Shown here: piece by piece, positions 1-64,000 of the stretch | Layout: each line of letters opens with the position of its first letter | Position numbering within the stretch: position 1 is the stretch's first letter | Made by a program: the position numbers and the translations under genes | Assembly (NCBI GenBank): GCA_945861025.1 | Contig: CAMASN010000007.1 | Coordinates: forward strand, 1-64,000 | Origin: Ferrithrix thermotolerans DSM 19514 | Lineage (GTDB): Bacteria; Actinomycetota; Acidimicrobiia; Acidimicrobiales; Ilumatobacteraceae | Direction of reading: 5' to 3' | Length of the DNA stretch: 64,000 bases | The notes under the pieces: model-generated | Database searches by the model: none | What the model was told of the DNA's origin: nothing | Seen by the model: only the letters and a program-made list of their open reading frames with translations

Positions 1-6
1 CGGCGA

Positions 7-51
7 GATGGGGACGGGTGCAACGAGGCCGGGGCGTGATGGGGACGGGTG
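7..51. repeat. Two direct copies of a 14-bp G-rich unit
   Basis: GATGGGGACGGGTG occurs at 7-20 and again at 38-51, 31 bp apart, in G-rich non-coding DNA at the window edge. The complement of its core (CACCCGTC) recurs in the C-rich flank of the palindromic element near 12.33 kb, so this may be the flank of a further element lying left of the window. That link is inference. Confidence 0.6.
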
Positions 52-58
52 GAGCGGG

Positions 59-271
59 TTAGCTGTCGCTCGACGGGGTGGCGTTGTCAGTGGGTGGCTG
101 AGGGTGCACGAGCTTTGCGGCGCGGGAGCGAGCCAACCACAGCAAGCCAACAATGACGAACAACGGGCCAGCAACAATGAGGCCTTCGTCCCAACCACCC
201 TGATGAGCCACAACAGCGGCGAGGGTGCGGGCTGCATCTGGAGCGAGCGCAATGGAGCGAAATGTTGTCAC
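59..271 (-). CDS. Small single-pass membrane protein, unknown
   Basis: A 70-residue protein with one hydrophobic stretch (residues about 31-47, LIVAGPLFVIVGLLWLA) followed directly by basic residues (RSRAAK), so a single-pass membrane protein with a cytoplasmic tail is likely. The GTG start is preferred because the minus strand carries TAGATT 8 nt upstream, the spacing of a leaderless transcript; a TTG three codons earlier is the alternative. The gene is divergent from the NifU-like gene. The composition (soluble N-terminus, membrane stretch, polar Ser/Thr/Pro tail) looks protein-like, but I recognise no family and assign no function. Confidence 0.6.
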   Translation of the reverse strand: MTTFRSIALAPDAARTLAAVVAHQGGWDEGLIVAGPLFVIVGLLWLARSRAAKLVHPQPPTDNATPSSDS

Positions 272-334
272 AAGCGACAAATCTAGCGGTGGTCGTGCTT
301 AGATAGATTCCGGTCAAGTAAGAGGTAACACCAC

Positions 335-559
335 ATGCGCGCCCAAGTCGAAGAATGTATTGAGATCATCCGCCCTGCTCTTCAGGCCGATGGTGGCGAT
401 ATCGAACTCAAAGATGTCGATGAGGTCACCGGAATTGTGTCCGTTACCCTCGTGGGCGCCTGTGGCACGTGTCCAGCCAGCACCCAGACCCTCAAGGCCG
501 GTATCGAGCGCATCATGCGCGACCGTGTCGACGGTGTGACCGAGGTTGTGGCGGTCTAA
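335..559 (+). CDS. NifU-like (Nfu) iron-sulfur scaffold domain protein
   Basis: A 74-residue protein made only of the Nfu domain, which binds or transfers an Fe-S cluster through a CxxC pair. The pair is visible as GACGTC (Cys43, Cys46), within the family pattern ADGGDIEL...[13 protein letters not shown]...LKAGIE. Stand-alone Nfu proteins of this length are common in actinobacteria. An AGAGG Shine-Dalgarno lies about 10 nt before the ATG. The meaB start follows the stop by 4 nt, so the two are probably cotranscribed. Which apo-protein it serves cannot be read from the sequence. Confidence 0.9.
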
Positions 560-563
560 TTTC

Positions 564-1523
564 GTGGCTCGCCAGAATCGACCCGTCGAAGAACTGTTTA
601 GCGCCGCGTGTGATGGCGACCGTGGCGCATTGGCCCGCTTGCTGTCGCTCATTGAGCGCGGCGAAGAAGAAGCCCGCAAGATTGGCCGCTTGTCGTATCC
701 ACGTGGCGGCCGCGCCTACACCGTGGGCCTCACGGGTGCGCCGGGTGCAGGCAAGAGCACGCTCACATCGGCGACCATCGGACATCTGCGCTCGATGCAA
801 CTCGAGGTCGCAGTGCTGGCCATCGACCCATCGTCGCCGTTTACCGGCGGCGCGATCTTGGGCGATCGCGTGCGTATGCAAGATCACGCCACCGACGCCG
901 GTGTGTTCATTCGCTCGATGGCCACGCGAGGTCATCTTGGTGGCCTGTCGCTGTCTACCCCCGAGGCCATTCGCTTGCTCGATGCCGTTGGCCGCGAATG
1001 GATCTTGGTCGAGACCGTTGGCGTCGGACAGGTAGAGGTCGAGATCGCTGGCAAAGCCGACACCACTGTTGTCGTGGTCAACCCGGGCTGGGGCGATTCT
1101 GTGCAGGCCAACAAAGCGGGCCTGATGGAGATCGCCGACATCTTCGTGATCAACAAGAGCGATCGCAAGGGAACCGCCGAGACCCGCCGAGATCTCGAGC
1201 AGATGCTCGAACTCTCCGATCTGTCCCACGACGCTTGGACTCCACCGATTCTCACCACTGTGGGCACCACCGCTCAGGGCGTGCCCGAACTGTGGAACGC
1301 GGTGCTCGAGCATCGTCAGTTCATTACCGATCATGGTGTGCTCGAACAGAGACGCGAGTTCCGTTTACGCGAAGAACTTCGTGACATCGTGGCTCGCCGA
1401 CTGCACCAACGCGCTCGCGAGATTTGTGGTGGCGATCGCTGGGAGTCCTTGCAGAGCGACGTGCTGCATCGCCAGCTCGATCCATGGGGCGCTGCCGATC
1501 AAATGCTTTCTGGGTTGGCCTGA
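564..1523 (+). CDS. meaB: MeaB/ArgK-type GTPase, methylmalonyl-CoA mutase chaperone
   Basis: A 319-residue G3E-family GTPase. The P-loop GAPGAGKST is at about residues 58-66, followed by the DPSSPFTGGAILGDRVRM stretch typical of MeaB, the ETVGVGQ switch and the NKSD guanine-specificity motif. MeaB protects adenosylcobalamin-dependent methylmalonyl-CoA mutase and gates cofactor loading; the mutase is not in the window. The GTG at 564 was chosen because upstream codons overlap the NifU-like gene and show no family similarity. An enoyl-CoA hydratase follows 47 nt downstream, consistent with propionate or acyl-CoA metabolism. Confidence 0.92.
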   Translation: MARQNRPVEELFSAACDGDRGALARLLSLIERGEEEARKIGRLSYPRGGRAYTVGLTGAPGAGKSTLTSATIGHLRSMQLEVAVLAIDPSSPFTGGAILGDRVRMQDHATDAGVFIRSMATRGHLGGLSLSTPEAIRLLDAVGREWILVETVGVGQVEVEIAGKADTTVVVVNPGWGDSVQANKAGLMEIADIFVINKSDRKGTAETRRDLEQMLELSDLSHDAWTPPILTTVGTTAQGVPELWNAVLEHRQFITDHGVLEQRREFRLREELRDIVARRLHQRAREICGGDRWESLQSDVLHRQLDPWGAADQMLSGLA

Positions 1524-1570
1524 TCTCGTTCGCCGCTTCAATCGCGTGCAGCGCTGATTAGGTTTGACGA

Positions 1571-2365
1571 ATGGAATCTTTGAGCATCGAGCACGCGCAG
1601 CTAGTTCACCTTGATCGACGCGGTGATGGCGTTGCGGTTGTCACCCTGAACAACCCCAAGGTGAATGCGTTGTCGCAAGAGTTGCTGGCGCGTTTGGCCG
1701 AGGTAGCCGACGAGCTCACTACCGATCCCGCTGGCGCTGTGGTGGTTACGGGCGGCGAGCGAATTTTTGCGGCCGGTGCCGACATCAGCCAGTTCGGTGG
1801 ATCCGCCGAAGCTGTGGCCATCACGGCTGGCTTTCACCGGGCGCTCGACGCAATCGCAGCGATCCCTCGGTTCGTGATCGCAGCGGTCAGCGGCTACGCC
1901 CTTGGTGGCGGATGCGAACTTGCGCTGGCGTGCGACTACCGCATCGCTGGCGAGCGCGCCGTGTTTGGGCAGCCCGAGATTCTGCTCGGCATCATCCCCG
2001 GCGGAGGCGGTACGCAGCGCTTGGCTCGCGCTGTTGGCGCCAGCCGCGCCAAAGAGCTGTGTATGACTGGGCGTCAGGTGAAAGCCGACGAAGCATTGCG
2101 CATTGGTCTCGTCGACGAAGTGGTGCCGGGTGACCAGTTGCACGAGCGTGCGATCGCATTGGCCGCCGAGCTTGCCAAAGGAGCAACGGTGGCACACGCC
2201 ATCACCAAGCAAACGATCGATGATGGATTGTCGATGTCGTTGGCCGATGGACTCGCGCTCGAACAGCATGCGTTCGCTGCGGTCTTCGCGTCTGAAGACA
2301 GCCGCATCGGCGTGCAGAGCTTCTTAGAGCACGGCCCAGGCAAGGCCAGCTTCATTGGTCGATAG
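1571..2365 (+). CDS. Enoyl-CoA hydratase (crotonase family)
   Basis: A 264-residue crotonase-fold enzyme expected to hydrate 2-trans-enoyl-CoA in beta-oxidation. The oxyanion-hole segments are AAGADISQF and GYALGGGCELAL. Both catalytic glutamates known from rat crotonase are matched: one in GGGCE and one in FGQPEILLG, so it should be a true hydratase, unlike the crotonase homologue at 59.2 kb. TAGGTT ends 7 nt before the ATG, pointing to its own leaderless promoter. The exact acyl chain length is unknown. Confidence 0.9.
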   Translation: MESLSIEHAQLVHLDRRGDGVAVVTLNNPKVNALSQELLARLAEVADELTTDPAGAVVVTGGERIFAAGADISQFGGSAEAVAITAGFHRALDAIAAIPRFVIAAVSGYALGGGCELALACDYRIAGERAVFGQPEILLGIIPGGGGTQRLARAVGASRAKELCMTGRQVKADEALRIGLVDEVVPGDQLHERAIALAAELAKGATVAHAITKQTIDDGLSMSLADGLALEQHAFAAVFASEDSRIGVQSFLEHGPGKASFIGR

Positions 2366-2417
2366 CCGGCAGAGTTGATACCGCGGCAACGCCAGCGTTG
2401 CTGCCAGACTGCGTGCC

Positions 2418-3362
2418 GTGCCACGTTCCGAAGATCACATCGCGCAAAGCGTCACAGCTGTTGCGGGTGAAGGCGGCGTTGCTGTTTCGTATGTCTCTAC
2501 CACTGATCGATCATCAGCGTGGTCGATCTTCTTGGTGGTCGTCTCGGCGCTGATCTTTAGCACCGGCGCCTTGTTCGTGCGTGGCCTCGACCATCCGCAT
2601 GCGTGGACAACGGTGTTCTGGCGGTCGGTCTCGGCATCTGTCAGCTTGCTGATCCTCATTGTGTGGCGCGAGCGCAAGAATTCGCTGCAGGTCATTGCCA
2701 AGATGGGCAAGCCGGGGTGGGCGGTCGGCGCGGCGTTCTCGGGTGCATCGGTTGGCATGGTGGTTGCGTTGTCGCGCACCAGTGTTGCGATTGTGCTCGT
2801 GATCTACGCGCTCGCTCCGCTCGCAGCGGCTGTACTTGCATGGGTCTTTATCGGCGAGCGGGTGCGTGGCTACACATGGTTGGCAATTGTGGTCACCGTG
2901 GCTGGCGTCGGCTACATGGTCTCGGGCTCGGGTGCCAACGGTTCGGCCATTGGCGCGCTGATTGCGCTCATCGTTCCGTTGTCGTTCGGATTTGGCACCG
3001 TGATCATCCGCCGTCACTCCACTATTGCGATGATTCCGGCAATGTTCCTCGCCGCGTTCATCAGCGCTGTTATAGCGCTGCCGTTTGCACACCCATTTGA
3101 GGTGACCACGCACGACCTCGTGCTGATGTTGGCCTTTGGCTTTGCGCAGCTCGGCGTTGGCCTTGCCATCTTTGCGGTGGGTGCCGCCGGAGCCCCAGCA
3201 ACCAATGTGGCGTTGTTGTCGATGCTTGAGCCGATCATGGGACCAATCTGGGTGTGGATCTTTATGAACGAGTACCCAGGCGTTCCGGCGTTGATTGGCG
3301 GGACCATCGTTTTTACCGCACTGGTCATCCACACCTTGTACGTGGCTTGGCTTGCTTGGTGA
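2418..3362 (+). CDS. EamA/DMT-family permease
   Basis: A 314-residue membrane protein with about ten hydrophobic segments in two repeated halves, the layout of the drug/metabolite transporter (EamA) superfamily. Family-like stretches include FWRSVSASVSLL after the first helix and SMLEPIMGPIWVWIFMNE in the second half, matching the conserved EP-containing helix of EamA domains. It has a roughly 30-residue polar N-terminal extension. No other in-frame start lies before the first helix, so the GTG is kept, with some doubt. Substrate unknown; relatives export amino acids or metabolites. Confidence 0.85.
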   Translation: MPRSEDHIAQSVTAVAGEGGVAVSYVSTTDRSSAWSIFLVVVSALIFSTGALFVRGLDHPHAWTTVFWRSVSASVSLLILIVWRERKNSLQVIAKMGKPGWAVGAAFSGASVGMVVALSRTSVAIVLVIYALAPLAAAVLAWVFIGERVRGYTWLAIVVTVAGVGYMVSGSGANGSAIGALIALIVPLSFGFGTVIIRRHSTIAMIPAMFLAAFISAVIALPFAHPFEVTTHDLVLMLAFGFAQLGVGLAIFAVGAAGAPATNVALLSMLEPIMGPIWVWIFMNEYPGVPALIGGTIVFTALVIHTLYVAWLAW

Positions 3363-3372
3363 AGCCGGAGCT

Positions 3373-3388
3373 GCTGCGATCACGCAGC
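3373..3388. terminator. Short hairpin between convergent genes
   Basis: GCTGCG at 3373-3378 pairs with CGCAGC at 3383-3388 around a 4-nt loop, between the convergent permease and phosphorylase genes. There is no T-run, so it is at best a weak or Rho-assisted terminator. Confidence 0.3.
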
Positions 3389-3390
3389 GA

Positions 3391-5835
3391 TCAGTCGGCC
3401 CACGCAATGCGTCCGAGTTCGAACGCGTTGGCGAGCAGGGGATGGCTGGGCAACACTCGGGCGGTGAGCCCGTATGCGCCAGATCGGCCCACCACGTAAT
3501 CGCCCGACCACACGTGATCGGCGCCGATAGTGAGTTCGCAGATCTGTGGCGACGACAACAGGGAGCCTTGGCTGTCGATGGGCCCGTGCAACACCTGCAC
3601 GCGCACGTCGTTCGGTGAGACCTCGCCGAGCTCGATGCTGATCCGCAAGTAACGCCGCTCGCCTTCGCGGCCTTCGTTGGTGTTGGTCTCGATGTTCGAA
3701 ACGCGCACGGTTGACCATGCTGCGCGCACGTGCGACTTCCAGGCGGCAAGGCTGCGGACTCCGGCCGAGTTGTCGTTGTTCAGAGCGGTGACGCCAGCGG
3801 CGGCGGGCTCGTACAGATTGGTCACGTAGTCGCGAACCATTCGCGATGCCGTGACCTTGGGGCCCAGCGATGCCCAGTTGTGCAGCATGCGGTCGACCCA
3901 ACCCTTGGGTGCCCCGCTTGGATTGTCACCGGTGTCGTAGAACAGCGGAACGATCTCTTGCTCAAGCAATCCGAACAAGCTCATTGCCTCGCGTTGGTCG
4001 CGACGGATCGGATCTGGGTCATCGTCGATTGAGGCGATGTCCCAACCGTTTTCTCCGTCGCTCCATTCGTCCCACCAGCCGTCGCGGATGCTGCAGTTGA
4101 GCGCGCCGTTGAGCGCTGCTTTCATGCCGCTGGTGCCGCACGCCTCGTGTGGCCGCAATGGGTTGTTGAGCCACACATCGCAGCCGTGGTACATCGTGCG
4201 CGCCACGGCAATGTCGTAGTCGGGCAAGAAGACGAAACGCTGATGGATATCGAACTCGCGAGAGAACAATTCGATCGCCTGAATCATTGCTTTGCCAGGG
4301 TGATCGGCCGGGTGCGACTTGCCAGCAAAGACGAACTGAACGGGTCGATCTGGGTCGAGCAGCAGGCGCCGCAGGCGGTCGGGCTGTGAGAGCAGCAAGG
4401 TTGCTCGCTTGTATGTAGCGAAGCGTCGTGCGAAGCCGATGGTGAGAATGTTGGGGTCGAGCACATCGTCGCCTCGGTGAGCGCGCACATAGTTCACGAG
4501 GCGCGCTCGGCCTGCCGAACGCGCCGACCACACTCGCTCGTGCGACAGGTTGTACGCGCCAGCCCACGTGGCGTCGTCGGCGCCGTCCCACACGCCATGC
4601 ACGCCGTCGCGCAGCAACTCGTCGACTTCGGGCGACACCCAGCTATGCGCGTGTACGCCGTTGGTGATGTGGCCGATGGGCACTTCGTCGGCAGGCACCT
4701 GAGGCCACACGCCGTTGAACATCTCTCGACTCACGGCGCCGTGCAGGGCCGCCACGCCGTTGGCGCGGGCCGCCATCTTGAGACCCATGACCGCCATGTT
4801 GAATCGGGTGTCGTCGGGCTCGTCGGCGCGACTACCGATGCTCATCAGTTGCTCGAAGCTGATGCCAAGCTCGGGTGCCCATTGGCCAAAGTACTTTTGC
4901 ATGAGCTCGACAGAGAATCGGTCGATGCCTGCTGGCACTGGAGTGTGCGTGGTGAAGACGCCACCAGCGCGGGATGACTCAACGGCTTCGGCAAATGAGA
5001 GGCCACTTGCGACGAGCTCGCGAATTCGTTCGAACGCCAAGAACCCGGCGTGGCCCTCGTTGGTGTGGAACACCTGCGGCGACAATCCGAGAGCACGCAG
5101 GGCGCGCACGCCAGCGATGCCAAGCACCATCTCTTGGCGCAGTCGGTGCTCAACATCGCCCCCGTAGAGTCGGTCGGTGATGCCGGGGGCGTCGAGCAGG
5201 TACAGCGGAATGCGGCCAACGTCGGCGCGCCAGATAGCCACGTTGATTGTCTCACCAGCGAGCTCGAGGCTCACGTGCAGATCGGTGTGGGTCAACGCCA
5301 TGCCCGTGGGCTCAAGCCGCGGGAACCGCTCTTGTTGCCAGCCGTCGGCGTCGAGACTCTGGCGGAAGTAACCCTCGCCGTAGAGCAGGCCAACAGCGAC
5401 CAACGGCACGCCAAGGTCGGACGACGCCTTGAGGTGATCGCCAGCGAGCACGCCGAGGCCGCCGCTGTATTGAGGCACCGATTCGCTGATGCCGAACTCG
5501 GGCGAGAAATAGGCAACGAGGTTGAGCGGTGAATCACCTTTGGTCTGAAACCAACGGGGCGAGGTGAGCGCGGCGTCGAGACGCACCACGGCATCAGCGA
5601 CAGACTTCACGACGGCTGGATCGGTGGCCAGGTCGCTCCAGGCTTCGGGCGTGATGTGAGCCAGCATCTCTAACGGTTGGTGGTTCGATTCTTCCCAAGC
5701 CACGGGATGCAGGCTCGAGAACAGTTGACGAAGCTCGCGGTCCCAGCACCAATGCAAATTGTTGGCGAGTCGATGCAGACCCGACAGCACCTCGGGTACG
5801 GCTGGGTCGACCCTGAACTGACGAACGCTACGCAT
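3391..5835 (-). CDS. glgP: Alpha-glucan (glycogen) phosphorylase, GT35
   Basis: An 814-residue GT35 enzyme releasing glucose 1-phosphate from alpha-1,4-glucan. The N-terminus (FRVDPAVPEVLSGLHRLANN) is that of the shorter bacterial/archaeal phosphorylase type. The substrate region YFSPEFGISESVPQYSGGLG and the PLP-lysine region CGTSGMKAALNGALN (residues about 600-620) are intact. The ATG at 5835 overlaps the last 8 nt of the upstream GT4 gene, so synthesis and breakdown enzymes are translationally linked. Longer in-frame upstream sequence lies inside the GT4 gene and was ignored. The divergent glgB completes a glycogen locus. Confidence 0.93.
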   Translation of the reverse strand: MRSVRQFRVDPAVPEVLSGLHRLANNLHWCWDRELRQLFSSLHPVAWEESNHQPLEMLAHITPEAWSDLATDPAVVKSVADAVVRLDAALTSPRWFQTKGDSPLNLVAYFSPEFGISESVPQYSGGLGVLAGDHLKASSDLGVPLVAVGLLYGEGYFRQSLDADGWQQERFPRLEPTGMALTHTDLHVSLELAGETINVAIWRADVGRIPLYLLDAPGITDRLYGGDVEHRLRQEMVLGIAGVRALRALGLSPQVFHTNEGHAGFLAFERIRELVASGLSFAEAVESSRAGGVFTTHTPVPAGIDRFSVELMQKYFGQWAPELGISFEQLMSIGSRADEPDDTRFNMAVMGLKMAARANGVAALHGAVSREMFNGVWPQVPADEVPIGHITNGVHAHSWVSPEVDELLRDGVHGVWDGADDATWAGAYNLSHERVWSARSAGRARLVNYVRAHRGDDVLDPNILTIGFARRFATYKRATLLLSQPDRLRRLLLDPDRPVQFVFAGKSHPADHPGKAMIQAIELFSREFDIHQRFVFLPDYDIAVARTMYHGCDVWLNNPLRPHEACGTSGMKAALNGALNCSIRDGWWDEWSDGENGWDIASIDDDPDPIRRDQREAMSLFGLLEQEIVPLFYDTGDNPSGAPKGWVDRMLHNWASLGPKVTASRMVRDYVTNLYEPAAAGVTALNNDNSAGVRSLAAWKSHVRAAWSTVRVSNIETNTNEGREGERRYLRISIELGEVSPNDVRVQVLHGPIDSQGSLLSSPQICELTIGADHVWSGDYVVGRSGAYGLTARVLPSHPLLANAFELGRIAWAD

Positions 5836-7015
5836 GACCTCCGACAGTAGTGGCCGCAGCGTGCGACGAAAACGCCGATGTGTAGACGGCGATCGTGCTG
5901 GCGGCGATTGCATCCCATGTGTAGTGATCGGCGAGCAGTTGTGCGGCCGTGGTCTGCAGCGTGGTCGCGAGCGTTGGCTGCTTGAGTACCTGTTCAATGC
6001 GGTCGGCGAGTTCGTGATGATTGCCAGGTTCGAACAGCAGCCCGGCGTCCGTGCCCGCGACGATCTCGGCGAGTCCACCGGTGCTGGCGACAACCGTTGG
6101 CGCACCAGCGGCCATGGCCTCGAGGGCGACGATGCCAAATGGTTCGTACAGCGATGGGATCACGGCGCAACCCGCTCGATGCAGAATCTCGCGCAGGTCG
6201 TCGTCGGGCACAAAACCGGCAAGCTGCACGATGTCGCTGAGACCTTCGATGTCGATTTGTGATTGCAGTTCAGGAAGGTACGAGCCGCGTCCGGCGATGA
6301 TGCACTGAATGCCGGGCACGCGAGTGCGCAGCGAGCCAACAGCGCGAGCCAGCACCTGAAAGCCCTTCTCGTATTGAACCCGGCCCCATCCGACTACCAG
6401 TGGTCCGCGTGGCACGGGCGTTGCCGTAGTCGAGGGCTGCCACACGGCGAGGTCGACACCGTTCGGAACGAGATGCACTTTGTCGGTGGGTAACTCGAAT
6501 CCGCTCACGACTTCGCGGATCATGAATTGCGAACAGCAGATCACTTCGGCGGCTTGATAGGTGAGCCACCACTCGATCGAGTTGATCGCGGCAGGCATTC
6601 CGGGAGGCACATGTCCGCCATGGCGACCGCGTTCGGTGGCATGAATCGTAGCGACGAGCGGGGTGTTCCACAGTTTTGAGATCGTGTCGCCGGCCCACGC
6701 AACGAGCCAGTCGTGGGCGTGCACGATGTCTGGCTGCCAACGACCTAGTTGAGCTGCAAGTTGGGTGATCTGATGGTTTGCCGAGGCCATCCGAGCCACG
6801 AGGTTGTCGTCGGGAATCCAAGGAAGGTCGATGCGCGCACGCAAGATGCGCACGCCGTCGACAACGGTGTCATCGGGAGCGTCGGGGGTGTGCAAGCTGA
6901 GCACAACGACTTCGTGTCCGCTGCGCACCATGGCCCGGGCGAGCCCGTCGACATGGGCGGCGATTCCGCCGACGACCAGTGGTGGGTATTCCCATGAGAG
7001 CATCAAGATCCGCAC
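5828..7015 (-). CDS. GT4 alpha-glucan synthase (Rv3032-like glycosyltransferase)
   Basis: A 395-residue GT-B glycosyltransferase. The N-terminal MLSWEYPPLVVGGIAAHV stretch is the donor/acceptor loop of family GT4, and EPFGIVALEAMAAGAPTVV near the C-terminus is the nucleotide-sugar binding EX7E motif. The N-terminus resembles mycobacterial Rv3032 more than GlgM, so it probably elongates alpha-1,4-glucan or a related polymer. The start is GTG at 7015 (VRILMLSWEYPP); an ATG at 7003 is possible. It overlaps glgP and is divergent from glgB, with 43 bp between starts. Donor (ADP-glucose, UDP-glucose or maltose 1-phosphate) cannot be told by eye. Confidence 0.87.
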   Translation of the reverse strand: MRILMLSWEYPPLVVGGIAAHVDGLARAMVRSGHEVVVLSLHTPDAPDDTVVDGVRILRARIDLPWIPDDNLVARMASANHQITQLAAQLGRWQPDIVHAHDWLVAWAGDTISKLWNTPLVATIHATERGRHGGHVPPGMPAAINSIEWWLTYQAAEVICCSQFMIREVVSGFELPTDKVHLVPNGVDLAVWQPSTTATPVPRGPLVVGWGRVQYEKGFQVLARAVGSLRTRVPGIQCIIAGRGSYLPELQSQIDIEGLSDIVQLAGFVPDDDLREILHRAGCAVIPSLYEPFGIVALEAMAAGAPTVVASTGGLAEIVAGTDAGLLFEPGNHHELADRIEQVLKQPTLATTLQTTAAQLLADHYTWDAIAASTIAVYTSAFSSHAAATTVGGHA

Positions 7016-7058
7016 GAACAACGACCGTAGCTTGACCACTGGCGTACGCTCGGTCTTC

Positions 7059-8987
7059 GTGACCTCTGCTGGTGATCTCGCTGCCGCCGATCAATGGCCC
7101 GGCAGCATTGACCTGCATCTGTTCAACGAAGGTCAGCACCGGCGACTGTGGGAACTGCTGGGTGCTCATGTGCTCGATGGTGCCGCAGGCGTGCGTTTCA
7201 GCGTGTGGGCACCCAACGCCAGCGAGATCTACGTGTCTGGCGACTGGAACGGTTGGGGCGACGGCGCTGCAATGCGTTCAGTTGGCTCCAGCGGATTGTG
7301 GGTCGCAATCGTGCCTGGCGCTGCGGCCGGGCATCGCTACAAGTTTGCAGTGGTCAGCCAAGCAGGCACCACAATGCTCAAGGCTGATCCGATGGCTCGC
7401 CAGACTGAGTGTCCGCCGGCAACCGCCAGCGTGGTCGTTGCGCCGAGCGCGCATGTCTGGAATGACCACGAGTGGATGCGCACGCGCAGCAATAATCCCA
7501 ACTCTGCATTGCGTGTCTACGAGGTGCACCTCGGATCGTGGCGATCGGGTGTCACCTCGTATGTCGATCTCGCTCGTCAACTCGCCGAGCATGTGCACAC
7601 GCTTGGCTTCACCCACATCGAGTTGATGCCCGTCGCCGAGCATCCATACGGCGGGTCGTGGGGCTATCAGGTCAGCGGTTACTACGCGCCAACTGCTCGC
7701 TTCGGTACGCCCGACGAGTTCAGGCAGTTCATCGAGATTATGCATGCTCGCGGCATTGGCGTGATCGTCGATTGGGTGCCAGCTCACTTTCCGCGCGACG
7801 AGTGGAGCCTTGCCCAGTTCGATGGTTCGGCGCTGTACGAGCATGCCGATCCGCGCCAAGGCGAGCACCCCGATTGGGGCACGTTGGTCTTCAACTTTGC
7901 ACGCAACGAAGTTCGCAATTTCCTCACGGCCAATGCGCTGTATTGGCTGAAGGAGTTTCATGTCGACGGGCTGCGCGTCGATGCCGTGGCCTCGATGCTC
8001 TATCTCGATTACAGCCGCGAGCCTGGCCAGTGGATCCCGAACGAACTCGGTGGCCGCGAGAACCTTGCCGCGGTGCAACTCCTTCAAGAAGTGAACACCG
8101 TGGTTGGCCATGAAGTGCCGGGGGCGCTGATGATCGCCGAAGAGTCAACCGCGTGGCCCAAGGTGACGCATCCGGTGTATCACGGTGGCCTTGGCTTCAC
8201 GCACAAGTGGAACATGGGTTGGATGCACGACACGCTCCAGTACTTCGAGCGTGAACCGATTCATCGCCATTGGCATCACAGCGAGCTCACGTTCGGATTG
8301 CTCTACACCTTCACCGAGCGCTATGTGTTGCCGCTCAGCCACGACGAAGTTGTGCATGGCAAGGGCAGCCTGCTGGGCAAGATGACCGGCGACGATTGGC
8401 AACGCTTTGCCAACCTGCGTGCGCTCTACGCATGGATGTGGGCGCTACCCGGCGCACCGTTGTTGTTTATGGGCGGTGAGATCGCTCCGTGGACCGAATG
8501 GGACGAATCTGGTGGCCTACCGTGGCACCTCTACGACCATGCGCCGCATCGCGGCGTCAGCGAACTCATCTCTGAGTTGAACGCAACGACGCGGGCATGG
8601 CCTGCGCTGTGGGTCGACGACAACAATCCGGCGAGCTTTCAGTGGCTCGACTCAAACGACTCTGAGCATTCGGTCTACGCGTTTATCCGGCAGTTGGTCG
8701 AGTCGCCAATTTCGCCAATTTCGCCAGCGTCGTCAATTTCGTCAAGCGTTGTGTGCGTCGCCAACCTCACCCCTAATCCTCGCCCGGGCTATCGGGTGGG
8801 TGTTTCGGTGTCCGGTGATTGGCAGGTACTTATCGATACCGATCTGGTTCGCTTTGGCGGCAGTTCGTACCGTGGTGGCCACACGGTTACTGCCACCACC
8901 GAGGTTCCATGGCAAGGACAACCCGCTTCGGCGCTGATCGATCTTCCTGCGTTGTCGGTGCTGTGGCTTGGGGCTCCATCGGAATGA
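7059..8987 (+). CDS. glgB: 1,4-alpha-glucan branching enzyme
   Basis: A 642-residue GH13 enzyme making alpha-1,6 branches. An N-terminal CBM48 domain (VRFSVWAPNASEIYVSGDWN) precedes the TIM barrel with DWVPAHFP, the nucleophile segment GLRVDAVASMLY, the acid/base EEST segment and PLSHDEVVHGKGS. GTG 7059 is chosen: family similarity begins there and TACGCT lies 8 nt upstream. Upstream in-frame codons fall in the divergent GT4 gene. Near the C-terminus five 9-bp units (8703-8747, TCGCCAATT type) encode a Ser/Pro/Ile-rich insert in the C-terminal beta domain. The stop overlaps azlC (ATGA). Confidence 0.93.
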   Translation: MTSAGDLAAADQWPGSIDLHLFNEGQHRRLWELLGAHVLDGAAGVRFSVWAPNASEIYVSGDWNGWGDGAAMRSVGSSGLWVAIVPGAAAGHRYKFAVVSQAGTTMLKADPMARQTECPPATASVVVAPSAHVWNDHEWMRTRSNNPNSALRVYEVHLGSWRSGVTSYVDLARQLAEHVHTLGFTHIELMPVAEHPYGGSWGYQVSGYYAPTARFGTPDEFRQFIEIMHARGIGVIVDWVPAHFPRDEWSLAQFDGSALYEHADPRQGEHPDWGTLVFNFARNEVRNFLTANALYWLKEFHVDGLRVDAVASMLYLDYSREPGQWIPNELGGRENLAAVQLLQEVNTVVGHEVPGALMIAEESTAWPKVTHPVYHGGLGFTHKWNMGWMHDTLQYFEREPIHRHWHHSELTFGLLYTFTERYVLPLSHDEVVHGKGSLLGKMTGDDWQRFANLRALYAWMWALPGAPLLFMGGEIAPWTEWDESGGLPWHLYDHAPHRGVSELISELNATTRAWPALWVDDNNPASFQWLDSNDSEHSVYAFIRQLVESPISPISPASSISSSVVCVANLTPNPRPGYRVGVSVSGDWQVLIDTDLVRFGGSSYRGGHTVTATTEVPWQGQPASALIDLPALSVLWLGAPSE

Positions 8988-9664
8988 TTGCAACACTTCG
9001 TGACCCTCGACTCAGGCCGATGATATCTGCATGCGTCACCTTGGGGCTCGCCGTCGGTGTGTACGCCATCTCGTTTGGTGTGGCCGCGGTTTCGGCTGGG
9101 GCATCCACCGCGCAGGCCTGCGCGATGTCGCTGCTTGTGTTCACCGGCGCATCGCAGTTCAGCGCGGTGTCGGTCATCGCCGGTGGCGGCACTATCGGTT
9201 CGGCGCTCAGCGGCGCGCTGCTGTTGTCGGCGCGCAACGGAGTCTTTGGCTTGGCGAACTCGCGTCGTCTTACGGGCCGCCTGCCAACGCGGCTCATCGC
9301 CGCGCAGCTCACCATCGACGAATCAACAGCGATGTGCGCTGCCCAAGATGACCCCGTCGCGCAGCGTGCGGCGTTTTGGATTACCGGCGGCTCGGTCTAC
9401 GTGTTCTGGAACATCGGCACGCTCATCGGCGCAGTCGCGGGTGGGGCTATCAACCCCAAAACATTTGGACTCGATGTAGCCATTCCGGCAGCGTTCGTTG
9501 CGATGATCTGGCCTCAGCTGCGCACCTCGCGCGGTCGCATGGCGGTATTGCTTGGCGGCGGCATCTGCTTGCTCAGCATTCCGGTATTGCCAATCGGCCT
9601 ACCGATCTTGGCGGCATCGTTGGCGATCCTGCTTGGCATCCGTCGCCACGAGGTTGCGTCGTGA
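8984..9664 (+). CDS. azlC: AzlC-like branched-chain amino acid exporter, large subunit
   Basis: A 226-residue membrane protein of the AzlC (LIV-E) family, which with AzlD exports branched-chain amino acids. The family signature GVYAISFGVAAVSAGASTAQACAMS runs into LLVFTGASQFSAV, and LLLSARNGVFGL follows. About seven membrane helices are visible. The ATG overlaps the glgB stop (ATGA) and the stop overlaps azlD (GTGA), so glgB-azlC-azlD form one coupled unit. Pairing glycogen branching with amino acid export is unusual, but the window is rich in leucine and isoleucine biosynthesis genes. Confidence 0.9.
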   Translation: MIATLRDPRLRPMISACVTLGLAVGVYAISFGVAAVSAGASTAQACAMSLLVFTGASQFSAVSVIAGGGTIGSALSGALLLSARNGVFGLANSRRLTGRLPTRLIAAQLTIDESTAMCAAQDDPVAQRAAFWITGGSVYVFWNIGTLIGAVAGGAINPKTFGLDVAIPAAFVAMIWPQLRTSRGRMAVLLGGGICLLSIPVLPIGLPILAASLAILLGIRRHEVAS

Positions 9665-9963
9665 CCTGGACATTGGTGTTCGCGCTAGCTGCGGGCGCGT
9701 ATGCCTTCAAGTTCCTCGGGCTGGTCGTGGTGGGCGACCGTGTGCTGCCTGCGGCGCTCGAGCGTTGCCTTGCCCTCATTCCGGCAGCGCTCATCGCCGC
9801 GCTCATCGTGAAAGACACGCTCTCAGTGGGTCATCACTTGGTTGTCGATGCGCGTGCAGCAGGCGTAGGTGCTGCGATTGTCGCAGCGTGGCGCAAGGCG
9901 CCGGTGCTTGCGGTCATCATCATCGGGGCTTCGGTGACGGCGCTCTTGCGAGCGGTGTCGTAG
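9661..9963 (+). CDS. azlD: AzlD-like branched-chain amino acid exporter, small subunit
   Basis: A 100-residue protein with about four hydrophobic helices and the AzlD pattern (RVLPAALERCLALIPAALIAALIV then GVGAAIVAAWRKAPVLAVIIIG). AzlD is the small partner of AzlC. GTG 9661 overlaps the azlC stop by GTGA and gives the usual family length. Nothing obvious terminates transcription before the convergent SRPBCC gene 20 nt later. Confidence 0.88.
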   Translation: MTWTLVFALAAGAYAFKFLGLVVVGDRVLPAALERCLALIPAALIAALIVKDTLSVGHHLVVDARAAGVGAAIVAAWRKAPVLAVIIIGASVTALLRAVS

Positions 9964-9983
9964 CGCCGAGGTGAAGGCACCGA

Positions 9984-10427
9984 TCAGCCCTCGACGAGTT
10001 GCTTGAGGCCGCGCAGGTTGCGGCGCCAAATGGGTTTCATCACCAAGCTGCCGCCGATGCTTGAGCCCAGCGAACCGCCGAGCCACCACGGAAACTTGAG
10101 CGTCTCAATCCACGCAAATCGTGTGCGAGTGCCGTTGTCGATGGCCGTGAGGGTGAAAACTCCGCTGCCAGTAACTATGCCGGTGTGGCGCACGCCCATG
10201 GTCGCGCCGGGCTCCCACTCGGTGATTTCCATTCGGTCGACAAGCTTGATCGGCCCCACCTTGGTGTCGCACAAGAAGCTGGTCCCGACGCCTCGTGTCT
10301 GATCGGTCTCGAAGTGGATGGCGACGGCGTCGTGCATCCAGTCGACGTGGTTCTCGATCGGCTCGACAACCTGCCACACACGGTCAGGACTTGCATCGAT
10401 GTCGATGCTGACTTCAATACGGCTCAT
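9984..10427 (-). CDS. SRPBCC/START-fold polyketide cyclase-like protein
   Basis: A 147-residue protein with the SRPBCC fold: an N-terminal strand and helix IEVSIDIDASPDRVWQVVEP, beta strands through a central region, and a long C-terminal helix ending RRNLRGLKQLVEG. Family members bind hydrophobic ligands and act as lipid carriers or, more rarely, enzymes; no catalytic residues can be assigned. The ATG at 10427 is preferred over an upstream start because the fold begins immediately after it. It lies 7 nt after the galT stop on the same strand, so it is probably cotranscribed with galT. Confidence 0.8.
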   Translation of the reverse strand: MSRIEVSIDIDASPDRVWQVVEPIENHVDWMHDAVAIHFETDQTRGVGTSFLCDTKVGPIKLVDRMEITEWEPGATMGVRHTGIVTGSGVFTLTAIDNGTRTRFAWIETLKFPWWLGGSLGSSIGGSLVMKPIWRRNLRGLKQLVEG

Positions 10428-10434
10428 CGCAGAA

Positions 10435-11418
10435 TCAGAGTTTGATGGCGACGCGACGGAGTCGGTCGGCTGCATTTTCGGGTGGCACGATGTTGATCAA
10501 CACGCCAGTACCGCGCTCGAAACCGGCCGTGCTCACCAGCTTTGGCCAGAGGTGCACATGCCAGTGGTACTCGCCGGTGTGCTGATGCGGCGCAGTGTGG
10601 AACACGAGGTTGTAGGCAACATCGCCGAACGCATCGCGCAAGTTGATCAGCGCATCGCGAATGGCTCGGCCAACTGCGGCCAGCGACGTGTCGTTGGCAT
10701 CTTGCAGATGCAGATCGTGCTGGCGTGGGATGATGAGCATTTCGTAGGGACTGCCGCTCCAGTAGGGGCACAGGCACACGACGTCGTCGTTGGCGAACAC
10801 GATGCGCTTGCCATCGGTGAGTTCGGCCTCGATGGTTGCGCACAGAATGCAAGCGCTCTCGAATCGAGCGAAGGCACGCTCTTCTTCAAGGATCTCGCCC
10901 GGAACGAAAGGGAGTCCGAGCAATTGGCCGTGTGGGTGCGACAGTGAGGCGCCGGCTTCGCGGCCGTGGTTCACGATTGCTTGTGTGTAGCGAATATTGG
11001 GCGTTGAGGCGTGATCAATGAGTCGACGCTTCAGGGCCTGCATGGTCTCGGCGGCCTTGAGGTCGTCGCCCATGTGGATGCCGCCGTTGTGGTCGGGCGT
11101 GTATACAAAGATTTCGTGGATGCCGCTGGCTTCGGCCATCACGTGTACTGGGCCGAGGTGATGAACAGCAAATGGCTCTTCGCCATCGAAAGCGGGGAAC
11201 AAGTTAGGAATGACCCTGAGTTGCCAACTGCCGCCCTGATCGACCTGCTCGAGCGCTGGCAAGGTGGCTTCCTCGTTGCCGGGGCAGAACGGGCACGGCC
11301 GACTTGGATCGGCTTCGACCTCGGTGCTGCGCGGCGCAAAATCAGTAGGTCGCTCGGCACGGTCGGCCACGATAGTGACCCAGCGGCCGGTGAGAGGATT
11401 CAAACGCATCTGAGACAT
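10435..11418 (-). CDS. galT: Galactose-1-phosphate uridylyltransferase
   Basis: A 327-residue HIT-superfamily enzyme exchanging UMP between UDP-glucose and galactose 1-phosphate. Visible landmarks: MRLNPLTGRWV at the N-terminus, zinc-type CPFC, the catalytic SHPHGQ (His-Pro-His-Gln) and HWHVHLWPK near the C-terminus. The ATG at 11418 (MSQMRLNP) is chosen over upstream in-frame codons because family similarity starts there. Together with the nearby glycogen genes it connects galactose to glucose-phosphate metabolism. A relative with adenylyl rather than uridylyl specificity cannot be ruled out. Confidence 0.87.
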   Translation of the reverse strand: MSQMRLNPLTGRWVTIVADRAERPTDFAPRSTEVEADPSRPCPFCPGNEEATLPALEQVDQGGSWQLRVIPNLFPAFDGEEPFAVHHLGPVHVMAEASGIHEIFVYTPDHNGGIHMGDDLKAAETMQALKRRLIDHASTPNIRYTQAIVNHGREAGASLSHPHGQLLGLPFVPGEILEEERAFARFESACILCATIEAELTDGKRIVFANDDVVCLCPYWSGSPYEMLIIPRQHDLHLQDANDTSLAAVGRAIRDALINLRDAFGDVAYNLVFHTAPHQHTGEYHWHVHLWPKLVSTAGFERGTGVLINIVPPENAADRLRRVAIKL

Positions 11419-11510
11419 CTGTAACAAGAGGATACGACGATGCGCTGTGCAAGTGGCGTATTTGAACGAGTTTGTCACCAATGCGATGAAGGTCACACCT
11501 CGTTCAGGTG

Positions 11511-12260
11511 TCAGTTGGGTGCGTAGATGCTGACGTGGCGGGTGCTGTCGGGGGTGAATGCGTCTTTGGCGAAGGTCTGCCAACGGTGGCGACGACTCAA
11601 TCCGGCAGCGGCCGCCATGTCGTCGAGTTGCGACGGCGATGTGTAGCGAATGCTCCATGGGCGTAGGCGCACGCCGCCTGCTTCAGTGAACTCGACGAAC
11701 TGTCCCTCGGCCGATTGTTCGTCGCCGTCGTAACGGGCGACGCTGAGGACCACCCGGTCTCGGGTGAGCGACTTGACGTCTACCGAGTTGCCGGTACGCG
11801 GTGGGTCTTCGGGAACAAGGGCTTCGATGACGAAGCAACCGTTGGGGCTCAGTCGCTGAGCGACGGCCTGCATGCAGGCGCGCTGCAGTTGCTCGGAGCC
11901 AAGGTTGAAAAAGGTGTTGAACGCTATGAAGACCACGCCCAGGGGGCCTTCGGGTAACGAATCGATCATGTCGCCAAGCACCAGGAGAGGGGCGTGTTCA
12001 AAGTTTTTAGCGGCGAGCTTGTCGAGCATCGCCGCGCTCGAATCGACTCCGATGACAGCGGTGGGGTGCACCCGTTGCGCGAGCGGTATCGCAAGTCGCC
12101 CGGTTCCGACACCGAGCTCAACAATGGGCAGTGACCCGGCGTCTTGGGCAAGTTGCGCCAATGCTTCGACTGCAGCATCGACATCGCCGATGTCGCTATA
12201 CCAATCGTCGTACACGTCGGCGAATGCCTCGCCGTAGCTGGTGTTGTCGTAACCCTGCAT
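11511..12260 (-). CDS. Class I SAM-dependent methyltransferase
   Basis: A 249-residue Rossmann-fold methyltransferase. Motif I is IVELGVGTGRLAIPLAQ (residues about 46-62), followed by VIGVDSSAAML (acidic motif II) and VFIAFNTFFNL (motif IV). The N-terminus YGEAFADVYDDWY is common in small-molecule methyltransferases. A GAGGAACG ribosome site precedes the ATG. Substrate unknown. It is separated from galT by 92 nt of plain sequence and is divergent from the cysteine desulfurase gene across a palindromic repeat element. Confidence 0.85.
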   Translation of the reverse strand: MQGYDNTSYGEAFADVYDDWYSDIGDVDAAVEALAQLAQDAGSLPIVELGVGTGRLAIPLAQRVHPTAVIGVDSSAAMLDKLAAKNFEHAPLLVLGDMIDSLPEGPLGVVFIAFNTFFNLGSEQLQRACMQAVAQRLSPNGCFVIEALVPEDPPRTGNSVDVKSLTRDRVVLSVARYDGDEQSAEGQFVEFTEAGGVRLRPWSIRYTSPSQLDDMAAAAGLSRRHRWQTFAKDAFTPDSTRHVSIYAPN

Positions 12261-12309
12261 CGTTCCTCAGACCCGCTATCAGCCCCATTGCGAGCGTCTG
12301 TGCAAGCTA

Positions 12310-12445
12310 CCCGTTCACCCGCACCCGTCTCGCCCCGCACCCGTCCCGCCCGGCAATTTCCCGGTTTGTTGAAGACAACAGGTCAAACCCCAACCAAAAG
12401 TCTTCAACAAACTGGGGAGTGGGGGTGACGGTGGGGGTGACGATG
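12310..12445. repeat. Intergenic palindromic element, copy 1
   Basis: The core is a 13-bp inverted repeat, GTTTGTTGAAGAC at 12364-12376 and GTCTTCAACAAAC at 12400-12412, with a 23-nt A/C-rich centre. The left flank is C-rich with repeated CACCCGTC-like units and the right flank is G-rich with GTGGGGGTGACG-like units (12422-12443), so the flanks can also pair imperfectly. It lies between divergent genes, where a terminator is not expected. The same 13-bp arms recur at 35.66 kb. Confidence 0.8.
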
Positions 12446-12493
12446 CGCATGGACCACTCGTTGTGGGCAACCCGTACCTGTACCCTCATCACA

Positions 12494-13636
12494 GTGAACG
12501 AAGCCGCCACGCTCACCTATCTCGATCATGCCGCCACCACGCCGATGCGTGCCGAGGCGGTCGAGGCGATGCTGCCGTTCCTTACCGAGCGCTTTGCAAA
12601 CCCAAGTGGCTCCCATCGCTTCGCCCGCTCAGTGCGTCAGGCAGTTGATGAAGCCCGTGATGTGGTGGCCGATGTCATCGGTTGTCAGCCTGGCGAGGTT
12701 GTGTTTACGGGCTGCGGCACTGAGGCTGACAACGCTGCCATTGTCGGAGCGCAGGGCCGCCATGGTGGCTTGGGTGTGTGCGTCGCGACAGAGCATCACG
12801 CTGTGCTGCACGCCATCGAGCATGGTGGTGGTCGCGTCGTTGGCTCCGACTCATTGGGGCGTGTCGATCTCGATGCACTCATTGTTGCGCTCGACGATCA
12901 GGTCTCGATCGTGTCGGTCATGACCGTGAACAACGAGGTGGGTTCGATCAATCCCATGGCCGACGTTTCGGCCGCTGTGCGTCAGCATGCGCCACGCGCG
13001 TTGCTGCACACAGATGCCGTGCAGGCGCCATCGTGGCTCGATCTCCGCGAGGTCTTCCCGCACGTAGATCTGCTGGCGCTATCGGCGCACAAGTTCGGCG
13101 GGCCAAAGGGAGTGGGCGTGTTGGCGCTACGCCAAGGCACCGTGCTCGCGCCGCTGTTGCAAGGTGGCGGCCAAGAGCGCGACCGCCGCAGTGGTACGCA
13201 CAACGTGGCGGGCATCGTTGCGATGGCCGAAGCGTTGCGTCTCACCGACCTTGAGCGTTCAGCCGAGGTCGAGCGCCTCGGCGCCTTACGCAACCGACTC
13301 GTCGACACCCTGCTTGCCGAGTTGCCCGATGTAATCGAGACGGTGCCTCGTGACGCCAAGGTGGCTGGGTCGGCGCACATCTGCATCGCCGGTATCGAGA
13401 GCGAAGCGCTGCTGTATCTGCTCGACGAAGAAAGCATCTGCGCGTCGGCGGCTTCGGCGTGTGCCAGCGGCGCGATGGAGCCGTCTCACGTACTCGCAGC
13501 GATGGGCGTAGAGCGCCGCTACTCGTTGGGCGCGTTGCGATTGAGTCTTGGTCACACCACTACATCGGACGACATCGATCGAGTCATCAGCGTATTGGTA
13601 CCAGCGGTGCGTCGACTTCGGGGGGCAACGAAATGA
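12494..13636 (+). CDS. iscS: Cysteine desulfurase (IscS/NifS-like)
   Basis: A 380-residue class V PLP enzyme releasing sulfur from cysteine. The N-terminus YLDHAATTPMRAEAVEAM is typical. The PLP-lysine is in ALSAHKFGGPKGVGVL, and the sulfur-accepting cysteine lies in SICASAASACASG. GTG 12494 is chosen: TACCCT ends 7 nt upstream (leaderless) and similarity starts just after. The stop overlaps mnmA (ATGA), so it most likely feeds sulfur to MnmA for tRNA 2-thiouridine, and perhaps to Fe-S assembly. The same pair is adjacent in Mycobacterium. Confidence 0.92.
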   Translation: MNEAATLTYLDHAATTPMRAEAVEAMLPFLTERFANPSGSHRFARSVRQAVDEARDVVADVIGCQPGEVVFTGCGTEADNAAIVGAQGRHGGLGVCVATEHHAVLHAIEHGGGRVVGSDSLGRVDLDALIVALDDQVSIVSVMTVNNEVGSINPMADVSAAVRQHAPRALLHTDAVQAPSWLDLREVFPHVDLLALSAHKFGGPKGVGVLALRQGTVLAPLLQGGGQERDRRSGTHNVAGIVAMAEALRLTDLERSAEVERLGALRNRLVDTLLAELPDVIETVPRDAKVAGSAHICIAGIESEALLYLLDEESICASAASACASGAMEPSHVLAAMGVERRYSLGALRLSLGHTTTSDDIDRVISVLVPAVRRLRGATK

Positions 13637-14709
13637 AGGTCATGATCGCAATGAGCGGTGGCGTCGATTCGTCGGTTGCTGCTGCGCTGTTAGTTGAGCA
13701 AGGTCACGAGGTCGTAGGCGTCACGATGCGACTGTGGGGCGGCGAAAGCGACACCGGTTGTTGCAGTGTGTCCGATGTCGACGACGCGCGTCGCGTGGCG
13801 CAGCAACTCGGCATCGACCATCTCGTGTTCAACTTCACCGAAGACTTCAACGAGCATGTGGTGGCTCCCTATGTGCAGGCGCACACCGAGGGCATCACGC
13901 CGAACCCGTGCATCGAGTGCAACCGCCACGTGAAGTTTGCTCGGCTCAGCGAGCGCGCCACGTTGCTTGGTTTCGATGCGGTTGCCACGGGGCATCATGC
14001 TCGGGTCACTGCGTCCTCGGACTCAACGCTGGGCGAACTCGAACTCGAACTCGAACGTGGCGCTGATCGAGCCAAAGACCAGAGCTACGTAGTGCACATG
14101 ATCGATCAGGACGAACTGGCGCGCACGATGTTTCCTGTCGGTGGCATGACCAAGACCGAGGTGCGCGCCCACGCTGCGCGGCTCGGCCTGCGCACTGCTA
14201 CCAAGCCCGATAGTCAAGACGTGTGTTTCATCACCAGCACGGGTGGTCGCACCACGTTTTTGGGCACTCGCATTCCATTTCGCTCGGCCACTGTGGTCGA
14301 TACAGCGGGCGTCGTCGTTGGCGAGGTGCCGGCCGTAGAGATGGTCACGCTTGGACAACGCCGAGGCCTCGGTCTCGCCGGTGGGGGACCCAAGCGGTTT
14401 GTGGTTGACATCGACATCGAGAAGTCGGTGGTCACTATCGGCGACGAATCCGATCTGCTCACGGCCGGACACACTGTTCGCAACATGACCTGGGTTCGTT
14501 CGCCCGAGTTCGTTGCGGGGTTCGACACTGTGCTGCTGCAGTGCAGTGCCCACGGCACCCCGCAGCCGGCCACTGTTTCGATCAGCGACGATGGCCTCAC
14601 GGCCGAGGTGCGCTGGACACAACCGCAGCGACGAATTTCGGCGGGTCAGAGCATGGTGCTCTACGACCCAACCGACCGATTCGTTCTCGGGGGCGGCATC
14701 TGCGTGTAG
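13633..14709 (+). CDS. mnmA: tRNA-specific 2-thiouridylase
   Basis: A 358-residue enzyme adding sulfur to U34 of Lys, Glu and Gln tRNAs. The PP-loop AMSGGVDSS is at residues about 5-13, the first catalytic cysteine in NPCIECN, the second in QDVCFI, and GHHAR is conserved. It overlaps the cysteine desulfurase stop. Before the conserved KDQSY, three GAACTC hexamers (14035-14056) encode a Glu-Leu repeat that lengthens a loop compared with what I expect for the family. Confidence 0.95.
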   Translation: MKVMIAMSGGVDSSVAAALLVEQGHEVVGVTMRLWGGESDTGCCSVSDVDDARRVAQQLGIDHLVFNFTEDFNEHVVAPYVQAHTEGITPNPCIECNRHVKFARLSERATLLGFDAVATGHHARVTASSDSTLGELELELERGADRAKDQSYVVHMIDQDELARTMFPVGGMTKTEVRAHAARLGLRTATKPDSQDVCFITSTGGRTTFLGTRIPFRSATVVDTAGVVVGEVPAVEMVTLGQRRGLGLAGGGPKRFVVDIDIEKSVVTIGDESDLLTAGHTVRNMTWVRSPEFVAGFDTVLLQCSAHGTPQPATVSISDDGLTAEVRWTQPQRRISAGQSMVLYDPTDRFVLGGGICV

Positions 14710-14715
14710 CGGTGT

Positions 14716-15591
14716 TTAGCCAACAGGTATGCGCCGCGCTGCGGCCGCCTGCAACGCTTTTCCGGGTCGTGTTGGACTCACGAGAATGCTCAACACATGC
14801 AAGGCAGTTCCGGTTGGGTTGTCGCGGGTGCCGGTCTTGACGATGGTGTCCATCTGGTGCAACACGATCTCGACCGCTACACCCGCTGTGCCGCCGGTGA
14901 GATCGGCCGCTTCGGTGCCGGCGGGCGCAAGGCGCACCGCGGCGAGTTGAGTCAAACGAAACAGGGTGTTCTCGCTGAGCATCATCGGGTCGTGCACGAC
15001 CAAACCAACGGGAACGACAACTAACCACCTTCGCGCCAACTGGTGAAATCGTGGAGCCACGAGTCGTGATGCTGCCAACGCTATGGCGAGCAGCACGGCG
15101 CCAACAATCCAGATTCGGTTCGCCAGCAACACGATGGCGCTGAAGGCCGCAGCGGCGGTAACCAACCACGACACAACCATTGGGATGAGCAATGGCACCG
15201 GAGGCTTCAGCGGGAATCGTTGTTCGGCGCCGTACGCAGACCCTTGGGCAAACGCCACGCCGGTTTCTCCGCTGAACCACACCAGCAGCGCAATGACAGC
15301 GGCGCCGGCGGCTGCGGTGAGCCACGCAGCGGTGACGCCAACCGAGGCGCACACCCCGACGGCGATGAGTTGTAGCGGCACCATCATGCGCGCCGCAGTG
15401 AGGCTGACAGTGCTGGGCACAAGCGCAGCGAGCAACACAGTGGCCCACGCAGCCCATGCAGCGACGACGACGAGCATGCGCCCGCTGGGCTCAAGGTACT
15501 CGGTGGCTTGAGTGAGCAACGGTACAAATGCGAGCGGTTGCAGCAACCAGAGTGCGCGAACCAACCACAAGACGGTGACGTTTCTACGCAT
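14716..15591 (-). CDS. Conserved multi-pass membrane protein, unknown
   Basis: About 291 residues with six or seven hydrophobic segments in the N-terminal two thirds (first at VLWLVRALWLLQPLAFVPLL) and a soluble C-terminal third containing RRWLVVVPVGLVVHDPMMLSE. I have the impression of an actinobacterial family with this VVHDP segment but know no function. The start is the ATG at 15591; a GTG one codon earlier is equally possible. It converges on mnmA with 6 nt between stop codons. Confidence 0.75.
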   Translation of the reverse strand: MRRNVTVLWLVRALWLLQPLAFVPLLTQATEYLEPSGRMLVVVAAWAAWATVLLAALVPSTVSLTAARMMVPLQLIAVGVCASVGVTAAWLTAAAGAAVIALLVWFSGETGVAFAQGSAYGAEQRFPLKPPVPLLIPMVVSWLVTAAAAFSAIVLLANRIWIVGAVLLAIALAASRLVAPRFHQLARRWLVVVPVGLVVHDPMMLSENTLFRLTQLAAVRLAPAGTEAADLTGGTAGVAVEIVLHQMDTIVKTGTRDNPTGTALHVLSILVSPTRPGKALQAAAARRIPVG

Positions 15592-15594
15592 CAC

Positions 15595-15780
15595 GACGGA
15601 TTAGCACAGAGAGAGGCGATTCGTCGATACAGCGAAGTTTGCATAGTGATGGTTCGACTCGTCATCGTTGAGGAACACTTTGAGTAGGAAGGGTTCGGCC
15701 TTACCTAGCGCCGCTGTGCCACGATAACTGCTAAGTCCTGCTCCATCTAGGACAAACACTTCCCGCGGAAAGGAGAAGCG
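15595..15780. other. Divergent intergenic region upstream of MetE-like gene
   Basis: This region has lower GC than its neighbours. It holds a short inverted repeat, GTCCT (15735-15739) and AGGAC (15749-15753), and a strong Shine-Dalgarno GGAAAGGAG just before the MetE-like ATG. GATAAC at 15723-15728 is a possible -10 element for the plus strand. I see no riboswitch fold or tRNA. Confidence 0.4.
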
Positions 15781-16836
15781 ATGCCAACTGAAACTGCACG
15801 TCGCCATCTTTCTGCTCCGGGTGGCGCCCCGAGTCGTCAGTCGAGTCGGGTGCACGGCGGCATGTCGATGGCTGTCGGCAGCTTGCCGCATCGGTCTGTT
15901 GCGGCCGCGGTAGCGCTCAGCATGTCGTCCACCGACATCGTCACCATCCCAAGTTTGCCCAAGCGTTCACCTGCCGAAAGCATGATCGCCCAGGCGTTGG
16001 TCGGACTCAATGGCGTCACGGTTGGCCAATATGGTTCGCTCGCTATCGATCTCGCTCGCATCGATCCGCTCGCTGCGGTGACCACCGATCTCGAACACGA
16101 TGCGTTCGCCGGTTTCCGCGGCTTTCTCGCCGCCGCTGGCGATCTCGTTGGGCCGGTGAAATGGCAATTCGTTGGCCCCGTCACTCTTGGGTTGGCACTG
16201 CAACGAGCCGGCGTTCCTGCGAGCACAGCGTTCGACGTTGCCGTCCGCGCCGTGCGCGCGCACACCCAACATCTGCTCGATCTTGTTGCCGAGGCATTAC
16301 CCAATTGCGACCAGATCGTTGTGCTCGACGAACCCGAGTTCAGTGCTGTCATGGAACCCGGCTTCGTCTTGGCCCCCGATGTTGCCGTCGACCTGCTCTC
16401 GGGAGCGCTCGCAGTCATCGAATCCGCAGCTGTGGCCGGTGTGCACTGCTGTTCCGAAGCCGATCTGTCATCGCTCATCGCTGCTGGCCCGCGGTTGCTG
16501 TCGTTGCCGGCGCATACCTCGATGGTCGAGAGCGCGGGTTATCTGCAGCGCTTTCTCGAAAGCGGCGGATGGATTGCTTGGGGCGCTGTTGCCACCAGCG
16601 GTCCGGTGCCGCACTCTGCCGAACGACCATGGAAGCAATTGTGTGCGCTGTGGTGCCAACTCGTCGAACGCGGTTGCGATCCGGCGTTGCTGCGCCAGCA
16701 AAGCCTGATTACCCCCGAGTGCGGTCTCGGCACGCATAGCACCGATCTGGCCGAGCGGGTCTTGCTCATCAACGCCGAACTGTCGCGGCGAGTGCGTGAC
16801 CAAGCATCGGCCACGCGTTTTGCGTTTGGCGCGTAA
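15781..16836 (+). CDS. MetE-like (cobalamin-independent methionine synthase C-terminal domain) protein
   Basis: A 351-residue protein resembling only the C-terminal barrel of MetE. Candidate zinc ligands are His and Cys in GVHCCSEAD (H-x-C, as in MetE) and Cys in TPECGLGT (MetE has PDCGLKT). DEPEFSAVM also matches MetE-like spacing. The length equals the MetE catalytic half without the N-terminal domain. The position between mnmA and ligA matches mycobacterial Rv3015c. A glutamate ligand corresponding to MetE's fourth zinc ligand is not obvious. It may be an archaeal-type corrinoid/folate-independent methyltransferase or a sulfur-transfer protein; function is open. Confidence 0.8.
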   Translation: MPTETARRHLSAPGGAPSRQSSRVHGGMSMAVGSLPHRSVAAAVALSMSSTDIVTIPSLPKRSPAESMIAQALVGLNGVTVGQYGSLAIDLARIDPLAAVTTDLEHDAFAGFRGFLAAAGDLVGPVKWQFVGPVTLGLALQRAGVPASTAFDVAVRAVRAHTQHLLDLVAEALPNCDQIVVLDEPEFSAVMEPGFVLAPDVAVDLLSGALAVIESAAVAGVHCCSEADLSSLIAAGPRLLSLPAHTSMVESAGYLQRFLESGGWIAWGAVATSGPVPHSAERPWKQLCALWCQLVERGCDPALLRQQSLITPECGLGTHSTDLAERVLLINAELSRRVRDQASATRFAFGA

Positions 16837-16850
16837 CACCCCTTCTGTAG

Positions 16851-19390
<2,540 letters not shown>

Positions 19391-19479
19391 GCAGCGATTG
19401 ACACCCTCGGCAGCCATAACTGTGAGTTGTGGAGGTTCGCGTTCCGCTCGGCGACGAGAGCCGCTAGGGTTTTTTGACC

Positions 19480-21525
19480 ATGGCGACAAATGAAGCCCTC
19501 TCGGGTCTCTTACTGGCCGGCCGTTACCGATTGCACCAACGACGTGGTGCTGGTGGCGACGGACTTGTGATGGATGCCATCGATGAACAACTGCAGCGCA
19601 CCGTTGCGGTACGCGTGTTTGAGCCAGAGTGGGCCGCCGCGCGATCAGCCGAGCAACGCTTCTTAGCCGAGGCTCAAGCAGCTGCTTCGCTGGTTCATCC
19701 CAATATCAATGCGGTCTACGACTTTGGTATCGACGACTTCGACGGTGACAAGCGGCCCTATTTGGTACTCGAGTATTTGTCCGGCGGAAGTCTTCGCGAC
19801 ATTCTCGATCGCGGTCGGTTGCTCTCGCCATCGCAAGCGCTTGTCGTTGGCCTCGATGCGTGCCGCGGGCTCGATTACATCCATCGTCGAGGCATCATCC
19901 ATCGCGATTTGCGCCCTGGCACGATGGTGTTCGGCGACGATCACCGCATGCGACTCGTAGACCTCGGAGTCTCGCGACTGCGTGCCGAGCAAACGTGGGC
20001 CGATCTGTCAGCAGTTGGCATCGATGCCGCTCGCTACGCGTCGCCCGAGCAGGCCCAAGGTCTCACGCCCGAAGATGGCTCGATCGACACTGCCTCAGAT
20101 ATCTATTCGTTGTGTCTCGTACTGATCGAGGCGGTCACGGGCCAGATCCCATTCGCTGCAGATTCCACCGTCGCCACGCTCAATGCGCGCCTCGACAAAC
20201 TGATGCCTGTGTCGGCCGATTTCGGACCGCTCGCATCGATTCTCGAACGCGCCGGTCGTCCGCTGGCAATCGATCGTTTTACGGCTGCCGAGTTTGGCAA
20301 GGCGCTCATGCAAGCTGCCGAGAAATTGCCCCGTCCAGCCCCTATCCCAACTGCTGGAAATTCGCTGTTCGCTGACACCACGGGCGGCGCATTGCGCGAC
20401 GTCACGGAGTTGGCAGCCGATGAGCTCGAAGTCGATGAACTCGTCGAGGCCAGGTTGCCTCGTGCCGGTGCCGTCGACGCCGGTGCTGACGAAAGCGCGC
20501 GGACTGTCGTGGCCGCTGGCGCCGTTGCGATTGCGGCAGCCAACGACAGCAACCACACCACCGATATCGACAGCGTTGAGCCGCCAGTATTCGATCAAGG
20601 CGACGACAACCCACACCATGCACGTTCGTGGCTGCTCGGCATGCTGGTCGTAGTGCTGGCGCTCCTTGCGGGTGGGCTCGTTGCGTATCGGGTCATTGTC
20701 ACCAAGTCGTACACCGTTCCCGATCTTGCGGGCATTGAGATGGGTGTCGCCGAGAATCAGATCGCCGAGAACGAATGGGTCGTGGTGGTCAAGACCGAGC
20801 GCAGCGACGAACAGGCCGTGGGTAACGTCATCAGCAGCGAACCACCGGCTGGCTCGAAGCTCGCCGTCGGCAAAACATTTGTGCTCATCGTCAGCGATGG
20901 CCCCACGTTGCCAAAGCTCGTCGACGTGAACGGCATGACCGTCGATGTCGCAACGGCCAAGCTTGCCGAACTGAAGCTCGGCGCACCTGTGGCGAGCGAT
21001 GCGTTCAATGAAACCGTGGCTGTAGGGCAGATCGTGTCGTGGAGCGTGCCAGCCCAGCCCAGCTTGGTGACAGGTATGGAAGTCGTGCAGGGCACCGTGA
21101 TCGCCATTGTCGTATCTAAGGGTCCCGAGCCGCGGGTGGTGCCACAGTTGGTGGGTCTTGATGTAGAGGCTGCTCAGGCCGCCCTTGTGGCCCTTCGGCT
21201 CACGATGGCGAAGACCGACGACGTGTTTAGTGATGTTCCTCTCGGAGTCGTGGCCCAGCAGTCGGTAGCCGCTGGCGCCACGGTAGACCGCGACGGCTCA
21301 GTGAGCATTGCGCTCTCGAAGGGTCCCGACCTTGTGGTCATGCCCAACTTGTCCGGCCTTGCGTTCGACGCCGTCCAAAAGGCGCTCACCGATGCCGGCC
21401 TCGTGGTGGGCGTGGTTGCTGGCAACACGGCGGGCTTCCTGTATGGCATCAACGTGGCTGGCGTGCCCGTGGTTGCCGCTCAGCAGTTGCCACGCGGAAC
21501 GTCGATCGACCTTTCGTATTACTGA
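19480..21525 (+). CDS. PASTA-domain Ser/Thr kinase-like protein, probable pseudokinase
   Basis: A 681-residue protein: N-terminal kinase-like domain (residues about 10-270), a variable acidic linker, one membrane helix (WLLGMLVVVLALLAGGLVAY, about 384-404) and four C-terminal PASTA repeats that in PknB bind muropeptides or lipid II. Key kinase residues have changed: the beta-3 lysine is Arg (TVAVRVFEPE), HRDLKPxN is HRDLRPGT, and DFG is DLG. The glycine loop is RGAGGDGLV and no nearby lysine obviously substitutes. The HRD aspartate and DLG aspartate remain, so weak activity is not excluded. ATG 19480 lies 9 nt after TAGGGT. Placement after ligA is away from the usual pknB-ftsW locus. Confidence 0.88.
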   Translation: MATNEALSGLLLAGRYRLHQRRGAGGDGLVMDAIDEQLQRTVAVRVFEPEWAAARSAEQRFLAEAQAAASLVHPNINAVYDFGIDDFDGDKRPYLVLEYLSGGSLRDILDRGRLLSPSQALVVGLDACRGLDYIHRRGIIHRDLRPGTMVFGDDHRMRLVDLGVSRLRAEQTWADLSAVGIDAARYASPEQAQGLTPEDGSIDTASDIYSLCLVLIEAVTGQIPFAADSTVATLNARLDKLMPVSADFGPLASILERAGRPLAIDRFTAAEFGKALMQAAEKLPRPAPIPTAGNSLFADTTGGALRDVTELAADELEVDELVEARLPRAGAVDAGADESARTVVAAGAVAIAAANDSNHTTDIDSVEPPVFDQGDDNPHHARSWLLGMLVVVLALLAGGLVAYRVIVTKSYTVPDLAGIEMGVAENQIAENEWVVVVKTERSDEQAVGNVISSEPPAGSKLAVGKTFVLIVSDGPTLPKLVDVNGMTVDVATAKLAELKLGAPVASDAFNETVAVGQIVSWSVPAQPSLVTGMEVVQGTVIAIVVSKGPEPRVVPQLVGLDVEAAQAALVALRLTMAKTDDVFSDVPLGVVAQQSVAAGATVDRDGSVSIALSKGPDLVVMPNLSGLAFDAVQKALTDAGLVVGVVAGNTAGFLYGINVAGVPVVAAQQLPRGTSIDLSYY

Positions 21526-21598
21526 GTCGCACACCGGTTCAGGTTGACGTCGGTCACGTTTCGATCATTCGGCCGTTCATTCGTTAGCTTCTGTACCC

Positions 21599-22474
21599 AT
21601 GGGAACACTTGACGGACGCGTAGCAATCATCACCGGAGCAGGCCGTGGCATCGGTCGCGAGCATGCTTTGTTGTTCGCAGCTGAAGGCGCCAGAGTTGTT
21701 GTCAACGATCTCGGCGGAGCCAACGATGGCACCGGTAACGACGTCACCCCGGCGCAAGAAGTTGCCGCCGAGATTCGCGCAATGGGCGGCCAAGCCGTAG
21801 TCAACGGCGACAATGTCGCCGACTGGCAGGGCGCTCAGCGTTTGATCAACAGCGCCATCGAAGCGTTTGGCGACCTCGACATCTTGGTCAATAACGCTGG
21901 CATTCTGCGTGACCGCGTGCTGATCAACATGACCGAAGACGAGTGGGATGCGGTCATCGCCGTGCACCTCAAAGGTCACTTCGCCCCAACTCGATGGGCC
22001 GCTACGTATTGGCGCGAACAGTTCAAGGCTGGCGTCACGAAGCCTCGCAACTTGGTGCACACATCGTCGACATCGGGCCTGTTTAGCAACCCCGGTCAAG
22101 CCAACTACGGCGCCGCAAAGTCGGGCATCGCTACGTTCAGCCAGATCGCTGCGAAAGAACTGGTGCGCTACAACGTGAAGAGCAATTGCATCGCTCCTGG
22201 CGCTCGCACCCGTCTCACCTTGGCGACGCCAGGCCTGCCCGACATCATGTCGCCGAAAGAGGGCGCGTTCGATGTGTGGGACCCCGCCAATATCTCGCCG
22301 CTCGTGGCATACCTCTCCACCGCCGACTGCGCCTTCTCGGGCGAAACCTTCATGGTGCAGGGAGGCAACGTCACCCGGGTCAACACATGGGCTCTGGGAG
22401 ACAAGGTCGAGCAGAGCGAGCGCTGGACTGTCGAGGGCCTCGCAACGGCCCTTGCGCCACTCGCCAATGACTGA
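21599..22474 (+). CDS. Short-chain dehydrogenase/reductase, hydroxyacyl-CoA dehydrogenase-like
   Basis: A 291-residue SDR. The NAD(P)-binding motif TGAGRGIGREHALLFAAEGA is followed by VVVNDLGG, which resembles the N-terminal domain of multifunctional (3R)-hydroxyacyl-CoA dehydrogenases. NNAG and the catalytic Ser-Tyr-Lys (SSTSG...YGAAK) are present. The C-terminus is longer than minimal SDRs and diverges. TAGCTT lies 8 nt before the ATG. The MFS gene begins 3 nt after the stop, suggesting cotranscription. Substrate unknown. Confidence 0.87.
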   Translation: MGTLDGRVAIITGAGRGIGREHALLFAAEGARVVVNDLGGANDGTGNDVTPAQEVAAEIRAMGGQAVVNGDNVADWQGAQRLINSAIEAFGDLDILVNNAGILRDRVLINMTEDEWDAVIAVHLKGHFAPTRWAATYWREQFKAGVTKPRNLVHTSSTSGLFSNPGQANYGAAKSGIATFSQIAAKELVRYNVKSNCIAPGARTRLTLATPGLPDIMSPKEGAFDVWDPANISPLVAYLSTADCAFSGETFMVQGGNVTRVNTWALGDKVEQSERWTVEGLATALAPLAND

Positions 22475-22477
22475 CTC

Positions 22478-23968
22478 GTGAGCAACGAACCAGAGCTCGA
22501 CAAGACACTTCGAACCGGCGAGGGCCGGGCCACCCTCGGCGTCGAGGGTGCCGGCCTCGACGAGATTGCCGTCGTGCCGTGGCCCATCCTGCTGCGTCGG
22601 CGCATCGCCCACACCGTGGGTATCGATCGACGATGGGCGTTGCTCATCGTGGTCTTGTCGGGCCTGTTCACCGTGGCGTTCACCATCACGATCTTGGTCG
22701 TGTCACTGAACGACGTCGCCAAAGAGTTCAACAGCTCAGTCGCCACGATGAGTTGGTGCATCACGGGTCCGATGCTGGCGTTCGGCGTGGTCGGCCCAGC
22801 CTATGGCAAGGCTGGCGATCTGTGGGGGCACAAGCGGGTGTTCCTCGGCGGCCTTTTTGGGGCGGGCGTGTTTGCCTTGCTCACCGCGTTCTCGTGGAAC
22901 CCGTTCACGATGATTCTGTTTCGCACGCTCAGTGCTTCGGCAGGCGCAGCAACGGGTCCCTCGACAATGGCCTATATCAATCGCCTCTTCGAGCCAGGCG
23001 AGCGCGTGAAGCCACTGAGCTACTGGAGTTTCGTCAACGCCGGAGCACCGGTTATCGGTGTCGTCGCTGGTGCAGCACTCGTGGACTCTGTTGGCTGGCG
23101 AGCCATCTTTTTTGTGCAGGCACCACTATGTCTTCTCGGCGTCGTCATCGCGATGTGGTTGTTGCCCGACACCGCCCGCGCTCCCCACGTGAAGTTCGAC
23201 ATCGCTGGGTCAATCACCTTAGGTGTTGGGGCCTCTGCTCTGTTGGCCGGCATATCTCAGGGTGCGCATTGGGGATGGACAAGCCTCCCCACCATTGCGT
23301 GCTTTGCAGCGAGTGCGATTGGATTGCGGCTGTTCATCTCGATTGAGTCAAAGGCCGAGGCGCCGTTGCTGCCGCTGCACTGGTTGCGTACTCGCAACAT
23401 CGCGCTGCCGATTCTGAGCCAGAGCTTGGCGAACTTCGCCTATATGGGTGGGTTCTTGTTCGCCCCGCGGCTACTCGAAAATGTTCTCAACCTGCAAACG
23501 ACTCAAATCGGCAACATCGTCATTGCCCGTCCGCTCACGTTTGCCGTTGTGGCTCCGTTGGCGGGTTACGTCACGATCCGCGTCGGAGAGCGTGTCACAG
23601 GTGTCTTTGGCGGCCTGTGCGTTGCGGTCTCGATGCTCGTCTTCGCCGGGGTCGCCACTGGCTCATCAGTGTGGGTGGCGGTGCTCGCTCTGGGTTTGTC
23701 GGGAGCGGGAATCGGTGTGTCGAGTCCGGCGCTCACCGCGTTGGTGGCCAACGCGGTCGACAACGCCGATTTGGGTACCGCCGGAGCCATGCAACAACTG
23801 TGCTCGCAAATGGGGGCCGTGCTTGGCTCGGTGGTCATGACGGCTGTGCAAGCTTCACGAGAGGCAGATGGCCTCACATCGTCGTACGGCGCTGCATTCG
23901 TCGTGGCATGTGTGGTGGCGATTGGCGCCGCTGTTGCTGCGCTGTTCGTGAAGTCGACCCCACGCTGA
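22478..23968 (+). CDS. MFS transporter, DHA2-like (about 14 helices)
   Basis: A 496-residue permease. After a roughly 50-residue cytoplasmic N-terminus come 12-14 hydrophobic segments. SWCITGPMLAFGVVGPAYGKAGDLWGHKRVF contains the MFS loop 2-3 motif (GKAGDLWGHKR), and AGAATGPSTMAYINRLFEPGER fits motif C of exporters. DHA2 members export drugs or metabolites with protons. GTG 22478 starts just after the SDR stop. The 3' end is tandemly duplicated: GAAGTCGACCCC at 23950-23961 recurs at 23967-23978 across the stop codon. Confidence 0.88.
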   Translation: MSNEPELDKTLRTGEGRATLGVEGAGLDEIAVVPWPILLRRRIAHTVGIDRRWALLIVVLSGLFTVAFTITILVVSLNDVAKEFNSSVATMSWCITGPMLAFGVVGPAYGKAGDLWGHKRVFLGGLFGAGVFALLTAFSWNPFTMILFRTLSASAGAATGPSTMAYINRLFEPGERVKPLSYWSFVNAGAPVIGVVAGAALVDSVGWRAIFFVQAPLCLLGVVIAMWLLPDTARAPHVKFDIAGSITLGVGASALLAGISQGAHWGWTSLPTIACFAASAIGLRLFISIESKAEAPLLPLHWLRTRNIALPILSQSLANFAYMGGFLFAPRLLENVLNLQTTQIGNIVIARPLTFAVVAPLAGYVTIRVGERVTGVFGGLCVAVSMLVFAGVATGSSVWVAVLALGLSGAGIGVSSPALTALVANAVDNADLGTAGAMQQLCSQMGAVLGSVVMTAVQASREADGLTSSYGAAFVVACVVAIGAAVAALFVKSTPR

Positions 23969-24038
23969 AGTCGACCCCTCGGTGACTCGCTTCGGTGACT
24001 CGCTTCGACAGCGAACAGTTCTCCACCGTGTTACTTCA

Positions 24039-24077
24039 TAAAGCCTGAGCGCACGGTCAACGTGCGCTCAGGCTTTA
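24039..24077. terminator. Bidirectional intrinsic terminator
   Basis: A perfect 17-bp stem (24039-24055 with 24061-24077; core GCCTGAGCGCACG) around the loop GTCAA, with A/T ends on both sides (TAAAG...CTTTA). It lies between the convergent MFS and SCP2 genes and can stop transcription from both. Confidence 0.93.
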
Positions 24078-24087
24078 CAGAAAAGAC

Positions 24088-24495
24088 TTACGACGTGATG
24101 CCCTTGATTTCCTCGGCGATTGCCTTGGTTGCATCGTCGGTTGGCATTGCCGTCTGCAGTGCCATCATCTTCATCATGTCGCCCTGGACCTTGATTTTGC
24201 CGCTCATGAATGCCTGCATCGCTGCGGCCTGATCACCATCGACGAACATCTTGCGGGCGGTGTCGTAATCGACCGTGACCGTGACGTCGGGGGTCTCGAG
24301 CTCGCCGAGCTCCATCACAACGCTGCCTGACGAGGTGTCGATGAAGGCCTTGACGGTGCCCTCACCGAATGGCGCGCCGGTGATGACCTGATTGACGCGA
24401 ATCGACTGCGACACCGCAGAGGTCTGGCCTTCGTACTTCGCACGGATGACGCGGGCTTCGGTCATCCACTCTTCTGAAAGAAATGGGTTTGGCAT
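24088..24495 (-). CDS. SCP2 sterol-carrier domain protein
   Basis: A 135-residue stand-alone SCP2 protein, a hydrophobic-ligand carrier often linked to acyl-CoA or steroid metabolism. Typical features are FIDTSSGSVVMELGELETPDVTVTVDYDTARKMFVDGD and the final FMSGKIKVQGDMMKMMALQ helix segment. The ATG at 24495 has GAGGAG about 7 nt upstream, so the longer in-frame extension is rejected. Ligand unknown. Confidence 0.9.
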   Translation of the reverse strand: MPNPFLSEEWMTEARVIRAKYEGQTSAVSQSIRVNQVITGAPFGEGTVKAFIDTSSGSVVMELGELETPDVTVTVDYDTARKMFVDGDQAAAMQAFMSGKIKVQGDMMKMMALQTAMPTDDATKAIAEEIKGITS

Positions 24496-24672
24496 GGGAA
24501 ACTCCTCGGCAATGTGTGGTGCGAGATGCGCACTACTAATGGACAACAGCCCTCAACGCTAGCCGACGTGGCCGCTGTGCCTACCGCCGGAGCAGTCGCC
24601 CACCGAGATCTGCGGCTGACAAATCGTTCAGCCAGCGGGGCGATAGCCCAATTGGCAGATAACGATGGGGGA

Positions 24673-26232
24673 ATGTCTCGCATCCTCGTGACCGAAGAGA
24701 TCGCCGACGGAGGCCTTGACCGGCTTCGCGCCGCCGGTCACGAGGTCGACGTCCAACTCGATTTGTCCCAGCTGAACACCCACATTGTTGGTGCTCATGC
24801 GCTCATCATTCGCTCAGCAACGCAGGTCACTGCCGAGTTGCTCGAGATTGCCACTGACCTGCTTGTGGTAGGTCGTGCGGGCATCGGCCTCGACAATGTC
24901 GATGTCGAGGCTGCTACACGCCGAGGTGTGATGGTGGTCAACGCTCCGCAGTCAAACATCATCTCTGCCGCCGAGCACACGATGGCGTTGCTGCTGGCTC
25001 AAGCGCGCAACGTTCCTCAGGCTCACGCAGCGCTCAAGGCGGGCCGCTGGGAGCGCTCTCGCTGGGAGGGTGTCGAGCTCGCCGACAAGACGCTGGGCAT
25101 TGTTGGCCTCGGCCGCATCGGCAAGCTCGTTGCCGACCGCGCCAAGGCGTTCGGCATGCGCCTCGTGGCATACGACCCCTTTGTGTCGGCCGATCGCGCC
25201 CGTCAGATGGGCGTCGAGTTGTTGACCCTCGATCAGCTCATCGCCGAAGCCGACTTTGTCACCATCCATTTGCCGAAGAACAAAGAGACCACGGGATTAG
25301 TTGGTCGTGATTTGTTGCTCAAGGCCAAGCCGTCGCTGCGGGTCATCAACGTTGCCCGTGGCGGAATCGTCGACGAAGAAGCGCTTGCCGAGGCAATCCG
25401 TGACGGCGTCATCGCCGGTGCTGCGCTCGACGTGTTTTCCACCGAACCGATCACCGAGTCGCCGTTGTTCGCCCTTGATGAGGTTGTGGTCACGCCTCAC
25501 CTCGGAGCCAGCACTCGCGAGGCGCAAGACAAAGCTGGCGACACGATTGCCGACATGGTGCAGCTAGCGCTCGCTGGCGATTTCGTGCCGTTCGCCGTGA
25601 ACGTCAACGCGGCCGAGGCCAACGAAACTCTTCGCCCGTTCCTGCCGTTGGCCGAGCGCCTCGGCAGGTTGTTTGCGTCGTTGGCTGGAAAGCCACCCGC
25701 TGTTCTTGAAATTGTTGCCGACGGCGAGATCGCTGGCTACGACACCCGCATTCTCGCCCTCGCAGCGATGAAGGGCTTTTTCGGCGCCGTCACCGATGAG
25801 CCCGTCACCTACGTGAATGCGCCGCAGCTGGCCAAGGATCACGGCGTCGAGATTCGTGAGACCAACTCCACGACGTCTGCCGATTACGTGAACCTCATCA
25901 CCATTCGCGGAGGCGCACACAGCATCTCGGGCACGCTCGCCGGCCGTCGCAGCGAACAGCGCATTGTGTTCATCAATGATCACTCGTTCGATGTGCCGCC
26001 CACCGATTACATGCTGATGGTCAAAAACGACGACCGTCCTGGCGTAATCGGCCTTGTTGGCACCTTGCTGGGCGACGCCGGCGTGAACATCGCCGATATG
26101 GATGTTGGTCGTGCAGTGCTGCCCGGAACAGCAGTGATGCTCATCGCTCCCACCGCTGTGGTGTCGACCGATGTGGTGAACACGCTGCGCAGCGCAGCAG
26201 GCATCATCGCTGTCGACGTTCTGCGCGGCTAA
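24673..26232 (+). CDS. serA: D-3-phosphoglycerate dehydrogenase
   Basis: A 519-residue SerA of the long actinobacterial type, first enzyme of serine synthesis. The catalytic halves enclose a Rossmann domain with GIVGLGRIGKLVADRAKAFG. Arg in NVARGGIVDEEAL, Glu in STEPITESPLF and His in TPHLGASTREAQ are the catalytic and binding residues. The intervening ASB-like domain and the C-terminal ACT domain (DRPGVIGLVGTLLGDAGVNIADM) allow serine feedback. The ATG at 24673 is chosen because the first strand SRILVTEEIADGGLDRL begins there; upstream codons look random. Confidence 0.95.
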   Translation: MSRILVTEEIADGGLDRLRAAGHEVDVQLDLSQLNTHIVGAHALIIRSATQVTAELLEIATDLLVVGRAGIGLDNVDVEAATRRGVMVVNAPQSNIISAAEHTMALLLAQARNVPQAHAALKAGRWERSRWEGVELADKTLGIVGLGRIGKLVADRAKAFGMRLVAYDPFVSADRARQMGVELLTLDQLIAEADFVTIHLPKNKETTGLVGRDLLLKAKPSLRVINVARGGIVDEEALAEAIRDGVIAGAALDVFSTEPITESPLFALDEVVVTPHLGASTREAQDKAGDTIADMVQLALAGDFVPFAVNVNAAEANETLRPFLPLAERLGRLFASLAGKPPAVLEIVADGEIAGYDTRILALAAMKGFFGAVTDEPVTYVNAPQLAKDHGVEIRETNSTTSADYVNLITIRGGAHSISGTLAGRRSEQRIVFINDHSFDVPPTDYMLMVKNDDRPGVIGLVGTLLGDAGVNIADMDVGRAVLPGTAVMLIAPTAVVSTDVVNTLRSAAGIIAVDVLRG

Positions 26233-26265
26233 CGCCGGCCGCCAAAAGCCGACGCTGTTGGTGGT

Positions 26266-27081
26266 CTACAACGTGACTGAGCGGATTTCGTCGCGGGTGG
26301 CAACGGCCACTCGCGATGCGGCCTCAGCAAAATCTTCGCCGCTGCTCGCGTAGAGCACTGCTCGTGATGAGTTGATGATCAAGCCGGTGCCGGCACCGGT
26401 TGATCCGGCTCGCACCGTGGCTTCTACCTCGCCACCTTGCGCGCCAACGCCGGGCACCAGTAACGGCAGATCGCCTACAATGTCGCGAACGATGCCAACT
26501 TCTGCTGGATACGTGGCGCCGACCACAAGGGCGCATTCGCCGATGTTGTTCCATTGGTTTGCAACGCGGTGCGCCACATGTGTGTATAGCGGCTGGCCAT
26601 CGACCATCAGCGACTGAAAGTCGTCGCCACCAGGGTTGCTGGTGCGACACAAGATGATGGTGCCCTTGCCTTCGTGACGCAGAAATGGCTCGACCGAGTC
26701 GGTGCCCAGATAGGGGTTTACCGTGACGGCGTCGGCCCCATAACGCACGAACGCCTCGTGCGCGTACTGCTCGGCCGTTGAGCCAATGTCGCCGCGCTTG
26801 GCGTCGAGAATGAGTACATGGTTGGGGTGGGCCTCGCGGATGTAGGCACAGATGCGCTCAAGCTGAGCTTCGGCGCCTTGTGCCGCGAAGTACGCGATCT
26901 GCGGCTTGAACGCACAGGCCGCGCCGGCAGTGGCATCGACGATGGCGATGCAGAACTGTTCGATCGCATTGGCATTACTGCGCAATGAGATGGGTAAACG
27001 CGACGGATCGGGATCGAGGCCGACGCACAGCATCGATGCGGTGCTGTGCCACGCGTTGGCGAGTTTGAGATGAAAGCTCAT
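26266..27081 (-). CDS. pyrF: Orotidine 5'-phosphate decarboxylase (type 2)
   Basis: A 271-residue PyrF of the type used by mycobacteria and other actinobacteria, making UMP from [16 protein letters not shown] at the N-terminus and the catalytic Asp-Lys-Asp segment [16 protein letters not shown] are intact; the phosphate-binding end is [16 protein letters not shown]. It is the last gene of the leuA-small protein-ferredoxin-pyrF set, 24 nt after the ferredoxin stop. Why a pyrimidine gene follows leuA is not clear. Confidence 0.93.
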
Positions 27082-27105
27082 GCAGCGAGCAGCAGCGGCG
27101 TGCGT

Positions 27106-27297
27106 TTAGCCTTCGACGGTGATGGCTGCAGTTGGGCATAGGTCGGCTGCAAGCTCGACCTTTTCGCGTAGCTCTTCGCCAGGATTTTCCTGCAACACGT
27201 AGAGGTAGCCATCGCTGCGAACCTCAAAGACTTCGGGGCATGTTTGCATGCACGCGCCGGTGGATGCGCAAACGTCGAAATCGACACTGACCTTCAT
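27106..27297 (-). CDS. [3Fe-4S]-type ferredoxin
   Basis: A 63-residue ferredoxin. Its motif is C-x5-C-x3-CP (CASTGACMQTCP) with a distal Cys in DLCPTAAI; the second cysteine of a four-cysteine cluster is missing, which is typical of [3Fe-4S] ferredoxins that pass electrons to cytochrome P450s. No P450 is in the window. AAGGAGC lies 8 nt before the ATG. Its place between leuA and pyrF gives no clue to the redox partner. Confidence 0.9.
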   Translation of the reverse strand: MKVSVDFDVCASTGACMQTCPEVFEVRSDGYLYVLQENPGEELREKVELAADLCPTAAITVEG

Positions 27298-27330
27298 GGT
27301 TGCTCCTTGCGAGATGGGATTGCTCAGCAG

Positions 27331-27501
27331 TTATGCCGTTTGTTCCATCGTAGATGGTGGATGGGGTGCCGCGGCCCATTGCGCTGCGCTGGCCCGCCCT
27401 GGCATCGACTCGTCGCGGCGGCGCTTGAGCACCATCAACAGCGACGCAACGCCTGCGCCCAACACCAGCACGACGAACAGCTTTTTGACACAGCGAGTCA
27501 T
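27331..27501 (-). CDS. 56-residue membrane peptide, unknown
   Basis: A small protein that is easy to miss: 56 residues starting MTRCVKKLFVVLVLGAGVAS, with one membrane helix (residues about 8-25) followed by LKRRRDES, i.e. an N-in or N-out single-pass anchor with a basic stop-transfer, then a Pro/Ala-rich tail. It begins 9 nt after the leuA stop and ends 33 nt before the ferredoxin start, on the same strand, so it belongs to that operon. No clear Shine-Dalgarno; coupling to leuA is likely. Function unknown. Confidence 0.65.
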   Translation of the reverse strand: MTRCVKKLFVVLVLGAGVASLLMVLKRRRDESMPGRASAAQWAAAPHPPSTMEQTA

Positions 27502-27510
27502 CAGTGAAAC

Positions 27511-29422
<1,912 letters not shown>

Positions 29423-29512
29423 CCATGCGACTACAAGTGCGGAGCCGAGCTTTGGGGTGCATGTGAATGGCGTAAGAGCGAGTAAGAATCACCCGCCGAC
29501 TATGGTCGCCAT

Positions 29513-30535
29513 ATGGTCAGTATGAAGCTCGACACGCAACTTCGATCCTTCGCCGATGCGGCGAGTGAGGCCGCGCAACTTGCCGATGCTGGCATCGATG
29601 GGGTGTTCACCTTCGAGGGTCCGCACGACGGTTTTGTGCCGCTCACCTTGGCGGCGCCGAACAGTCGAGTCGATTTGTACACCAACGTGGCGATCGCGCT
29701 GCCGCGCAACCCAATGCAGTTGGCGTACCTCGCCAACGACTTGCAGTTGTTGAGTCAGGGTCGCTTCATGCTCGGACTCGGATCGCAGATCAAGCCGCAG
29801 ATCGAGAAACGCTTTGGGGCCAAGTTCGATCCGCCGGTTGCGCGCATGCGCGAGATGGTCGCCGCAATGCGGGCGATCTTCACTGCATGGTCTAGTGGTG
29901 AACGGCTTCGCTTTGAGGGTGACTTCTATCGCCACACTCTGATGACGCCGATGTTCAACCCTGGCCCGAATCCTTACGGCCCGCCGCCGATCTGGCTCGG
30001 TGCGCTGGGCCCGCTGATGACCCGCATGGCGGGCGAGGTGGCCGATGGGTTGTTGGTCATGCCGTTCAGCACCGAGCGTTTCTTCACCGAACACACGATG
30101 ACAAATCTCTCGGCTGGCCTTACCGCTGCGGGTCGGGCGCGCAGCGATATCAGCGTGATTGCTCAGGCCATCGTGTGTGTTGGGCGCAACGAAGCCGAGT
30201 ACGCAGCGGCTGTCGGCGGTGTGAAAGGTTTGCTCTCGTTCTACGGATCAACGCCGAGCTACCGGCCGGTGCTCGACGCTCATGGATGGGGTGATCTGCA
30301 TGTCGAACTCAACGTGCTCTCAAAGCAAGGTCGTTGGCTCGACATGATCGGGCTTATCGACGACGACATCTTGCAGACCATCGCGGTGTGCGGCACGCCC
30401 GACGAAGTTGGCGCAAAGCTGGTTCGTCGCTTCGACGGTATTGCCGAACGGGTGGCGTTCTACATGCCGTATGTGGCGTCAACAGAACTCGTGGCCGCAA
30501 CGGTTGCGGCAGTGCGGTCGAGTGGCGCTGCGTAG
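29513..30535 (+). CDS. LLM-class (F420-dependent type) oxidoreductase
   Basis: A 340-residue luciferase-like TIM-barrel protein, probably F420- or flavin-dependent. Family features include QLADAGIDGVFTFEGPHDGFVPLTLAA, LANDLQLLSQGRFMLGLGSQ and GPPPIWLGALGPLMTRMAGEVADGLLV. The pattern matches the actinobacterial subfamily often annotated as TIGR03617 F420-dependent oxidoreductase. TATGGT ends 6 nt before the ATG, consistent with leaderless expression; ATG 29522 is an alternative. Substrate unknown. It converges on the homospermidine synthase gene across tandem repeats. Confidence 0.87.
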   Translation: MVSMKLDTQLRSFADAASEAAQLADAGIDGVFTFEGPHDGFVPLTLAAPNSRVDLYTNVAIALPRNPMQLAYLANDLQLLSQGRFMLGLGSQIKPQIEKRFGAKFDPPVARMREMVAAMRAIFTAWSSGERLRFEGDFYRHTLMTPMFNPGPNPYGPPPIWLGALGPLMTRMAGEVADGLLVMPFSTERFFTEHTMTNLSAGLTAAGRARSDISVIAQAIVCVGRNEAEYAAAVGGVKGLLSFYGSTPSYRPVLDAHGWGDLHVELNVLSKQGRWLDMIGLIDDDILQTIAVCGTPDEVGAKLVRRFDGIAERVAFYMPYVASTELVAATVAAVRSSGAA

Positions 30536-30552
30536 GACGCTGAGACGAACGA

Positions 30553-30613
30553 GAGCGAACGGGAGCGAATGGGAGCGAACGTCAGCGGATCAGAGTGATC
30601 GTCAGCGGATCAG
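30553..30613. repeat. Two short tandem repeats beside a stop codon
   Basis: Three 10-bp units of GAGCGAACGG type fill 30553-30582. CGTCAGCGGATCAG then occurs at 30580-30593 and 30600-30613, the second copy covering the stop codon of homospermidine synthase. The 3' end of that gene therefore appears to be duplicated in the intergenic DNA. Confidence 0.8.
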
Positions 30614-32062
30614 GAAGTTGTCGAACTGCCACGGATCGTTGAGGTTCAACCCGTCGCTTTCGTCGCCATACACCGGGAACAGATCGTTGCGATCGCGCAG
30701 CGGAGTCCAATCGGTTGGTCCCGAGTGCAGCGTGCCCAGATATTTGCGCGACACGTTGAGCACTTCTTCCCACGGCAAGTCGTCGGGCACGAGCAGACCT
30801 TCGTTGGGGTTCTTGATCATCCAACTCAGCGCGCCGATGATGCTTCCGCCAACTTGAACCGTGGTGGCGCTTTGCCCGGGAACGATGGCGCGGGCTTCGT
30901 CGATAGACAGCAATGAGCCGGTCCACCAACTGGTGTAGTCGTGACCCATCAGCAACACACCAAGTTCGTCGCGGCCACTGATGATCTCGTCGTTCAAGAT
31001 GCGCTGGCGGCTCTGCATGCGCCAGTCGTTTTGGCGCAGTTCGTGAATGCTGGCGATGGCGGACTCGGATGGGCAATAGGCGTAGTGAACGGTTGGGCGA
31101 TAGAGCGGATTGCCGAAGTCGTCCCACACCGTGAGGTGATCGCTGATGGTGAGTGCTTCGCCGTGGCGAATGACCATGCCGTGCATCGGACCACATGGCA
31201 CCCACGAACGAACCATCGTGTTGAGCCCAGGCTGAGCCATGCAGATTTGGTTGCGAGGGCCTTCGCCATTGTGGGTGTAGGCGTTCTTGGGGAGGCGTAG
31301 TTCGTGCGTTCCCCAACCCATCTCGGCCGGAGCAACGCCTTCTTCGTAGAGGCCATCGACCGACCACGTGTTCACGAACTCGTCGAACTCTTTGGGCACG
31401 TTGGTGATCTGCGTATCGCGCTCGGAGATGTGAATCACCTTGGTGCCGGTGAGGTGAGCGAGCACGTTGTAGCTGTTGTCGGCGAGCGCGGTTTCGATGG
31501 CGCCAGTGCGTGCGCCGGCGATGCCATCAGATAACAGGCGCGAGCTGATCTCGCGCAGCGCCTGCTTCAAGAAGTGGCTCACAAGGCCAGGGTTGGCGCC
31601 GTGCTCAACAACCGCGGTGGCGCCGTTGTTGTCGCCCCACGCGGCCTTCATGCGCCTCAGTTGCGAGTGGCGCACGTACAACGTGCGATCGATGGGGTGG
31701 GTGCGTTGCAGATCGTCGTACGGATCCCAAACCTCAATAGAGGTGTTCAGGTAACGGACGTTGTGGTCTCGACACCACTGCAGGATCGTGGGGTTGTCAA
31801 TATTCCAGGCAAGATCAACCAGCAAATCGCCGCTACCGACACGGTCGCTGAGGAACGTGTTCAGGTTGTCGGGCGTGAGCCGATCTTGTTCGTAATGAAC
31901 CCCCAGCTTGAGGACCTCGGCGATGCGGGCTCGGTTGTCGACGAAATCGACGACGTTGATGCGATTGGGTTCGATCCCAAGATCACGCACCAACAACGGC
32001 ACGACGCATTGCGCCACAGAGCCGCATCCGAGCACCAGCACCCGCTGGGGGAGGACAGTCAT
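30602..32062 (-). CDS. Homospermidine synthase
   Basis: A 486-residue enzyme of the saccharopine dehydrogenase-like superfamily that makes homospermidine from putrescine with NAD. The N-terminal Rossmann motif VLVLGCGSVAQCVVPLL is followed by DLAWNIDNPTILQWC and VVEHGANPGLVSHFLKQAL, both typical of bacterial homospermidine synthases. The ATG overlaps the stop of a 44-aa upstream gene (ATGA). A polyamine-type ABC importer at 60-64 kb may belong to the same physiology. Carboxynorspermidine synthase relatives are shorter and less likely. Confidence 0.9.
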   Translation of the reverse strand: MTVLPQRVLVLGCGSVAQCVVPLLVRDLGIEPNRINVVDFVDNRARIAEVLKLGVHYEQDRLTPDNLNTFLSDRVGSGDLLVDLAWNIDNPTILQWCRDHNVRYLNTSIEVWDPYDDLQRTHPIDRTLYVRHSQLRRMKAAWGDNNGATAVVEHGANPGLVSHFLKQALREISSRLLSDGIAGARTGAIETALADNSYNVLAHLTGTKVIHISERDTQITNVPKEFDEFVNTWSVDGLYEEGVAPAEMGWGTHELRLPKNAYTHNGEGPRNQICMAQPGLNTMVRSWVPCGPMHGMVIRHGEALTISDHLTVWDDFGNPLYRPTVHYAYCPSESAIASIHELRQNDWRMQSRQRILNDEIISGRDELGVLLMGHDYTSWWTGSLLSIDEARAIVPGQSATTVQVGGSIIGALSWMIKNPNEGLLVPDDLPWEEVLNVSRKYLGTLHSGPTDWTPLRDRNDLFPVYGDESDGLNLNDPWQFDNFLIR

Positions 32063-32193
32063 TCAGCAGATTCCAGAACCAGATCGGCAAGTTGTGCTTC
32101 AAAGGACGCAATGACGTCATTGGCGAGAAGACTCTGCCAGTCGTATGCGATGCCCTTGCGGCCTGCGGTGGCAGTGCCATCGAAATTGTTCAT
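32059..32193 (-). CDS. 44-residue microprotein coupled to homospermidine synthase
   Basis: A 44-residue soluble peptide beginning MNNFDGTATAGRKGIAYDW and ending in an acidic amphipathic stretch (VIASFEAQLADLVLESAE). A strong AGGAGG lies 8 nt before the ATG, and its TGA overlaps the synthase ATG (ATGA), so it should be well translated and coupled. No membrane segment, cysteine or known motif is visible. It could be a subunit, regulator or leader for polyamine synthesis. I recognise no family. Confidence 0.75.
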   Translation of the reverse strand: MNNFDGTATAGRKGIAYDWQSLLANDVIASFEAQLADLVLESAE

Positions 32194-32297
32194 GTGAACG
32201 CCTCCTGGTGAGATCGGTTTCCTTTCTGGCCGGTTTGTTCCGGACACAGGAAGGCGACCATAACGAGTTCGTCGCGGACTCGCTACTCACTGATTCA

Positions 32298-33035
32298 TCA
32301 GACAGAAACGGCTGACTCGTCGGTCAAATTGGCTAACCAAGTCAGCAGTTCGGTGCACAACAGCTCACGGTCGAAGTCGAGCGCAGCAATGTGGCCGCTG
32401 TTCGCTAAACGAAGGCGAGTGACGGGTCCGTGTCCCGCAGCGATGACGGTGTGTTCGAGAGCGTCGGAGTTCGTTGGATCGACCACATTGTCGTGATCAC
32501 TTGATGCAATGAGCAGCGGCACGTTGAAGGTTGCCATCGTGGCGTTGGCGAGGGTGGCGCCACGACCGAGTTCGATGAGCGAGCGCAGCGGCAGTTCGGC
32601 ATACGCGCTGTCTCGCGCGCTTGGATCGCGGATGTCTGATTCGCCGGCAGGCTGCATCGTTCGGCCGCGGCTGATGAGGTATTCGAAATGCTCGGTGGCA
32701 TCAGGGTCGGGTGGTAAGACCACAGGGTTGATGACGGCGACGCCACGAATGTCATTGCGGTGTGCAGCGGTGAGCAACGCGAGCGTGGCACCCATTGATT
32801 GACCCACGACTACGACAGCACCGCAGCGGCGCGAGAGAGCGTCGGCCGCCTCGAGCACGCCTTGCATCCATTCGTTCCAGGCGCAGTCGATGAGGTCTTC
32901 GGGTGTGGTGCCGTGGCCGATGAGGTGCGGGGCGACCACGGTGTAACCGGCCTCGTGAATTGCGGCAGTGATTGGCATGATGCTGTGCGGCGTGCCACCC
33001 AGACCATGGAGGCAGAGCACTCCAAACGATTTCAT
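32298..33035 (-). CDS. Alpha/beta hydrolase, carboxylesterase-like
   Basis: A 245-residue hydrolase of the bacterial carboxylesterase/monoacylglycerol lipase type. The first strand VLCLHGLGGTPHSIMP supplies the oxyanion hole, the nucleophile is Ser in VVGQSMGATLA, and the acid and histidine are in ASSDHDNVVDP and NSGHIAALD. Its ATG overlaps the stop of the trans-sulfuration gene (ATGA). A 100-nt gap without features separates it from the microprotein gene upstream on the minus strand. Substrate unknown. Confidence 0.87.
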   Translation of the reverse strand: MKSFGVLCLHGLGGTPHSIMPITAAIHEAGYTVVAPHLIGHGTTPEDLIDCAWNEWMQGVLEAADALSRRCGAVVVVGQSMGATLALLTAAHRNDIRGVAVINPVVLPPDPDATEHFEYLISRGRTMQPAGESDIRDPSARDSAYAELPLRSLIELGRGATLANATMATFNVPLLIASSDHDNVVDPTNSDALEHTVIAAGHGPVTRLRLANSGHIAALDFDRELLCTELLTWLANLTDESAVSV

Positions 33036-34228
33036 GCTGAGGTGGTTACCCGTTCGAGTGCTTGGTTCAGGTCGGCGATGAGATCGTTGGGGTCTTCAAG
33101 GCCAACCGATACTCGCAGCAGACCCGGGGTGATACCGGCCGCCGAAAGTTCTTCAGCGGTGAGGCTTGAGTGGGTCGATGTTGCGGGGTGACACATCAAC
33201 GTCTCGGGGCCTCCGAGCGATGTAGCCACACGCACCAGCCGGACGCGTTCGAGAACTGATATTGCGTGTTCGAGACCACCGGCCAAATCGAACGCGAGCA
33301 CGGTGCCGCTGTTGCGCATTTGGCGCTGACCGAGTTCGTATTGCGGATGTGTGGTGAGGCCGGGGTAGTGCGCGGCGCGCACTGCGGCGTGCGTAGCGAG
33401 CGCCGTGGAGATCTGCATTGCCGACTTCGATTGGTGAGTCGTGCGCACTGCGAGCGTGCGAATTCCGCGGAGTGCGTTGAGCGCGTCGGCGGGCGACGGG
33501 GTTGCACCGTGCAGCACGCCGTAGCTCCAGATTTCGTCGAGCAGGTCTCGCTCGCCAGCGATCACACCGAGCGTTGCATCGTTGTGACCATCGATGCCCT
33601 TGGTAGCTGAGTGGATCACGAGGTCGACGCCGTGCTGAATCGGGTGCTGACCAAGAGGAGTGGCAAACGTGGAGTCGACCACAGTGAAGGGCCCCTTGAT
33701 CGCGCCAAGCTCATCGAGATCGATCAACTCGAGTAGTGGGTTCGACGGAGTCTCGGCGAGCACCAGCATCGTGCGGCCGGGTTGAACTGCAGCAGCAAAC
33801 GCGCCGGGCTTCGTGCCGTCGACATAGGTGACATCGATACCAAATCGCCGACACGGCCCCTGTAAGAACGCAAGCGTGCCCGCGTAGAGCTGTTGCTGGG
33901 CGACGATATGGCTGCCCGAACTGCACAGCGCCAGAATCGTGGTGCTCAGCGCGCCCATTCCGCTTGCGTATGCAACTGCGTCTTCGGCACCCTCGAGCGC
34001 GGCGATGGCTTCTTCGAATGCGCGAACCGTGGGGTTCGCGTAGCGGCTGTAGAACTCTGTGGATCGGCGTCCGGTAGCGCGCCGGCGAGCGTCGACAAGT
34101 CCTGTTGACACCCATGTACTCGAGGCCCAGAGCGGCGTGGCGAGCGACGTGCCGTTGGCCGATCGGCCGGCGGTAATTGCCGTCGTAGCGGGCTGCTGCG
34201 CGCTCGAAGATGGGTGCTCATTGGTCAC
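33032..34228 (-). CDS. Cys/Met metabolism PLP enzyme (trans-sulfuration family)
   Basis: A 398-residue enzyme of the cystathionine gamma-synthase/lyase, O-acylhomoserine sulfhydrylase and methionine gamma-lyase family. FYSRYANPTVRAFEEAIAAL is the phosphate-binding region, YASGMGALS follows, and the PLP lysine is in HSATKGIDGHNDATLGV. The GTG at 34228 is preferred because upstream codons are in a non-family region. It is coupled to a carboxylesterase, which could in principle act on an O-acyl substrate. The exact reaction cannot be assigned by eye. Confidence 0.88.
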   Translation of the reverse strand: MTNEHPSSSAQQPATTAITAGRSANGTSLATPLWASSTWVSTGLVDARRRATGRRSTEFYSRYANPTVRAFEEAIAALEGAEDAVAYASGMGALSTTILALCSSGSHIVAQQQLYAGTLAFLQGPCRRFGIDVTYVDGTKPGAFAAAVQPGRTMLVLAETPSNPLLELIDLDELGAIKGPFTVVDSTFATPLGQHPIQHGVDLVIHSATKGIDGHNDATLGVIAGERDLLDEIWSYGVLHGATPSPADALNALRGIRTLAVRTTHQSKSAMQISTALATHAAVRAAHYPGLTTHPQYELGQRQMRNSGTVLAFDLAGGLEHAISVLERVRLVRVATSLGGPETLMCHPATSTHSSLTAEELSAAGITPGLLRVSVGLEDPNDLIADLNQALERVTTSA

Positions 34229-34304
34229 GCATTTACAATAGGTGCCAGACCCTGCTTCGAGAAAGCGCCATTCAGGGTCTTGGCGTAGATACCCTGCTAG
34301 CAAC

Positions 34305-35588
34305 ATGCCTGACTCTCCAGCCCACCTCGGCGCTGCACGCGGTCGGCGGACTCCCCCTCACAGGCCCGCCGACGATCACACATCCGAGCACACCGAAAAA
34401 CTAACCGACGTTGCACCCGTGTACACGCCCACCGGCTTCGCAGCCCTTGGCGTGCCACCCGATATCGATGCAGGCCTTGCTGCTGCTGGGTTTTCGAAGC
34501 CGTTCGCGATTCAAACCGAGGCCATTCCAGTAGCGCTCACCGGTGTCGATGTGTGTGGCCGAGCCCGTACCGGCTCAGGTAAAACACTTGCCTTCGGTGT
34601 GCCGCTGCTCTCGCGTCTCACCGGCAAAGCAGCGCCCAATAAGCCACGCGGACTCATCCTCGTGCCCACGCGCGAATTGGCACTACAGGTAGCCGAAGTA
34701 CTTGAACCAGTCGCTCAGGCGTGCGGGTTCGGCGTACTTGCGGTGTACGGCGGGTCATCGCGCCATCGTCAGATCGACGTACTCAACGCCGGCGTCGAGG
34801 TTGTTGTGGCCACTCCACTGCGCCTCATCGACCTGTTGAAAAACAACGAACTCGATCTCGATCAGATCGAAGTGCTCGTACTCGACGAGGCCGATCGCAT
34901 GGCCGACGATGGGTTCACCCCGCAGGTTGAGTGGATTCTGCGCAAGATCACCGGACCGCATCAGACAATGCTGTTCTCGGCAACACTCGACGGCGACGTC
35001 GGACACTTGGTTCGCCGCTATCTCAAAGACCCCGTCGAGGTGTCTATCGATGCGCCTACCGACACGGTTGGTACGATGTATCACCTCTTCTTGGCGGTGC
35101 ATCGCATGGACCGCGACAAAGTGGTGGCAACGATCGCTAGCTCGTTCGAGCGCGTCATCGTGTTCTGCGCAACCAAGCGTGCCTGCGACCGCGCCACAGA
35201 GGCATTGCAAGATCTTGGTGTGCGAGCAATGGCCATTCACGGCGATCTCCCGCAGCCATCGCGCGAAAAGGCGCTGAAGCGGTTCACCATCGGCGAAATT
35301 TCGGTGCTCGTTGCAACCGACGTTGCCGCCCGTGGTATCGACATCGACGACATCGGTGCAGTGATCCATTACGAGCCTGCCGCCGACGGCAAGGCCTATT
35401 TGCACCGCAGCGGCCGCACGGCTCGCGCTGGCAAAGATGGCTGGGCGGTCACCTTGGCCGAATACAACCAACACGTGCAGTGCACCGTGTTGCAGCGTGC
35501 GTTACGTCTGCCGTTCACGAAGCCGGTCGAGGTGTTCTCGAATAACCCCAAGCTTCGCGATCTGCACCAGTTCGACGCTCTCGTCTAA
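34305..35588 (+). CDS. DEAD-box RNA helicase
   Basis: A 427-residue helicase core. Visible motifs in order: Q-motif KPFAIQTEAIPVAL, I (ARTGSGKT), Ia (PTRELALQ), II (LDEADRMADDGF), III (FSATLDG), IV (VIVFCATKRA), V (ATDVAARGIDI) and VI (HRSGRTARAG). It is close to the minimal length, with no RNA-binding tail, so RhlE-like. The ATG at 34305 lies 8 nt after TACCCT; an upstream in-frame ATG is less likely. Likely roles are cold adaptation, ribosome assembly or mRNA decay. A perfect palindrome follows its stop. Confidence 0.92.
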   Translation: MPDSPAHLGAARGRRTPPHRPADDHTSEHTEKLTDVAPVYTPTGFAALGVPPDIDAGLAAAGFSKPFAIQTEAIPVALTGVDVCGRARTGSGKTLAFGVPLLSRLTGKAAPNKPRGLILVPTRELALQVAEVLEPVAQACGFGVLAVYGGSSRHRQIDVLNAGVEVVVATPLRLIDLLKNNELDLDQIEVLVLDEADRMADDGFTPQVEWILRKITGPHQTMLFSATLDGDVGHLVRRYLKDPVEVSIDAPTDTVGTMYHLFLAVHRMDRDKVVATIASSFERVIVFCATKRACDRATEALQDLGVRAMAIHGDLPQPSREKALKRFTIGEISVLVATDVAARGIDIDDIGAVIHYEPAADGKAYLHRSGRTARAGKDGWAVTLAEYNQHVQCTVLQRALRLPFTKPVEVFSNNPKLRDLHQFDALV

Positions 35589-35650
35589 CTCACACCGCAC
35601 ACTCTGCCGACCACCAGCGCCGCGTCGTCGCCCCCCTTCGCCCGTCTGCA

Positions 35651-35718
35651 CTCCACGGTTTGTTGAAGACAATTGGTCGACCCTCGACCAATTGTCTTCA
35701 ACAAACGCTTTGGTGGAG
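35651..35718. repeat. Intergenic palindromic element, copy 2, likely bidirectional terminator
   Basis: A perfect 23-bp inverted repeat (35658-35680 with 35684-35706) has only CCC between its arms. The arms begin GTTTGTTGAAGAC, identical to the element at 12.36 kb. CTCCAC (35651-35656) and GTGGAG (35713-35718) extend it with a mismatch. C-rich DNA lies on the left, as at copy 1. Here it sits between convergent helicase and leuD genes and could terminate both. Confidence 0.9.
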
Positions 35719-35727
35719 CGGAATGAG

Positions 35728-35799
35728 GCGGCTGAGTGATGTGGCGGCTGAGTGATGTGGCGGCGGAGTGATGTGGCCGCTGAGTGATGTGGCGGCTAG
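35728..35799. repeat. 16-bp tandem repeat, four copies plus partial
   Basis: GCGGCTGAGTGATGTG occurs four times with period 16 (35728-35791; copies 3 and 4 differ by one base each) and a fifth partial copy runs into the leuD stop codon at 35796-35798. The repeat ends exactly at a gene end. Confidence 0.92.
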
Positions 35800-36380
35800 T
35801 GCAACCAGGCCGGACGCTTCGATTCGTACGAATCGATGTCGGCGATGTGTGTCATGGTGATGCCCACGTCGTCGAGTCCGTTGAGGAACCGATACTGGTT
35901 CTGAGCTTCCATCTCAAAGCTCTCAACGAATCCGATTGACGGAATCTCGACGAGCAGGCGCTCCATGTCGACGGTGATCTCAACGGTGTGATCGGCCTCG
36001 ATGGCATCCCAGATGCGGGTGACGGCCTCGGCCGACAGCACCACCGGAGCAAGACCATTCTTGGTGCAGTTGTTGCGGAAGATGTCGCTGAAGCTTGGTG
36101 CGATCACGGCGTCGAACCCGTATTGCTGGATGGCCCACACGGCGTGCTCGCGTGATGAGCCAACGCCGAAACTGGGGCCTGCAACCAAGATCGAGGCGCT
36201 TGCGTACTTCTCGTCGTTGAGCACAAAGTTGCGATCGTCTCGCCACGTGCTGAAGAGTCCCTTTTCGAAGCCGGTGCGCTCAACACGCTTGAGCCAATCG
36301 GCAGGGATGATCTGGTCGGTGTCTACGTCGCTGCGCTTGAGGGGCACACCGGTACCGGTGATGACGCGTACTGCTTTCAT
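35796..36380 (-). CDS. leuD: 3-isopropylmalate dehydratase, small subunit
   Basis: A 194-residue swivel-domain subunit of isopropylmalate isomerase. [28 protein letters not shown] at the N-terminus, [21 protein letters not shown] and the [14 protein letters not shown] segment are conserved. Its ATG overlaps the leuC stop (ATGA), as expected for two subunits made in equal amounts. Its stop codon lies inside the last partial copy of a 16-bp tandem repeat. Confidence 0.96.
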
Positions 36381-37789
36381 GACTGTGCTGCCTTCTCGAG
36401 ATCGGCGGGTGTGGCGAAGTGGCCAAGGATTGCAGTGGCCGCTGCGATCTCTGGGGACACGAGGTGGGTGCGTCCGCCGCGGCCTTGACGGCCTTCGAAG
36501 TTGCGGTTGCTGGTGCTCGCTGAGCGCTCACCGACCGCAAGCTTGTCGGGGTTCATGGCCAAGCACATGCTGCAACCCGGCTCGCGCCAATCTGCGCCAG
36601 CAGCGGTGAAGATCGCGGGCAAGCCCTCGGCTTCGGCCTGCGCCTTGACGGCATGGCTACCCGGCACGACCATCACTCGCTTGACGGTCACGGTGTGGCC
36701 TCGCATGACAGCTGCTGCCGCCCGAAGGTCTTCGATGCGGCTGTTGGTGCAGCTACCGATAAACACCGTGTCGACGGTGACATCGCGAATTGGGGTGCCA
36801 GCGGTGAGGCCCATGTATTGCAACGCTCGCTCGATTGTCTCGCGGGCGGTGGGGTCTTCGCAGTCTTCGGGCGACGGCACGACATCGTCGATGGAGATGA
36901 CCTGAGCGGGGTTGGTTCCCCACGACACCTGCGGCTTCAGGGTTGAGGCGTCGATGAATACTTCTTTGTCCCACGTGGCACCATCGTCGGTGACCAGCGT
37001 GCGCCAGTCGGCGACAGCGGCGTCCCAATCGGCACCCTTTGGTGCGTTGGCGCGGCCGTTGAGGTACGAAAAGGTTGTGTCGTCGGGAGCGATGAGTCCG
37101 GCCTTGGCGCCAGCCTCAATACTCATGTTGCACACCGTCATGCGACCTTCCATGCTCAGCGCACGAATGGCCGAACCGCGGTATTCGATGACATGGCCGA
37201 TGCCGCCGCCGGTGCCGATTTCGCCGATGATCGCGAGGATGATGTCCTTGGCGGTAACGCCTGGGGCCAATTCGCCATCGACCGTCACGGCCATCCACTT
37301 GGGTCGGGTTTGCGGCAGCGTCTGCGTGGCGAGCACATGCTCGACCTCGCTGGTGCCGATGCCGAATGCCAAGGCTCCGAAGGCGCCGTGTGTTGCCGTG
37401 TGGCTATCGCCGCACACCACGGTCATGCCGGGCAAGGTGCGACCCTGCTCGGGAGCGATCACGTGCACAATGCCCTGCAGTGGGTGGCCCATGGGGAAGT
37501 TGGTGATGCCGAACTCGGCGGTGTTCTCGCGCAGCACATCTACTTGGCGGGCAGAGATTGGGTCTTCGATTGGTTGATCGATGTTCGCGGTGGGCACGTT
37601 GTGATCTTCGGTGGCGATGGTGAGATCGGGGCGGCGGATCTTGCGGCCGCTGAGACGCAGGCCGTCGAATGCCTGTGGGCTGGTTACCTCGTGAACGAGG
37701 TGGAGGTCGATGTAGAGCAGGTCGGGTTCGCTGGCTGCGCTGTAGACCACATGGCGGTCCCAGACCTTTTGGGGCAGTGTCGATTTCAT
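36377..37789 (-). CDS. leuC: 3-isopropylmalate dehydratase, large subunit
   Basis: A 470-residue aconitase-family subunit catalysing the second step of leucine synthesis. Cluster-binding cysteines are in [13 protein letters not shown] and [31 protein letters not shown] is the conserved substrate segment. The ATG at 37789 ([11 protein letters not shown]) is chosen over a distant in-frame start that would overlap the divergent regulator gene. Only 35 bp separate it from the IclR-type gene, which in related actinobacteria represses leuCD. Confidence 0.96.
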
Positions 37790-37797
37790 CGCGTCTG

Positions 37798-37822
37798 TCT
37801 CACTTTCTGAGATAGCATTCTC
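37798..37822. promoter_or_regulatory. Candidate operator between IclR regulator and leuCD
   Basis: TCTC (37798-37801), GAGA (37809-37812) and TCTC (37819-37822) form two overlapping inverted repeats about one helical turn apart. GAGATAGCATTCTC covers TAGCAT (37813-37818), the likely -10 of the regulator gene, which lies 6 nt before its GTG. The opposite strand carries TATCTC as a possible leuC -10. Autorepression plus leuCD control is the simplest reading, by analogy with NdgR/LtbR. Confidence 0.5.
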
Positions 37823-37824
37823 GT

Positions 37825-38511
37825 GTGGTGGACAGCATATCGGGCGTCGGCGTACTCGACAAGGCAATATTGGTGTTGCGTTCGTTGCGCGCTCAGGGTC
37901 CGTTGGGCCTCGCTGATCTGCAGTCAGCCACTGGTCTGCCGCGTGCCACTGCGCATCGACTTGCCGTCGCGCTGCAAGAGCACGGCCTCGTGCGCCGAGA
38001 CGATGCTGGGCGCTTCTGTCTGGGGTTCGAACTCATCGCGATGGGACGCGCAGCGGCCGAGGCATTTCCTCTGGGCGAGTTGGCCCGCCCTGCGCTCATC
38101 GCGCTTCGCGACGCCACTGCCGAGAGCGTGCAACTGTTTGTGCGCGAGGGCGACGAGCGTCGGTGCGTGGTCTCGATGCAGTCGCCTCACGGCTTGCGTT
38201 GGATTGTGCCCGAGGGCGCGCGCTTGCCACTGGGGGTGGGTTCGGCCGGTCGTGTTCTGCACGCCACAGCCGGTTCGGCCACGAGCAAAGAGGCGTGGGT
38301 CGAAAGCGTCGAAGAGCGCGAGCCCGGAGTTGCCTCGGTCTCCGCTGCCGTCCACGGCGTTGATGGGGTGGTGCTCGCTGCGGTGAGCATTAGCGGTCCG
38401 ATCGAACGGCTCACCCGTCAACCCGGCAAACGGTTTGGCAAAGCGGTCGTCGAGGCAGCCGCTGCCGTGTCGCTCAGCATTGAGCGCTCGCAACGCGGAG
38501 TCGGCCTGTAG
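37825..38511 (+). CDS. IclR-family regulator, NdgR/LtbR-like
   Basis: A 228-residue IclR protein: N-terminal winged helix ([44 protein letters not shown] covers about residues 7-50) and a C-terminal effector domain with [26 protein letters not shown]. In Streptomyces (NdgR) and Corynebacterium (LtbR), IclR proteins divergent from leuCD regulate leucine genes, and the arrangement here is the same. GTG 37825 (or 37828) follows TAGCAT by 6 nt. Effector unknown, probably a leucine-pathway signal. Confidence 0.9.
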
Positions 38512-38557
38512 CCGACTGAGTTGAGCGAGTTGAGCCAGATTTCCTGCGGGCCCACTC

Positions 38558-39121
38558 GTGGGCACTCAGTCCGTGGTGCAAGACACCACCTTGAATATCG
38601 CCATGTGGCTTGAGCGACGCCTTGATATGTCGCTCGGATTCCATTTCCCGGCAGCACGCCTCTACGGAATTGTGCTCAACGATCCACTTGGGTTAGTTGA
38701 CGACACGGGTCAAGCAGCGCGCTCGAGTTTCATCGACGAGTCTGACGATGTCTACGAGCTCATGGCCGGTGCGGCGGGTGTGCTCGTCCGTTCGTTCGAT
38801 GCCGCCGCTGTGGTGACCGCAGGTTGGGCGGCCCCCATGGCAGAGGACGGTTCGATGGCTCAGCGGGCCAGCCGCCACCCGTTGCGTCGGCGTGTGCGAG
38901 CGGTTGCGGTAGTGAGCGACGATGGCGTTGCCAGCCTGATCCGCTTTGAGGACGACCCTGATGAGCTCATCGCCCAGACCGCCGCCGGCGCGGGCCTGAT
39001 GGTCGATGCGCTCGAGGCAATGTGGTTCGGCACGGCTGGATTGTGGGGAGACCCCTATGAAGCACTGTTGCGTACGAGCGACGAGTTGGCCTCGACGCGA
39101 AACTGCCGTCGCCGGCGCTGA
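38558..39121 (+). CDS. Conserved hypothetical protein
   Basis: Up to 187 residues. Recognisable blocks are LGFHFPAARLYGIVLNDPLG, AAVVTAGWAAPMAEDGS and RHPLRRRVRAVAVVSDDGVASLIRF, ending in a basic tail. It reads like a soluble alpha/beta protein, with alternating hydrophobic strands in the second half. GTG 38558 and ATG 38603 are both possible starts, and neither has a Shine-Dalgarno. It follows the IclR gene by 46 nt containing a GAGTTGAGC tandem pair. I do not recognise the family. Confidence 0.65.
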   Translation: MGTQSVVQDTTLNIAMWLERRLDMSLGFHFPAARLYGIVLNDPLGLVDDTGQAARSSFIDESDDVYELMAGAAGVLVRSFDAAAVVTAGWAAPMAEDGSMAQRASRHPLRRRVRAVAVVSDDGVASLIRFEDDPDELIAQTAAGAGLMVDALEAMWFGTAGLWGDPYEALLRTSDELASTRNCRRRR

Positions 39122-39128
39122 GCACGAG

Positions 39129-40049
39129 TTACTTGGTGAACCCAACGAGGTCGACCACAAGCACGAGGTCGGTGACGGCGGGCAGCGAGTTCGCGGTGTT
39201 GCCGTCGCTGCCGAAACCCTGCTCCGATGGCACGATGAGCAGGCGGCGTCCTCCCACTTTCATGCCGGTCACGCCATCGACCAGACCCTTGATGGTGCCA
39301 CTGTTGAGCACGACCTTGACTGCCTTGCCGGTCTTCCAGGTGCTCTCAAGCTCGGCGCCGGTATCGCCCCGGTAGGCGTTGAGCTGCAGATAGGCGGTGC
39401 CGTCGGCAACCGCTGTCTCACCGGTGCCCGGAACCAGTTCGGTGATGCCGAGTTCGGTGGCTCCGACGCTGGTTGGAATGCTCACCGTGGGGGCGTCGGC
39501 CGGGTTCGCATCGGGAACGACCAGTGGGGTGGACACTGACACGACCTTGACCACGAAGGTCAGAGCGTCGCCGGCCTTGATGATGTCGCCCTGAGGCCGG
39601 TCGCCGTAGGCGAGGTCGGCGGGGATGTCGAGTTGGCGAAGGCCGCCGGCTTTGACGCCTACGAGGCCTTGGTCCCAACCTTGAATGACGCCGCCAGCAC
39701 CGAGGGTGACGGGAAACGGCTGACTGTCAAAGTTGCTATCGAACTCGGTGCCGTCGACCGAACGCACACCCACGTAGAACACGGAGACATCGTCGCCCGC
39801 CTTCGCTGCTGGTCCGGTGCCTTCTTCGAGGTCGGTGATGACGAGCTCGGTTGGCAGCGTGGCAGGAATCTTCACCGTGGGCTTGGTGGTTGGGCCAGCG
39901 GTCGAAGAGCTCGCGGTAGACGAGTCGGGTGTTGACGAATCCGTCTTCACCGAGTCGGTGGAGCTGGTTGAACTCTTTGAGCTACCGCATCCGGCAAGGA
40001 CGACAAGGCAGGTAAGACAAGCAACGGTGATGGTGAGCTGGCGACGCAT
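39129..40049 (-). CDS. Lipoprotein with two FKBP-type peptidyl-prolyl isomerase domains
   Basis: A 306-residue secreted lipoprotein: signal peptide with lipobox LAGC near residue 20, a long Ser/Thr/Asp linker, an FKBP domain (GDDVSVFYVGVRSVDGTEFDSNF...GVIQGWDQGLVGVKAGGLRQLDIP) and a second, more divergent FKBP-like domain ending KVGGRRLLIVPSEQGFG. The first keeps the binding-site pattern; the second lacks several aromatic residues. It probably folds envelope proteins. ATG 40049 gives the signal peptide; the longer frame upstream is rejected. Its gene ends 7 nt from the convergent hypothetical gene. Confidence 0.9.
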   Translation of the reverse strand: MRRQLTITVACLTCLVVLAGCGSSKSSTSSTDSVKTDSSTPDSSTASSSTAGPTTKPTVKIPATLPTELVITDLEEGTGPAAKAGDDVSVFYVGVRSVDGTEFDSNFDSQPFPVTLGAGGVIQGWDQGLVGVKAGGLRQLDIPADLAYGDRPQGDIIKAGDALTFVVKVVSVSTPLVVPDANPADAPTVSIPTSVGATELGITELVPGTGETAVADGTAYLQLNAYRGDTGAELESTWKTGKAVKVVLNSGTIKGLVDGVTGMKVGGRRLLIVPSEQGFGSDGNTANSLPAVTDLVLVVDLVGFTK

Positions 40050-40059
40050 TTCGCCGACG

Positions 40060-41604
40060 CTATCTGGCTTTGTGCTCGCTTGGGTATGCACCACGCTGCC
40101 GCAGCCATTCGTCTTCGGCGAGCCCCATAGGGGTTGAGCCACCAGAGTTCACCTTTGGCCACAGCTCTTCGGAGATTCTCCGGTAGTTGCCGGTGGCTCT
40201 GAGTTCGCCGAGAATCGCGTACAGCCCAAGGTTGATTCGCTGAATAAACACAAACGTTTTGGGCACCGTGGAGAATTGCGAGATCGGGCTCGTGCGGTCG
40301 AATGTGTGGCGCACAATGGTCGAGCTGTATTCGGGCGTCCACGTCATGACACGGTCTTCGCTCACGGCTTGATAAAAGTGCGAAAAGTATTCGCCGGCGG
40401 CCTCGGTAGTCACTGGTGCGTTGGGCGCCAACATGCCGGCGTCTTCGATAATGCGGCGGAACTTGTCGTTGTCGTGTTCTACAGCGGCGGCGTAAACCAT
40501 CGACTCGAACATCTGTAGCTCGGTATCGGTGAAGTGCTTCACGAGTCCGAAGTCCAAGAACGTAACTCGCCCGTTGCCATGGAATAAATAGTTGCCGGGG
40601 TGCGGATCGCCGTTGAATGCCTTGAATCGATAGAGGCTTCGAAAGACGAACCGGAAGATGCACTCGGCGGCGAGATCGCGTTCGCTTTGATCCCAGGTGA
40701 GTAGCTCTTGCCATGTGGAGCCGATGACGAGTTCGGTGGTGAGGATTCTCCTCGAGCAGAGATGGTCGATGACCTCGGGCACGTGCACGTAGGGATGATC
40801 TTTGTAATAGGCGTTGAAGGCGCGTTGATTGCGCGCCTCGAGTTCGTAATCGAGTTCTTCGCTGAGGCGGGTCTTAATCTCGGCCACCATCTCGGTGGGG
40901 TCGAGGCCACCGAAGCCCTGCTTCAGAATCGCGCCGAGCAACTCGGTGTTGCGAAGATCGGAAGCAATGGCTGTATCGACACCCGGGTATTGCACCTTCA
41001 CGGCCACGGCTCGCTCGAGGCCCGTCGCGGGGTCGATGATGATGGCCTTGTGTACCTGACCAATGGATGCGGCTGCGATTGGCTCGGGATCGAACTCGAC
41101 GAACAGCGCCGAGATTGGCGCACCGAGTTCGCGCTCGATGGCCTGTATCGCGAGCTCGGCGCTCATCGGCGGAGCGTTCGATTGCAGCTGCGACAACGCC
41201 GCTCGTAGTGGTTCGGGAAGGCCCTCGTCGAGATAGCTGGCCATCTGGCCGAGCTTCATGAGCGCGCCCTTCATCTGCCCGAGTCGATCGGCAATCTGGT
41301 CGGCGGTCTTGAGTTCGCGCTCGCGGTCGAGTTCGATGCGGCGCTCGGTGCTGGCAAAGATTTTGCGCGCCGACGTGGTGGCGTACGTAGTGCCAACCTG
41401 CACGCCGAGTTTGGCGAGTTGGCTGTTGCGAGCGGCGCGTCCGTGACGCGTGATTGGATGCCCAGATGAAGCGCCGCGACGAAGTCGCGAGAGCACCGCT
41501 GCGGTGCTGAGACCGGCGATAGTGAAACCAGCGACGGCCGAAGCGAGGGGTCGTAGGCGAAGCCGACCGAAGGGACTCAAGACAGCACGCCGGCGCGATC
41601 GCAA
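40060..41604 (-). CDS. ABC1/UbiB-family atypical kinase
   Basis: A 514-residue UbiB/AarF protein. The diagnostic KxGQ motif is in LMKLGQMASYLDEGLP, the alanine-rich loop in AAASIGQVHKA, the VAVK lysine in AVAVKVQYPGV, and the catalytic loop and metal site in FNGDPHPGNYLFHGNGRVTFLDFG. The N-terminus has one hydrophobic stretch. Such proteins support isoprenoid lipid or quinone metabolism. TTG 41604 is kept, but TTG 41580, overlapping the upstream stop (TTGA), is equally possible. It is in a minus-strand run with a hydrolase and greA. Confidence 0.9.
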   Translation of the reverse strand: MRSRRRAVLSPFGRLRLRPLASAVAGFTIAGLSTAAVLSRLRRGASSGHPITRHGRAARNSQLAKLGVQVGTTYATTSARKIFASTERRIELDRERELKTADQIADRLGQMKGALMKLGQMASYLDEGLPEPLRAALSQLQSNAPPMSAELAIQAIERELGAPISALFVEFDPEPIAAASIGQVHKAIIIDPATGLERAVAVKVQYPGVDTAIASDLRNTELLGAILKQGFGGLDPTEMVAEIKTRLSEELDYELEARNQRAFNAYYKDHPYVHVPEVIDHLCSRRILTTELVIGSTWQELLTWDQSERDLAAECIFRFVFRSLYRFKAFNGDPHPGNYLFHGNGRVTFLDFGLVKHFTDTELQMFESMVYAAAVEHDNDKFRRIIEDAGMLAPNAPVTTEAAGEYFSHFYQAVSEDRVMTWTPEYSSTIVRHTFDRTSPISQFSTVPKTFVFIQRINLGLYAILGELRATGNYRRISEELWPKVNSGGSTPMGLAEDEWLRQRGAYPSEHKAR

Positions 41605-42452
41605 ACTGAGTGCACCGCGCGGATGAGGGTGGGCACGAAGCGATCGGCGTTAGCGATGCACGCGTCGTGATCGCCGTCGACCCTGAATGCCTCGGCTCCG
41701 GTAATCGATTCGAAGAGCCGTACCTGACGACGCACTGGCACCACGCGGTCGCGCATGGTGATGAGCACCGAAGCGGGTACATCGACATCCTTGAGCCATG
41801 GGCGTGACGAGAAGCTGCCGATTGCGCGACCTGCCTCGAGCACCATGCGCCACTCGTGGCGTGACGCTTGCTCGACTGCCCATGGTTCCCACTCGTCGGC
41901 TTTGCGCTGCAAGTAGACCTGCTCGGTGAGCCACTGCCGTGCCTGTGACGGAGCGAGACGAGACAACGCAGCGAGTCCTGACAGGCCAGCGAAGGAAAGC
42001 TTCTCTTCGCGGCTTGAAACGAACGAGCCAGCGGTTGCGCACAGCACGAGGCCAAGGACTCGTTCGCGGTGCTGCTTCCAGATCAGCTGAGCAATGGGCC
42101 CGCCCATGCTGTAGCCCACAGGAATGAAACGTTCGATGCCGAGAATGTCGGCGAGCGCCGCAGCGTCGTCGGCGCAGTCGCTGAGTCGGAACATCTTGCG
42201 GCTGCGGATGCCGCCACCGTGGCCGCGGTGATCGAGGGCGACAACACGAAAGTGATCGGCCAATGGGTAGTAGCTGGTGAACCAGTTGAGGTCTGCGCTG
42301 GCGGTCCAGCCATGCAGCAGCATGAGCGTGGGCGCCGTTGGCGTGGGTCCTGGCAACTCACGCACAAACGTGGTGCCACGACCGGCGAGCTCGACCTCGC
42401 GGCCGGGTGGAAGCTTGGGTTCGCGGACGCCGCCGCCATCGCGTAGTGCCAT
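41577..42452 (-). CDS. Alpha/beta hydrolase
   Basis: A 291-residue hydrolase. LMLLHGWTASADLNWF is the oxyanion strand, ALDHRGHG follows, the nucleophile is Ser in VGYSMGGPIAQL, and the catalytic histidine is probably in VDGDHDACI near the C-terminus. It starts immediately after the greA stop (TAG then ATG) and runs into the UbiB-like gene. Candidate substrates include esters or lactones; no lid insertion is obvious. Function unassigned. Confidence 0.87.
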   Translation of the reverse strand: MALRDGGGVREPKLPPGREVELAGRGTTFVRELPGPTPTAPTLMLLHGWTASADLNWFTSYYPLADHFRVVALDHRGHGGGIRSRKMFRLSDCADDAAALADILGIERFIPVGYSMGGPIAQLIWKQHRERVLGLVLCATAGSFVSSREEKLSFAGLSGLAALSRLAPSQARQWLTEQVYLQRKADEWEPWAVEQASRHEWRMVLEAGRAIGSFSSRPWLKDVDVPASVLITMRDRVVPVRRQVRLFESITGAEAFRVDGDHDACIANADRFVPTLIRAVHSVCDRAGVLS

Positions 42453-42926
42453 CTAGGCAGGCCCCACACTGAGGATCTTGACCTTGAGTTCGCCGTTGGG
42501 CGCTTCGTATCCGACCCAGCTGCCGACGGTGGAGCCCAACAGAGCGGCACCAAGCGGTGAGCCGGGGCTCACGATGTCGTAGCCCTCAAGCTGCTCTTCG
42601 ACGTGACCAATGATGTAGGTCTCGGCCATGTCGTCGGAGTCGCCTTCGTACACGATGGTGATCTTTTGCCCGACGCGAACTTCGCCCTCGGGTCCGGAGT
42701 CGATGACCTCGCCGTTTTCGAGGAGGTATTCGAGTTGGCGAATGCGGCCTTCCATGTGGCCCTGTTCGTCTTTGGCGGCGTGATAGTCGCCATTTTCTTT
42801 GAGGTCGCCCATCTCGCGGGCACGCTCAATCTTCTCGGCAACGGCGAAGCGACCGCGTGTGCTGAGATCGTCGAACTCGGCTTGCATGCGGACGTACGCA
42901 GTGCGGGAAAATTGGTGCTTTGCCAT
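42453..42926 (-). CDS. greA: Transcription elongation factor GreA
   Basis: A 157-residue GreA that rescues backtracked RNA polymerase. The N-terminal coiled coil carries AREMGDLKENGDYHAAKDEQ, including the catalytic acidic pair in the tip region, and the C-terminal FKBP-like domain ends SPLGAALLGSTVGSWVGYEAP. Full length. The hydrolase starts at the next base after its stop, and the divergent leuB start lies 67 nt away. Confidence 0.95.
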   Translation of the reverse strand: MAKHQFSRTAYVRMQAEFDDLSTRGRFAVAEKIERAREMGDLKENGDYHAAKDEQGHMEGRIRQLEYLLENGEVIDSGPEGEVRVGQKITIVYEGDSDDMAETYIIGHVEEQLEGYDIVSPGSPLGAALLGSTVGSWVGYEAPNGELKVKILSVGPA

Positions 42927-42993
42927 CTCGGCAAGGTTATCTGTCTAGGCCAAGGTGCGCGTGTGGCATTTGGTCTTCTACGATGCTGGCCTT

Positions 42994-44001
42994 ATGACGA
43001 ATCCGCACAAGAAGCATCGGCTTGCAGTTATTGGTGGCGACGGTATTGGTCCCGAAGTCACCGTTGAGGCGCTCAAGGTCATCCGCGCCGCCGGGGTAGA
43101 CCTCGAGACAACCGATTTCGATCTCGGTGGCGCTCGCTACCTGCGCGACGGCGAGGTCTTGTCCGATGCTGTGCTCGAGCAACTTCGTGGCTTCGATGCC
43201 ATTCTGCTCGGCGCTGTCGGCACGCCCGATGTTCCGCCAGGCCTAATTGAGCGTGGCTTGCTGCTGAAGATGCGGTTCGAGCTCGATCTCTATATCAACC
43301 AGCGTCCGTTCGTTGGCACTGCCCCGGGCCATACCGAGCCGCACAACTTTGTGGTCATCCGCGAAAACACCGAGGGTCCATACGTAGGCGAGGGTGGCGT
43401 TCTGCGGCGCGGCACGCTGAACGAAGTTGCAACTCAGGGCAGTGTGAACACGCGCATGGGCGTTGAGCGTTGCATTCGATATGCGTTCGAGTTGGCCGCT
43501 GGCCGTGAGCGCAAGCACGTCACCTTGGTGCATAAGACCAACGTGCTCACGTTTGCTGGCGATCTGTGGCAGCGCACGTTCAACATCGTCGCCGCCGACT
43601 TCCCTCAGGTTGGCACTGCGTACAACCATGTCGATGCGGCGTGCATCTACTTCGTGCAAGACCCTCACCGCTACGACGTCATCGTCACCGACAACCTGTT
43701 CGGCGACATCCTCACCGATCTCGGTGGCGCGGTCAGTGGCGGCATTGGCCTTGCGTCGTCGGCCAACCTCAACCCGGCACGCACCGGTCCCTCGATGTTC
43801 GAGCCAGTGCACGGCTCGGCCCCCGACATCGTGGGCACGGGCAAGGCCAACCCAACGGCCGCAATTCTCAGCGCGGCGTTGATGCTCGATTTCCTTGGCG
43901 AAGGCGAGGCTGCCGATCGGGTGCGCGCTGCATGTGCCAATCCTGTTAGCGGTAGCACCAGCCAGATCGCTGATGCCATCGCCGCAAAACTCACTGCGTG
44001 A
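42994..44001 (+). CDS. leuB: 3-isopropylmalate dehydrogenase
   Basis: A 335-residue beta-decarboxylating dehydrogenase of leucine synthesis. [20 protein letters not shown], the substrate segment [32 protein letters not shown] and [23 protein letters not shown] are conserved, and the adenine-binding end is [20 protein letters not shown]. The ATG at 42994 follows TACGAT by 9 nt. IlvE follows after 61 nt containing a perfect CGCGACGCGTCGCG palindrome (44017-44030). Confidence 0.95.
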
Positions 44002-44062
44002 CCTAGCGTTTCCCATCGCGACGCGTCGCGTGTAGATCTCGATACAGAAAGAGGGCATCCGA

Positions 44063-44980
44063 ATGCCGATCCAGACCACTCCAAAAATTTGGATGAACGG
44101 TGAGCTTGTCGATTGGGATAAAGCCCAAGTACATGTGCTCACTCATACGTTGCACTATGGCACCGGTGTGTTCGAAGGTATCCGCGCATACCCCACCGAT
44201 AATGGCCCAGCAGTGTTTCGTCTCACCGAGCACATCAAGCGCCTGTTCAATAGCGCGCACATCATGGGTATGGAGATTCCGTACACCGTCGACGAGTTGG
44301 TTCAGGCCACCAAGGAAACCGTTGCCAGCACTGGCTTGCCAGGTTGCTACGTGCGCCCGCTTGCGTACTACGGCTACGGCGAGATGGGCCTGAACACTCT
44401 TCCCTGCCGCACCGACGTTGCCATTGCCTGTTGGCCATGGGGCGCCTATCTCGGTGACGACGCTGTGAGCAAGGGCGTGCGCATGAAGATCAGCTCATGG
44501 ACCCGTCACGATCACAACACGATGCCGCCGGCCGCCAAGACCGTTGGCAACTATGTGAACTCGTCGCTGGCCAAAGTCGAGGCCCTCAGGGCCGGTTACG
44601 ACGAAGCCATCATGTTGGCTCCCAACGGCCTCATTGCCGAGTGCACTGGCGAGAACATCTTTGCGGTGCGTAATGGCATCATCATTACTCCGCCGTTGTC
44701 GGCTGGCGCGCTTGAGGGCATCACCCAGAACAGCGTGATGACCATCGCTCGCGATGAGGGTTACGACGTTCGTGTCGACAACCTCGCCCGCAGCGACCTG
44801 TATATCGCCGAAGAAATCTTCGTGTGTGGCACCGCCGCTGAAATCAGCAGCGTGAACTCGGTCGATGATCGTGCAATTCCATGCCCCGGCCCGAAGACCA
44901 AGGTCATTGCCGAGATCTACCTTGATGCTGTCAAGGGCAAGGTCGACAAGTACAAGCACTGGTGCGAACTGGCCGTGTAA
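44063..44980 (+). CDS. ilvE: Branched-chain amino acid aminotransferase
   Basis: A 305-residue fold-IV PLP aminotransferase catalysing the last step for Leu, Ile and Val. [17 protein letters not shown], the PLP-lysine in [32 protein letters not shown] and [15 protein letters not shown] are typical. An AAAGAGGG ribosome site precedes the ATG. Together with leuB upstream and cimA downstream it makes a branched-chain gene row, though a long region with hairpins separates it from cimA. Confidence 0.95.
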
Positions 44981-44991
44981 CGAGCCGAGCA

Positions 44992-45027
44992 AGCCGAAAG
45001 AGCCGAAAGAGCCGAAAGAGCCGAAAA
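44992..45027. repeat. 9-bp tandem repeat after ilvE
   Basis: Four tandem copies of AGCCGAAAG (last copy ends AAAA) with period 9, starting 11 nt after the ilvE stop codon. Confidence 0.9.
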
Positions 45028-45033
45028 CGGCGA

Positions 45034-45084
45034 CCGCCTTGGGCTGCGCTGCCGACGGTGGGGCCGGCGCGCCACCCAAGGCGG
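45034..45084 (+). terminator. Inverted repeat after ilvE
   Basis: CCGCCTTGGG (45034-45043) pairs perfectly with CCCAAGGCGG (45075-45084) around a 31-nt G/C-rich loop. There is no T-run, so any terminator role for ilvE is uncertain. Confidence 0.45.
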
Positions 45085-45145
45085 CCTACGTTGGATGATC
45101 CACCGCTGATCGACCTTCAGGCGTTAACCTTTGCTCGCTCAACCT

Positions 45146-45185
45146 CTCACCCGTCGGACCAAAATCCGGCGGGTGAGCCGCTTTT
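45146..45185 (+). terminator. Intrinsic terminator-like hairpin downstream of ilvE
   Basis: CTCACCCG-T-CGGA (45146-45158) pairs with TCCG-G-CGGGTGAG (45165-45177), 13 pairs including one wobble, loop CCAAAA, followed by CCGCTTTT. A reasonable terminator for ilvE. Confidence 0.65.
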
Positions 45186-45553
45186 CGGGCTCGCCTCCCC
45201 AGTCACCCAGGTCAACTCGCTCAAATGTCTTGGGTGTGCACAGTTGCCTGCGTTCGCCTTCGACGACTCGAGGTTTCCGGCGTTGCCGCCTTGTTCCTGC
45301 CAGTCACCTTCGTCCCGGGCATTGCTGTCGGGTGCGTCAGATTCCTTTGGCAGTCGGTGTCTCCACCCACCGCCCGAGTTGTGGTCATCCCCGGTTCGTT
45401 GTGCGAACCGGTGTGACGACATTGTGGATCACGCAAAACAGCAGGTCAAGAGGTATTTTTGAACTCACAGGGTTATCCCCTAAGAAAGTGGCTTCTCCCC
45501 AGAAATTTCTTGGTCGTCCACCGCAAGTGCACAGGTTGTGCACATCGAACAGG
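45186..45553. other. Unexplained non-coding region
   Basis: About 370 bp without a credible gene: open frames here have poor composition and no ribosome sites. It contains a hairpin CCGGTTCG/CGAACCGG with loop TTGTG (45391-45411), an imperfect palindrome CCAGAAATTTCTTGG near 45500, and TTGTGCACA near the right end. It may hold a small RNA or upstream regulatory DNA for cimA. Confidence 0.5.
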
Positions 45554-45582
45554 TTGACTCTTGGCTCGATCGCAGGCACAAT
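45554..45582 (+). promoter_or_regulatory. Promoter of cimA leader
   Basis: TTGACT (45554-45559) and CACAAT (45577-45582) are separated by 17 nt, near the sigma-70 consensus. The expected +1 falls at about 45590, which is a GTG in the leader-peptide frame. Confidence 0.7.
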
Positions 45583-45589
45583 GACGCCT

Positions 45590-45643
45590 GTGATGTCGCC
45601 CACACTCTCATTTGCCTCTGGCCGCATCATCATTATTCGCTAG
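45590..45643 (+). CDS. cimA leader peptide (four consecutive Ile codons)
   Basis: In the GTG-started form the frame encodes VMSPTLSFASGRIIIIR and stops at TAG. The codons ATC ATC ATT ATT (45626-45637) form an uninterrupted isoleucine run immediately before the stop, the hairpin and the terminator. GTG 45590 lies 7 nt after the -10 box, so translation is probably leaderless; ATG 45593 and ATG 45581 (which overlaps the -10) are in the same frame. CimA makes citramalate for isoleucine, so an Ile-sensing leader fits exactly. Confidence 0.85.
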   Translation: MMSPTLSFASGRIIIIR

Positions 45644-45699
45644 CGCACGTCACCTACGACGTGCGCTGCTGAGCCGCCCCTTTGGGCGGCTCTTTCATT
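45642..45699 (+). terminator. cimA attenuator: hairpin plus intrinsic terminator
   Basis: The first hairpin, AGCGCACGTC (45642-45651) with GACGTGCGCT (45658-45667), begins inside the leader stop codon. Three nt later comes a strong terminator, GAGCCGCCC (45671-45679) with GGGCGGCTC (45684-45692), loop CTTT, then TTTCATTT. A ribosome stalled in the Ile run would cover the left arm of the first hairpin. I could not identify a clear antiterminator pairing by eye. Confidence 0.88.
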
Positions 45700-45773
45700 T
45701 CCCGACTGAAGCCCTACCGAAGCCCAACTGAAGCCCACCCAGATCGTTTGCCACAACAGCTCGAGGAGCACCG

Positions 45774-47390
45774 ATGAGTACACCAACCGAGAAACTCAAC
45801 ACCGCAGCAAGCGGGGGCGTCGCACGCTCGATTGAGGTGTTCGATACCACTTTGCGTGACGGCTTGCAGGTAGAGGGTGTGTCGGCCACGGTCGAAGACA
45901 AGCTGCGTATCGCCGAACAACTCGACTTCTTGGGCGTGCACTACATCGAGGGCGGATGGCCAGGCGCCAACCCCAAAGACATCGAGTTCTTCGCTCGCGC
46001 CGCAACCGAGCTCACCTTGAGCACCAGCACGATGGTGGCGTTTGGTTCTACCCGTCGCCCGGCTGGCAAGGTTGACGACGACGCGACCCTGCGCAACCTC
46101 ATCGACGCGGGCACATCGGCGGTGTGCATTGTTGCCAAGAGTTGGGACTATCACGTGCTCAACGCGTTGCAGACAACGCTCGAAGAGGGCGCTGCGATGA
46201 TCTCCGATTCGGTTGAGTTTCTCGTTGGCCACGGGCGCCGAGTGCTCGTCGACATGGAGCACTTCTTCGACGGCTACAAGGCCAACCCCGAGTTCGCAAT
46301 GCGTGCGCTCGAAGCCGCAGTCATCAAGGGCGCGAGCCACCTTGTGCTGTGCGACACCAACGGCGGCTCGCTGCCACACGAGGTCGAGGCCATCGTTGGC
46401 GCCGTGCATCGCCATGTTGGTAGCGACGTGATCATCGGCATCCATTGCCATGACGACACCGGCTGCGCGGTAGCCAACAGCATGGCGGCGGTGCGCGCCG
46501 GAGCCCGCCATATCCAGGGCACGCTCAACGGCCTCGGCGAGCGCACCGGTAACTGCAACCTCACCACCGTCATCCCCAACCTGCAGGTGAAGCTGGGCAT
46601 GCAGTGTCTGCCCGAGGGCCGCCTCGAGCGGCTCACCTCGGTGAGCAATCATGTGGCCGAGGTGTTGAACCGTCCTCTCAATCCGCAGGCGCCATATGTG
46701 GGTTCGTCAGCGTTCGCACACAAGGCTGGCCTGCACGTGTCGGCAATTGTGCGCGCCAAGGATGCGTACGAACACATCGATCCCGAACTCGTCGGTAACG
46801 GCACCCGCTTTGTGGTCAGCGAGATGGCGGGCCGCGCCACCATCACCGTGAAAGCCGAAGAGCTTGGGCTGAGCTTGGATGGTCCGGCCATCAATCAGGT
46901 CATCGACGATCTCAAGCGCCTCGAGCACGAGGGCTATCACTTTGAGGCTGCTGACGCGTCGCTCGAGTTGCTGATGCGCAAGGCCACCGGATGGCAGCAC
47001 GATTTCTTCCGGGTCGAGAGCATGCGCGTGATCACCGACGATCTTCCAGGTGCCGACTTCATCACCGAGGCAACCGTCAAGGTGTGGATTGGCGATCAGC
47101 GTTTCGTGAACATCTGCGAAGGTAACGGACCGGTGAACGCCATCGATATGGCGCTGCGTGCTGCGCTCTCTGGCCGCTATCCGGAGCTCTCCAAGGTGCA
47201 TCTCACCGACTACAAGGTGCGCATCCTTGATGGCGCAACTGCCACCGGCGCGATCACCCGCGTGCTCATCGATGCAACCAACGGCGATCGTTCGTGGACC
47301 ACCATCGGCGTCAGCTGCAACATCATCGAAGCCTCGTGGCGTGCCCTCGAAGAGTCGCTGGTCTTTGGGTTGCTGCACTCCGCAGGGTAG
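45774..47390 (+). CDS. cimA: (R)-citramalate synthase
   Basis: A 538-residue member of the isopropylmalate/homocitrate synthase family that joins acetyl-CoA and pyruvate for threonine-independent isoleucine synthesis. FDTTLRDGLQVEG, the GGWPGANPKDIEFF segment (which separates CimA from LeuA), HCHDDTGCAVANS and GNCNLTTVIPNL are visible; the C-terminal LeuA-type regulatory domain is present. GAGGAG lies 6 nt before the ATG. It is predicted to be controlled by an isoleucine attenuator. Because a separate leuA is present, CimA is the better name than a second LeuA. Confidence 0.94.
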   Translation: MSTPTEKLNTAASGGVARSIEVFDTTLRDGLQVEGVSATVEDKLRIAEQLDFLGVHYIEGGWPGANPKDIEFFARAATELTLSTSTMVAFGSTRRPAGKVDDDATLRNLIDAGTSAVCIVAKSWDYHVLNALQTTLEEGAAMISDSVEFLVGHGRRVLVDMEHFFDGYKANPEFAMRALEAAVIKGASHLVLCDTNGGSLPHEVEAIVGAVHRHVGSDVIIGIHCHDDTGCAVANSMAAVRAGARHIQGTLNGLGERTGNCNLTTVIPNLQVKLGMQCLPEGRLERLTSVSNHVAEVLNRPLNPQAPYVGSSAFAHKAGLHVSAIVRAKDAYEHIDPELVGNGTRFVVSEMAGRATITVKAEELGLSLDGPAINQVIDDLKRLEHEGYHFEAADASLELLMRKATGWQHDFFRVESMRVITDDLPGADFITEATVKVWIGDQRFVNICEGNGPVNAIDMALRAALSGRYPELSKVHLTDYKVRILDGATATGAITRVLIDATNGDRSWTTIGVSCNIIEASWRALEESLVFGLLHSAG

Positions 47391-47401
47391 AACTAAGAGC
47401 C

Positions 47402-47926
47402 ATGGCTGCTCCTAAGTTCGCTCCCGTCCCCGCTGTCGAAGCTGTTCGCACCTACGAGTCACCCGACTCTGTTCCTGCGAGCTGGTCGCCAGATCGTCCC
47501 GGCGAGATTCAGGGTCGTCAGCCAAGCGGTAGCCAGCTTGGATACCAAGGCCCCGATCAGGGCTATGCACTCACGTTGGCCGAGCGTCTTCGCCCCACCT
47601 TGCAGGTGCCCGCTGGCGAGTCAGCCAACGATGCCGTGCGCGGATGTCTCAACATTGCGTTGCGTCGCGCATCGCTCTTCGGTCGGGCGCCAGTGGTGCA
47701 CGATCTCACCATTGCGTTCACGATCTGGGGTTGGCTCGACCCCAAGCCATCGGCAGCGCTCGTCGCTCGCCGCCGCGAACTCTTCGAGGGTGTGTCGCAC
47801 ACCACTCAGCACTACACCGAGGGCCGTCACATTGCCGACCTCGTCCCCGAGTCGACGCTGCGGCTCACCCCGCAGCAAGCGACGCACTCATACCCAGACA
47901 ACTGGCGTCAGCTCACCGGCGCCTGA
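47402..47926 (+). CDS. Conserved hypothetical protein
   Basis: A 174-residue soluble protein. A Pro-rich N-terminus is followed by LTLAERLRPTLQVPAGESANDAVRGCLNIALRRASLFGRAPVVHDLTIAFTIWGWL (about residues 57-112) and a C-terminal HYTEGRHIADLVPESTLRL region. It looks helical with several conserved-looking aromatic residues. The gene starts 11 nt after cimA and ends 14 nt before the acyl-CoA dehydrogenase, so it is probably cotranscribed with them. Not recognised. Confidence 0.75.
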   Translation: MAAPKFAPVPAVEAVRTYESPDSVPASWSPDRPGEIQGRQPSGSQLGYQGPDQGYALTLAERLRPTLQVPAGESANDAVRGCLNIALRRASLFGRAPVVHDLTIAFTIWGWLDPKPSAALVARRRELFEGVSHTTQHYTEGRHIADLVPESTLRLTPQQATHSYPDNWRQLTGA

Positions 47927-47940
47927 ACCGGAGACTCCCA

Positions 47941-49086
47941 GTGACTCAATCAATGACCCTCACCGACGAACAGCGCCAACTGCGCGCCGTCGTGCGCCAG
48001 TTCGCCAAAGACAAGATTGCTCCACAGGCGGCCGAGACCGATCGCAACGGCACCTACAACTGGCAGGCATTCGAAGCCTTGAAGTCAATGGAGCTCACCG
48101 GCTTGTCGTATCCGGTTGAATACGGCGGCGCTGGTGCATCGTTGGTCGATCAGGCCATCGTGGCTGAAGAGATCTCAGCGGCGTGCGCAGCCACCAGCCT
48201 GATGTTCTTGATTAGCAAGCTGGCAATGTTGCCGGTGCTCAACTTTGGTAGCGAAGAGCTCAAGAGCACCTACATCCCGCGTATCTGCAGCGGCGAGAGC
48301 CAGGCCAGCTACGGGCTCAGCGAAGCCGATGCCGGCAGCGACGTGGCCTCGATGACCACCAAGGCCGAAGCCGATGGCGATTCGTGGATTCTGAATGGCT
48401 CGAAATGCTGGATCACCAACGCTGGCATCAGCGATCTCTACACGGTGTTCGCGCGCACGTCGCCCGATCGCCACACGGGGCTCACCGCGTTCTTGGTGAA
48501 GGCCGAGTGGGGTGTCGAGGTCGACAAGCTTGAGCACAAACTTGGCATCAAGGGATCGCCTACCGGGGTCATTCGATTCAACGATGTGCGCGTCCCAGAC
48601 TCGCATCGCATCGGCGAAATTGGCCAAGGATTCGCAGTTGCCATGCATACGCTCGATCGCAGTCGTCCAACCATCGGGGCGCAAGCCGTGGGCATCGCGC
48701 AGGGCGCGCTCGACTTTGCGGTTGGTTACATGAAAGAGCGCCGCACGTTTGGTCGTCCGCTCGCCGACAATCAAGGACTGCAGTGGATGGTTGCCGATTG
48801 CGCGATGCGCATCGAGGCCGCTCGTCAATTGGTGCTTCATGCGTGTGCGATTGTCGACGAGGGCGACCCGCACGGTGAGTTGTCGGTTGCCGGTGCGATG
48901 GCGAAGTGCTTTGCCAGCGACGTGGCCATGCAGGTCACCACCGACGCTGTGCAGTTTTTAGGTGGCTACGGCTACACCAACGAGTTCCCGGTAGAGCGTA
49001 TGATGCGAGACGCGAAAATTACGCAGATCTACGAAGGCACCAACCAGATCCAGCGAATGGTTATTGCGAAGAACACGTTCGGGTGA
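47941..49086 (+). CDS. Acyl-CoA dehydrogenase
   Basis: A 381-residue FAD-dependent dehydrogenase. YGLSEADAGSDVASM is the flavin/substrate segment, CWITNAGISDLY follows, and the catalytic base is likely Glu in YEGTNQIQRMVIA near the C-terminus, as in short/medium-chain enzymes. GTG 47941 has GGAG upstream and gives the standard length. Substrate unknown; the position after cimA hints at a branched short-chain acyl-CoA, but this is only suggestive. The next gene starts 9 nt later. Confidence 0.92.
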   Translation: MTQSMTLTDEQRQLRAVVRQFAKDKIAPQAAETDRNGTYNWQAFEALKSMELTGLSYPVEYGGAGASLVDQAIVAEEISAACAATSLMFLISKLAMLPVLNFGSEELKSTYIPRICSGESQASYGLSEADAGSDVASMTTKAEADGDSWILNGSKCWITNAGISDLYTVFARTSPDRHTGLTAFLVKAEWGVEVDKLEHKLGIKGSPTGVIRFNDVRVPDSHRIGEIGQGFAVAMHTLDRSRPTIGAQAVGIAQGALDFAVGYMKERRTFGRPLADNQGLQWMVADCAMRIEAARQLVLHACAIVDEGDPHGELSVAGAMAKCFASDVAMQVTTDAVQFLGGYGYTNEFPVERMMRDAKITQIYEGTNQIQRMVIAKNTFG

Positions 49087-49095
49087 GTCTCCAGC

Positions 49096-51891
49096 GTGAG
49101 TGACGTGAACTCCAATGACTCCGGCCTCGTCTCGACGAACCCTCAGCTTGAAGGGCGGGCGACGGTCTCTGAGATGGTGCGCGCCTTTTTGCCGTTCACG
49201 CGCGGGAGTCGACGCTTATTTGGTCTCCAGTTCGCCGTGTCGTTGCTGCTCTTCGCTCTGCTCGGCCTGCTCCCCCTGCTCACCGGTGACCTGCTGCGCA
49301 CTGCGCTGAATAGCTTTGACGTGGGCGACAAGGCAGACGAGTTCGCAGATAACTGGTTCGCGCTGCAGTCGGAAAACCCCGAGATTTTGAACACGATCGA
49401 TCTCACCGGCGTTGATCGTGAGGCCGTGTTGGTCGGAATCCGCGCGTCCGCAGCGGACGCGCTCGAGAGGAGTTCTACAGGGCTTGTGGATGCTCTGTTC
49501 GTCGACGTGTCCGCCTACCGCACCAGCGGATTGTTGGGGAGAGCCATTGCTCTGAACGTCGACGAGGTCGGGGACACGTATGGTCCCGTGGTCGAATCGA
49601 TCGTTGACGACGGCCGTATCGGTCGGGCCGAGCTAGACGCATTGCGGACACCGAAAAACGGTCCCGATGCGCTGAACCGCATTAAAGGTTTCGATTATCT
49701 CGTGAGCGTGTTGGCCCTGCACCCTGATGCCACCAGCCAACGTAGCGACGCGCGAATCAGTGCGTTCACATGGGAGCTGCTTCGTTTTCTCGGCGTGGTG
49801 GTGGCGGCAGCGATTCTGCGGGCCATTGCTGTCGGGCTTGCAATCAACGCCACATCACTCAGTGGGCGCCGGCTGCAGGATGCGGTGTTTGAACGCGTGC
49901 ACGACACGGTGCTCGTCGAGTCCGGAGCACTCGGGCGACCGAGCATGCTCAGCCGATGCACCACGTACATCGATCAGGTGCAAGAGGCGTTGCTGAAGGC
50001 GCAGACCGATGGTCTGCTGGCTGTTGCGAGCTTGGTGCTGGCGTTGGCCCTGGTACTGTGGATCGACGTCCCGATCGGCACGATGCTGATTGGGACCGTG
50101 CTGATCTTCGAGATCATCCGACGCGTCGTTTCGTCGCGGTGGACGGCCTTGGCTCATCATCGGCTCGATCTGAAGACGGCTCTCAGCGAGACCACTGATG
50201 CTGCGGTGAGCACCGTGGCATCGGTGCGTGCCATCCACGCCGAGGAACACTTCCGTCGACGTTTCCGTCGCGAGGCTGAGGAAGTGCGGTCGTGGACAAT
50301 CCGTCTCGAACGCTTCGGCGAGGCCTTTGGCCTCACGGCGTTCGCAATCGGCCAGCTCGGTGTGCTCATCGTTATCGCAGTGGTCGGCTTCTTGCGTTCG
50401 GACCTGTCGATTGGTGAAGCGACGGCAGCGGTGCTCTACGTGCGAACCGTTGCCGAAGCGCTGACGAGCTTGCCGACGGTACTCATCCGTTTGACGGAGT
50501 CGGCGCCGTACATGCGCCGACTCAGCCGCGTGCTGCTTACGCCGACTCGCCGCGACCAGCCCACAGCTCCGCTGGCCCTGCCAGCGCAACCCAAGGCCCT
50601 GCACGCCGAGAACTTGGGATACAGCGAGCCCGATGGGGCGGGTGGGTTTGCCGACGTCTCGTTCACGGCGACGGCGTTGCGGTGGGCCATGCTCGTCGGC
50701 TCCGTTGGCAGCGGGAGCGAATCGGTCGTTGCTGTGGCAGCAGGGCTTGAGCGGCCGGGGGCCGGACGGGTCTTGCTCGACGACGTCGACCTTGCCACAG
50801 CCTCGATCGGAGATGTCTGTAGGCATATTGCCGTACTCCCGGCGCGCTCCACGGTGCTCGAGGCCACGCTGGCCGAGAACCTCACGGTGCTCCGCCCGCA
50901 GGCGACGGCCGACGAGATAAACGCCGCAGTTGCCGCAGCAGGCTTGACTGCCTTCGTTGCGCGGTACCCCGACGGGATGAACACGCTCGTGGGGGGTCGC
51001 CTCAATCCGGTGGGGCCCCAGGATCGGGCGCGCATTGGCCTCGCGCGTGTGCTGCTCAGCCAGGCACAGGTCGTGCTCATCAGTGACCCCACGGTGGGCC
51101 TCGACCTCGAGGCAGGCGAGGAATTTTGGGGTGCAGCGCGCCGCTACCTCGATGGCCGCATTGTGATTGCATCAACGACCCGCCTCGACCTGATCGACGC
51201 CCGTGATCAGCTCATCGTGCTCGAACGGGGCGGTGTGGTCGATGTGGGCACGCGAGCCGAACTCCTCGCCAGACCGGGCGTGTTCACCCGGTTGTGGCAG
51301 CGCATGCTTGATGGCGTCGACCCAACGAGTGACCTCGGATCGATACCGGGTCTGGCCAAGTTGTCCCCCGAAGTGTTGGCGCAGCTCGCAACGCGACTGG
51401 TCACCGAACGCTTCGAGGACGGCCAGACAATCATCGCCGCCGGTCAGGTAGCCGACCGCGTGTTTATCGTCGTCGACGGGATCGTCGAACTGTTCGACGG
51501 CGATCGCCGGATTGCGACGATGAAGGCCGGCAATCATTTCGGCGACATCGAGTCTCCTGGAGCAGCGGTCACCACGTTCTCAGCCGTCGCCCGCGAGGCC
51601 ACGGTGCTGCGCAGCTTGCACCGCCTGGCCGTCTCCGGTGGCGCGGCCGGTGTCCTCGATCGATCTCCCGCGGAGCGTGCGCTCTATGCCCACTTGGCTC
51701 GTAACGGTGTGTCGACCTCAGCAGAACTCGAGGCGCTGGGCTACAGCACAGGTGTCGGGTCGACGCTTGAGGCACTTGTTGCCGACGGCGTGGTGGTGGG
51801 GGTCGAACTCGACGGCGAGGTCAGCTATCGCCTCGCTGGGTCGCAGCGCCGCCGTCGCGGCGGTGCGGTATCGCTGCTCGACACGCTCTAA
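49096..51891 (+). CDS. ABC exporter-like protein with degenerate ATPase fused to cNMP-binding-like domain
   Basis: A 931-residue protein. Residues about 40-470 are an ABC exporter-type membrane domain, with a long extracytoplasmic insert between the first two helices that contains a weak EF-hand-like DDGRIGRAEL. The nucleotide-binding domain (about 505-740) has lost its catalytic motifs: Walker A reads GSVGSGSES (Lys gone), the Q-loop reads VLPA, the signature is VGPQDRAR, Walker B reads ISDPT, and the switch His is Thr in STTRLDL. A cyclic-nucleotide-binding-like domain follows (FEDGQTIIAAGQVADRVFIV; GNHFGDIESPG), then a winged-helix-like tail. Active export seems unlikely; a regulatory or scaffolding role is inferred. 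Start GTG, 9 nt after the dehydrogenase. Confidence 0.85.
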   Translation: MSDVNSNDSGLVSTNPQLEGRATVSEMVRAFLPFTRGSRRLFGLQFAVSLLLFALLGLLPLLTGDLLRTALNSFDVGDKADEFADNWFALQSENPEILNTIDLTGVDREAVLVGIRASAADALERSSTGLVDALFVDVSAYRTSGLLGRAIALNVDEVGDTYGPVVESIVDDGRIGRAELDALRTPKNGPDALNRIKGFDYLVSVLALHPDATSQRSDARISAFTWELLRFLGVVVAAAILRAIAVGLAINATSLSGRRLQDAVFERVHDTVLVESGALGRPSMLSRCTTYIDQVQEALLKAQTDGLLAVASLVLALALVLWIDVPIGTMLIGTVLIFEIIRRVVSSRWTALAHHRLDLKTALSETTDAAVSTVASVRAIHAEEHFRRRFRREAEEVRSWTIRLERFGEAFGLTAFAIGQLGVLIVIAVVGFLRSDLSIGEATAAVLYVRTVAEALTSLPTVLIRLTESAPYMRRLSRVLLTPTRRDQPTAPLALPAQPKALHAENLGYSEPDGAGGFADVSFTATALRWAMLVGSVGSGSESVVAVAAGLERPGAGRVLLDDVDLATASIGDVCRHIAVLPARSTVLEATLAENLTVLRPQATADEINAAVAAAGLTAFVARYPDGMNTLVGGRLNPVGPQDRARIGLARVLLSQAQVVLISDPTVGLDLEAGEEFWGAARRYLDGRIVIASTTRLDLIDARDQLIVLERGGVVDVGTRAELLARPGVFTRLWQRMLDGVDPTSDLGSIPGLAKLSPEVLAQLATRLVTERFEDGQTIIAAGQVADRVFIVVDGIVELFDGDRRIATMKAGNHFGDIESPGAAVTTFSAVAREATVLRSLHRLAVSGGAAGVLDRSPAERALYAHLARNGVSTSAELEALGYSTGVGSTLEALVADGVVVGVELDGEVSYRLAGSQRRRRGGAVSLLDTL

Positions 51892-52376
51892 CTCGTGAGG
51901 AAGTTGCGGATCTGGGTGTGTTCAACTGCGAAGCCAGCGCGTTGCCAGAACGTGAATGCAACGGAGTCGCCGGGCGAGACGTAACTCTCGATCGATGTGC
52001 AGCCGCGTTCGAAGCACCACTGTGCGAACGACTCTCGAAGGCGGGTGCCAACTCCGCTGCCGCGGTGCGACTCTTTGACATAAAAGTGCGGCATGGTGGC
52101 GAACTTTTCTCCGCCGAGATAATCGGGGAGGGCGCGGATCAGCCCGTAGCAGAACGCAACGACCTCGTCGCGGTCAACTGCAATCTGAACTGTGCCGATC
52201 CTGCCAACGGCCTTCTCGACGCTGCTGCGCCACAACTGCGCAGCGTTCTCGACGAACGGAACGAGTTGGCCGACAGTGCGCAGATGCTCGATGTGTTCGG
52301 CGAACAACGCCTCGACCTGATCAAAGCGTGGGTCGCCTCGCTCGGGCAGCACGATGGTGACATCGTGATCGGTCAT
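51888..52376 (-). CDS. GNAT N-acetyltransferase, last gene of adenylation-carrier operon
   Basis: A 162-residue GNAT protein. The acetyl-CoA loop is VKESHRGSGVGTRLRESFAQWC, followed by the strand IESYVSPGDSVAFTFWQRAGF; together these are GNAT motifs A and B. The ATG overlaps the carrier-protein stop (ATGA). Its stop overlaps that of the convergent ABC-like gene (CTAA). In this operon it could acylate the amino acid loaded on the carrier protein, or move the amino acid to a target. Acceptor unknown. Confidence 0.85.
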   Translation of the reverse strand: MTDHDVTIVLPERGDPRFDQVEALFAEHIEHLRTVGQLVPFVENAAQLWRSSVEKAVGRIGTVQIAVDRDEVVAFCYGLIRALPDYLGGEKFATMPHFYVKESHRGSGVGTRLRESFAQWCFERGCTSIESYVSPGDSVAFTFWQRAGFAVEHTQIRNFLTS

Positions 52377-52636
52377 GGCCCAGTGCTCAACAACGATTTC
52401 ACGAGTCCATCTACGGTGGTGAACGCATCGGGATCCATGTCGGTGAAGTCGACCTCGAGGTCGAAGCTCGACTCGACGCTGTCGATGAGTTCGATCAGTC
52501 CGAACGAGTCGAGCAGGCCTGACTCAAAGAAATCGAAATCGCCGTCAACCTCAAGGCCGTCGAATCCCAATCGGCCGGCGCGCTCGACCAGAAAACTGAT
52601 GACGAACGCCTCCATTGCGGTCTCTCGTTCACTCAT
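52373..52636 (-). CDS. Acyl/peptidyl carrier protein
   Basis: An 87-residue carrier protein with the phosphopantetheine attachment serine in ESGLLDSFGLIELI and an acidic four-helix composition (pattern VDGDFDFFESGLLDSFG). It resembles DltC and D-alanyl or amino-acyl carrier proteins more than FabC-type ACP. It lies between the adenylation enzyme and the GNAT gene, overlapping both by ATGA, so it should carry the amino acid or acid activated by the ligase. Confidence 0.9.
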   Translation of the reverse strand: MSERETAMEAFVISFLVERAGRLGFDGLEVDGDFDFFESGLLDSFGLIELIDSVESSFDLEVDFTDMDPDAFTTVDGLVKSLLSTGP

Positions 52637-54252
52637 TTGGCTCGCCCTTCAAGCGTCTTACTCAGCGCAGCCCGGTCGATCTTGCCGTTGCTGTTCAGCG
52701 GCAGATGATCGATGAAGAACACTTGCTTGGGAACCATATACGGGGGTAATACCTCGCGACACGTTGCAAGGGCAGCCGCTTCGCCACCCTGATCGCCATC
52801 TCGCACCGCGAAGGCGTACAGCGCTTCGGCCGCTGGGCCAGCAGGGTACGACACAGTGATCACCGACTCGGTGTGCAACGCGGCGCGCAGTACAGCGTCT
52901 ACCTCGGCGAGCTCGACGCGAAATCCCATGACCTGTACCTGATCATCAATGCGTCCGTGGAAGATCAGACCGTCAGAGGGCGACCACTCGACGAGATCGC
53001 CGGTGCGATACCAGCGGTCGCTGCTGTGGGGCAAGACCACGAAACTCGCCGCGGTTCGTTCTGGGTCATTCCAGTAACCAGGAGTCACCTGCGGCCCAGC
53101 AAGACACAGTTCGCCGCGTTGGCCTTCGCCCACGGTGCATCCGGACGTATCAACGATTGCGACCTCATGGCCGGGGAATGGCCTACCGATCGGCACCGCA
53201 GCTCCGGAACCTGAATTCGCAGTCCACTCGTACGACGTGATCGCGATGGTTGCTTCGGTGGGGCCGTAGAGATTATGCACCGTTGAGTTCGGAGCAGCAG
53301 CGCTCCATTTCTGCGCGACGCTGGCGGGTAGTGCTTCGCCGCAGAACAAGCTGATTCTCAGGCTTGGATACGCGCCGGGCTTCATCGTTCGCATGCGGTC
53401 CATCAGCATCGCTGAGGAAGGCACCGAGAACCACGCCGTGATTTCTTCGTCGCGGATGAACTTGGCTGGGGCGATCGTTGCTCGTTTCGTGGGCACGCAC
53501 AGGCACGCTCCCGCCATCCATGTCGCGAACAGATCATGCACGCTGAGGTCGAACGTGAGGTCGAACATCTGTGAGCAACGGTCTGCGGGTGAATATCCGT
53601 ACGCGCTGACAGCGTGCGACAGATACGCAGACACGTTGGCCTGGCTGACGCCGACTCCCTTGGGCATGCCGGTGCTCCCGGAGGTAAAGAGCAGATAGGC
53701 GATTGATTCATCGCTGACCATTGGGGTCTCGACATGTGGTGTCGTGGCAATGACTCGTGCATCAAGCCGAAGGCCCATCCCAGAACTTGCACTCCATTCG
53801 GGCAGGCGACGCGTTGGGAACAGCACCGCTAGGGCGCCCTCGTGCGATTCCAGTAGTGGTCGAGCGACCTCGTCGGCCTCGGGGCCCACTACGAGTGTGG
53901 CCGCCCCCGATCGGCGCAGCATGCCACCCGTGCGGTCCACTGGAAACCCGGGATGCAAGGGCACATAGGTGCGGCCGGCGAGCACCGCACCAAGCACGCC
54001 CAGATAGGCGTCGAGACTGCGCTGACCGAGCACGGCCACTGGCGCCCCAGTGGGATCGGCTTGTGAGATGGCGGCTGCGATTGATCGGGCGCGCTCGTCG
54101 AGTTCGCGGTACGAAATCGAGGCACCGTCAACCTGCAAAGCCGACTGGTGTGGCGACTTGAAAACTCCGCTCCGCCATGCGTCGGCCAGCGATCGCACCG
54201 TGGGGTGCCCCGGTGCTGGCGATGGTGGTGGACGAACCGATCGCCGTGCCAT
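52633..54252 (-). CDS. Amino acid adenylation enzyme, DltA-like
   Basis: A 539-residue ANL-superfamily enzyme, stand-alone adenylation domain. Core motifs: LLFTSGSTGMPKGV (A3), MFDLTFDLSVHDLF (A4, with the Asp that binds an amino group in amino acid-activating enzymes), NLYGPTEATIAITSY (A5), YRTGDLVEW (A7), GRIDDQVQVMGFRVEL (A8) and NSNGKIDRAAL (A10). No carrier or condensation domain is fused; the carrier is encoded by the next gene. D-alanine or another amino acid is the likely substrate. Divergent from the HAMP gene, with 56 bp between. Confidence 0.9.
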   Translation of the reverse strand: MARRSVRPPPSPAPGHPTVRSLADAWRSGVFKSPHQSALQVDGASISYRELDERARSIAAAISQADPTGAPVAVLGQRSLDAYLGVLGAVLAGRTYVPLHPGFPVDRTGGMLRRSGAATLVVGPEADEVARPLLESHEGALAVLFPTRRLPEWSASSGMGLRLDARVIATTPHVETPMVSDESIAYLLFTSGSTGMPKGVGVSQANVSAYLSHAVSAYGYSPADRCSQMFDLTFDLSVHDLFATWMAGACLCVPTKRATIAPAKFIRDEEITAWFSVPSSAMLMDRMRTMKPGAYPSLRISLFCGEALPASVAQKWSAAAPNSTVHNLYGPTEATIAITSYEWTANSGSGAAVPIGRPFPGHEVAIVDTSGCTVGEGQRGELCLAGPQVTPGYWNDPERTAASFVVLPHSSDRWYRTGDLVEWSPSDGLIFHGRIDDQVQVMGFRVELAEVDAVLRAALHTESVITVSYPAGPAAEALYAFAVRDGDQGGEAAALATCREVLPPYMVPKQVFFIDHLPLNSNGKIDRAALSKTLEGRAK

Positions 54253-54308
54253 GATTCGTCCTGTCCTTGCGTCTTCTTGGAGTGAGTGCGGACGTGTAGG
54301 TTAGCGGA

Positions 54309-55508
54309 ATGCCAACTACCACTAATCAGACCACAAACGCGCCAGATTCGTCTGTGCGCCGGCGTCGTGTCCGACTCGGAATGCGGTGGAAGCTTGTTTT
54401 TGGCTTCGGCCTGGCGATCACAATCGTCTTCTTCGCGGTCGCTGGCTGGATTCTCAGCTTCTCCACGAACACCGCCACCACGAGGCTCAAGAACAGCTTG
54501 GTTGATTTGGCAGAGGGTGGCGCTCAGACCATCGATGTCGCCAACTTCTCCAACTTGCTCACGATCCCAGAACGGCCCACGCCCGGAACGAAGTACCCGG
54601 CGAACGCTGGATTCCTTGCGGGCACCACAGCAACGGCCGAAAGCACGTGGCCAACCGACGCGGCCTACTGGCAGCATGTGAGCGAGATGCTCAATATTCG
54701 TCGCACCAATCCCGACGCATCGCCGTATACGTATGCCACCACCTCAGACGGTGAACTTCGCTTCATCGGCCAGTGGGGGGCGTACGGCTTCACGAACGTG
54801 AGTTGGTGCGCAGACTCCGAGGGCGTGCAGATCGATGACCCATGCGGTGCTCAGTTCAAGCAGTCTGCCGCTGAGGTGTACGGCACGGTTCCCACCTTCG
54901 TGACCGACGGCCTCTTGCGCACCACACCGCAACCTGCGTACACCGATGCGCTCAACACATGGATCTCCGTGTATACGCCCATCAAGGACACAGTTGGCAA
55001 CACGGTAGGCGCACTTGGCGTCGATTATCCGCTGTCGTACGTCAACGACGTTCGTTCTCGTGTGCTCAAGGTGCTCTACCCCGTGTTCGGTGCCTCGTAC
55101 CTCGTGCTGCTTGTGCTCGTCTACTTCATGGCCGGACTCGTCACCCGCCGCCTTGGTCGGATCACATCGGTGACTCAGATGGTTGCCGATGGTGACTACT
55201 CGGTCGACGTGACCGACTTCGCCAAAGCGTATTTCCGCGATGAAATGACCGAGCTGGCTGACAACTTCCAGGTGATGACCCTGAAGGTGGGCGAGCGCGA
55301 ACGAAGCCTGACACGAACCGTTGCAGTGCTGCGCGTCGAGATCGACGAAGCAAAACGAATGGATGCTGTGAAGGAGATCGTCGATAGCGACTTCTTCAAC
55401 CACCTCACCCAGAAGGCAGCAGCGATGCGCGCCAAGGTGAAGAATCAAGAGCTTCAGGATGCTGCGGTTGGGCGTAGCGACTCAGGGGCGGAGCCATCAA
55501 GTGAGTGA
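54309..55508 (+). CDS. HAMP-domain sensor protein without an output domain
   Basis: A 399-residue protein: membrane helix at about residues 30-50, a roughly 200-residue extracytoplasmic domain (Cache-like in its ending, WISVYTPIKDTVGNTVGALGVDYPL), second helix about 257-280, HAMP domain (TRRLGRITSVTQMVADGDY) and a coiled coil with VLRVEIDEAKRMDAVKEIVDSDFF. No kinase, cyclase, phosphatase or receptor domain follows; the end is a short polar tail. ATG 54309 lies 6 nt after TAGGTT. The next gene overlaps by 8 nt, so the signal probably passes to that membrane protein or to the ABC-like protein. Confidence 0.85.
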   Translation: MPTTTNQTTNAPDSSVRRRRVRLGMRWKLVFGFGLAITIVFFAVAGWILSFSTNTATTRLKNSLVDLAEGGAQTIDVANFSNLLTIPERPTPGTKYPANAGFLAGTTATAESTWPTDAAYWQHVSEMLNIRRTNPDASPYTYATTSDGELRFIGQWGAYGFTNVSWCADSEGVQIDDPCGAQFKQSAAEVYGTVPTFVTDGLLRTTPQPAYTDALNTWISVYTPIKDTVGNTVGALGVDYPLSYVNDVRSRVLKVLYPVFGASYLVLLVLVYFMAGLVTRRLGRITSVTQMVADGDYSVDVTDFAKAYFRDEMTELADNFQVMTLKVGERERSLTRTVAVLRVEIDEAKRMDAVKEIVDSDFFNHLTQKAAAMRAKVKNQELQDAAVGRSDSGAEPSSE

Positions 55509-56964
55509 TGACCTGAATCTCTTTGGAGAAAAAGGCGACGCGCCTAGGCCCCGGCGCAATATCGACGACGCGTTAGGCGATATGTCCCGTGCCGCTGAGC
55601 GTACGCGTAGCGCTGGCAGTGCACTCGACGATCTGATTGCTAGCTCGGGTGCTCGGCCGAGAGGCGAAGCCGCACCATCTGAAACGGCGCGCCTCGACAC
55701 GCGCAATCGTTGGGCACTTGCGCTCGCGTTCGCGCTCGCCGGTGTGGGGTTCTGCGGGGTGCTCACCGAGTCCGTTGCGGCTTCACAGTTGCTCAGTAAC
55801 AGCAGTCCCATGGCGTTGGCGGTGGTCTGGCCACTTGGTGGTCTCGGCCTGCTGCTTATCGCGTTTGCCCAAATGCGCTACGTCGACCGATTCGCACGAC
55901 TGGGCGTTGTGCGCTGGGTGTTCTTCATCTGCAGCGCGGCGTTTATCGCCATGCTGGCCCTTGTTGCATTCGGTGTACCGCACAAAGTTCCGGCGGCCAT
56001 CGCGTGGCTTTTGGCCGACCAACTCAACTTCTTGCTGCCCCTTGTGTTGTGGACCCTCGCTGGCGACGTGTTCACCACCGGCCAAGGTGCCACAGTGTTT
56101 CCGAAGATTTCCCGATGGTTGTTCGGCGGTCAGATCGCCGGTCTTGGCGTTGCCGTGCTCGCACCCACGGTGTTCAACCTGAACGATGACTCACTCATCT
56201 GGCTGCTTGCGGCGCCACCACTGGTCGGAATCCTGGTGGCGGTACTCTTGCCGCGGGCCCTCGCCGGTGCCACTACCGGAGTCGGCCACCAACGGGCGCA
56301 GGGCGCAACCGAGTCGCTCAAAGACACGGTGAGCTTCATTGGTCAACTTCCCGCATTTCGTTGGATGTTCTGGGTCGGAGTGTTCGCCATCTTTGGCGGA
56401 ACAATGGTCGACTTTGGATTCCTGCATCTTGCGACCACGCGTTACTCCGATGCTGGATCGCTGCAAGCGGTGTACGCCGGCACCTCACTGGTGTGCTTCG
56501 TAGCGTGTTGGTTACTGCAGAACTACGGATCAACGAAGATCATCAAGAGCCAAGGGATTGCGCGAGTGCTTCAGTTGCTGCCTATCGGTGCGTTGCTCGG
56601 TGGAGCCGTTCTTGTAATCGGCGGAGCGACCACCACGGTGGCACTCGGTTCTCTTGCGCTGGTCATCTGGCGTATCCCGCGATGGAGTATCGATGGGTCA
56701 GCGAGGCAGGCCGCGATGGCGAGTTTGCCCGACGAGCGTCGACTTCGTGTCTCGTTCGCAATCGACATGGGTCCACTGGCGTTGAGCCTGATTCTCGCGG
56801 CTGTTCCCATCGCACTCGCGGTGCAGACCGACAATCTGTGGATCGCTCCGTCGATTGGCGTTGCGTTCGCGGCCGTTGGTCTGGTCCTGAGCCGTAACAC
56901 TGTTCGCACATGGGACGACACTCAGCTCTCGTACCGACTCAAGCGACGTAAGCGACTCGGCTGA
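55501..56964 (+). CDS. MFS-fold membrane protein of ADP/ATP-translocase (Npt1/Tlc)-like type
   Basis: A 487-residue protein with a roughly 75-residue polar N-terminal extension and about 12 membrane helices. GDVFTTGQGATVFPKISRWLFGGQIAG and WVGVFAIFGGTMVDFGFLHLA resemble the conserved blocks of the Npt1/Tlc nucleotide-transport family, and the C-terminal FPxI-like element fits. The relation is by pattern and not certain; an ordinary MFS carrier is the alternative. GTG 55501 overlaps the HAMP gene. In other bacteria such proteins can be fused to cyclic-nucleotide-binding domains, which here are on the nearby ABC-like protein. Confidence 0.7.
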   Translation: MSDDLNLFGEKGDAPRPRRNIDDALGDMSRAAERTRSAGSALDDLIASSGARPRGEAAPSETARLDTRNRWALALAFALAGVGFCGVLTESVAASQLLSNSSPMALAVVWPLGGLGLLLIAFAQMRYVDRFARLGVVRWVFFICSAAFIAMLALVAFGVPHKVPAAIAWLLADQLNFLLPLVLWTLAGDVFTTGQGATVFPKISRWLFGGQIAGLGVAVLAPTVFNLNDDSLIWLLAAPPLVGILVAVLLPRALAGATTGVGHQRAQGATESLKDTVSFIGQLPAFRWMFWVGVFAIFGGTMVDFGFLHLATTRYSDAGSLQAVYAGTSLVCFVACWLLQNYGSTKIIKSQGIARVLQLLPIGALLGGAVLVIGGATTTVALGSLALVIWRIPRWSIDGSARQAAMASLPDERRLRVSFAIDMGPLALSLILAAVPIALAVQTDNLWIAPSIGVAFAAVGLVLSRNTVRTWDDTQLSYRLKRRKRLG

Positions 56965-56993
56965 TCATCGTTGTCTCACGGCACTGGCCGAGG

Positions 56994-57719
56994 TCAGCGG
57001 GTTCGTTCGGCGCCTACCGCCGAAGCCACCCAGGCAATGTCGGCATCGAATCGGTAGTGGTCAAGTAAGAACGCTGCAGCTCCAGCCTCTCGCGCGTGGC
57101 CTTCGATCGTGGCAGGTTCTATTCCCTCAGGTGGGAGCCAAAGCAGATGAAGGCGACGTAGTTCTGAGCCGGGTCCTTGCCATTGCGCTGCGCTTTTGGG
57201 TTCGTAGTACTCAATGTCGAGGTCGCGCATGCCGATCAGCCTGAAGAATGGAGCGCGGGTCCTTGGCGCTTCGCCAACTAATCCGAGTACCGGTACGTTT
57301 CCGCAGTCGCTGGCCAGTTGCTCGATGATCGTGCGATACAGCCAAGCCAGTAACCGACGCTGCCCGACCTTCAAGGCTCCAACCGCTGGGTCAAGGTGCA
57401 CGAAGTGAACGATGGCAACCCTTCGATGAAGGTTTGAATCGAACACGACATAGCCCGCGGGTGACCCATCAACCTCGAGCAACCATTGGTGCGATTGCAC
57501 CTGCGCAACGCTCGCGATGGGCCCCGATCTGGTGCGCAGCAGTGGCGTGAAAAATGGGTACTTCGGAAATGCTGCTTCGTGCAACGTGTTCAGCGAAGCG
57601 CTGAGTTGGCCTTCGGGATCTCCGATCACGTCGGTGAGCACGATCAGCGAGCCGTCGTCGGCGCGTTGTGACAGGGGTGATCCGCGCCCGATGTCGGGCG
57701 CGGGTTCGGGCTGAATCAT
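56994..57719 (-). CDS. GNAT-like acyltransferase domain protein
   Basis: A 241-residue protein. LTDVIGDPEGQLSASLNTLHEAAFPKYPFF at the N-terminus and LLEVDGSPAGYVVFDSNLHRRVAIVHFVHLDP look like the first strands of a GNAT fold; KVGQRRLLAWLYRTIIEQL occupies the place of the CoA-binding helix. The usual Q/RxxGxG/A loop is only partly kept (LKVGQRR). Start ATG 57719, 19 nt after the MinD-like stop, so the two genes are cotranscribed. Function unknown. Confidence 0.65.
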   Translation of the reverse strand: MIQPEPAPDIGRGSPLSQRADDGSLIVLTDVIGDPEGQLSASLNTLHEAAFPKYPFFTPLLRTRSGPIASVAQVQSHQWLLEVDGSPAGYVVFDSNLHRRVAIVHFVHLDPAVGALKVGQRRLLAWLYRTIIEQLASDCGNVPVLGLVGEAPRTRAPFFRLIGMRDLDIEYYEPKSAAQWQGPGSELRRLHLLWLPPEGIEPATIEGHAREAGAAAFLLDHYRFDADIAWVASAVGAERTR

Positions 57720-57738
57720 TGGCCGAAGGCCGGGTGGT

Positions 57739-58491
57739 CTAGAGGCCGACGCGCGCTGCGACAGATGCAAGGGTGCGCGACCACGGATGGTCGGGGCTGG
57801 TGATGCTGAACAGGCCACCGGAGGCGTTGGTGACCATGTCTTCGGTGAGCTGCAACACGCCTGCGACTTCGGCACCGTAGGCGCGTGAGACATCTTCGGC
57901 GACTGCGGCGAGATCTGCCTGTGACGGAACCTTGTTGACCAGCAACAGCAATTCGGGTACGTCGAGCCGACGAGCGATGTCGACGGTCACGGCAGTTCCC
58001 TGAAAGTCTTGCTTGTCGGGGCGCAGGATGAGCAACAAGGTGTCGCTGATCGTGATGGAAAGCAGGGTCTCTTCGTTGAGCCCAGGGTGCGTGTCGATGA
58101 CCAAGACGTCGAGGTTCAAGCCCTTGACGAGTGCCCGGAAGCCTTCGTTGAGGAGTTCAACGTCGTAGCCCTGGCGCAGCACCTTGGCGATGTCTGCTGC
58201 CTTGATGCTGGCTGGCACGAGGTACAACGTTCCGGTGGTGTTCCCCACCTTGGCAGTCACATCGTGAGCGCATTCGACGATTGGGCACCCGCCGTAGAGA
58301 TAGTCGTTGAGCATCTTGCCTTGCATCTCTTCGTCGAAGCCGAAAAGAACATGAATCCCTGGCGATTGCACATCGGTGTCGACTACTGCCACACGCTTTC
58401 CGGCGAGAGCGAGCTGCGCTGCAATGTTGGCGCTCGTATTGCTCTTCCCAGTTCCACCACGAAATGAATGGACAGACACGATCTTGGTCAC
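57739..58491 (-). CDS. MinD/ParA-like ATPase
   Basis: A 250-residue P-loop ATPase of the MinD/ParA type. Deviant Walker A SFRGGTGKSN (residues about 9-18) with the signature lysine position taken by Arg-Gly-Gly, Walker A' VAVVDTDVQSPGIHVLFG, and Walker B VLVIDTHPGLNEETLL. MinD-type C-terminal amphipathic helix is not evident. GTG start is preceded by GGGAGG, and GGAGG-AA-CCTCC forms a small palindrome across that site. Not in a chromosome-partition locus, so it probably positions or regulates the membrane proteins in this cluster. Confidence 0.85.
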   Translation of the reverse strand: MTKIVSVHSFRGGTGKSNTSANIAAQLALAGKRVAVVDTDVQSPGIHVLFGFDEEMQGKMLNDYLYGGCPIVECAHDVTAKVGNTTGTLYLVPASIKAADIAKVLRQGYDVELLNEGFRALVKGLNLDVLVIDTHPGLNEETLLSITISDTLLLILRPDKQDFQGTAVTVDIARRLDVPELLLLVNKVPSQADLAAVAEDVSRAYGAEVAGVLQLTEDMVTNASGGLFSITSPDHPWSRTLASVAARVGL

Positions 58492-58588
58492 GGAGGTTCC
58501 TCCCGGTAGCTCCTGCAGCGTGTGCTGCCGGATACAATCCCTCCAGTTTAGCTGTGGCCAACCGTGCTACGCATATCGGAGGTAACCG

Positions 58589-59128
58589 GTGTCGGATCAG
58601 TTTTTCAGCCGCGAGGAGATTCTCGGGGGCGGACTGTCACGAATTCGCCGGGCGCGGGCGATTGTCTTCCTTCTCGAACAAGAAGCGCGGCGCATCGGCG
58701 ATCGCAACGCAGCCCTCGCTTCGGTGTCCCCAGAGGCCGCAGGGCTCTTCTCCGCCATCCTCGATGGTGATCCCGAACTGATGCGCCGATCCCTCCCGGG
58801 CGAGGCCGACGCGGCATTTATCGAGTCGTTCCGCAACTCCCGCAGGCGGTCGAAGCCTGCGGCAAGCAGACTCATCGAGAACACTGTCGATTCGTGGAAA
58901 GTGCTCCTCCCCGAGGACATGGCGCTGCGCGCCGAGGTGCTGCATCAGATGTCGCTTCGTCATGGTCTGCCGCGTAATCGCAGTCGGCGCATCGCTGCTG
59001 AGTTCGGCGTCGGTCAACAAGCGTTCGATGACGCCTATCTCCGCGTGGTGGGAGACCCATCATCCACAGCGTTCGGTCCGGACCTCGGTTGGTTCGCCTC
59101 CTTGCGGAAGTCTTCGGCCACGCGCTGA
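58589..59128 (+). CDS. Conserved hypothetical protein, divergent from MinD-like gene
   Basis: A 179-residue, highly charged, mostly helical protein. It starts SDQFFSREEILGGGLSRIRRARAIVFLLEQEARR and later has LRHGLPRNRSRRIAAEFGVGQQAFDDAY, where the last part could be a helix-turn-helix-like pair. GGAGG lies 8 nt before the GTG and TACAAT (58533-58538) is a good -10. It shares a 97-bp divergent region with the MinD-like gene. No family recognised. Confidence 0.75.
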   Translation: MSDQFFSREEILGGGLSRIRRARAIVFLLEQEARRIGDRNAALASVSPEAAGLFSAILDGDPELMRRSLPGEADAAFIESFRNSRRRSKPAASRLIENTVDSWKVLLPEDMALRAEVLHQMSLRHGLPRNRSRRIAAEFGVGQQAFDDAYLRVVGDPSSTAFGPDLGWFASLRKSSATR

Positions 59129-59165
59129 TTCATTGCAGAAGCCGCCCAGTGATTTTGGAGCAGAC

Positions 59166-59975
59166 ATGAAGTCGTCGTACACAACCATCACCGTCGACCA
59201 GCAAGACGCTGTTCTCGTAGTCACGCTGAACCGGCCCGATGTCCTCAATGCATTCGACCAGACGATGCAAGACGAGTTGCGCAGCGTGTGGCGCGACATG
59301 CGTTCGGACAACTCGATCAACGTCGGAGTCATCACTGGCTCTGGCGACCGAGCCTTTTGCGTTGGCATCGATCGCAACCAGCCGATGTCGGTGATGGAAG
59401 GCACGCTGTTCGGAACCAGCAATGCGTTCATGTACGACGATCCAGGCGACGATCTCGGCCCTAAGTCGTGCGACCTATGGAAGCCGGTTATCGCTGCCGT
59501 CAACGGCATGTGTTGTGGCGGCGGGTTCTACATCCTCGCCGAGGCCGACATCGTGGTGGCTGCCGATCACGCCACCTTCTTCGATCCACACGTCACCTAT
59601 GGAATGCCTGCGGTGTACGAGCCAATGAAGATGATCAACAGAATGCCGTTTGGCGATCTGCTGCGTATGTCGCTGGTGGGCTCTCGCGAGAAGATCTCGG
59701 CAGCAACGGCTCTGCGTATGGGCATGGTCAGCGAAGTCACTGCGTCGGCCGACCTGATGGCCACCACGCTTGAGCTAGCGCAAGCCATTGCCTCGCAGCC
59801 GGCGATGGCCGTGCAGGCCACGCTTCGGGCGATCTGGGCAGCACGAGAACTCGCACCGAGCCAGGCAAAAGGCATGGCCCCGGCGCTCATCGCTCACGGC
59901 ATGAGTCAGAACCTGTACGCCGAGGGACAGCAAGACTTCGAGAACAAAGTCAGGGTGAAGCCCAAGCTTCGTTAG
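59166..59975 (+). CDS. Crotonase-fold protein lacking both hydratase glutamates
   Basis: A 269-residue enoyl-CoA hydratase/isomerase-like protein. Fold landmarks are LNRPDVLNAFDQTMQDEL, VITGSGDRAFCVGIDRNQ and NGMCCGGGFYILAEADIVV. The positions of the two catalytic glutamates of hydratases hold Phe (GGGFY) and Asp (FFDPHVTYG), so simple hydration is doubtful; other crotonase-family reactions are possible. The ATG at 59166 follows TTTTGGAGC at a normal distance. It lies 52 nt before the ABC transporter ATPase gene. Confidence 0.82.
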   Translation: MKSSYTTITVDQQDAVLVVTLNRPDVLNAFDQTMQDELRSVWRDMRSDNSINVGVITGSGDRAFCVGIDRNQPMSVMEGTLFGTSNAFMYDDPGDDLGPKSCDLWKPVIAAVNGMCCGGGFYILAEADIVVAADHATFFDPHVTYGMPAVYEPMKMINRMPFGDLLRMSLVGSREKISAATALRMGMVSEVTASADLMATTLELAQAIASQPAMAVQATLRAIWAARELAPSQAKGMAPALIAHGMSQNLYAEGQQDFENKVRVKPKLR

Positions 59976-60027
59976 GGGTTCCTGACCAGCCGTATCCGCT
60001 GGGTTGGTGTGGCTAATATCAACCGCA

Positions 60028-61113
60028 ATGAACAGCGACGAAGTCGGTCTTGCAGCGCGTCAAACCTCTGGCTCAATCACGCTCGATCAATTGTCGAAGC
60101 ACTACCCAGCGCAGGTAGCGGTTGACCGAATTGATCTCACGATCGCGGGCGGCGAGTTCTTCTCACTGCTGGGTCCGTCGGGTTGCGGCAAGACCACAAC
60201 GCTGCGAATGATCGCTGGTTTCGAAGAGCCAACCAGTGGGCGAGTACTCATCGACGATGTAGACATCACTCACGTTGGTGCCGACAAGCGTCCGGTCAAC
60301 ACGGTGTTCCAGAGCTATGCATTGTTCCCCCATCTCAGCGTTTCCGACAACGTTGGGTTTGGGTTGCGGTTCACCAAATCGTCAAAGGCCGAGACTGCCA
60401 AGCGCGTGGGTGAGGCGCTCGAGCTGGTGCGTCTTGGCGAGTTCGGCAAGCGGATGCCGCATCAGTTGTCGGGTGGCCAACAGCAGCGTGTTGCGTTGGC
60501 TCGAGCACTGGTGTTGCGGCCCAGCGTGTTGTTGCTTGACGAGCCGCTTGGTGCGCTCGATGCCAAGCTTCGCAAGACGTTGCAATCAGAACTGGTGAGC
60601 CTGCAGCGCGATGTGGGAATCACGTTCGTCTACGTGACCCACGATCAAGAAGAAGCGCTCACAATGAGCGATCGGCTCGCAGTGATGGACCATGGCGTGG
60701 TTGCGCAACTGGGCACGCCACGCGAGGTCTACGAACGGCCTGAGAACGCGTACGTTGCCGACTTCCTCGGCACGGCAAATCTCATCGATGCGCAAGCGAA
60801 CGGCGACGGCAGTTGCACGTTGGCCGGTCAGCGAATTGCAGTGGCCGAGTCGCAAACCAGCACGGGTCCGGTCCGTTTGATCGTGCGGCCAGAACGCCTT
60901 CGTGTCGTGGGCTCAGGGGCGCAATCGAACCTCTCTGGTTTCGTGAGTCGTGTGGTCTACGTGGGGTCGGTGACCCAGGTCTATGTCGAGCTTGCGTTCG
61001 GCGTCACCGTGCAAGCCTTGATGGCCAACGACGGCGATTCAGTGGTACCCGAGCGCGGATCACTGGTGCAGCTGTGGTGCCCAAGCGATGCGGTGCGGCT
61101 ACTCGCACACTGA
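60028..61113 (+). CDS. potA: Polyamine-type ABC importer, ATPase subunit
   Basis: A 361-residue PotA-like ATPase: Walker A LGPSGCGKTTTLRM, Q-loop in NTVFQSYALFPHLSV, signature LSGGQQQRVALARAL, Walker B VLLLDEPLGALDAKLR, switch HDQEEAL, and a C-terminal TOBE-like domain (about residues 235-361). The ATG at 60028 follows TAATAT by 8 nt (leaderless). It faces the permease and binding-protein genes, which run on the opposite strand and converge on it with 5 nt between stops; in most pot operons all genes are on one strand. Confidence 0.93.
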   Translation: MNSDEVGLAARQTSGSITLDQLSKHYPAQVAVDRIDLTIAGGEFFSLLGPSGCGKTTTLRMIAGFEEPTSGRVLIDDVDITHVGADKRPVNTVFQSYALFPHLSVSDNVGFGLRFTKSSKAETAKRVGEALELVRLGEFGKRMPHQLSGGQQQRVALARALVLRPSVLLLDEPLGALDAKLRKTLQSELVSLQRDVGITFVYVTHDQEEALTMSDRLAVMDHGVVAQLGTPREVYERPENAYVADFLGTANLIDAQANGDGSCTLAGQRIAVAESQTSTGPVRLIVRPERLRVVGSGAQSNLSGFVSRVVYVGSVTQVYVELAFGVTVQALMANDGDSVVPERGSLVQLWCPSDAVRLLAH

Positions 61114-61118
61114 ACTGA

Positions 61119-61973
61119 TTACCAACTCGCGAGTTCTTTCAAGCTGTTTTCGCCAGCGTTGGCGTCGCCTTGTCGGCGGCGCATCACGCGCATGATTGCG
61201 AACACCACCACAAGCGCCAGCATCGACAGGCTCAGCATGATGGTGGCGAGGGCGTTGAGTGCAGGTGTAGCGCCGCCGCGGACCGACCCGTAGATTTTTA
61301 CTGGCACTGTCTCAGATCCGGCGCCAGAGGACAACAGCGACGATGCCACGAAGTCGTCGATAGATGTTGCAAAGACGAGCACCGCTGACGCAAAGATCGC
61401 CGGAGTAAGCAACGGCAAGATGACCATTCGCACGGCTTGAAACGGTGACGCGCCGAGATCTCGCGCGGCCTCTTCGAGGTCGGGCCCGATTGAGAGCAAT
61501 CGTCCTCGTACCACGATGACCACATAGCTGAGCGAGAACGTGACGTGCCCCACCAACTGTGCGGGTCGGCCAAGATCGAGGAACGCGTAGCTGTTGGTGA
61601 CCACCAAGAACAATGCGGTTCCAACAACCAGTTCGGGGGTGACTAAGGGCAAGAGCAGAATGCCGTTCGCGACACGTGCGGGTTTGCCGCGCCAACGGGT
61701 GAGCCCCAGTGCCAACCCGACGCCGAGTGGAGTAGCCACAAGAATTGTGAGCACGGCGAGCACCAGGCTGTTGCGCAACGCGCGCAGCAGGCTGTCGTCG
61801 TGCCATACCGACGAGAACGGGTCGCCCCAATACCAGCGAAGCGAGAAGCCCTGCCATGTCGATCGGCTGCGACCCGAGTTGAAGCTGAACAGCACAGCGA
61901 TGGCCACGGGCAACATGCTCCACAACACGTAGAGAGCCGTGAAGCTTGCGAGCAGTTTTGGTTTGCTCTTCAT
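61119..61973 (-). CDS. potC: Polyamine-type ABC importer, permease (PotC-like)
   Basis: A 284-residue permease with six membrane helices. ARNSLVLAVLTILVATPLGVGLAL and the EAA loop LEEAARDLGASPFQAVRMVILPLLTPAI are conserved. Its ATG overlaps the potB stop (ATGA). FDDFVAS-like SIDDFVASSLLS is typical of PotC, which pairs with PotB. Spermidine/putrescine is likely, but related importers take up other cations. Confidence 0.9.
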   Translation of the reverse strand: MKSKPKLLASFTALYVLWSMLPVAIAVLFSFNSGRSRSTWQGFSLRWYWGDPFSSVWHDDSLLRALRNSLVLAVLTILVATPLGVGLALGLTRWRGKPARVANGILLLPLVTPELVVGTALFLVVTNSYAFLDLGRPAQLVGHVTFSLSYVVIVVRGRLLSIGPDLEEAARDLGASPFQAVRMVILPLLTPAIFASAVLVFATSIDDFVASSLLSSGAGSETVPVKIYGSVRGGATPALNALATIMLSLSMLALVVVFAIMRVMRRRQGDANAGENSLKELASW

Positions 61974-62869
61974 CGGGTCACCAGTTTCTGGGCTCTGTTC
62001 ACGCTGACGAGGTAGCCGGCCATCACGACGAGTAGTGCCGCCGACAACATGAGCACCAGCGAGGCGCCCACCTGAGGCTGCGTGGTTTGCTGCAGGAAGA
62101 ACACAATCTGGTTGCCGACCATCTCGGTTCGTGGCGAAGCCGACAACAAGTTGTTGGTGTAGTAGTCGCCCACCATCGGCAACGCAGTAATGACGCAGGC
62201 AGCTATCAGGCCCTGCCGGGATAGAGGAAGTGTTACTCGCCAAAACGCTTGGCGGCTCGTTGCTCCAAGGTCGCGCGCAGCTTCGAGTAGCCGCCCATCA
62301 ATGCGGTCGAGTGTTGCGTACAAGGGCAGAATGAAAAACGGCACATAGCCGTAGACCAAGCCGAACACCACGGTGATTGGTTGGCCGCTGAGCCAGTTGC
62401 GATCGCCCGCGGGTAGGTGGCTGAGCAGTTGTGCCATCCAGCCCTGCGGCTGGAGCAGATTGACCCACCCCAACATGCGCATCAGATAGCTCACCCAGTA
62501 GGGAAGGATCATCAACACGAGGAGCGTGGCGCGCCACTTGCCTGCTTCGCGGCTCACGAAGTAGGCCACCGGGTAGCCCACAACAACGCAGCCGGCGACA
62601 GCCAGAACGACGTAGAGGGCAGTGCGGATGAAGACCGTGCCAAGGTCGCCGTTGACCACTCGGTCCATCACGTCGGTGAACAACGTGAAGTCCCAGAACC
62701 GAGGATTCCACTCGGGCACGGCCGACTGTCTAATCGGATCAACCTGGCCGAACGCCACTGCAGCAACCGAGTAGAACGGCACGATAAAGAACAGGGCCAT
62801 CCACGCCATACCGGGCGCAGCGAGGCCGAGCCAGAGTGTGTTCAGCGATTGCCGCGAGCGGCGTGCCAC
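61970..62869 (-). CDS. potB: Polyamine-type ABC importer, permease (PotB-like)
   Basis: A 299-residue permease with six helices. YPVAYFVSREAGKWRATLLVLMILPYWVSYLMRMLGW is the conserved PotB region, and LLEAARDLGATSRQAFWRVTLPLSRQGL is the ATPase-contacting EAA loop. It starts 4 nt after potD and overlaps potC. Confidence 0.9.
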   Translation of the reverse strand: MARRSRQSLNTLWLGLAAPGMAWMALFFIVPFYSVAAVAFGQVDPIRQSAVPEWNPRFWDFTLFTDVMDRVVNGDLGTVFIRTALYVVLAVAGCVVVGYPVAYFVSREAGKWRATLLVLMILPYWVSYLMRMLGWVNLLQPQGWMAQLLSHLPAGDRNWLSGQPITVVFGLVYGYVPFFILPLYATLDRIDGRLLEAARDLGATSRQAFWRVTLPLSRQGLIAACVITALPMVGDYYTNNLLSASPRTEMVGNQIVFFLQQTTQPQVGASLVLMLSAALLVVMAGYLVSVNRAQKLVTR

Positions 62870-62873
62870 GGCG

Positions 62874-64000
62874 TTACGCGCCCGTGCGTAGCGAGCTCCA
62901 AGCGTCTTGCCACATCTTGTCGGCGACCGCTGGAAGGGCCAAGATGCGCAGACCCTTGGTGAAGTCGTCTTGGGTGACGAGTGCGTTGGCGAGGTTGTCG
63001 GGAATGGTGCCCTCGGCCACCAACGTCTCGGCTTCGAAACCCTTGAGCGTGCTCTGATAGCCGATGTACGCCTGGTTGATCGCTGCGTTCTCGGGGTTGA
63101 GCATGAAGTTGATGAAGGCGTGGGCCGACACCGGATGTTCGGCGCTGCGCATGATGCTCATCGCGTCGTTGTTGATCACCCGTTTGGCGATTGGTGGCAC
63201 CCAGTACCCGAGCACTGACGAGTCGGTGCCTTCGGGTAGATAGCCCTGTGCGGCGAGAATGTCGCCACTCCACAACTGGTTGATGGTGGTGGTTCCCTCG
63301 GGGATGCTCTGGTAGCCAAGCACGTCGAGACGCGGGTTGCTGGCCTCAAACATCTTGCGAAGTTCGGCGACGCCAGCATCGATGTCGGTCTGTGATTCGG
63401 TGTTGACGTTGTCGATGCCGGCGTGCTGCAGGCCGAGAGCCATTGCCTCGCGATACGAGTCGAGCAACCCGGCGACGCCGCTGTATTGCGGATCCCACAA
63501 TGCATCCCAACCGGAGTCGCCTTCGAGCGGTGCGGCCACGAGGTCGGAGCGAAACCCGATGCCGGTAGAGAACACCGTGTACGGCACGGAGAACTGACCA
63601 CCAAGGTCGTAGAACGGATCTCGCACGCTGTCCCACAGGTTTTCGTAGTTTGTGAAGTAGCTCTTTTCAAGCGGCTGCACCAACTTGAGTGCCACGTACT
63701 TGGGCAACAGATCGATCGCGGTAGACATCAGCAGGTCAACCTTGAACGCACCCGTAGAGATCTTGCTGAGTGCCTCGACGTCGTCGCCGAAGGTGCTGAG
63801 CTCAACAGTTACCCCGGTCTCAGACTTGAACTTGTCGAGCAGTTCGGGGGCTACATAGTCGGCGAAGTTAGCAATGCGAAGCGGGCCAGCCTCGTTGCTC
63901 AATCCGGCTTTGATGGCTGCGTTGTCTGACGTGAGCGCAAACTTCACTGGCTTTGCCGGCGACGCGATCTGCAGTTCAATAGACGAAGCGCCCTTCGATC
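62874..64000 (-). CDS. potD: Polyamine-type ABC importer, substrate-binding protein (5' end beyond window)
   Basis: The visible 375 codons lack the start: the frame stays open to the window edge, adding residues such as GASSIELQIASPAKPVKFAL before the mature-type sequence GPLRIANFADYVAPELLDKF. The latter is the usual PotD N-lobe start. Other landmarks are VPYTVFSTGIGFRSDLV, LWDPQYSGVAGLLDSYREAM and EHPVSAHAFINFMLNPENAA, close to PotD/PotF. The signal peptide must lie past 64000. A GTG at 63947 is not taken as the start because coding continues upstream without interruption. Confidence 0.88.
   Translation of the reverse strand, partial: SKGASSIELQIASPAKPVKFALTSDNAAIKAGLSNEAGPLRIANFADYVAPELLDKFKSETGVTVELSTFGDDVEALSKISTGAFKVDLLMSTAIDLLPKYVALKLVQPLEKSYFTNYENLWDSVRDPFYDLGGQFSVPYTVFSTGIGFRSDLVAAPLEGDSGWDALWDPQYSGVAGLLDSYREAMALGLQHAGIDNVNTESQTDIDAGVAELRKMFEASNPRLDVLGYQSIPEGTTTINQLWSGDILAAQGYLPEGTDSSVLGYWVPPIAKRVINNDAMSIMRSAEHPVSAHAFINFMLNPENAAINQAYIGYQSTLKGFEAETLVAEGTIPDNLANALVTQDDFTKGLRILALPAVADKMWQDAWSSLRTGA

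Follow-up and report, generated by a model that had tools for sequence, protein, structure and literature searches.

Between positions 49096 and 59128 of the window (the whole stretch of 64,000 nucleotides analyzed), nine open reading frames were found where a previous sequence-only reading had placed them. The first, on the forward strand (49096..51891), encodes a degenerate exporter-like ABC protein of 931 aa (Pfam; relative in genome G102, 44%), in which a cNMP-binding domain (about 51406-51621, Pfam) precedes a C-terminal winged helix (about 51643-51861, profile and AlphaFold2 model) that had been overlooked. Three genes on the reverse strand encode a GNAT acetyltransferase, GNAT1 (51888..52376; Pfam; relative in locus L027, 64%), an acyl/aminoacyl carrier protein (52373..52636; PP-binding by Pfam; relative only in L027), and a stand-alone amino-acid-adenylation (DltA/NRPS-like) enzyme (52633..54252; TIGR01733 above its cut-off). 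On the forward strand lie a transmembrane HAMP sensor (54309..55508, HAMP at residues 273-324 by Pfam), which ends in a conserved 48-residue tail, the proposed output module (55293..55436, profile and alignment), and NPT (55501..56964), a polytopic MFS/TLC ATP-ADP-translocase-like protein; the NPT cluster member in Herpetosiphon (L074, Chloroflexota) matches PF03219 at 2e-8, whereas the window NPT matches no Pfam family. GNAT2, a divergent GNAT-like protein with a clustered relative in L033 that matches Acetyltransf_1 (56994..57719), and the MinD-like ATPase, the proposed hub, which carries HSFRGGTGKSN (57739..58491; Pfam AAA_31/CbiA), are encoded on the reverse strand, and a 179-aa helical protein (58589..59128) on the forward strand. 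The ABC membrane, ABC ATPase, cNMP-binding, GNAT, PP-binding carrier, AMP-binding, HAMP and ParA/MinD-type domains assigned previously were confirmed by Pfam/NCBIfam, and no model of these collections matched the translocase-like, second GNAT-like or 179-aa window proteins. From the alignment with the G102 relative, NPT most likely starts at GTG 55501 rather than at ATG 55459, which gives an overlap of 8 bases with the HAMP gene. GNAT2 most likely starts at about 57719, later than the listed ORF, because the first 58 residues of that ORF mostly overlap the 3′ end of the MinD gene in another frame, and because the match falls into two separate parts in G102.

The sequence-only reading had held that these parts are rarely seen together, and had proposed co-occurrence in other genomes as its test. 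The parts recur: the HAMP-tail, NPT, GNAT-like, ABC-cNMP-winged-helix and 179-aa families were found around the MinD-like gene elsewhere, so that a cluster unique to this strain was rejected. Sequence comparison thus gives good support to the proposal that six of the nine genes (MinD, HAMP-tail, NPT, GNAT2, ABC-cNMP-winged-helix and 179-aa) form a recurring bacterial gene set. Among 88 MinD loci, the tail profile was found in 60, window included, and the winged-helix profile in 58; the HAMP-tail sensor cluster comprised 29 loci, window included, the NPT cluster 27 and the GNAT2 cluster 19, these being community clusters of ORFs and not curated orthologues. Pfam checks of other cluster names covered 7 of 13 cyclase, 4 of 12 PrsW and 3 of 12 binding-protein members, all as named. 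Ten of the 88 loci had none of the listed partners, eight of them bearing cyanobacterial titles. The loci do not amount to 88 independent genomes (L034 and L041 share one, as do L048 and L067), L024 is a near-copy of the window and L025 of G102, and L023 (G455, divergent MinD, 38%) was excluded. In a census of 396 genomes of the window's phylum, the only phylum for which a base rate was determined in genomes lacking MinD, eight had tail and MinD, one the tail only, and one a divergent MinD only; in G293 the tail was present with no detectable MinD of the family. Close NPT homologues occurred in three of these 396 genomes, each with MinD and tail, and all three are rows of the NPT profile. Since the tail, NPT and 179-aa profiles were built partly from MinD loci, positives in those genomes are partly by construction, and it is their absence elsewhere that is informative. 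Of 28 genomes with a tail-less MinD locus, 23 carried the tail elsewhere and five had none; G514 counts only trivially among the 23, since L048, another locus of this genome, contributed to the tail profile.

Close relatives of the MinD-like ATPase were found in Actinomycetota, Chloroflexota and Cyanobacteria, and its best PDB sequence matches were MinD-1 (1hyq), other MinD/site-determining proteins and FleN. The P-loop lysine (GKS/T), present in the window, was kept in 100 of the 102 family ORFs with a readable site, and was lost only in fusion paralogues of L050 and L068. ParA/MinD ATPases carry a signature lysine before GG (KGG); in the window protein and in all 102 readable ORFs this lysine is replaced by arginine. 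The window and G102 proteins are 97% identical, at a dS of 0.91 and a dN/dS of 0.022, compared with 0.088-0.38 for five neighbors; hence, in the single pair compared, MinD is evidently under strong constraint at the sequence level. Recent horizontal transfer as the source of this identity was rejected, the dS being only slightly below the 1.0-1.7 of the neighbors. Natural fusions were also observed. In L089 a single 506-aa ORF, the one case of its kind, carries a cNMP domain, the tail and MinD in this order, and three fusions join a MinD-like protein to the winged helix: L057, which keeps the P-loop lysine, and the divergent L050 and L068.

The HAMP sensor had been described as output-less, but the profile and the alignment place the conserved tail at its C-terminal end. 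This tail is covered by no Pfam or NCBIfam family, and a PDB sequence search returned a single match at chance level. Among 73 tail proteins, Pfam detected HAMP in 53, dCache_2 in 13, receiver and cNMP domains in 6 each, and CHASE2 and GAF in 5 each; the tail also follows soluble inputs (receiver, GAF, PAS and cNMP). HAMP, and in many tail relatives a Cache ectodomain, is shared with chemoreceptors and other HAMP-linked sensors (MCPs, histidine kinases and SiaA-type phosphatases), whereas the tail proteins end in the unnamed tail: HisKA was matched in 2 of the 73, and no phosphatase, cyclase or MCP signalling domain was present among the 25 Pfam families listed. By Pfam the window sensor has HAMP alone, with no kinase or MCP signalling domain as output. 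Its interpretation as a truncated kinase or a SiaA-type phosphatase was rejected, since the NCBIfam models scored far under their cut-offs, over the HAMP-containing stretch, and the conserved tail follows.

The ABC-like protein had been read as a dead ATPase, and indeed the Walker A lysine occurs in none of the 20 aligned proteins that span its position, the window protein among them (two further rows do not reach this position). The cNMP-binding-like domain was upheld as a fold (38.3 bits against a Pfam cut-off of 27.5; AlphaFold2/Foldseek) but not as a pocket. The phosphate-binding cassette of cNMP domains has a conserved Glu and Arg; G102 keeps both, and the sequence in the window protein is FGD, with no arginine where its relatives retain one. 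Foldseek groups the C-terminal region with the cNMP domains of CRP and PKG. Unlike in CRP-type proteins, however, the cNMP domain and winged helix sit here on a degenerate ABC exporter, and the winged helix is common to the dead-ABC protein, MinD fusions, acetolactate-decarboxylase-like enzymes and small stand-alone proteins. Pfam found cNMP domains on 23 of 47 winged-helix proteins scanned (46 of the 75 winged-helix ORFs, plus L117); the remaining 29 ORFs are small stand-alone proteins, and 22 stand-alone proteins were scanned separately. The window protein ends in the peptide SLLDTL, and a hydrophobic D motif of this kind was found at the C-terminal end of 18 of 21 ABC proteins compared with 16 among 1213 other ORFs; by our reading, seven of these 16 belong to the loci as acetolactate-decarboxylase-like, extra-GNAT or PrsW-type members. 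The ABC set (the window and 20 others) was hand-picked from 26 BLAST-positive loci, L101, L045, L048, L073, L024 and L049 being omitted as other ABC proteins. In addition, basic C-terminal stretches were found on NPT, the ABC protein and many winged-helix proteins. In G133, a second locus 1.4 Mb along the contig from its MinD has a HAMP-tail gene directly adjoining an ABC-cNMP-winged-helix gene.

A PDB sequence search found no solved relative of NPT. The GNAT2 relatives in Herpetosiphon are weak (24-28%). The AlphaFold2 model of the 179-aa protein (pLDDT 75) had no PDB match (best Foldseek E 2.3), and its domain gave weak single matches only against Pfam; in other Actinomycetota, amino-acid-permease-like proteins that adjoin MinD have this domain as a neighbor or carry it at their N-terminal end.

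Co-occurrence, co-location, the input-tail-MinD and MinD-winged helix fusions, and the sharing of modules by unrelated proteins are established at the level of gene content and domain order. They are consistent with a model, to which we give a probability of about 0.5, in which the locus represents a single copy of a modular signalling system that runs from a sensor tail through the MinD-like ATPase to a winged-helix-tagged effector. Diverse sensors, represented in the window by a membrane HAMP receptor, would share the 48-residue terminal tail as their output, and the tail may contact the MinD-like ATPase and shift its ATP-bound or dimeric state, with the signal presumably passing in this direction. 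The ATPase would then engage effectors that bear the winged helix, and possibly also the short [LI][LW]Dx[LI] C-terminal peptide: the dead-ABC/cNMP protein in the window, and acetolactate-decarboxylase-like enzymes and small stand-alone winged-helix proteins elsewhere. The NPT transporter, the GNATs and the 179-aa protein would be linked partners, and MinD might also act on the transporters. Against this model count G293, the five MinD genomes with no tail and the ten loci that have none of the listed partners; moreover, the cNMP-tail-MinD fusion was seen just once, and two of the three winged-helix fusions are on P-loop-less paralogues. The earlier suggestion of a membrane-signalling cluster that looks undescribed and combines HAMP, cNMP-related and MinD-like parts is supported, and open-literature searches (open PMC text, no preprints) found no description of such a system. 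That it represents an undescribed class of signal transduction, in at least Actinomycetota, Chloroflexota and Cyanobacteria, with interchangeable sensors acting through a C-terminal tail on a MinD-like switch in control of membrane and metabolic effectors tagged with the winged helix, is a tentative proposal that falls just short of even odds.

McdA, ParC and PpfA, beside MinD and FlhG/FleN, are positioning ATPases of the ParA/MinD family, and ParC/ParP and PpfA/TlpT position chemoreceptor arrays. The window protein belongs to the same ATPase superfamily, and it could likewise place sensors and transporters in the cell with no relay of a signal, its partner segments being either the tail or the basic termini of the membrane proteins. 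Positioning by the MinD-like ATPase was also part of the sequence-only reading. This alternative is unlikely, although it deserves serious consideration. As stated in passages of PMC10241942, positioning is the best-known role of ParA/MinD ATPases, many of which are still orphans, and their partners are thought to work via a positively charged disordered N-terminus. In the present system the basic ends, described above, are C-terminal. The enrichment of the hydrophobic D motif on ABC proteins would also suit a partner segment. However, the presence of the tail on soluble inputs fits a signal input better than a cargo, input, tail and MinD are fused in one chain, and the arginine in place of the signature lysine sets the family apart from known positioning ATPases, as do its neighbors and fusion partners, which are tail-bearing sensory inputs and winged-helix proteins.

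A nucleotide-second-messenger module, in which cNMP made by class III cyclases is read by the cNMP domains of the ABC and tail proteins, with MinD as an accessory, is improbable. A cyclase cluster was found in 12 of the 88 loci, ten of which bear Chloroflexota-type titles (all seven of the 13 proteins scanned match Guanylate_cyc), the window's genome has two cyclase domains, and cNMP domains recur on the winged-helix and tail proteins; but 76 loci have no member of the cyclase cluster, 67 of the 73 tail sensors have no cNMP domain, and the window pocket is degenerate. A cNMP signal, as suggested previously, is plausible, but the window pocket speaks against it.

Control by HAMP/cNMP sensing of the aminoacylation or acylation of an envelope target, through the DltA-like ligase, the carrier and a GNAT, had been the working idea of the sequence-only reading, and is very improbable. 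The cluster includes the three genes both in the window and at L027, where the only complete set of close relatives occurs (adenylation enzyme 68% identical); L024 has a truncated start, G102 has a 34-residue GNAT remnant, and L091 and L103 encode long proteins whose adenylation domains are distant relatives (29-31%). Close relatives are absent from nearly all other MinD loci, and ligase, carrier and GNAT1 are, judging by gene content, a lineage-restricted addition to the conserved set. An adenylation enzyme and a carrier are shared with the Dlt system, but the window proteins score under the DltA (277.5 bits, cut-off 476) and DltC (40.4 bits, cut-off 68) cut-offs, and Dlt-type D-alanylation was rejected because no DltD and no MBOAT/DltB match was found in the window's genome (95.6% complete); G102 gave none either. 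In G133 an MBOAT protein adjoins a weak match to DltD, at a long distance from the MinD gene. Finally, a chance neighborhood of unrelated genes has almost no probability left: relatives differ by gene gains and losses at the locus, but the same modules recur in three phyla and in natural fusions, and this recurrence refutes chance for six of the nine genes.

HAMP, Cache, CHASE2 and GAF proteins with no recognized output are easily mistaken for orphan sensors or incomplete ones. Should the tail prove to be the output, with MinD as its receiver, a group of these sensors across three phyla would gain a pathway, an orphan MinD-like family would gain partners, and a signalling role would be added to the ParA/MinD ATPases. 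The idea is directly testable with the genes of Herpetosiphon aurantiacus, whose complete genome is public and in which most of the set lies together: at L074, MinD, a second MinD, NPT, a GNAT2-like gene, HAMP-tail, a single hydrolase-like ORF and a winged-helix gene follow each other on one strand.

All nine genes of the candidate membrane-signalling cluster proposed by the sequence-only reading were present within 49096-59128, in a genome assembly of 2.9 Mb with a completeness of 95.6%. By Pfam and NCBIfam matches, one gene encodes a degenerate ABC exporter with a cNMP-binding domain, three encode a GNAT, a carrier protein and an adenylation enzyme, and two encode a HAMP protein and a MinD-like ATPase; the translocase-like protein (NPT), the second GNAT-like protein (GNAT2) and the 179-aa protein had no match in either database. 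The G+C content along the window, in 2-kb steps, was 0.59-0.65, so that the region is not marked as foreign by its composition. A polyamine-type ABC importer (ATPase, two permeases and binding protein, from translations read by eye) adjoins the cluster at 60004-63947.

The best explanation, to which we assign a probability just over one half, is modular signalling in which a sensor tail would act through the MinD-like ATPase on an effector tagged with a winged helix. At E ≤1e-25 the MinD-like protein was confined to the window's genome and G102 among the 118 genomes of the order, and was present in nine of the 396 genomes of the phylum, eight with a close member and one (G455, 38%) with a divergent one; the scores of the remaining ParA/MinD-type proteins in the genomes tested were much weaker (1e-11 to 1e-14). 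When genome contigs were scanned with a permissive cut-off of 1e-3, at least 528 MinD-encoding stretches were obtained, the best 80 of which had an identity of at least 59% and were titled actinobacterial, chloroflexotal or cyanobacterial, apart from a single Bacteroidetes bin and some records of uncultured bacteria. Adding the window, G102 and six genomes of the phylum to these 80 gives the 88 loci compared here, which represent fewer than 88 genomes (L034 and L041 share one, as do L048 and L067) and include near-copies of the window (L024) and of G102 (L025). Five loci are titled Bifidobacterium breve (L030, L043, L071, L076 and L082), yet carry actinobacterial versions of the system, and are apparently misnamed bins.

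The C-terminus of the window's HAMP protein served as the seed of the tail profile, which at convergence contained 70 proteins from 60 of the 88 loci and had the consensus RExxLxxQVxxLxIEIDxxKRxxxVxEITxSDxFxxLxxxAxxxR. This module gave only scattered weak matches in Pfam and NCBIfam (best 0.002 and 0.004), and one chance-level hit and nothing further in the PDB. With three proteins from further loci of G133 and G293, the set of 73 tail proteins matched HAMP (53), dCache_2 (13), dCache_1 (11), receiver (6), cNMP-binding (6), CHASE2 (5), GAF (5), HisKA (2) and PAS (1) domains, several matches per protein being possible; hence, input proteins that otherwise differ all end in this tail.

At E ≤1e-6 the tail was detected in nine of the 396 phylum genomes, eight of which are those with the close MinD-like protein. 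Fisher's test (8/1/1/386) gave 6e-15, a value that is only a guide because of the relatedness of the genomes and because the tail profile includes rows from six of the eight; what is informative is the absence from nearly all other genomes, together with G413 (which shares its genus with G366) and G487, where tail and MinD were found though neither had given rows. The ninth genome, G293, carries a tail protein (L116:10160-11071) and no MinD of the family detectable at 1e-10, and is either an exception or an incomplete assembly. Among the 28 genomes in which a MinD locus had no tail, 23 carried one elsewhere (trivially so in G514, since its other locus, L048, is in the tail profile) and five had none. 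Of the four tails in the single-contig genome G133, two lie near MinD, the third belongs to a HAMP protein and the fourth to a PAS protein; the HAMP-tail gene directly adjoins an ABC-cNMP-winged-helix gene (the pair at L117:8767-12620) 1.4 Mb from MinD on the same contig, and no further module of the system was found within the 20 kb fetched for the PAS-tail protein.

The partners are also joined in single proteins. One open frame, L089:1288-2808, encodes a cNMP-binding domain (residues 26-109), a tail (184-230) and MinD (245-504), and in L057, L068 and L050 a winged helix forms the C-terminus of a MinD-like protein, so that the MinD-like fold is naturally joined to both modules. The P-loop lysine is retained in the L057 fusion (HSFRHGTGKSN) and lost in the divergent L068 and L050 fusions (CRHGTGCSH and CRHGLGASN), which leaves one tail fusion and one winged-helix fusion with an intact P-loop; as a guess, the P-loop-less fusions could be inactive partners of the active ATPase. 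In addition, a second MinD-like gene with an altered P-loop (e.g., HSFRPGTGKS or HSFRRGVGKS, with the lysine absent in L050 and L068) lies near the first in L056, L074, L085, L088, L050, L051, L068 and L099, which suggests a heterodimer or an inactive partner.

The winged-helix profile, derived from small proteins near MinD, matched 75 ORFs in 58 of the 88 loci. Some are small stand-alone proteins; in the others the domain lies at the C-terminus of an ABC-cNMP protein, an acetolactate-decarboxylase-like protein or a MinD fusion. Stand-alone members matched general winged-helix families (e.g., MarR_2, HTH_IclR and HTH_24), and 10 of the 47 carriers scanned with Pfam were acetolactate-decarboxylase-like by a match to PF03306. 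In 11 of the 88 MinD loci (L005:10239-11234 and ten more) an acetolactate-decarboxylase-like protein, in most cases ending in a winged helix, is encoded next to MinD or up to several kb away. In the window's ABC protein the winged helix spans residues 850-922; AlphaFold2 modelled the C-terminal part of this protein (pLDDT 81) as a cNMP barrel followed by helix-helix-helix-strand-strand and a basic end of low confidence (pLDDT below 50), the last six residues of which are drawn as a helix, and Foldseek grouped the model with the CRP and PKG cNMP domains. The pattern [LIVMW][WLF]Dx[LIVMF] was found within the last 20 residues of 18 of 21 ABC proteins versus 16 of 1213 other ORFs of at least 200 residues; seven of these 16 belong to the loci as acetolactate-decarboxylase-like, extra-GNAT or PrsW-type proteins. 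A similar ending, IWxAL, occurs on many winged-helix proteins, and a DPW[DG]FL-like start on many NPT proteins; the strict pattern is present in only 7 of 30 small winged-helix and 4 of 27 NPT proteins, which makes the end peptide a lead rather than a result.

Judged from sequence, then, a common tail is borne by diverse inputs, tail and ATPase co-occur and are fused, the winged helix is fused to MinD-like, membrane and metabolic proteins, and the ATPase is the most constrained member of the window-G102 pair (dN/dS 0.022, dS 0.91, versus 0.088 to 0.38 for five others compared). The input would alter the tail, the tail would alter the ATPase through the established ATP-driven dimer switch of ParA/MinD proteins, and the ATPase would act on effectors bearing the winged helix or the end peptide; in the window, the HAMP protein would be the sensor, and the dead-ABC protein and the transporter likely effectors. 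Alternatively, the ATPase could position sensors or transporters rather than relay a signal, the nearest known kind being, in the parts of PMC10241942 consulted, the ParA/MinD ATPases that position chemotaxis clusters and other cargos. That two of the three winged-helix fusions are on P-loop-less paralogues slightly strengthens positioning and slightly weakens the relay as well as the new class suggested below, but the same tail on soluble receiver, GAF and cNMP inputs favours a signal input, and we consider positioning less probable than the relay, though a serious rival. No description of this system was found in the open literature (preprints and subscription journals lay outside this scope), nor in the consulted parts of PMC8195603 and PMC10241942. 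Tentatively, interchangeable inputs, tail, MinD-like switch and winged-helix-tagged effectors may form a previously undescribed class of signal transduction, provided that the proposed signal path is right.

In G102 the HAMP protein (75% versus the window), NPT (79%), GNAT2 (58%), MinD (97%) and the 179-aa protein (83%) are encoded together, beside an ABC-cNMP relative (43%) and an added acetolactate-decarboxylase-like gene. The ligase, the carrier and the first acetyltransferase, GNAT1, are missing there, and a 34-residue piece of GNAT1 persists next to the HAMP gene; the complete set occurs only in L027 and the window among the 88 loci. Neither DltB nor DltD was found in the window's genome. 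In G133 an MBOAT protein adjoins a weak DltD match (G133:C1:2188628-2189969), far from its MinD locus. Between MinD and GNAT2, G102 carries an additional gene, whose L047 relative is a GNAT by Pfam and whose own match is below the cut-off. Such an extra GNAT-like protein (~500 residues) lies directly 3′ of MinD in L005 (12630-14117), L025, L026, L027, L077, L084 and L096, and at another place in the locus in L031, L040, L047 and L058; the window is without it, and MinD there adjoins GNAT2.

NPT clustered in 27 of the 88 loci and GNAT2 in 19, the Herpetosiphon GNAT2 matches being weak. In the 118 genomes of the order, the only strong NPT match outside the window was that in G102; a third, weak hit was in G095 (7e-4, 89 residues), where a short P-loop match to MinD was all that the genes tested gave within the surrounding 18 kb. 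In the 396 phylum genomes, close NPT homologues were confined to the window's genome, G102 and G133, each with MinD and tail and all three rows of the profile; distant matches in G198, G218, G271, G280 and G363 lie in open frames of ~1000 residues, possibly a translocase-like domain fused to another part. The 179-aa family was found in 7 of the 396 genomes, adjoining MinD; these seven belong to the eight genomes that carry MinD and tail, and since all of them gave rows to its profile, its absence elsewhere is what counts. Its model was all-helical with moderate confidence and had no PDB match. In G366, G413, G334, G487 and G403 this domain lies beside, or N-terminal on, an amino-acid-permease-like protein (by Pfam for the G334 protein).

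Outside the Actinobacteria, Herpetosiphon aurantiacus DSM 785 (L074) has seven consecutive genes on one strand: MinD (9962-10753), the second MinD-like gene (10755-11543), NPT (11588-12940; it matches PF03219, TLC ATP/ADP transporter), a weakly matching GNAT2-like gene (12924-13736), HAMP-tail (13749-14819), an ORF of 284 residues that reads as hydrolase-like (14841-15695) and a winged-helix gene (15711-16160). In five loci from cyanobacteria (L057, L090, L092, L095 and L101) a tail protein, of the CHASE2 type by Pfam in L092, is combined with winged helix and MinD. A PrsW-cluster protein was present in 12 of the 88 loci, and a cyclase-cluster protein also in 12, ten of them Chloroflexota by title.
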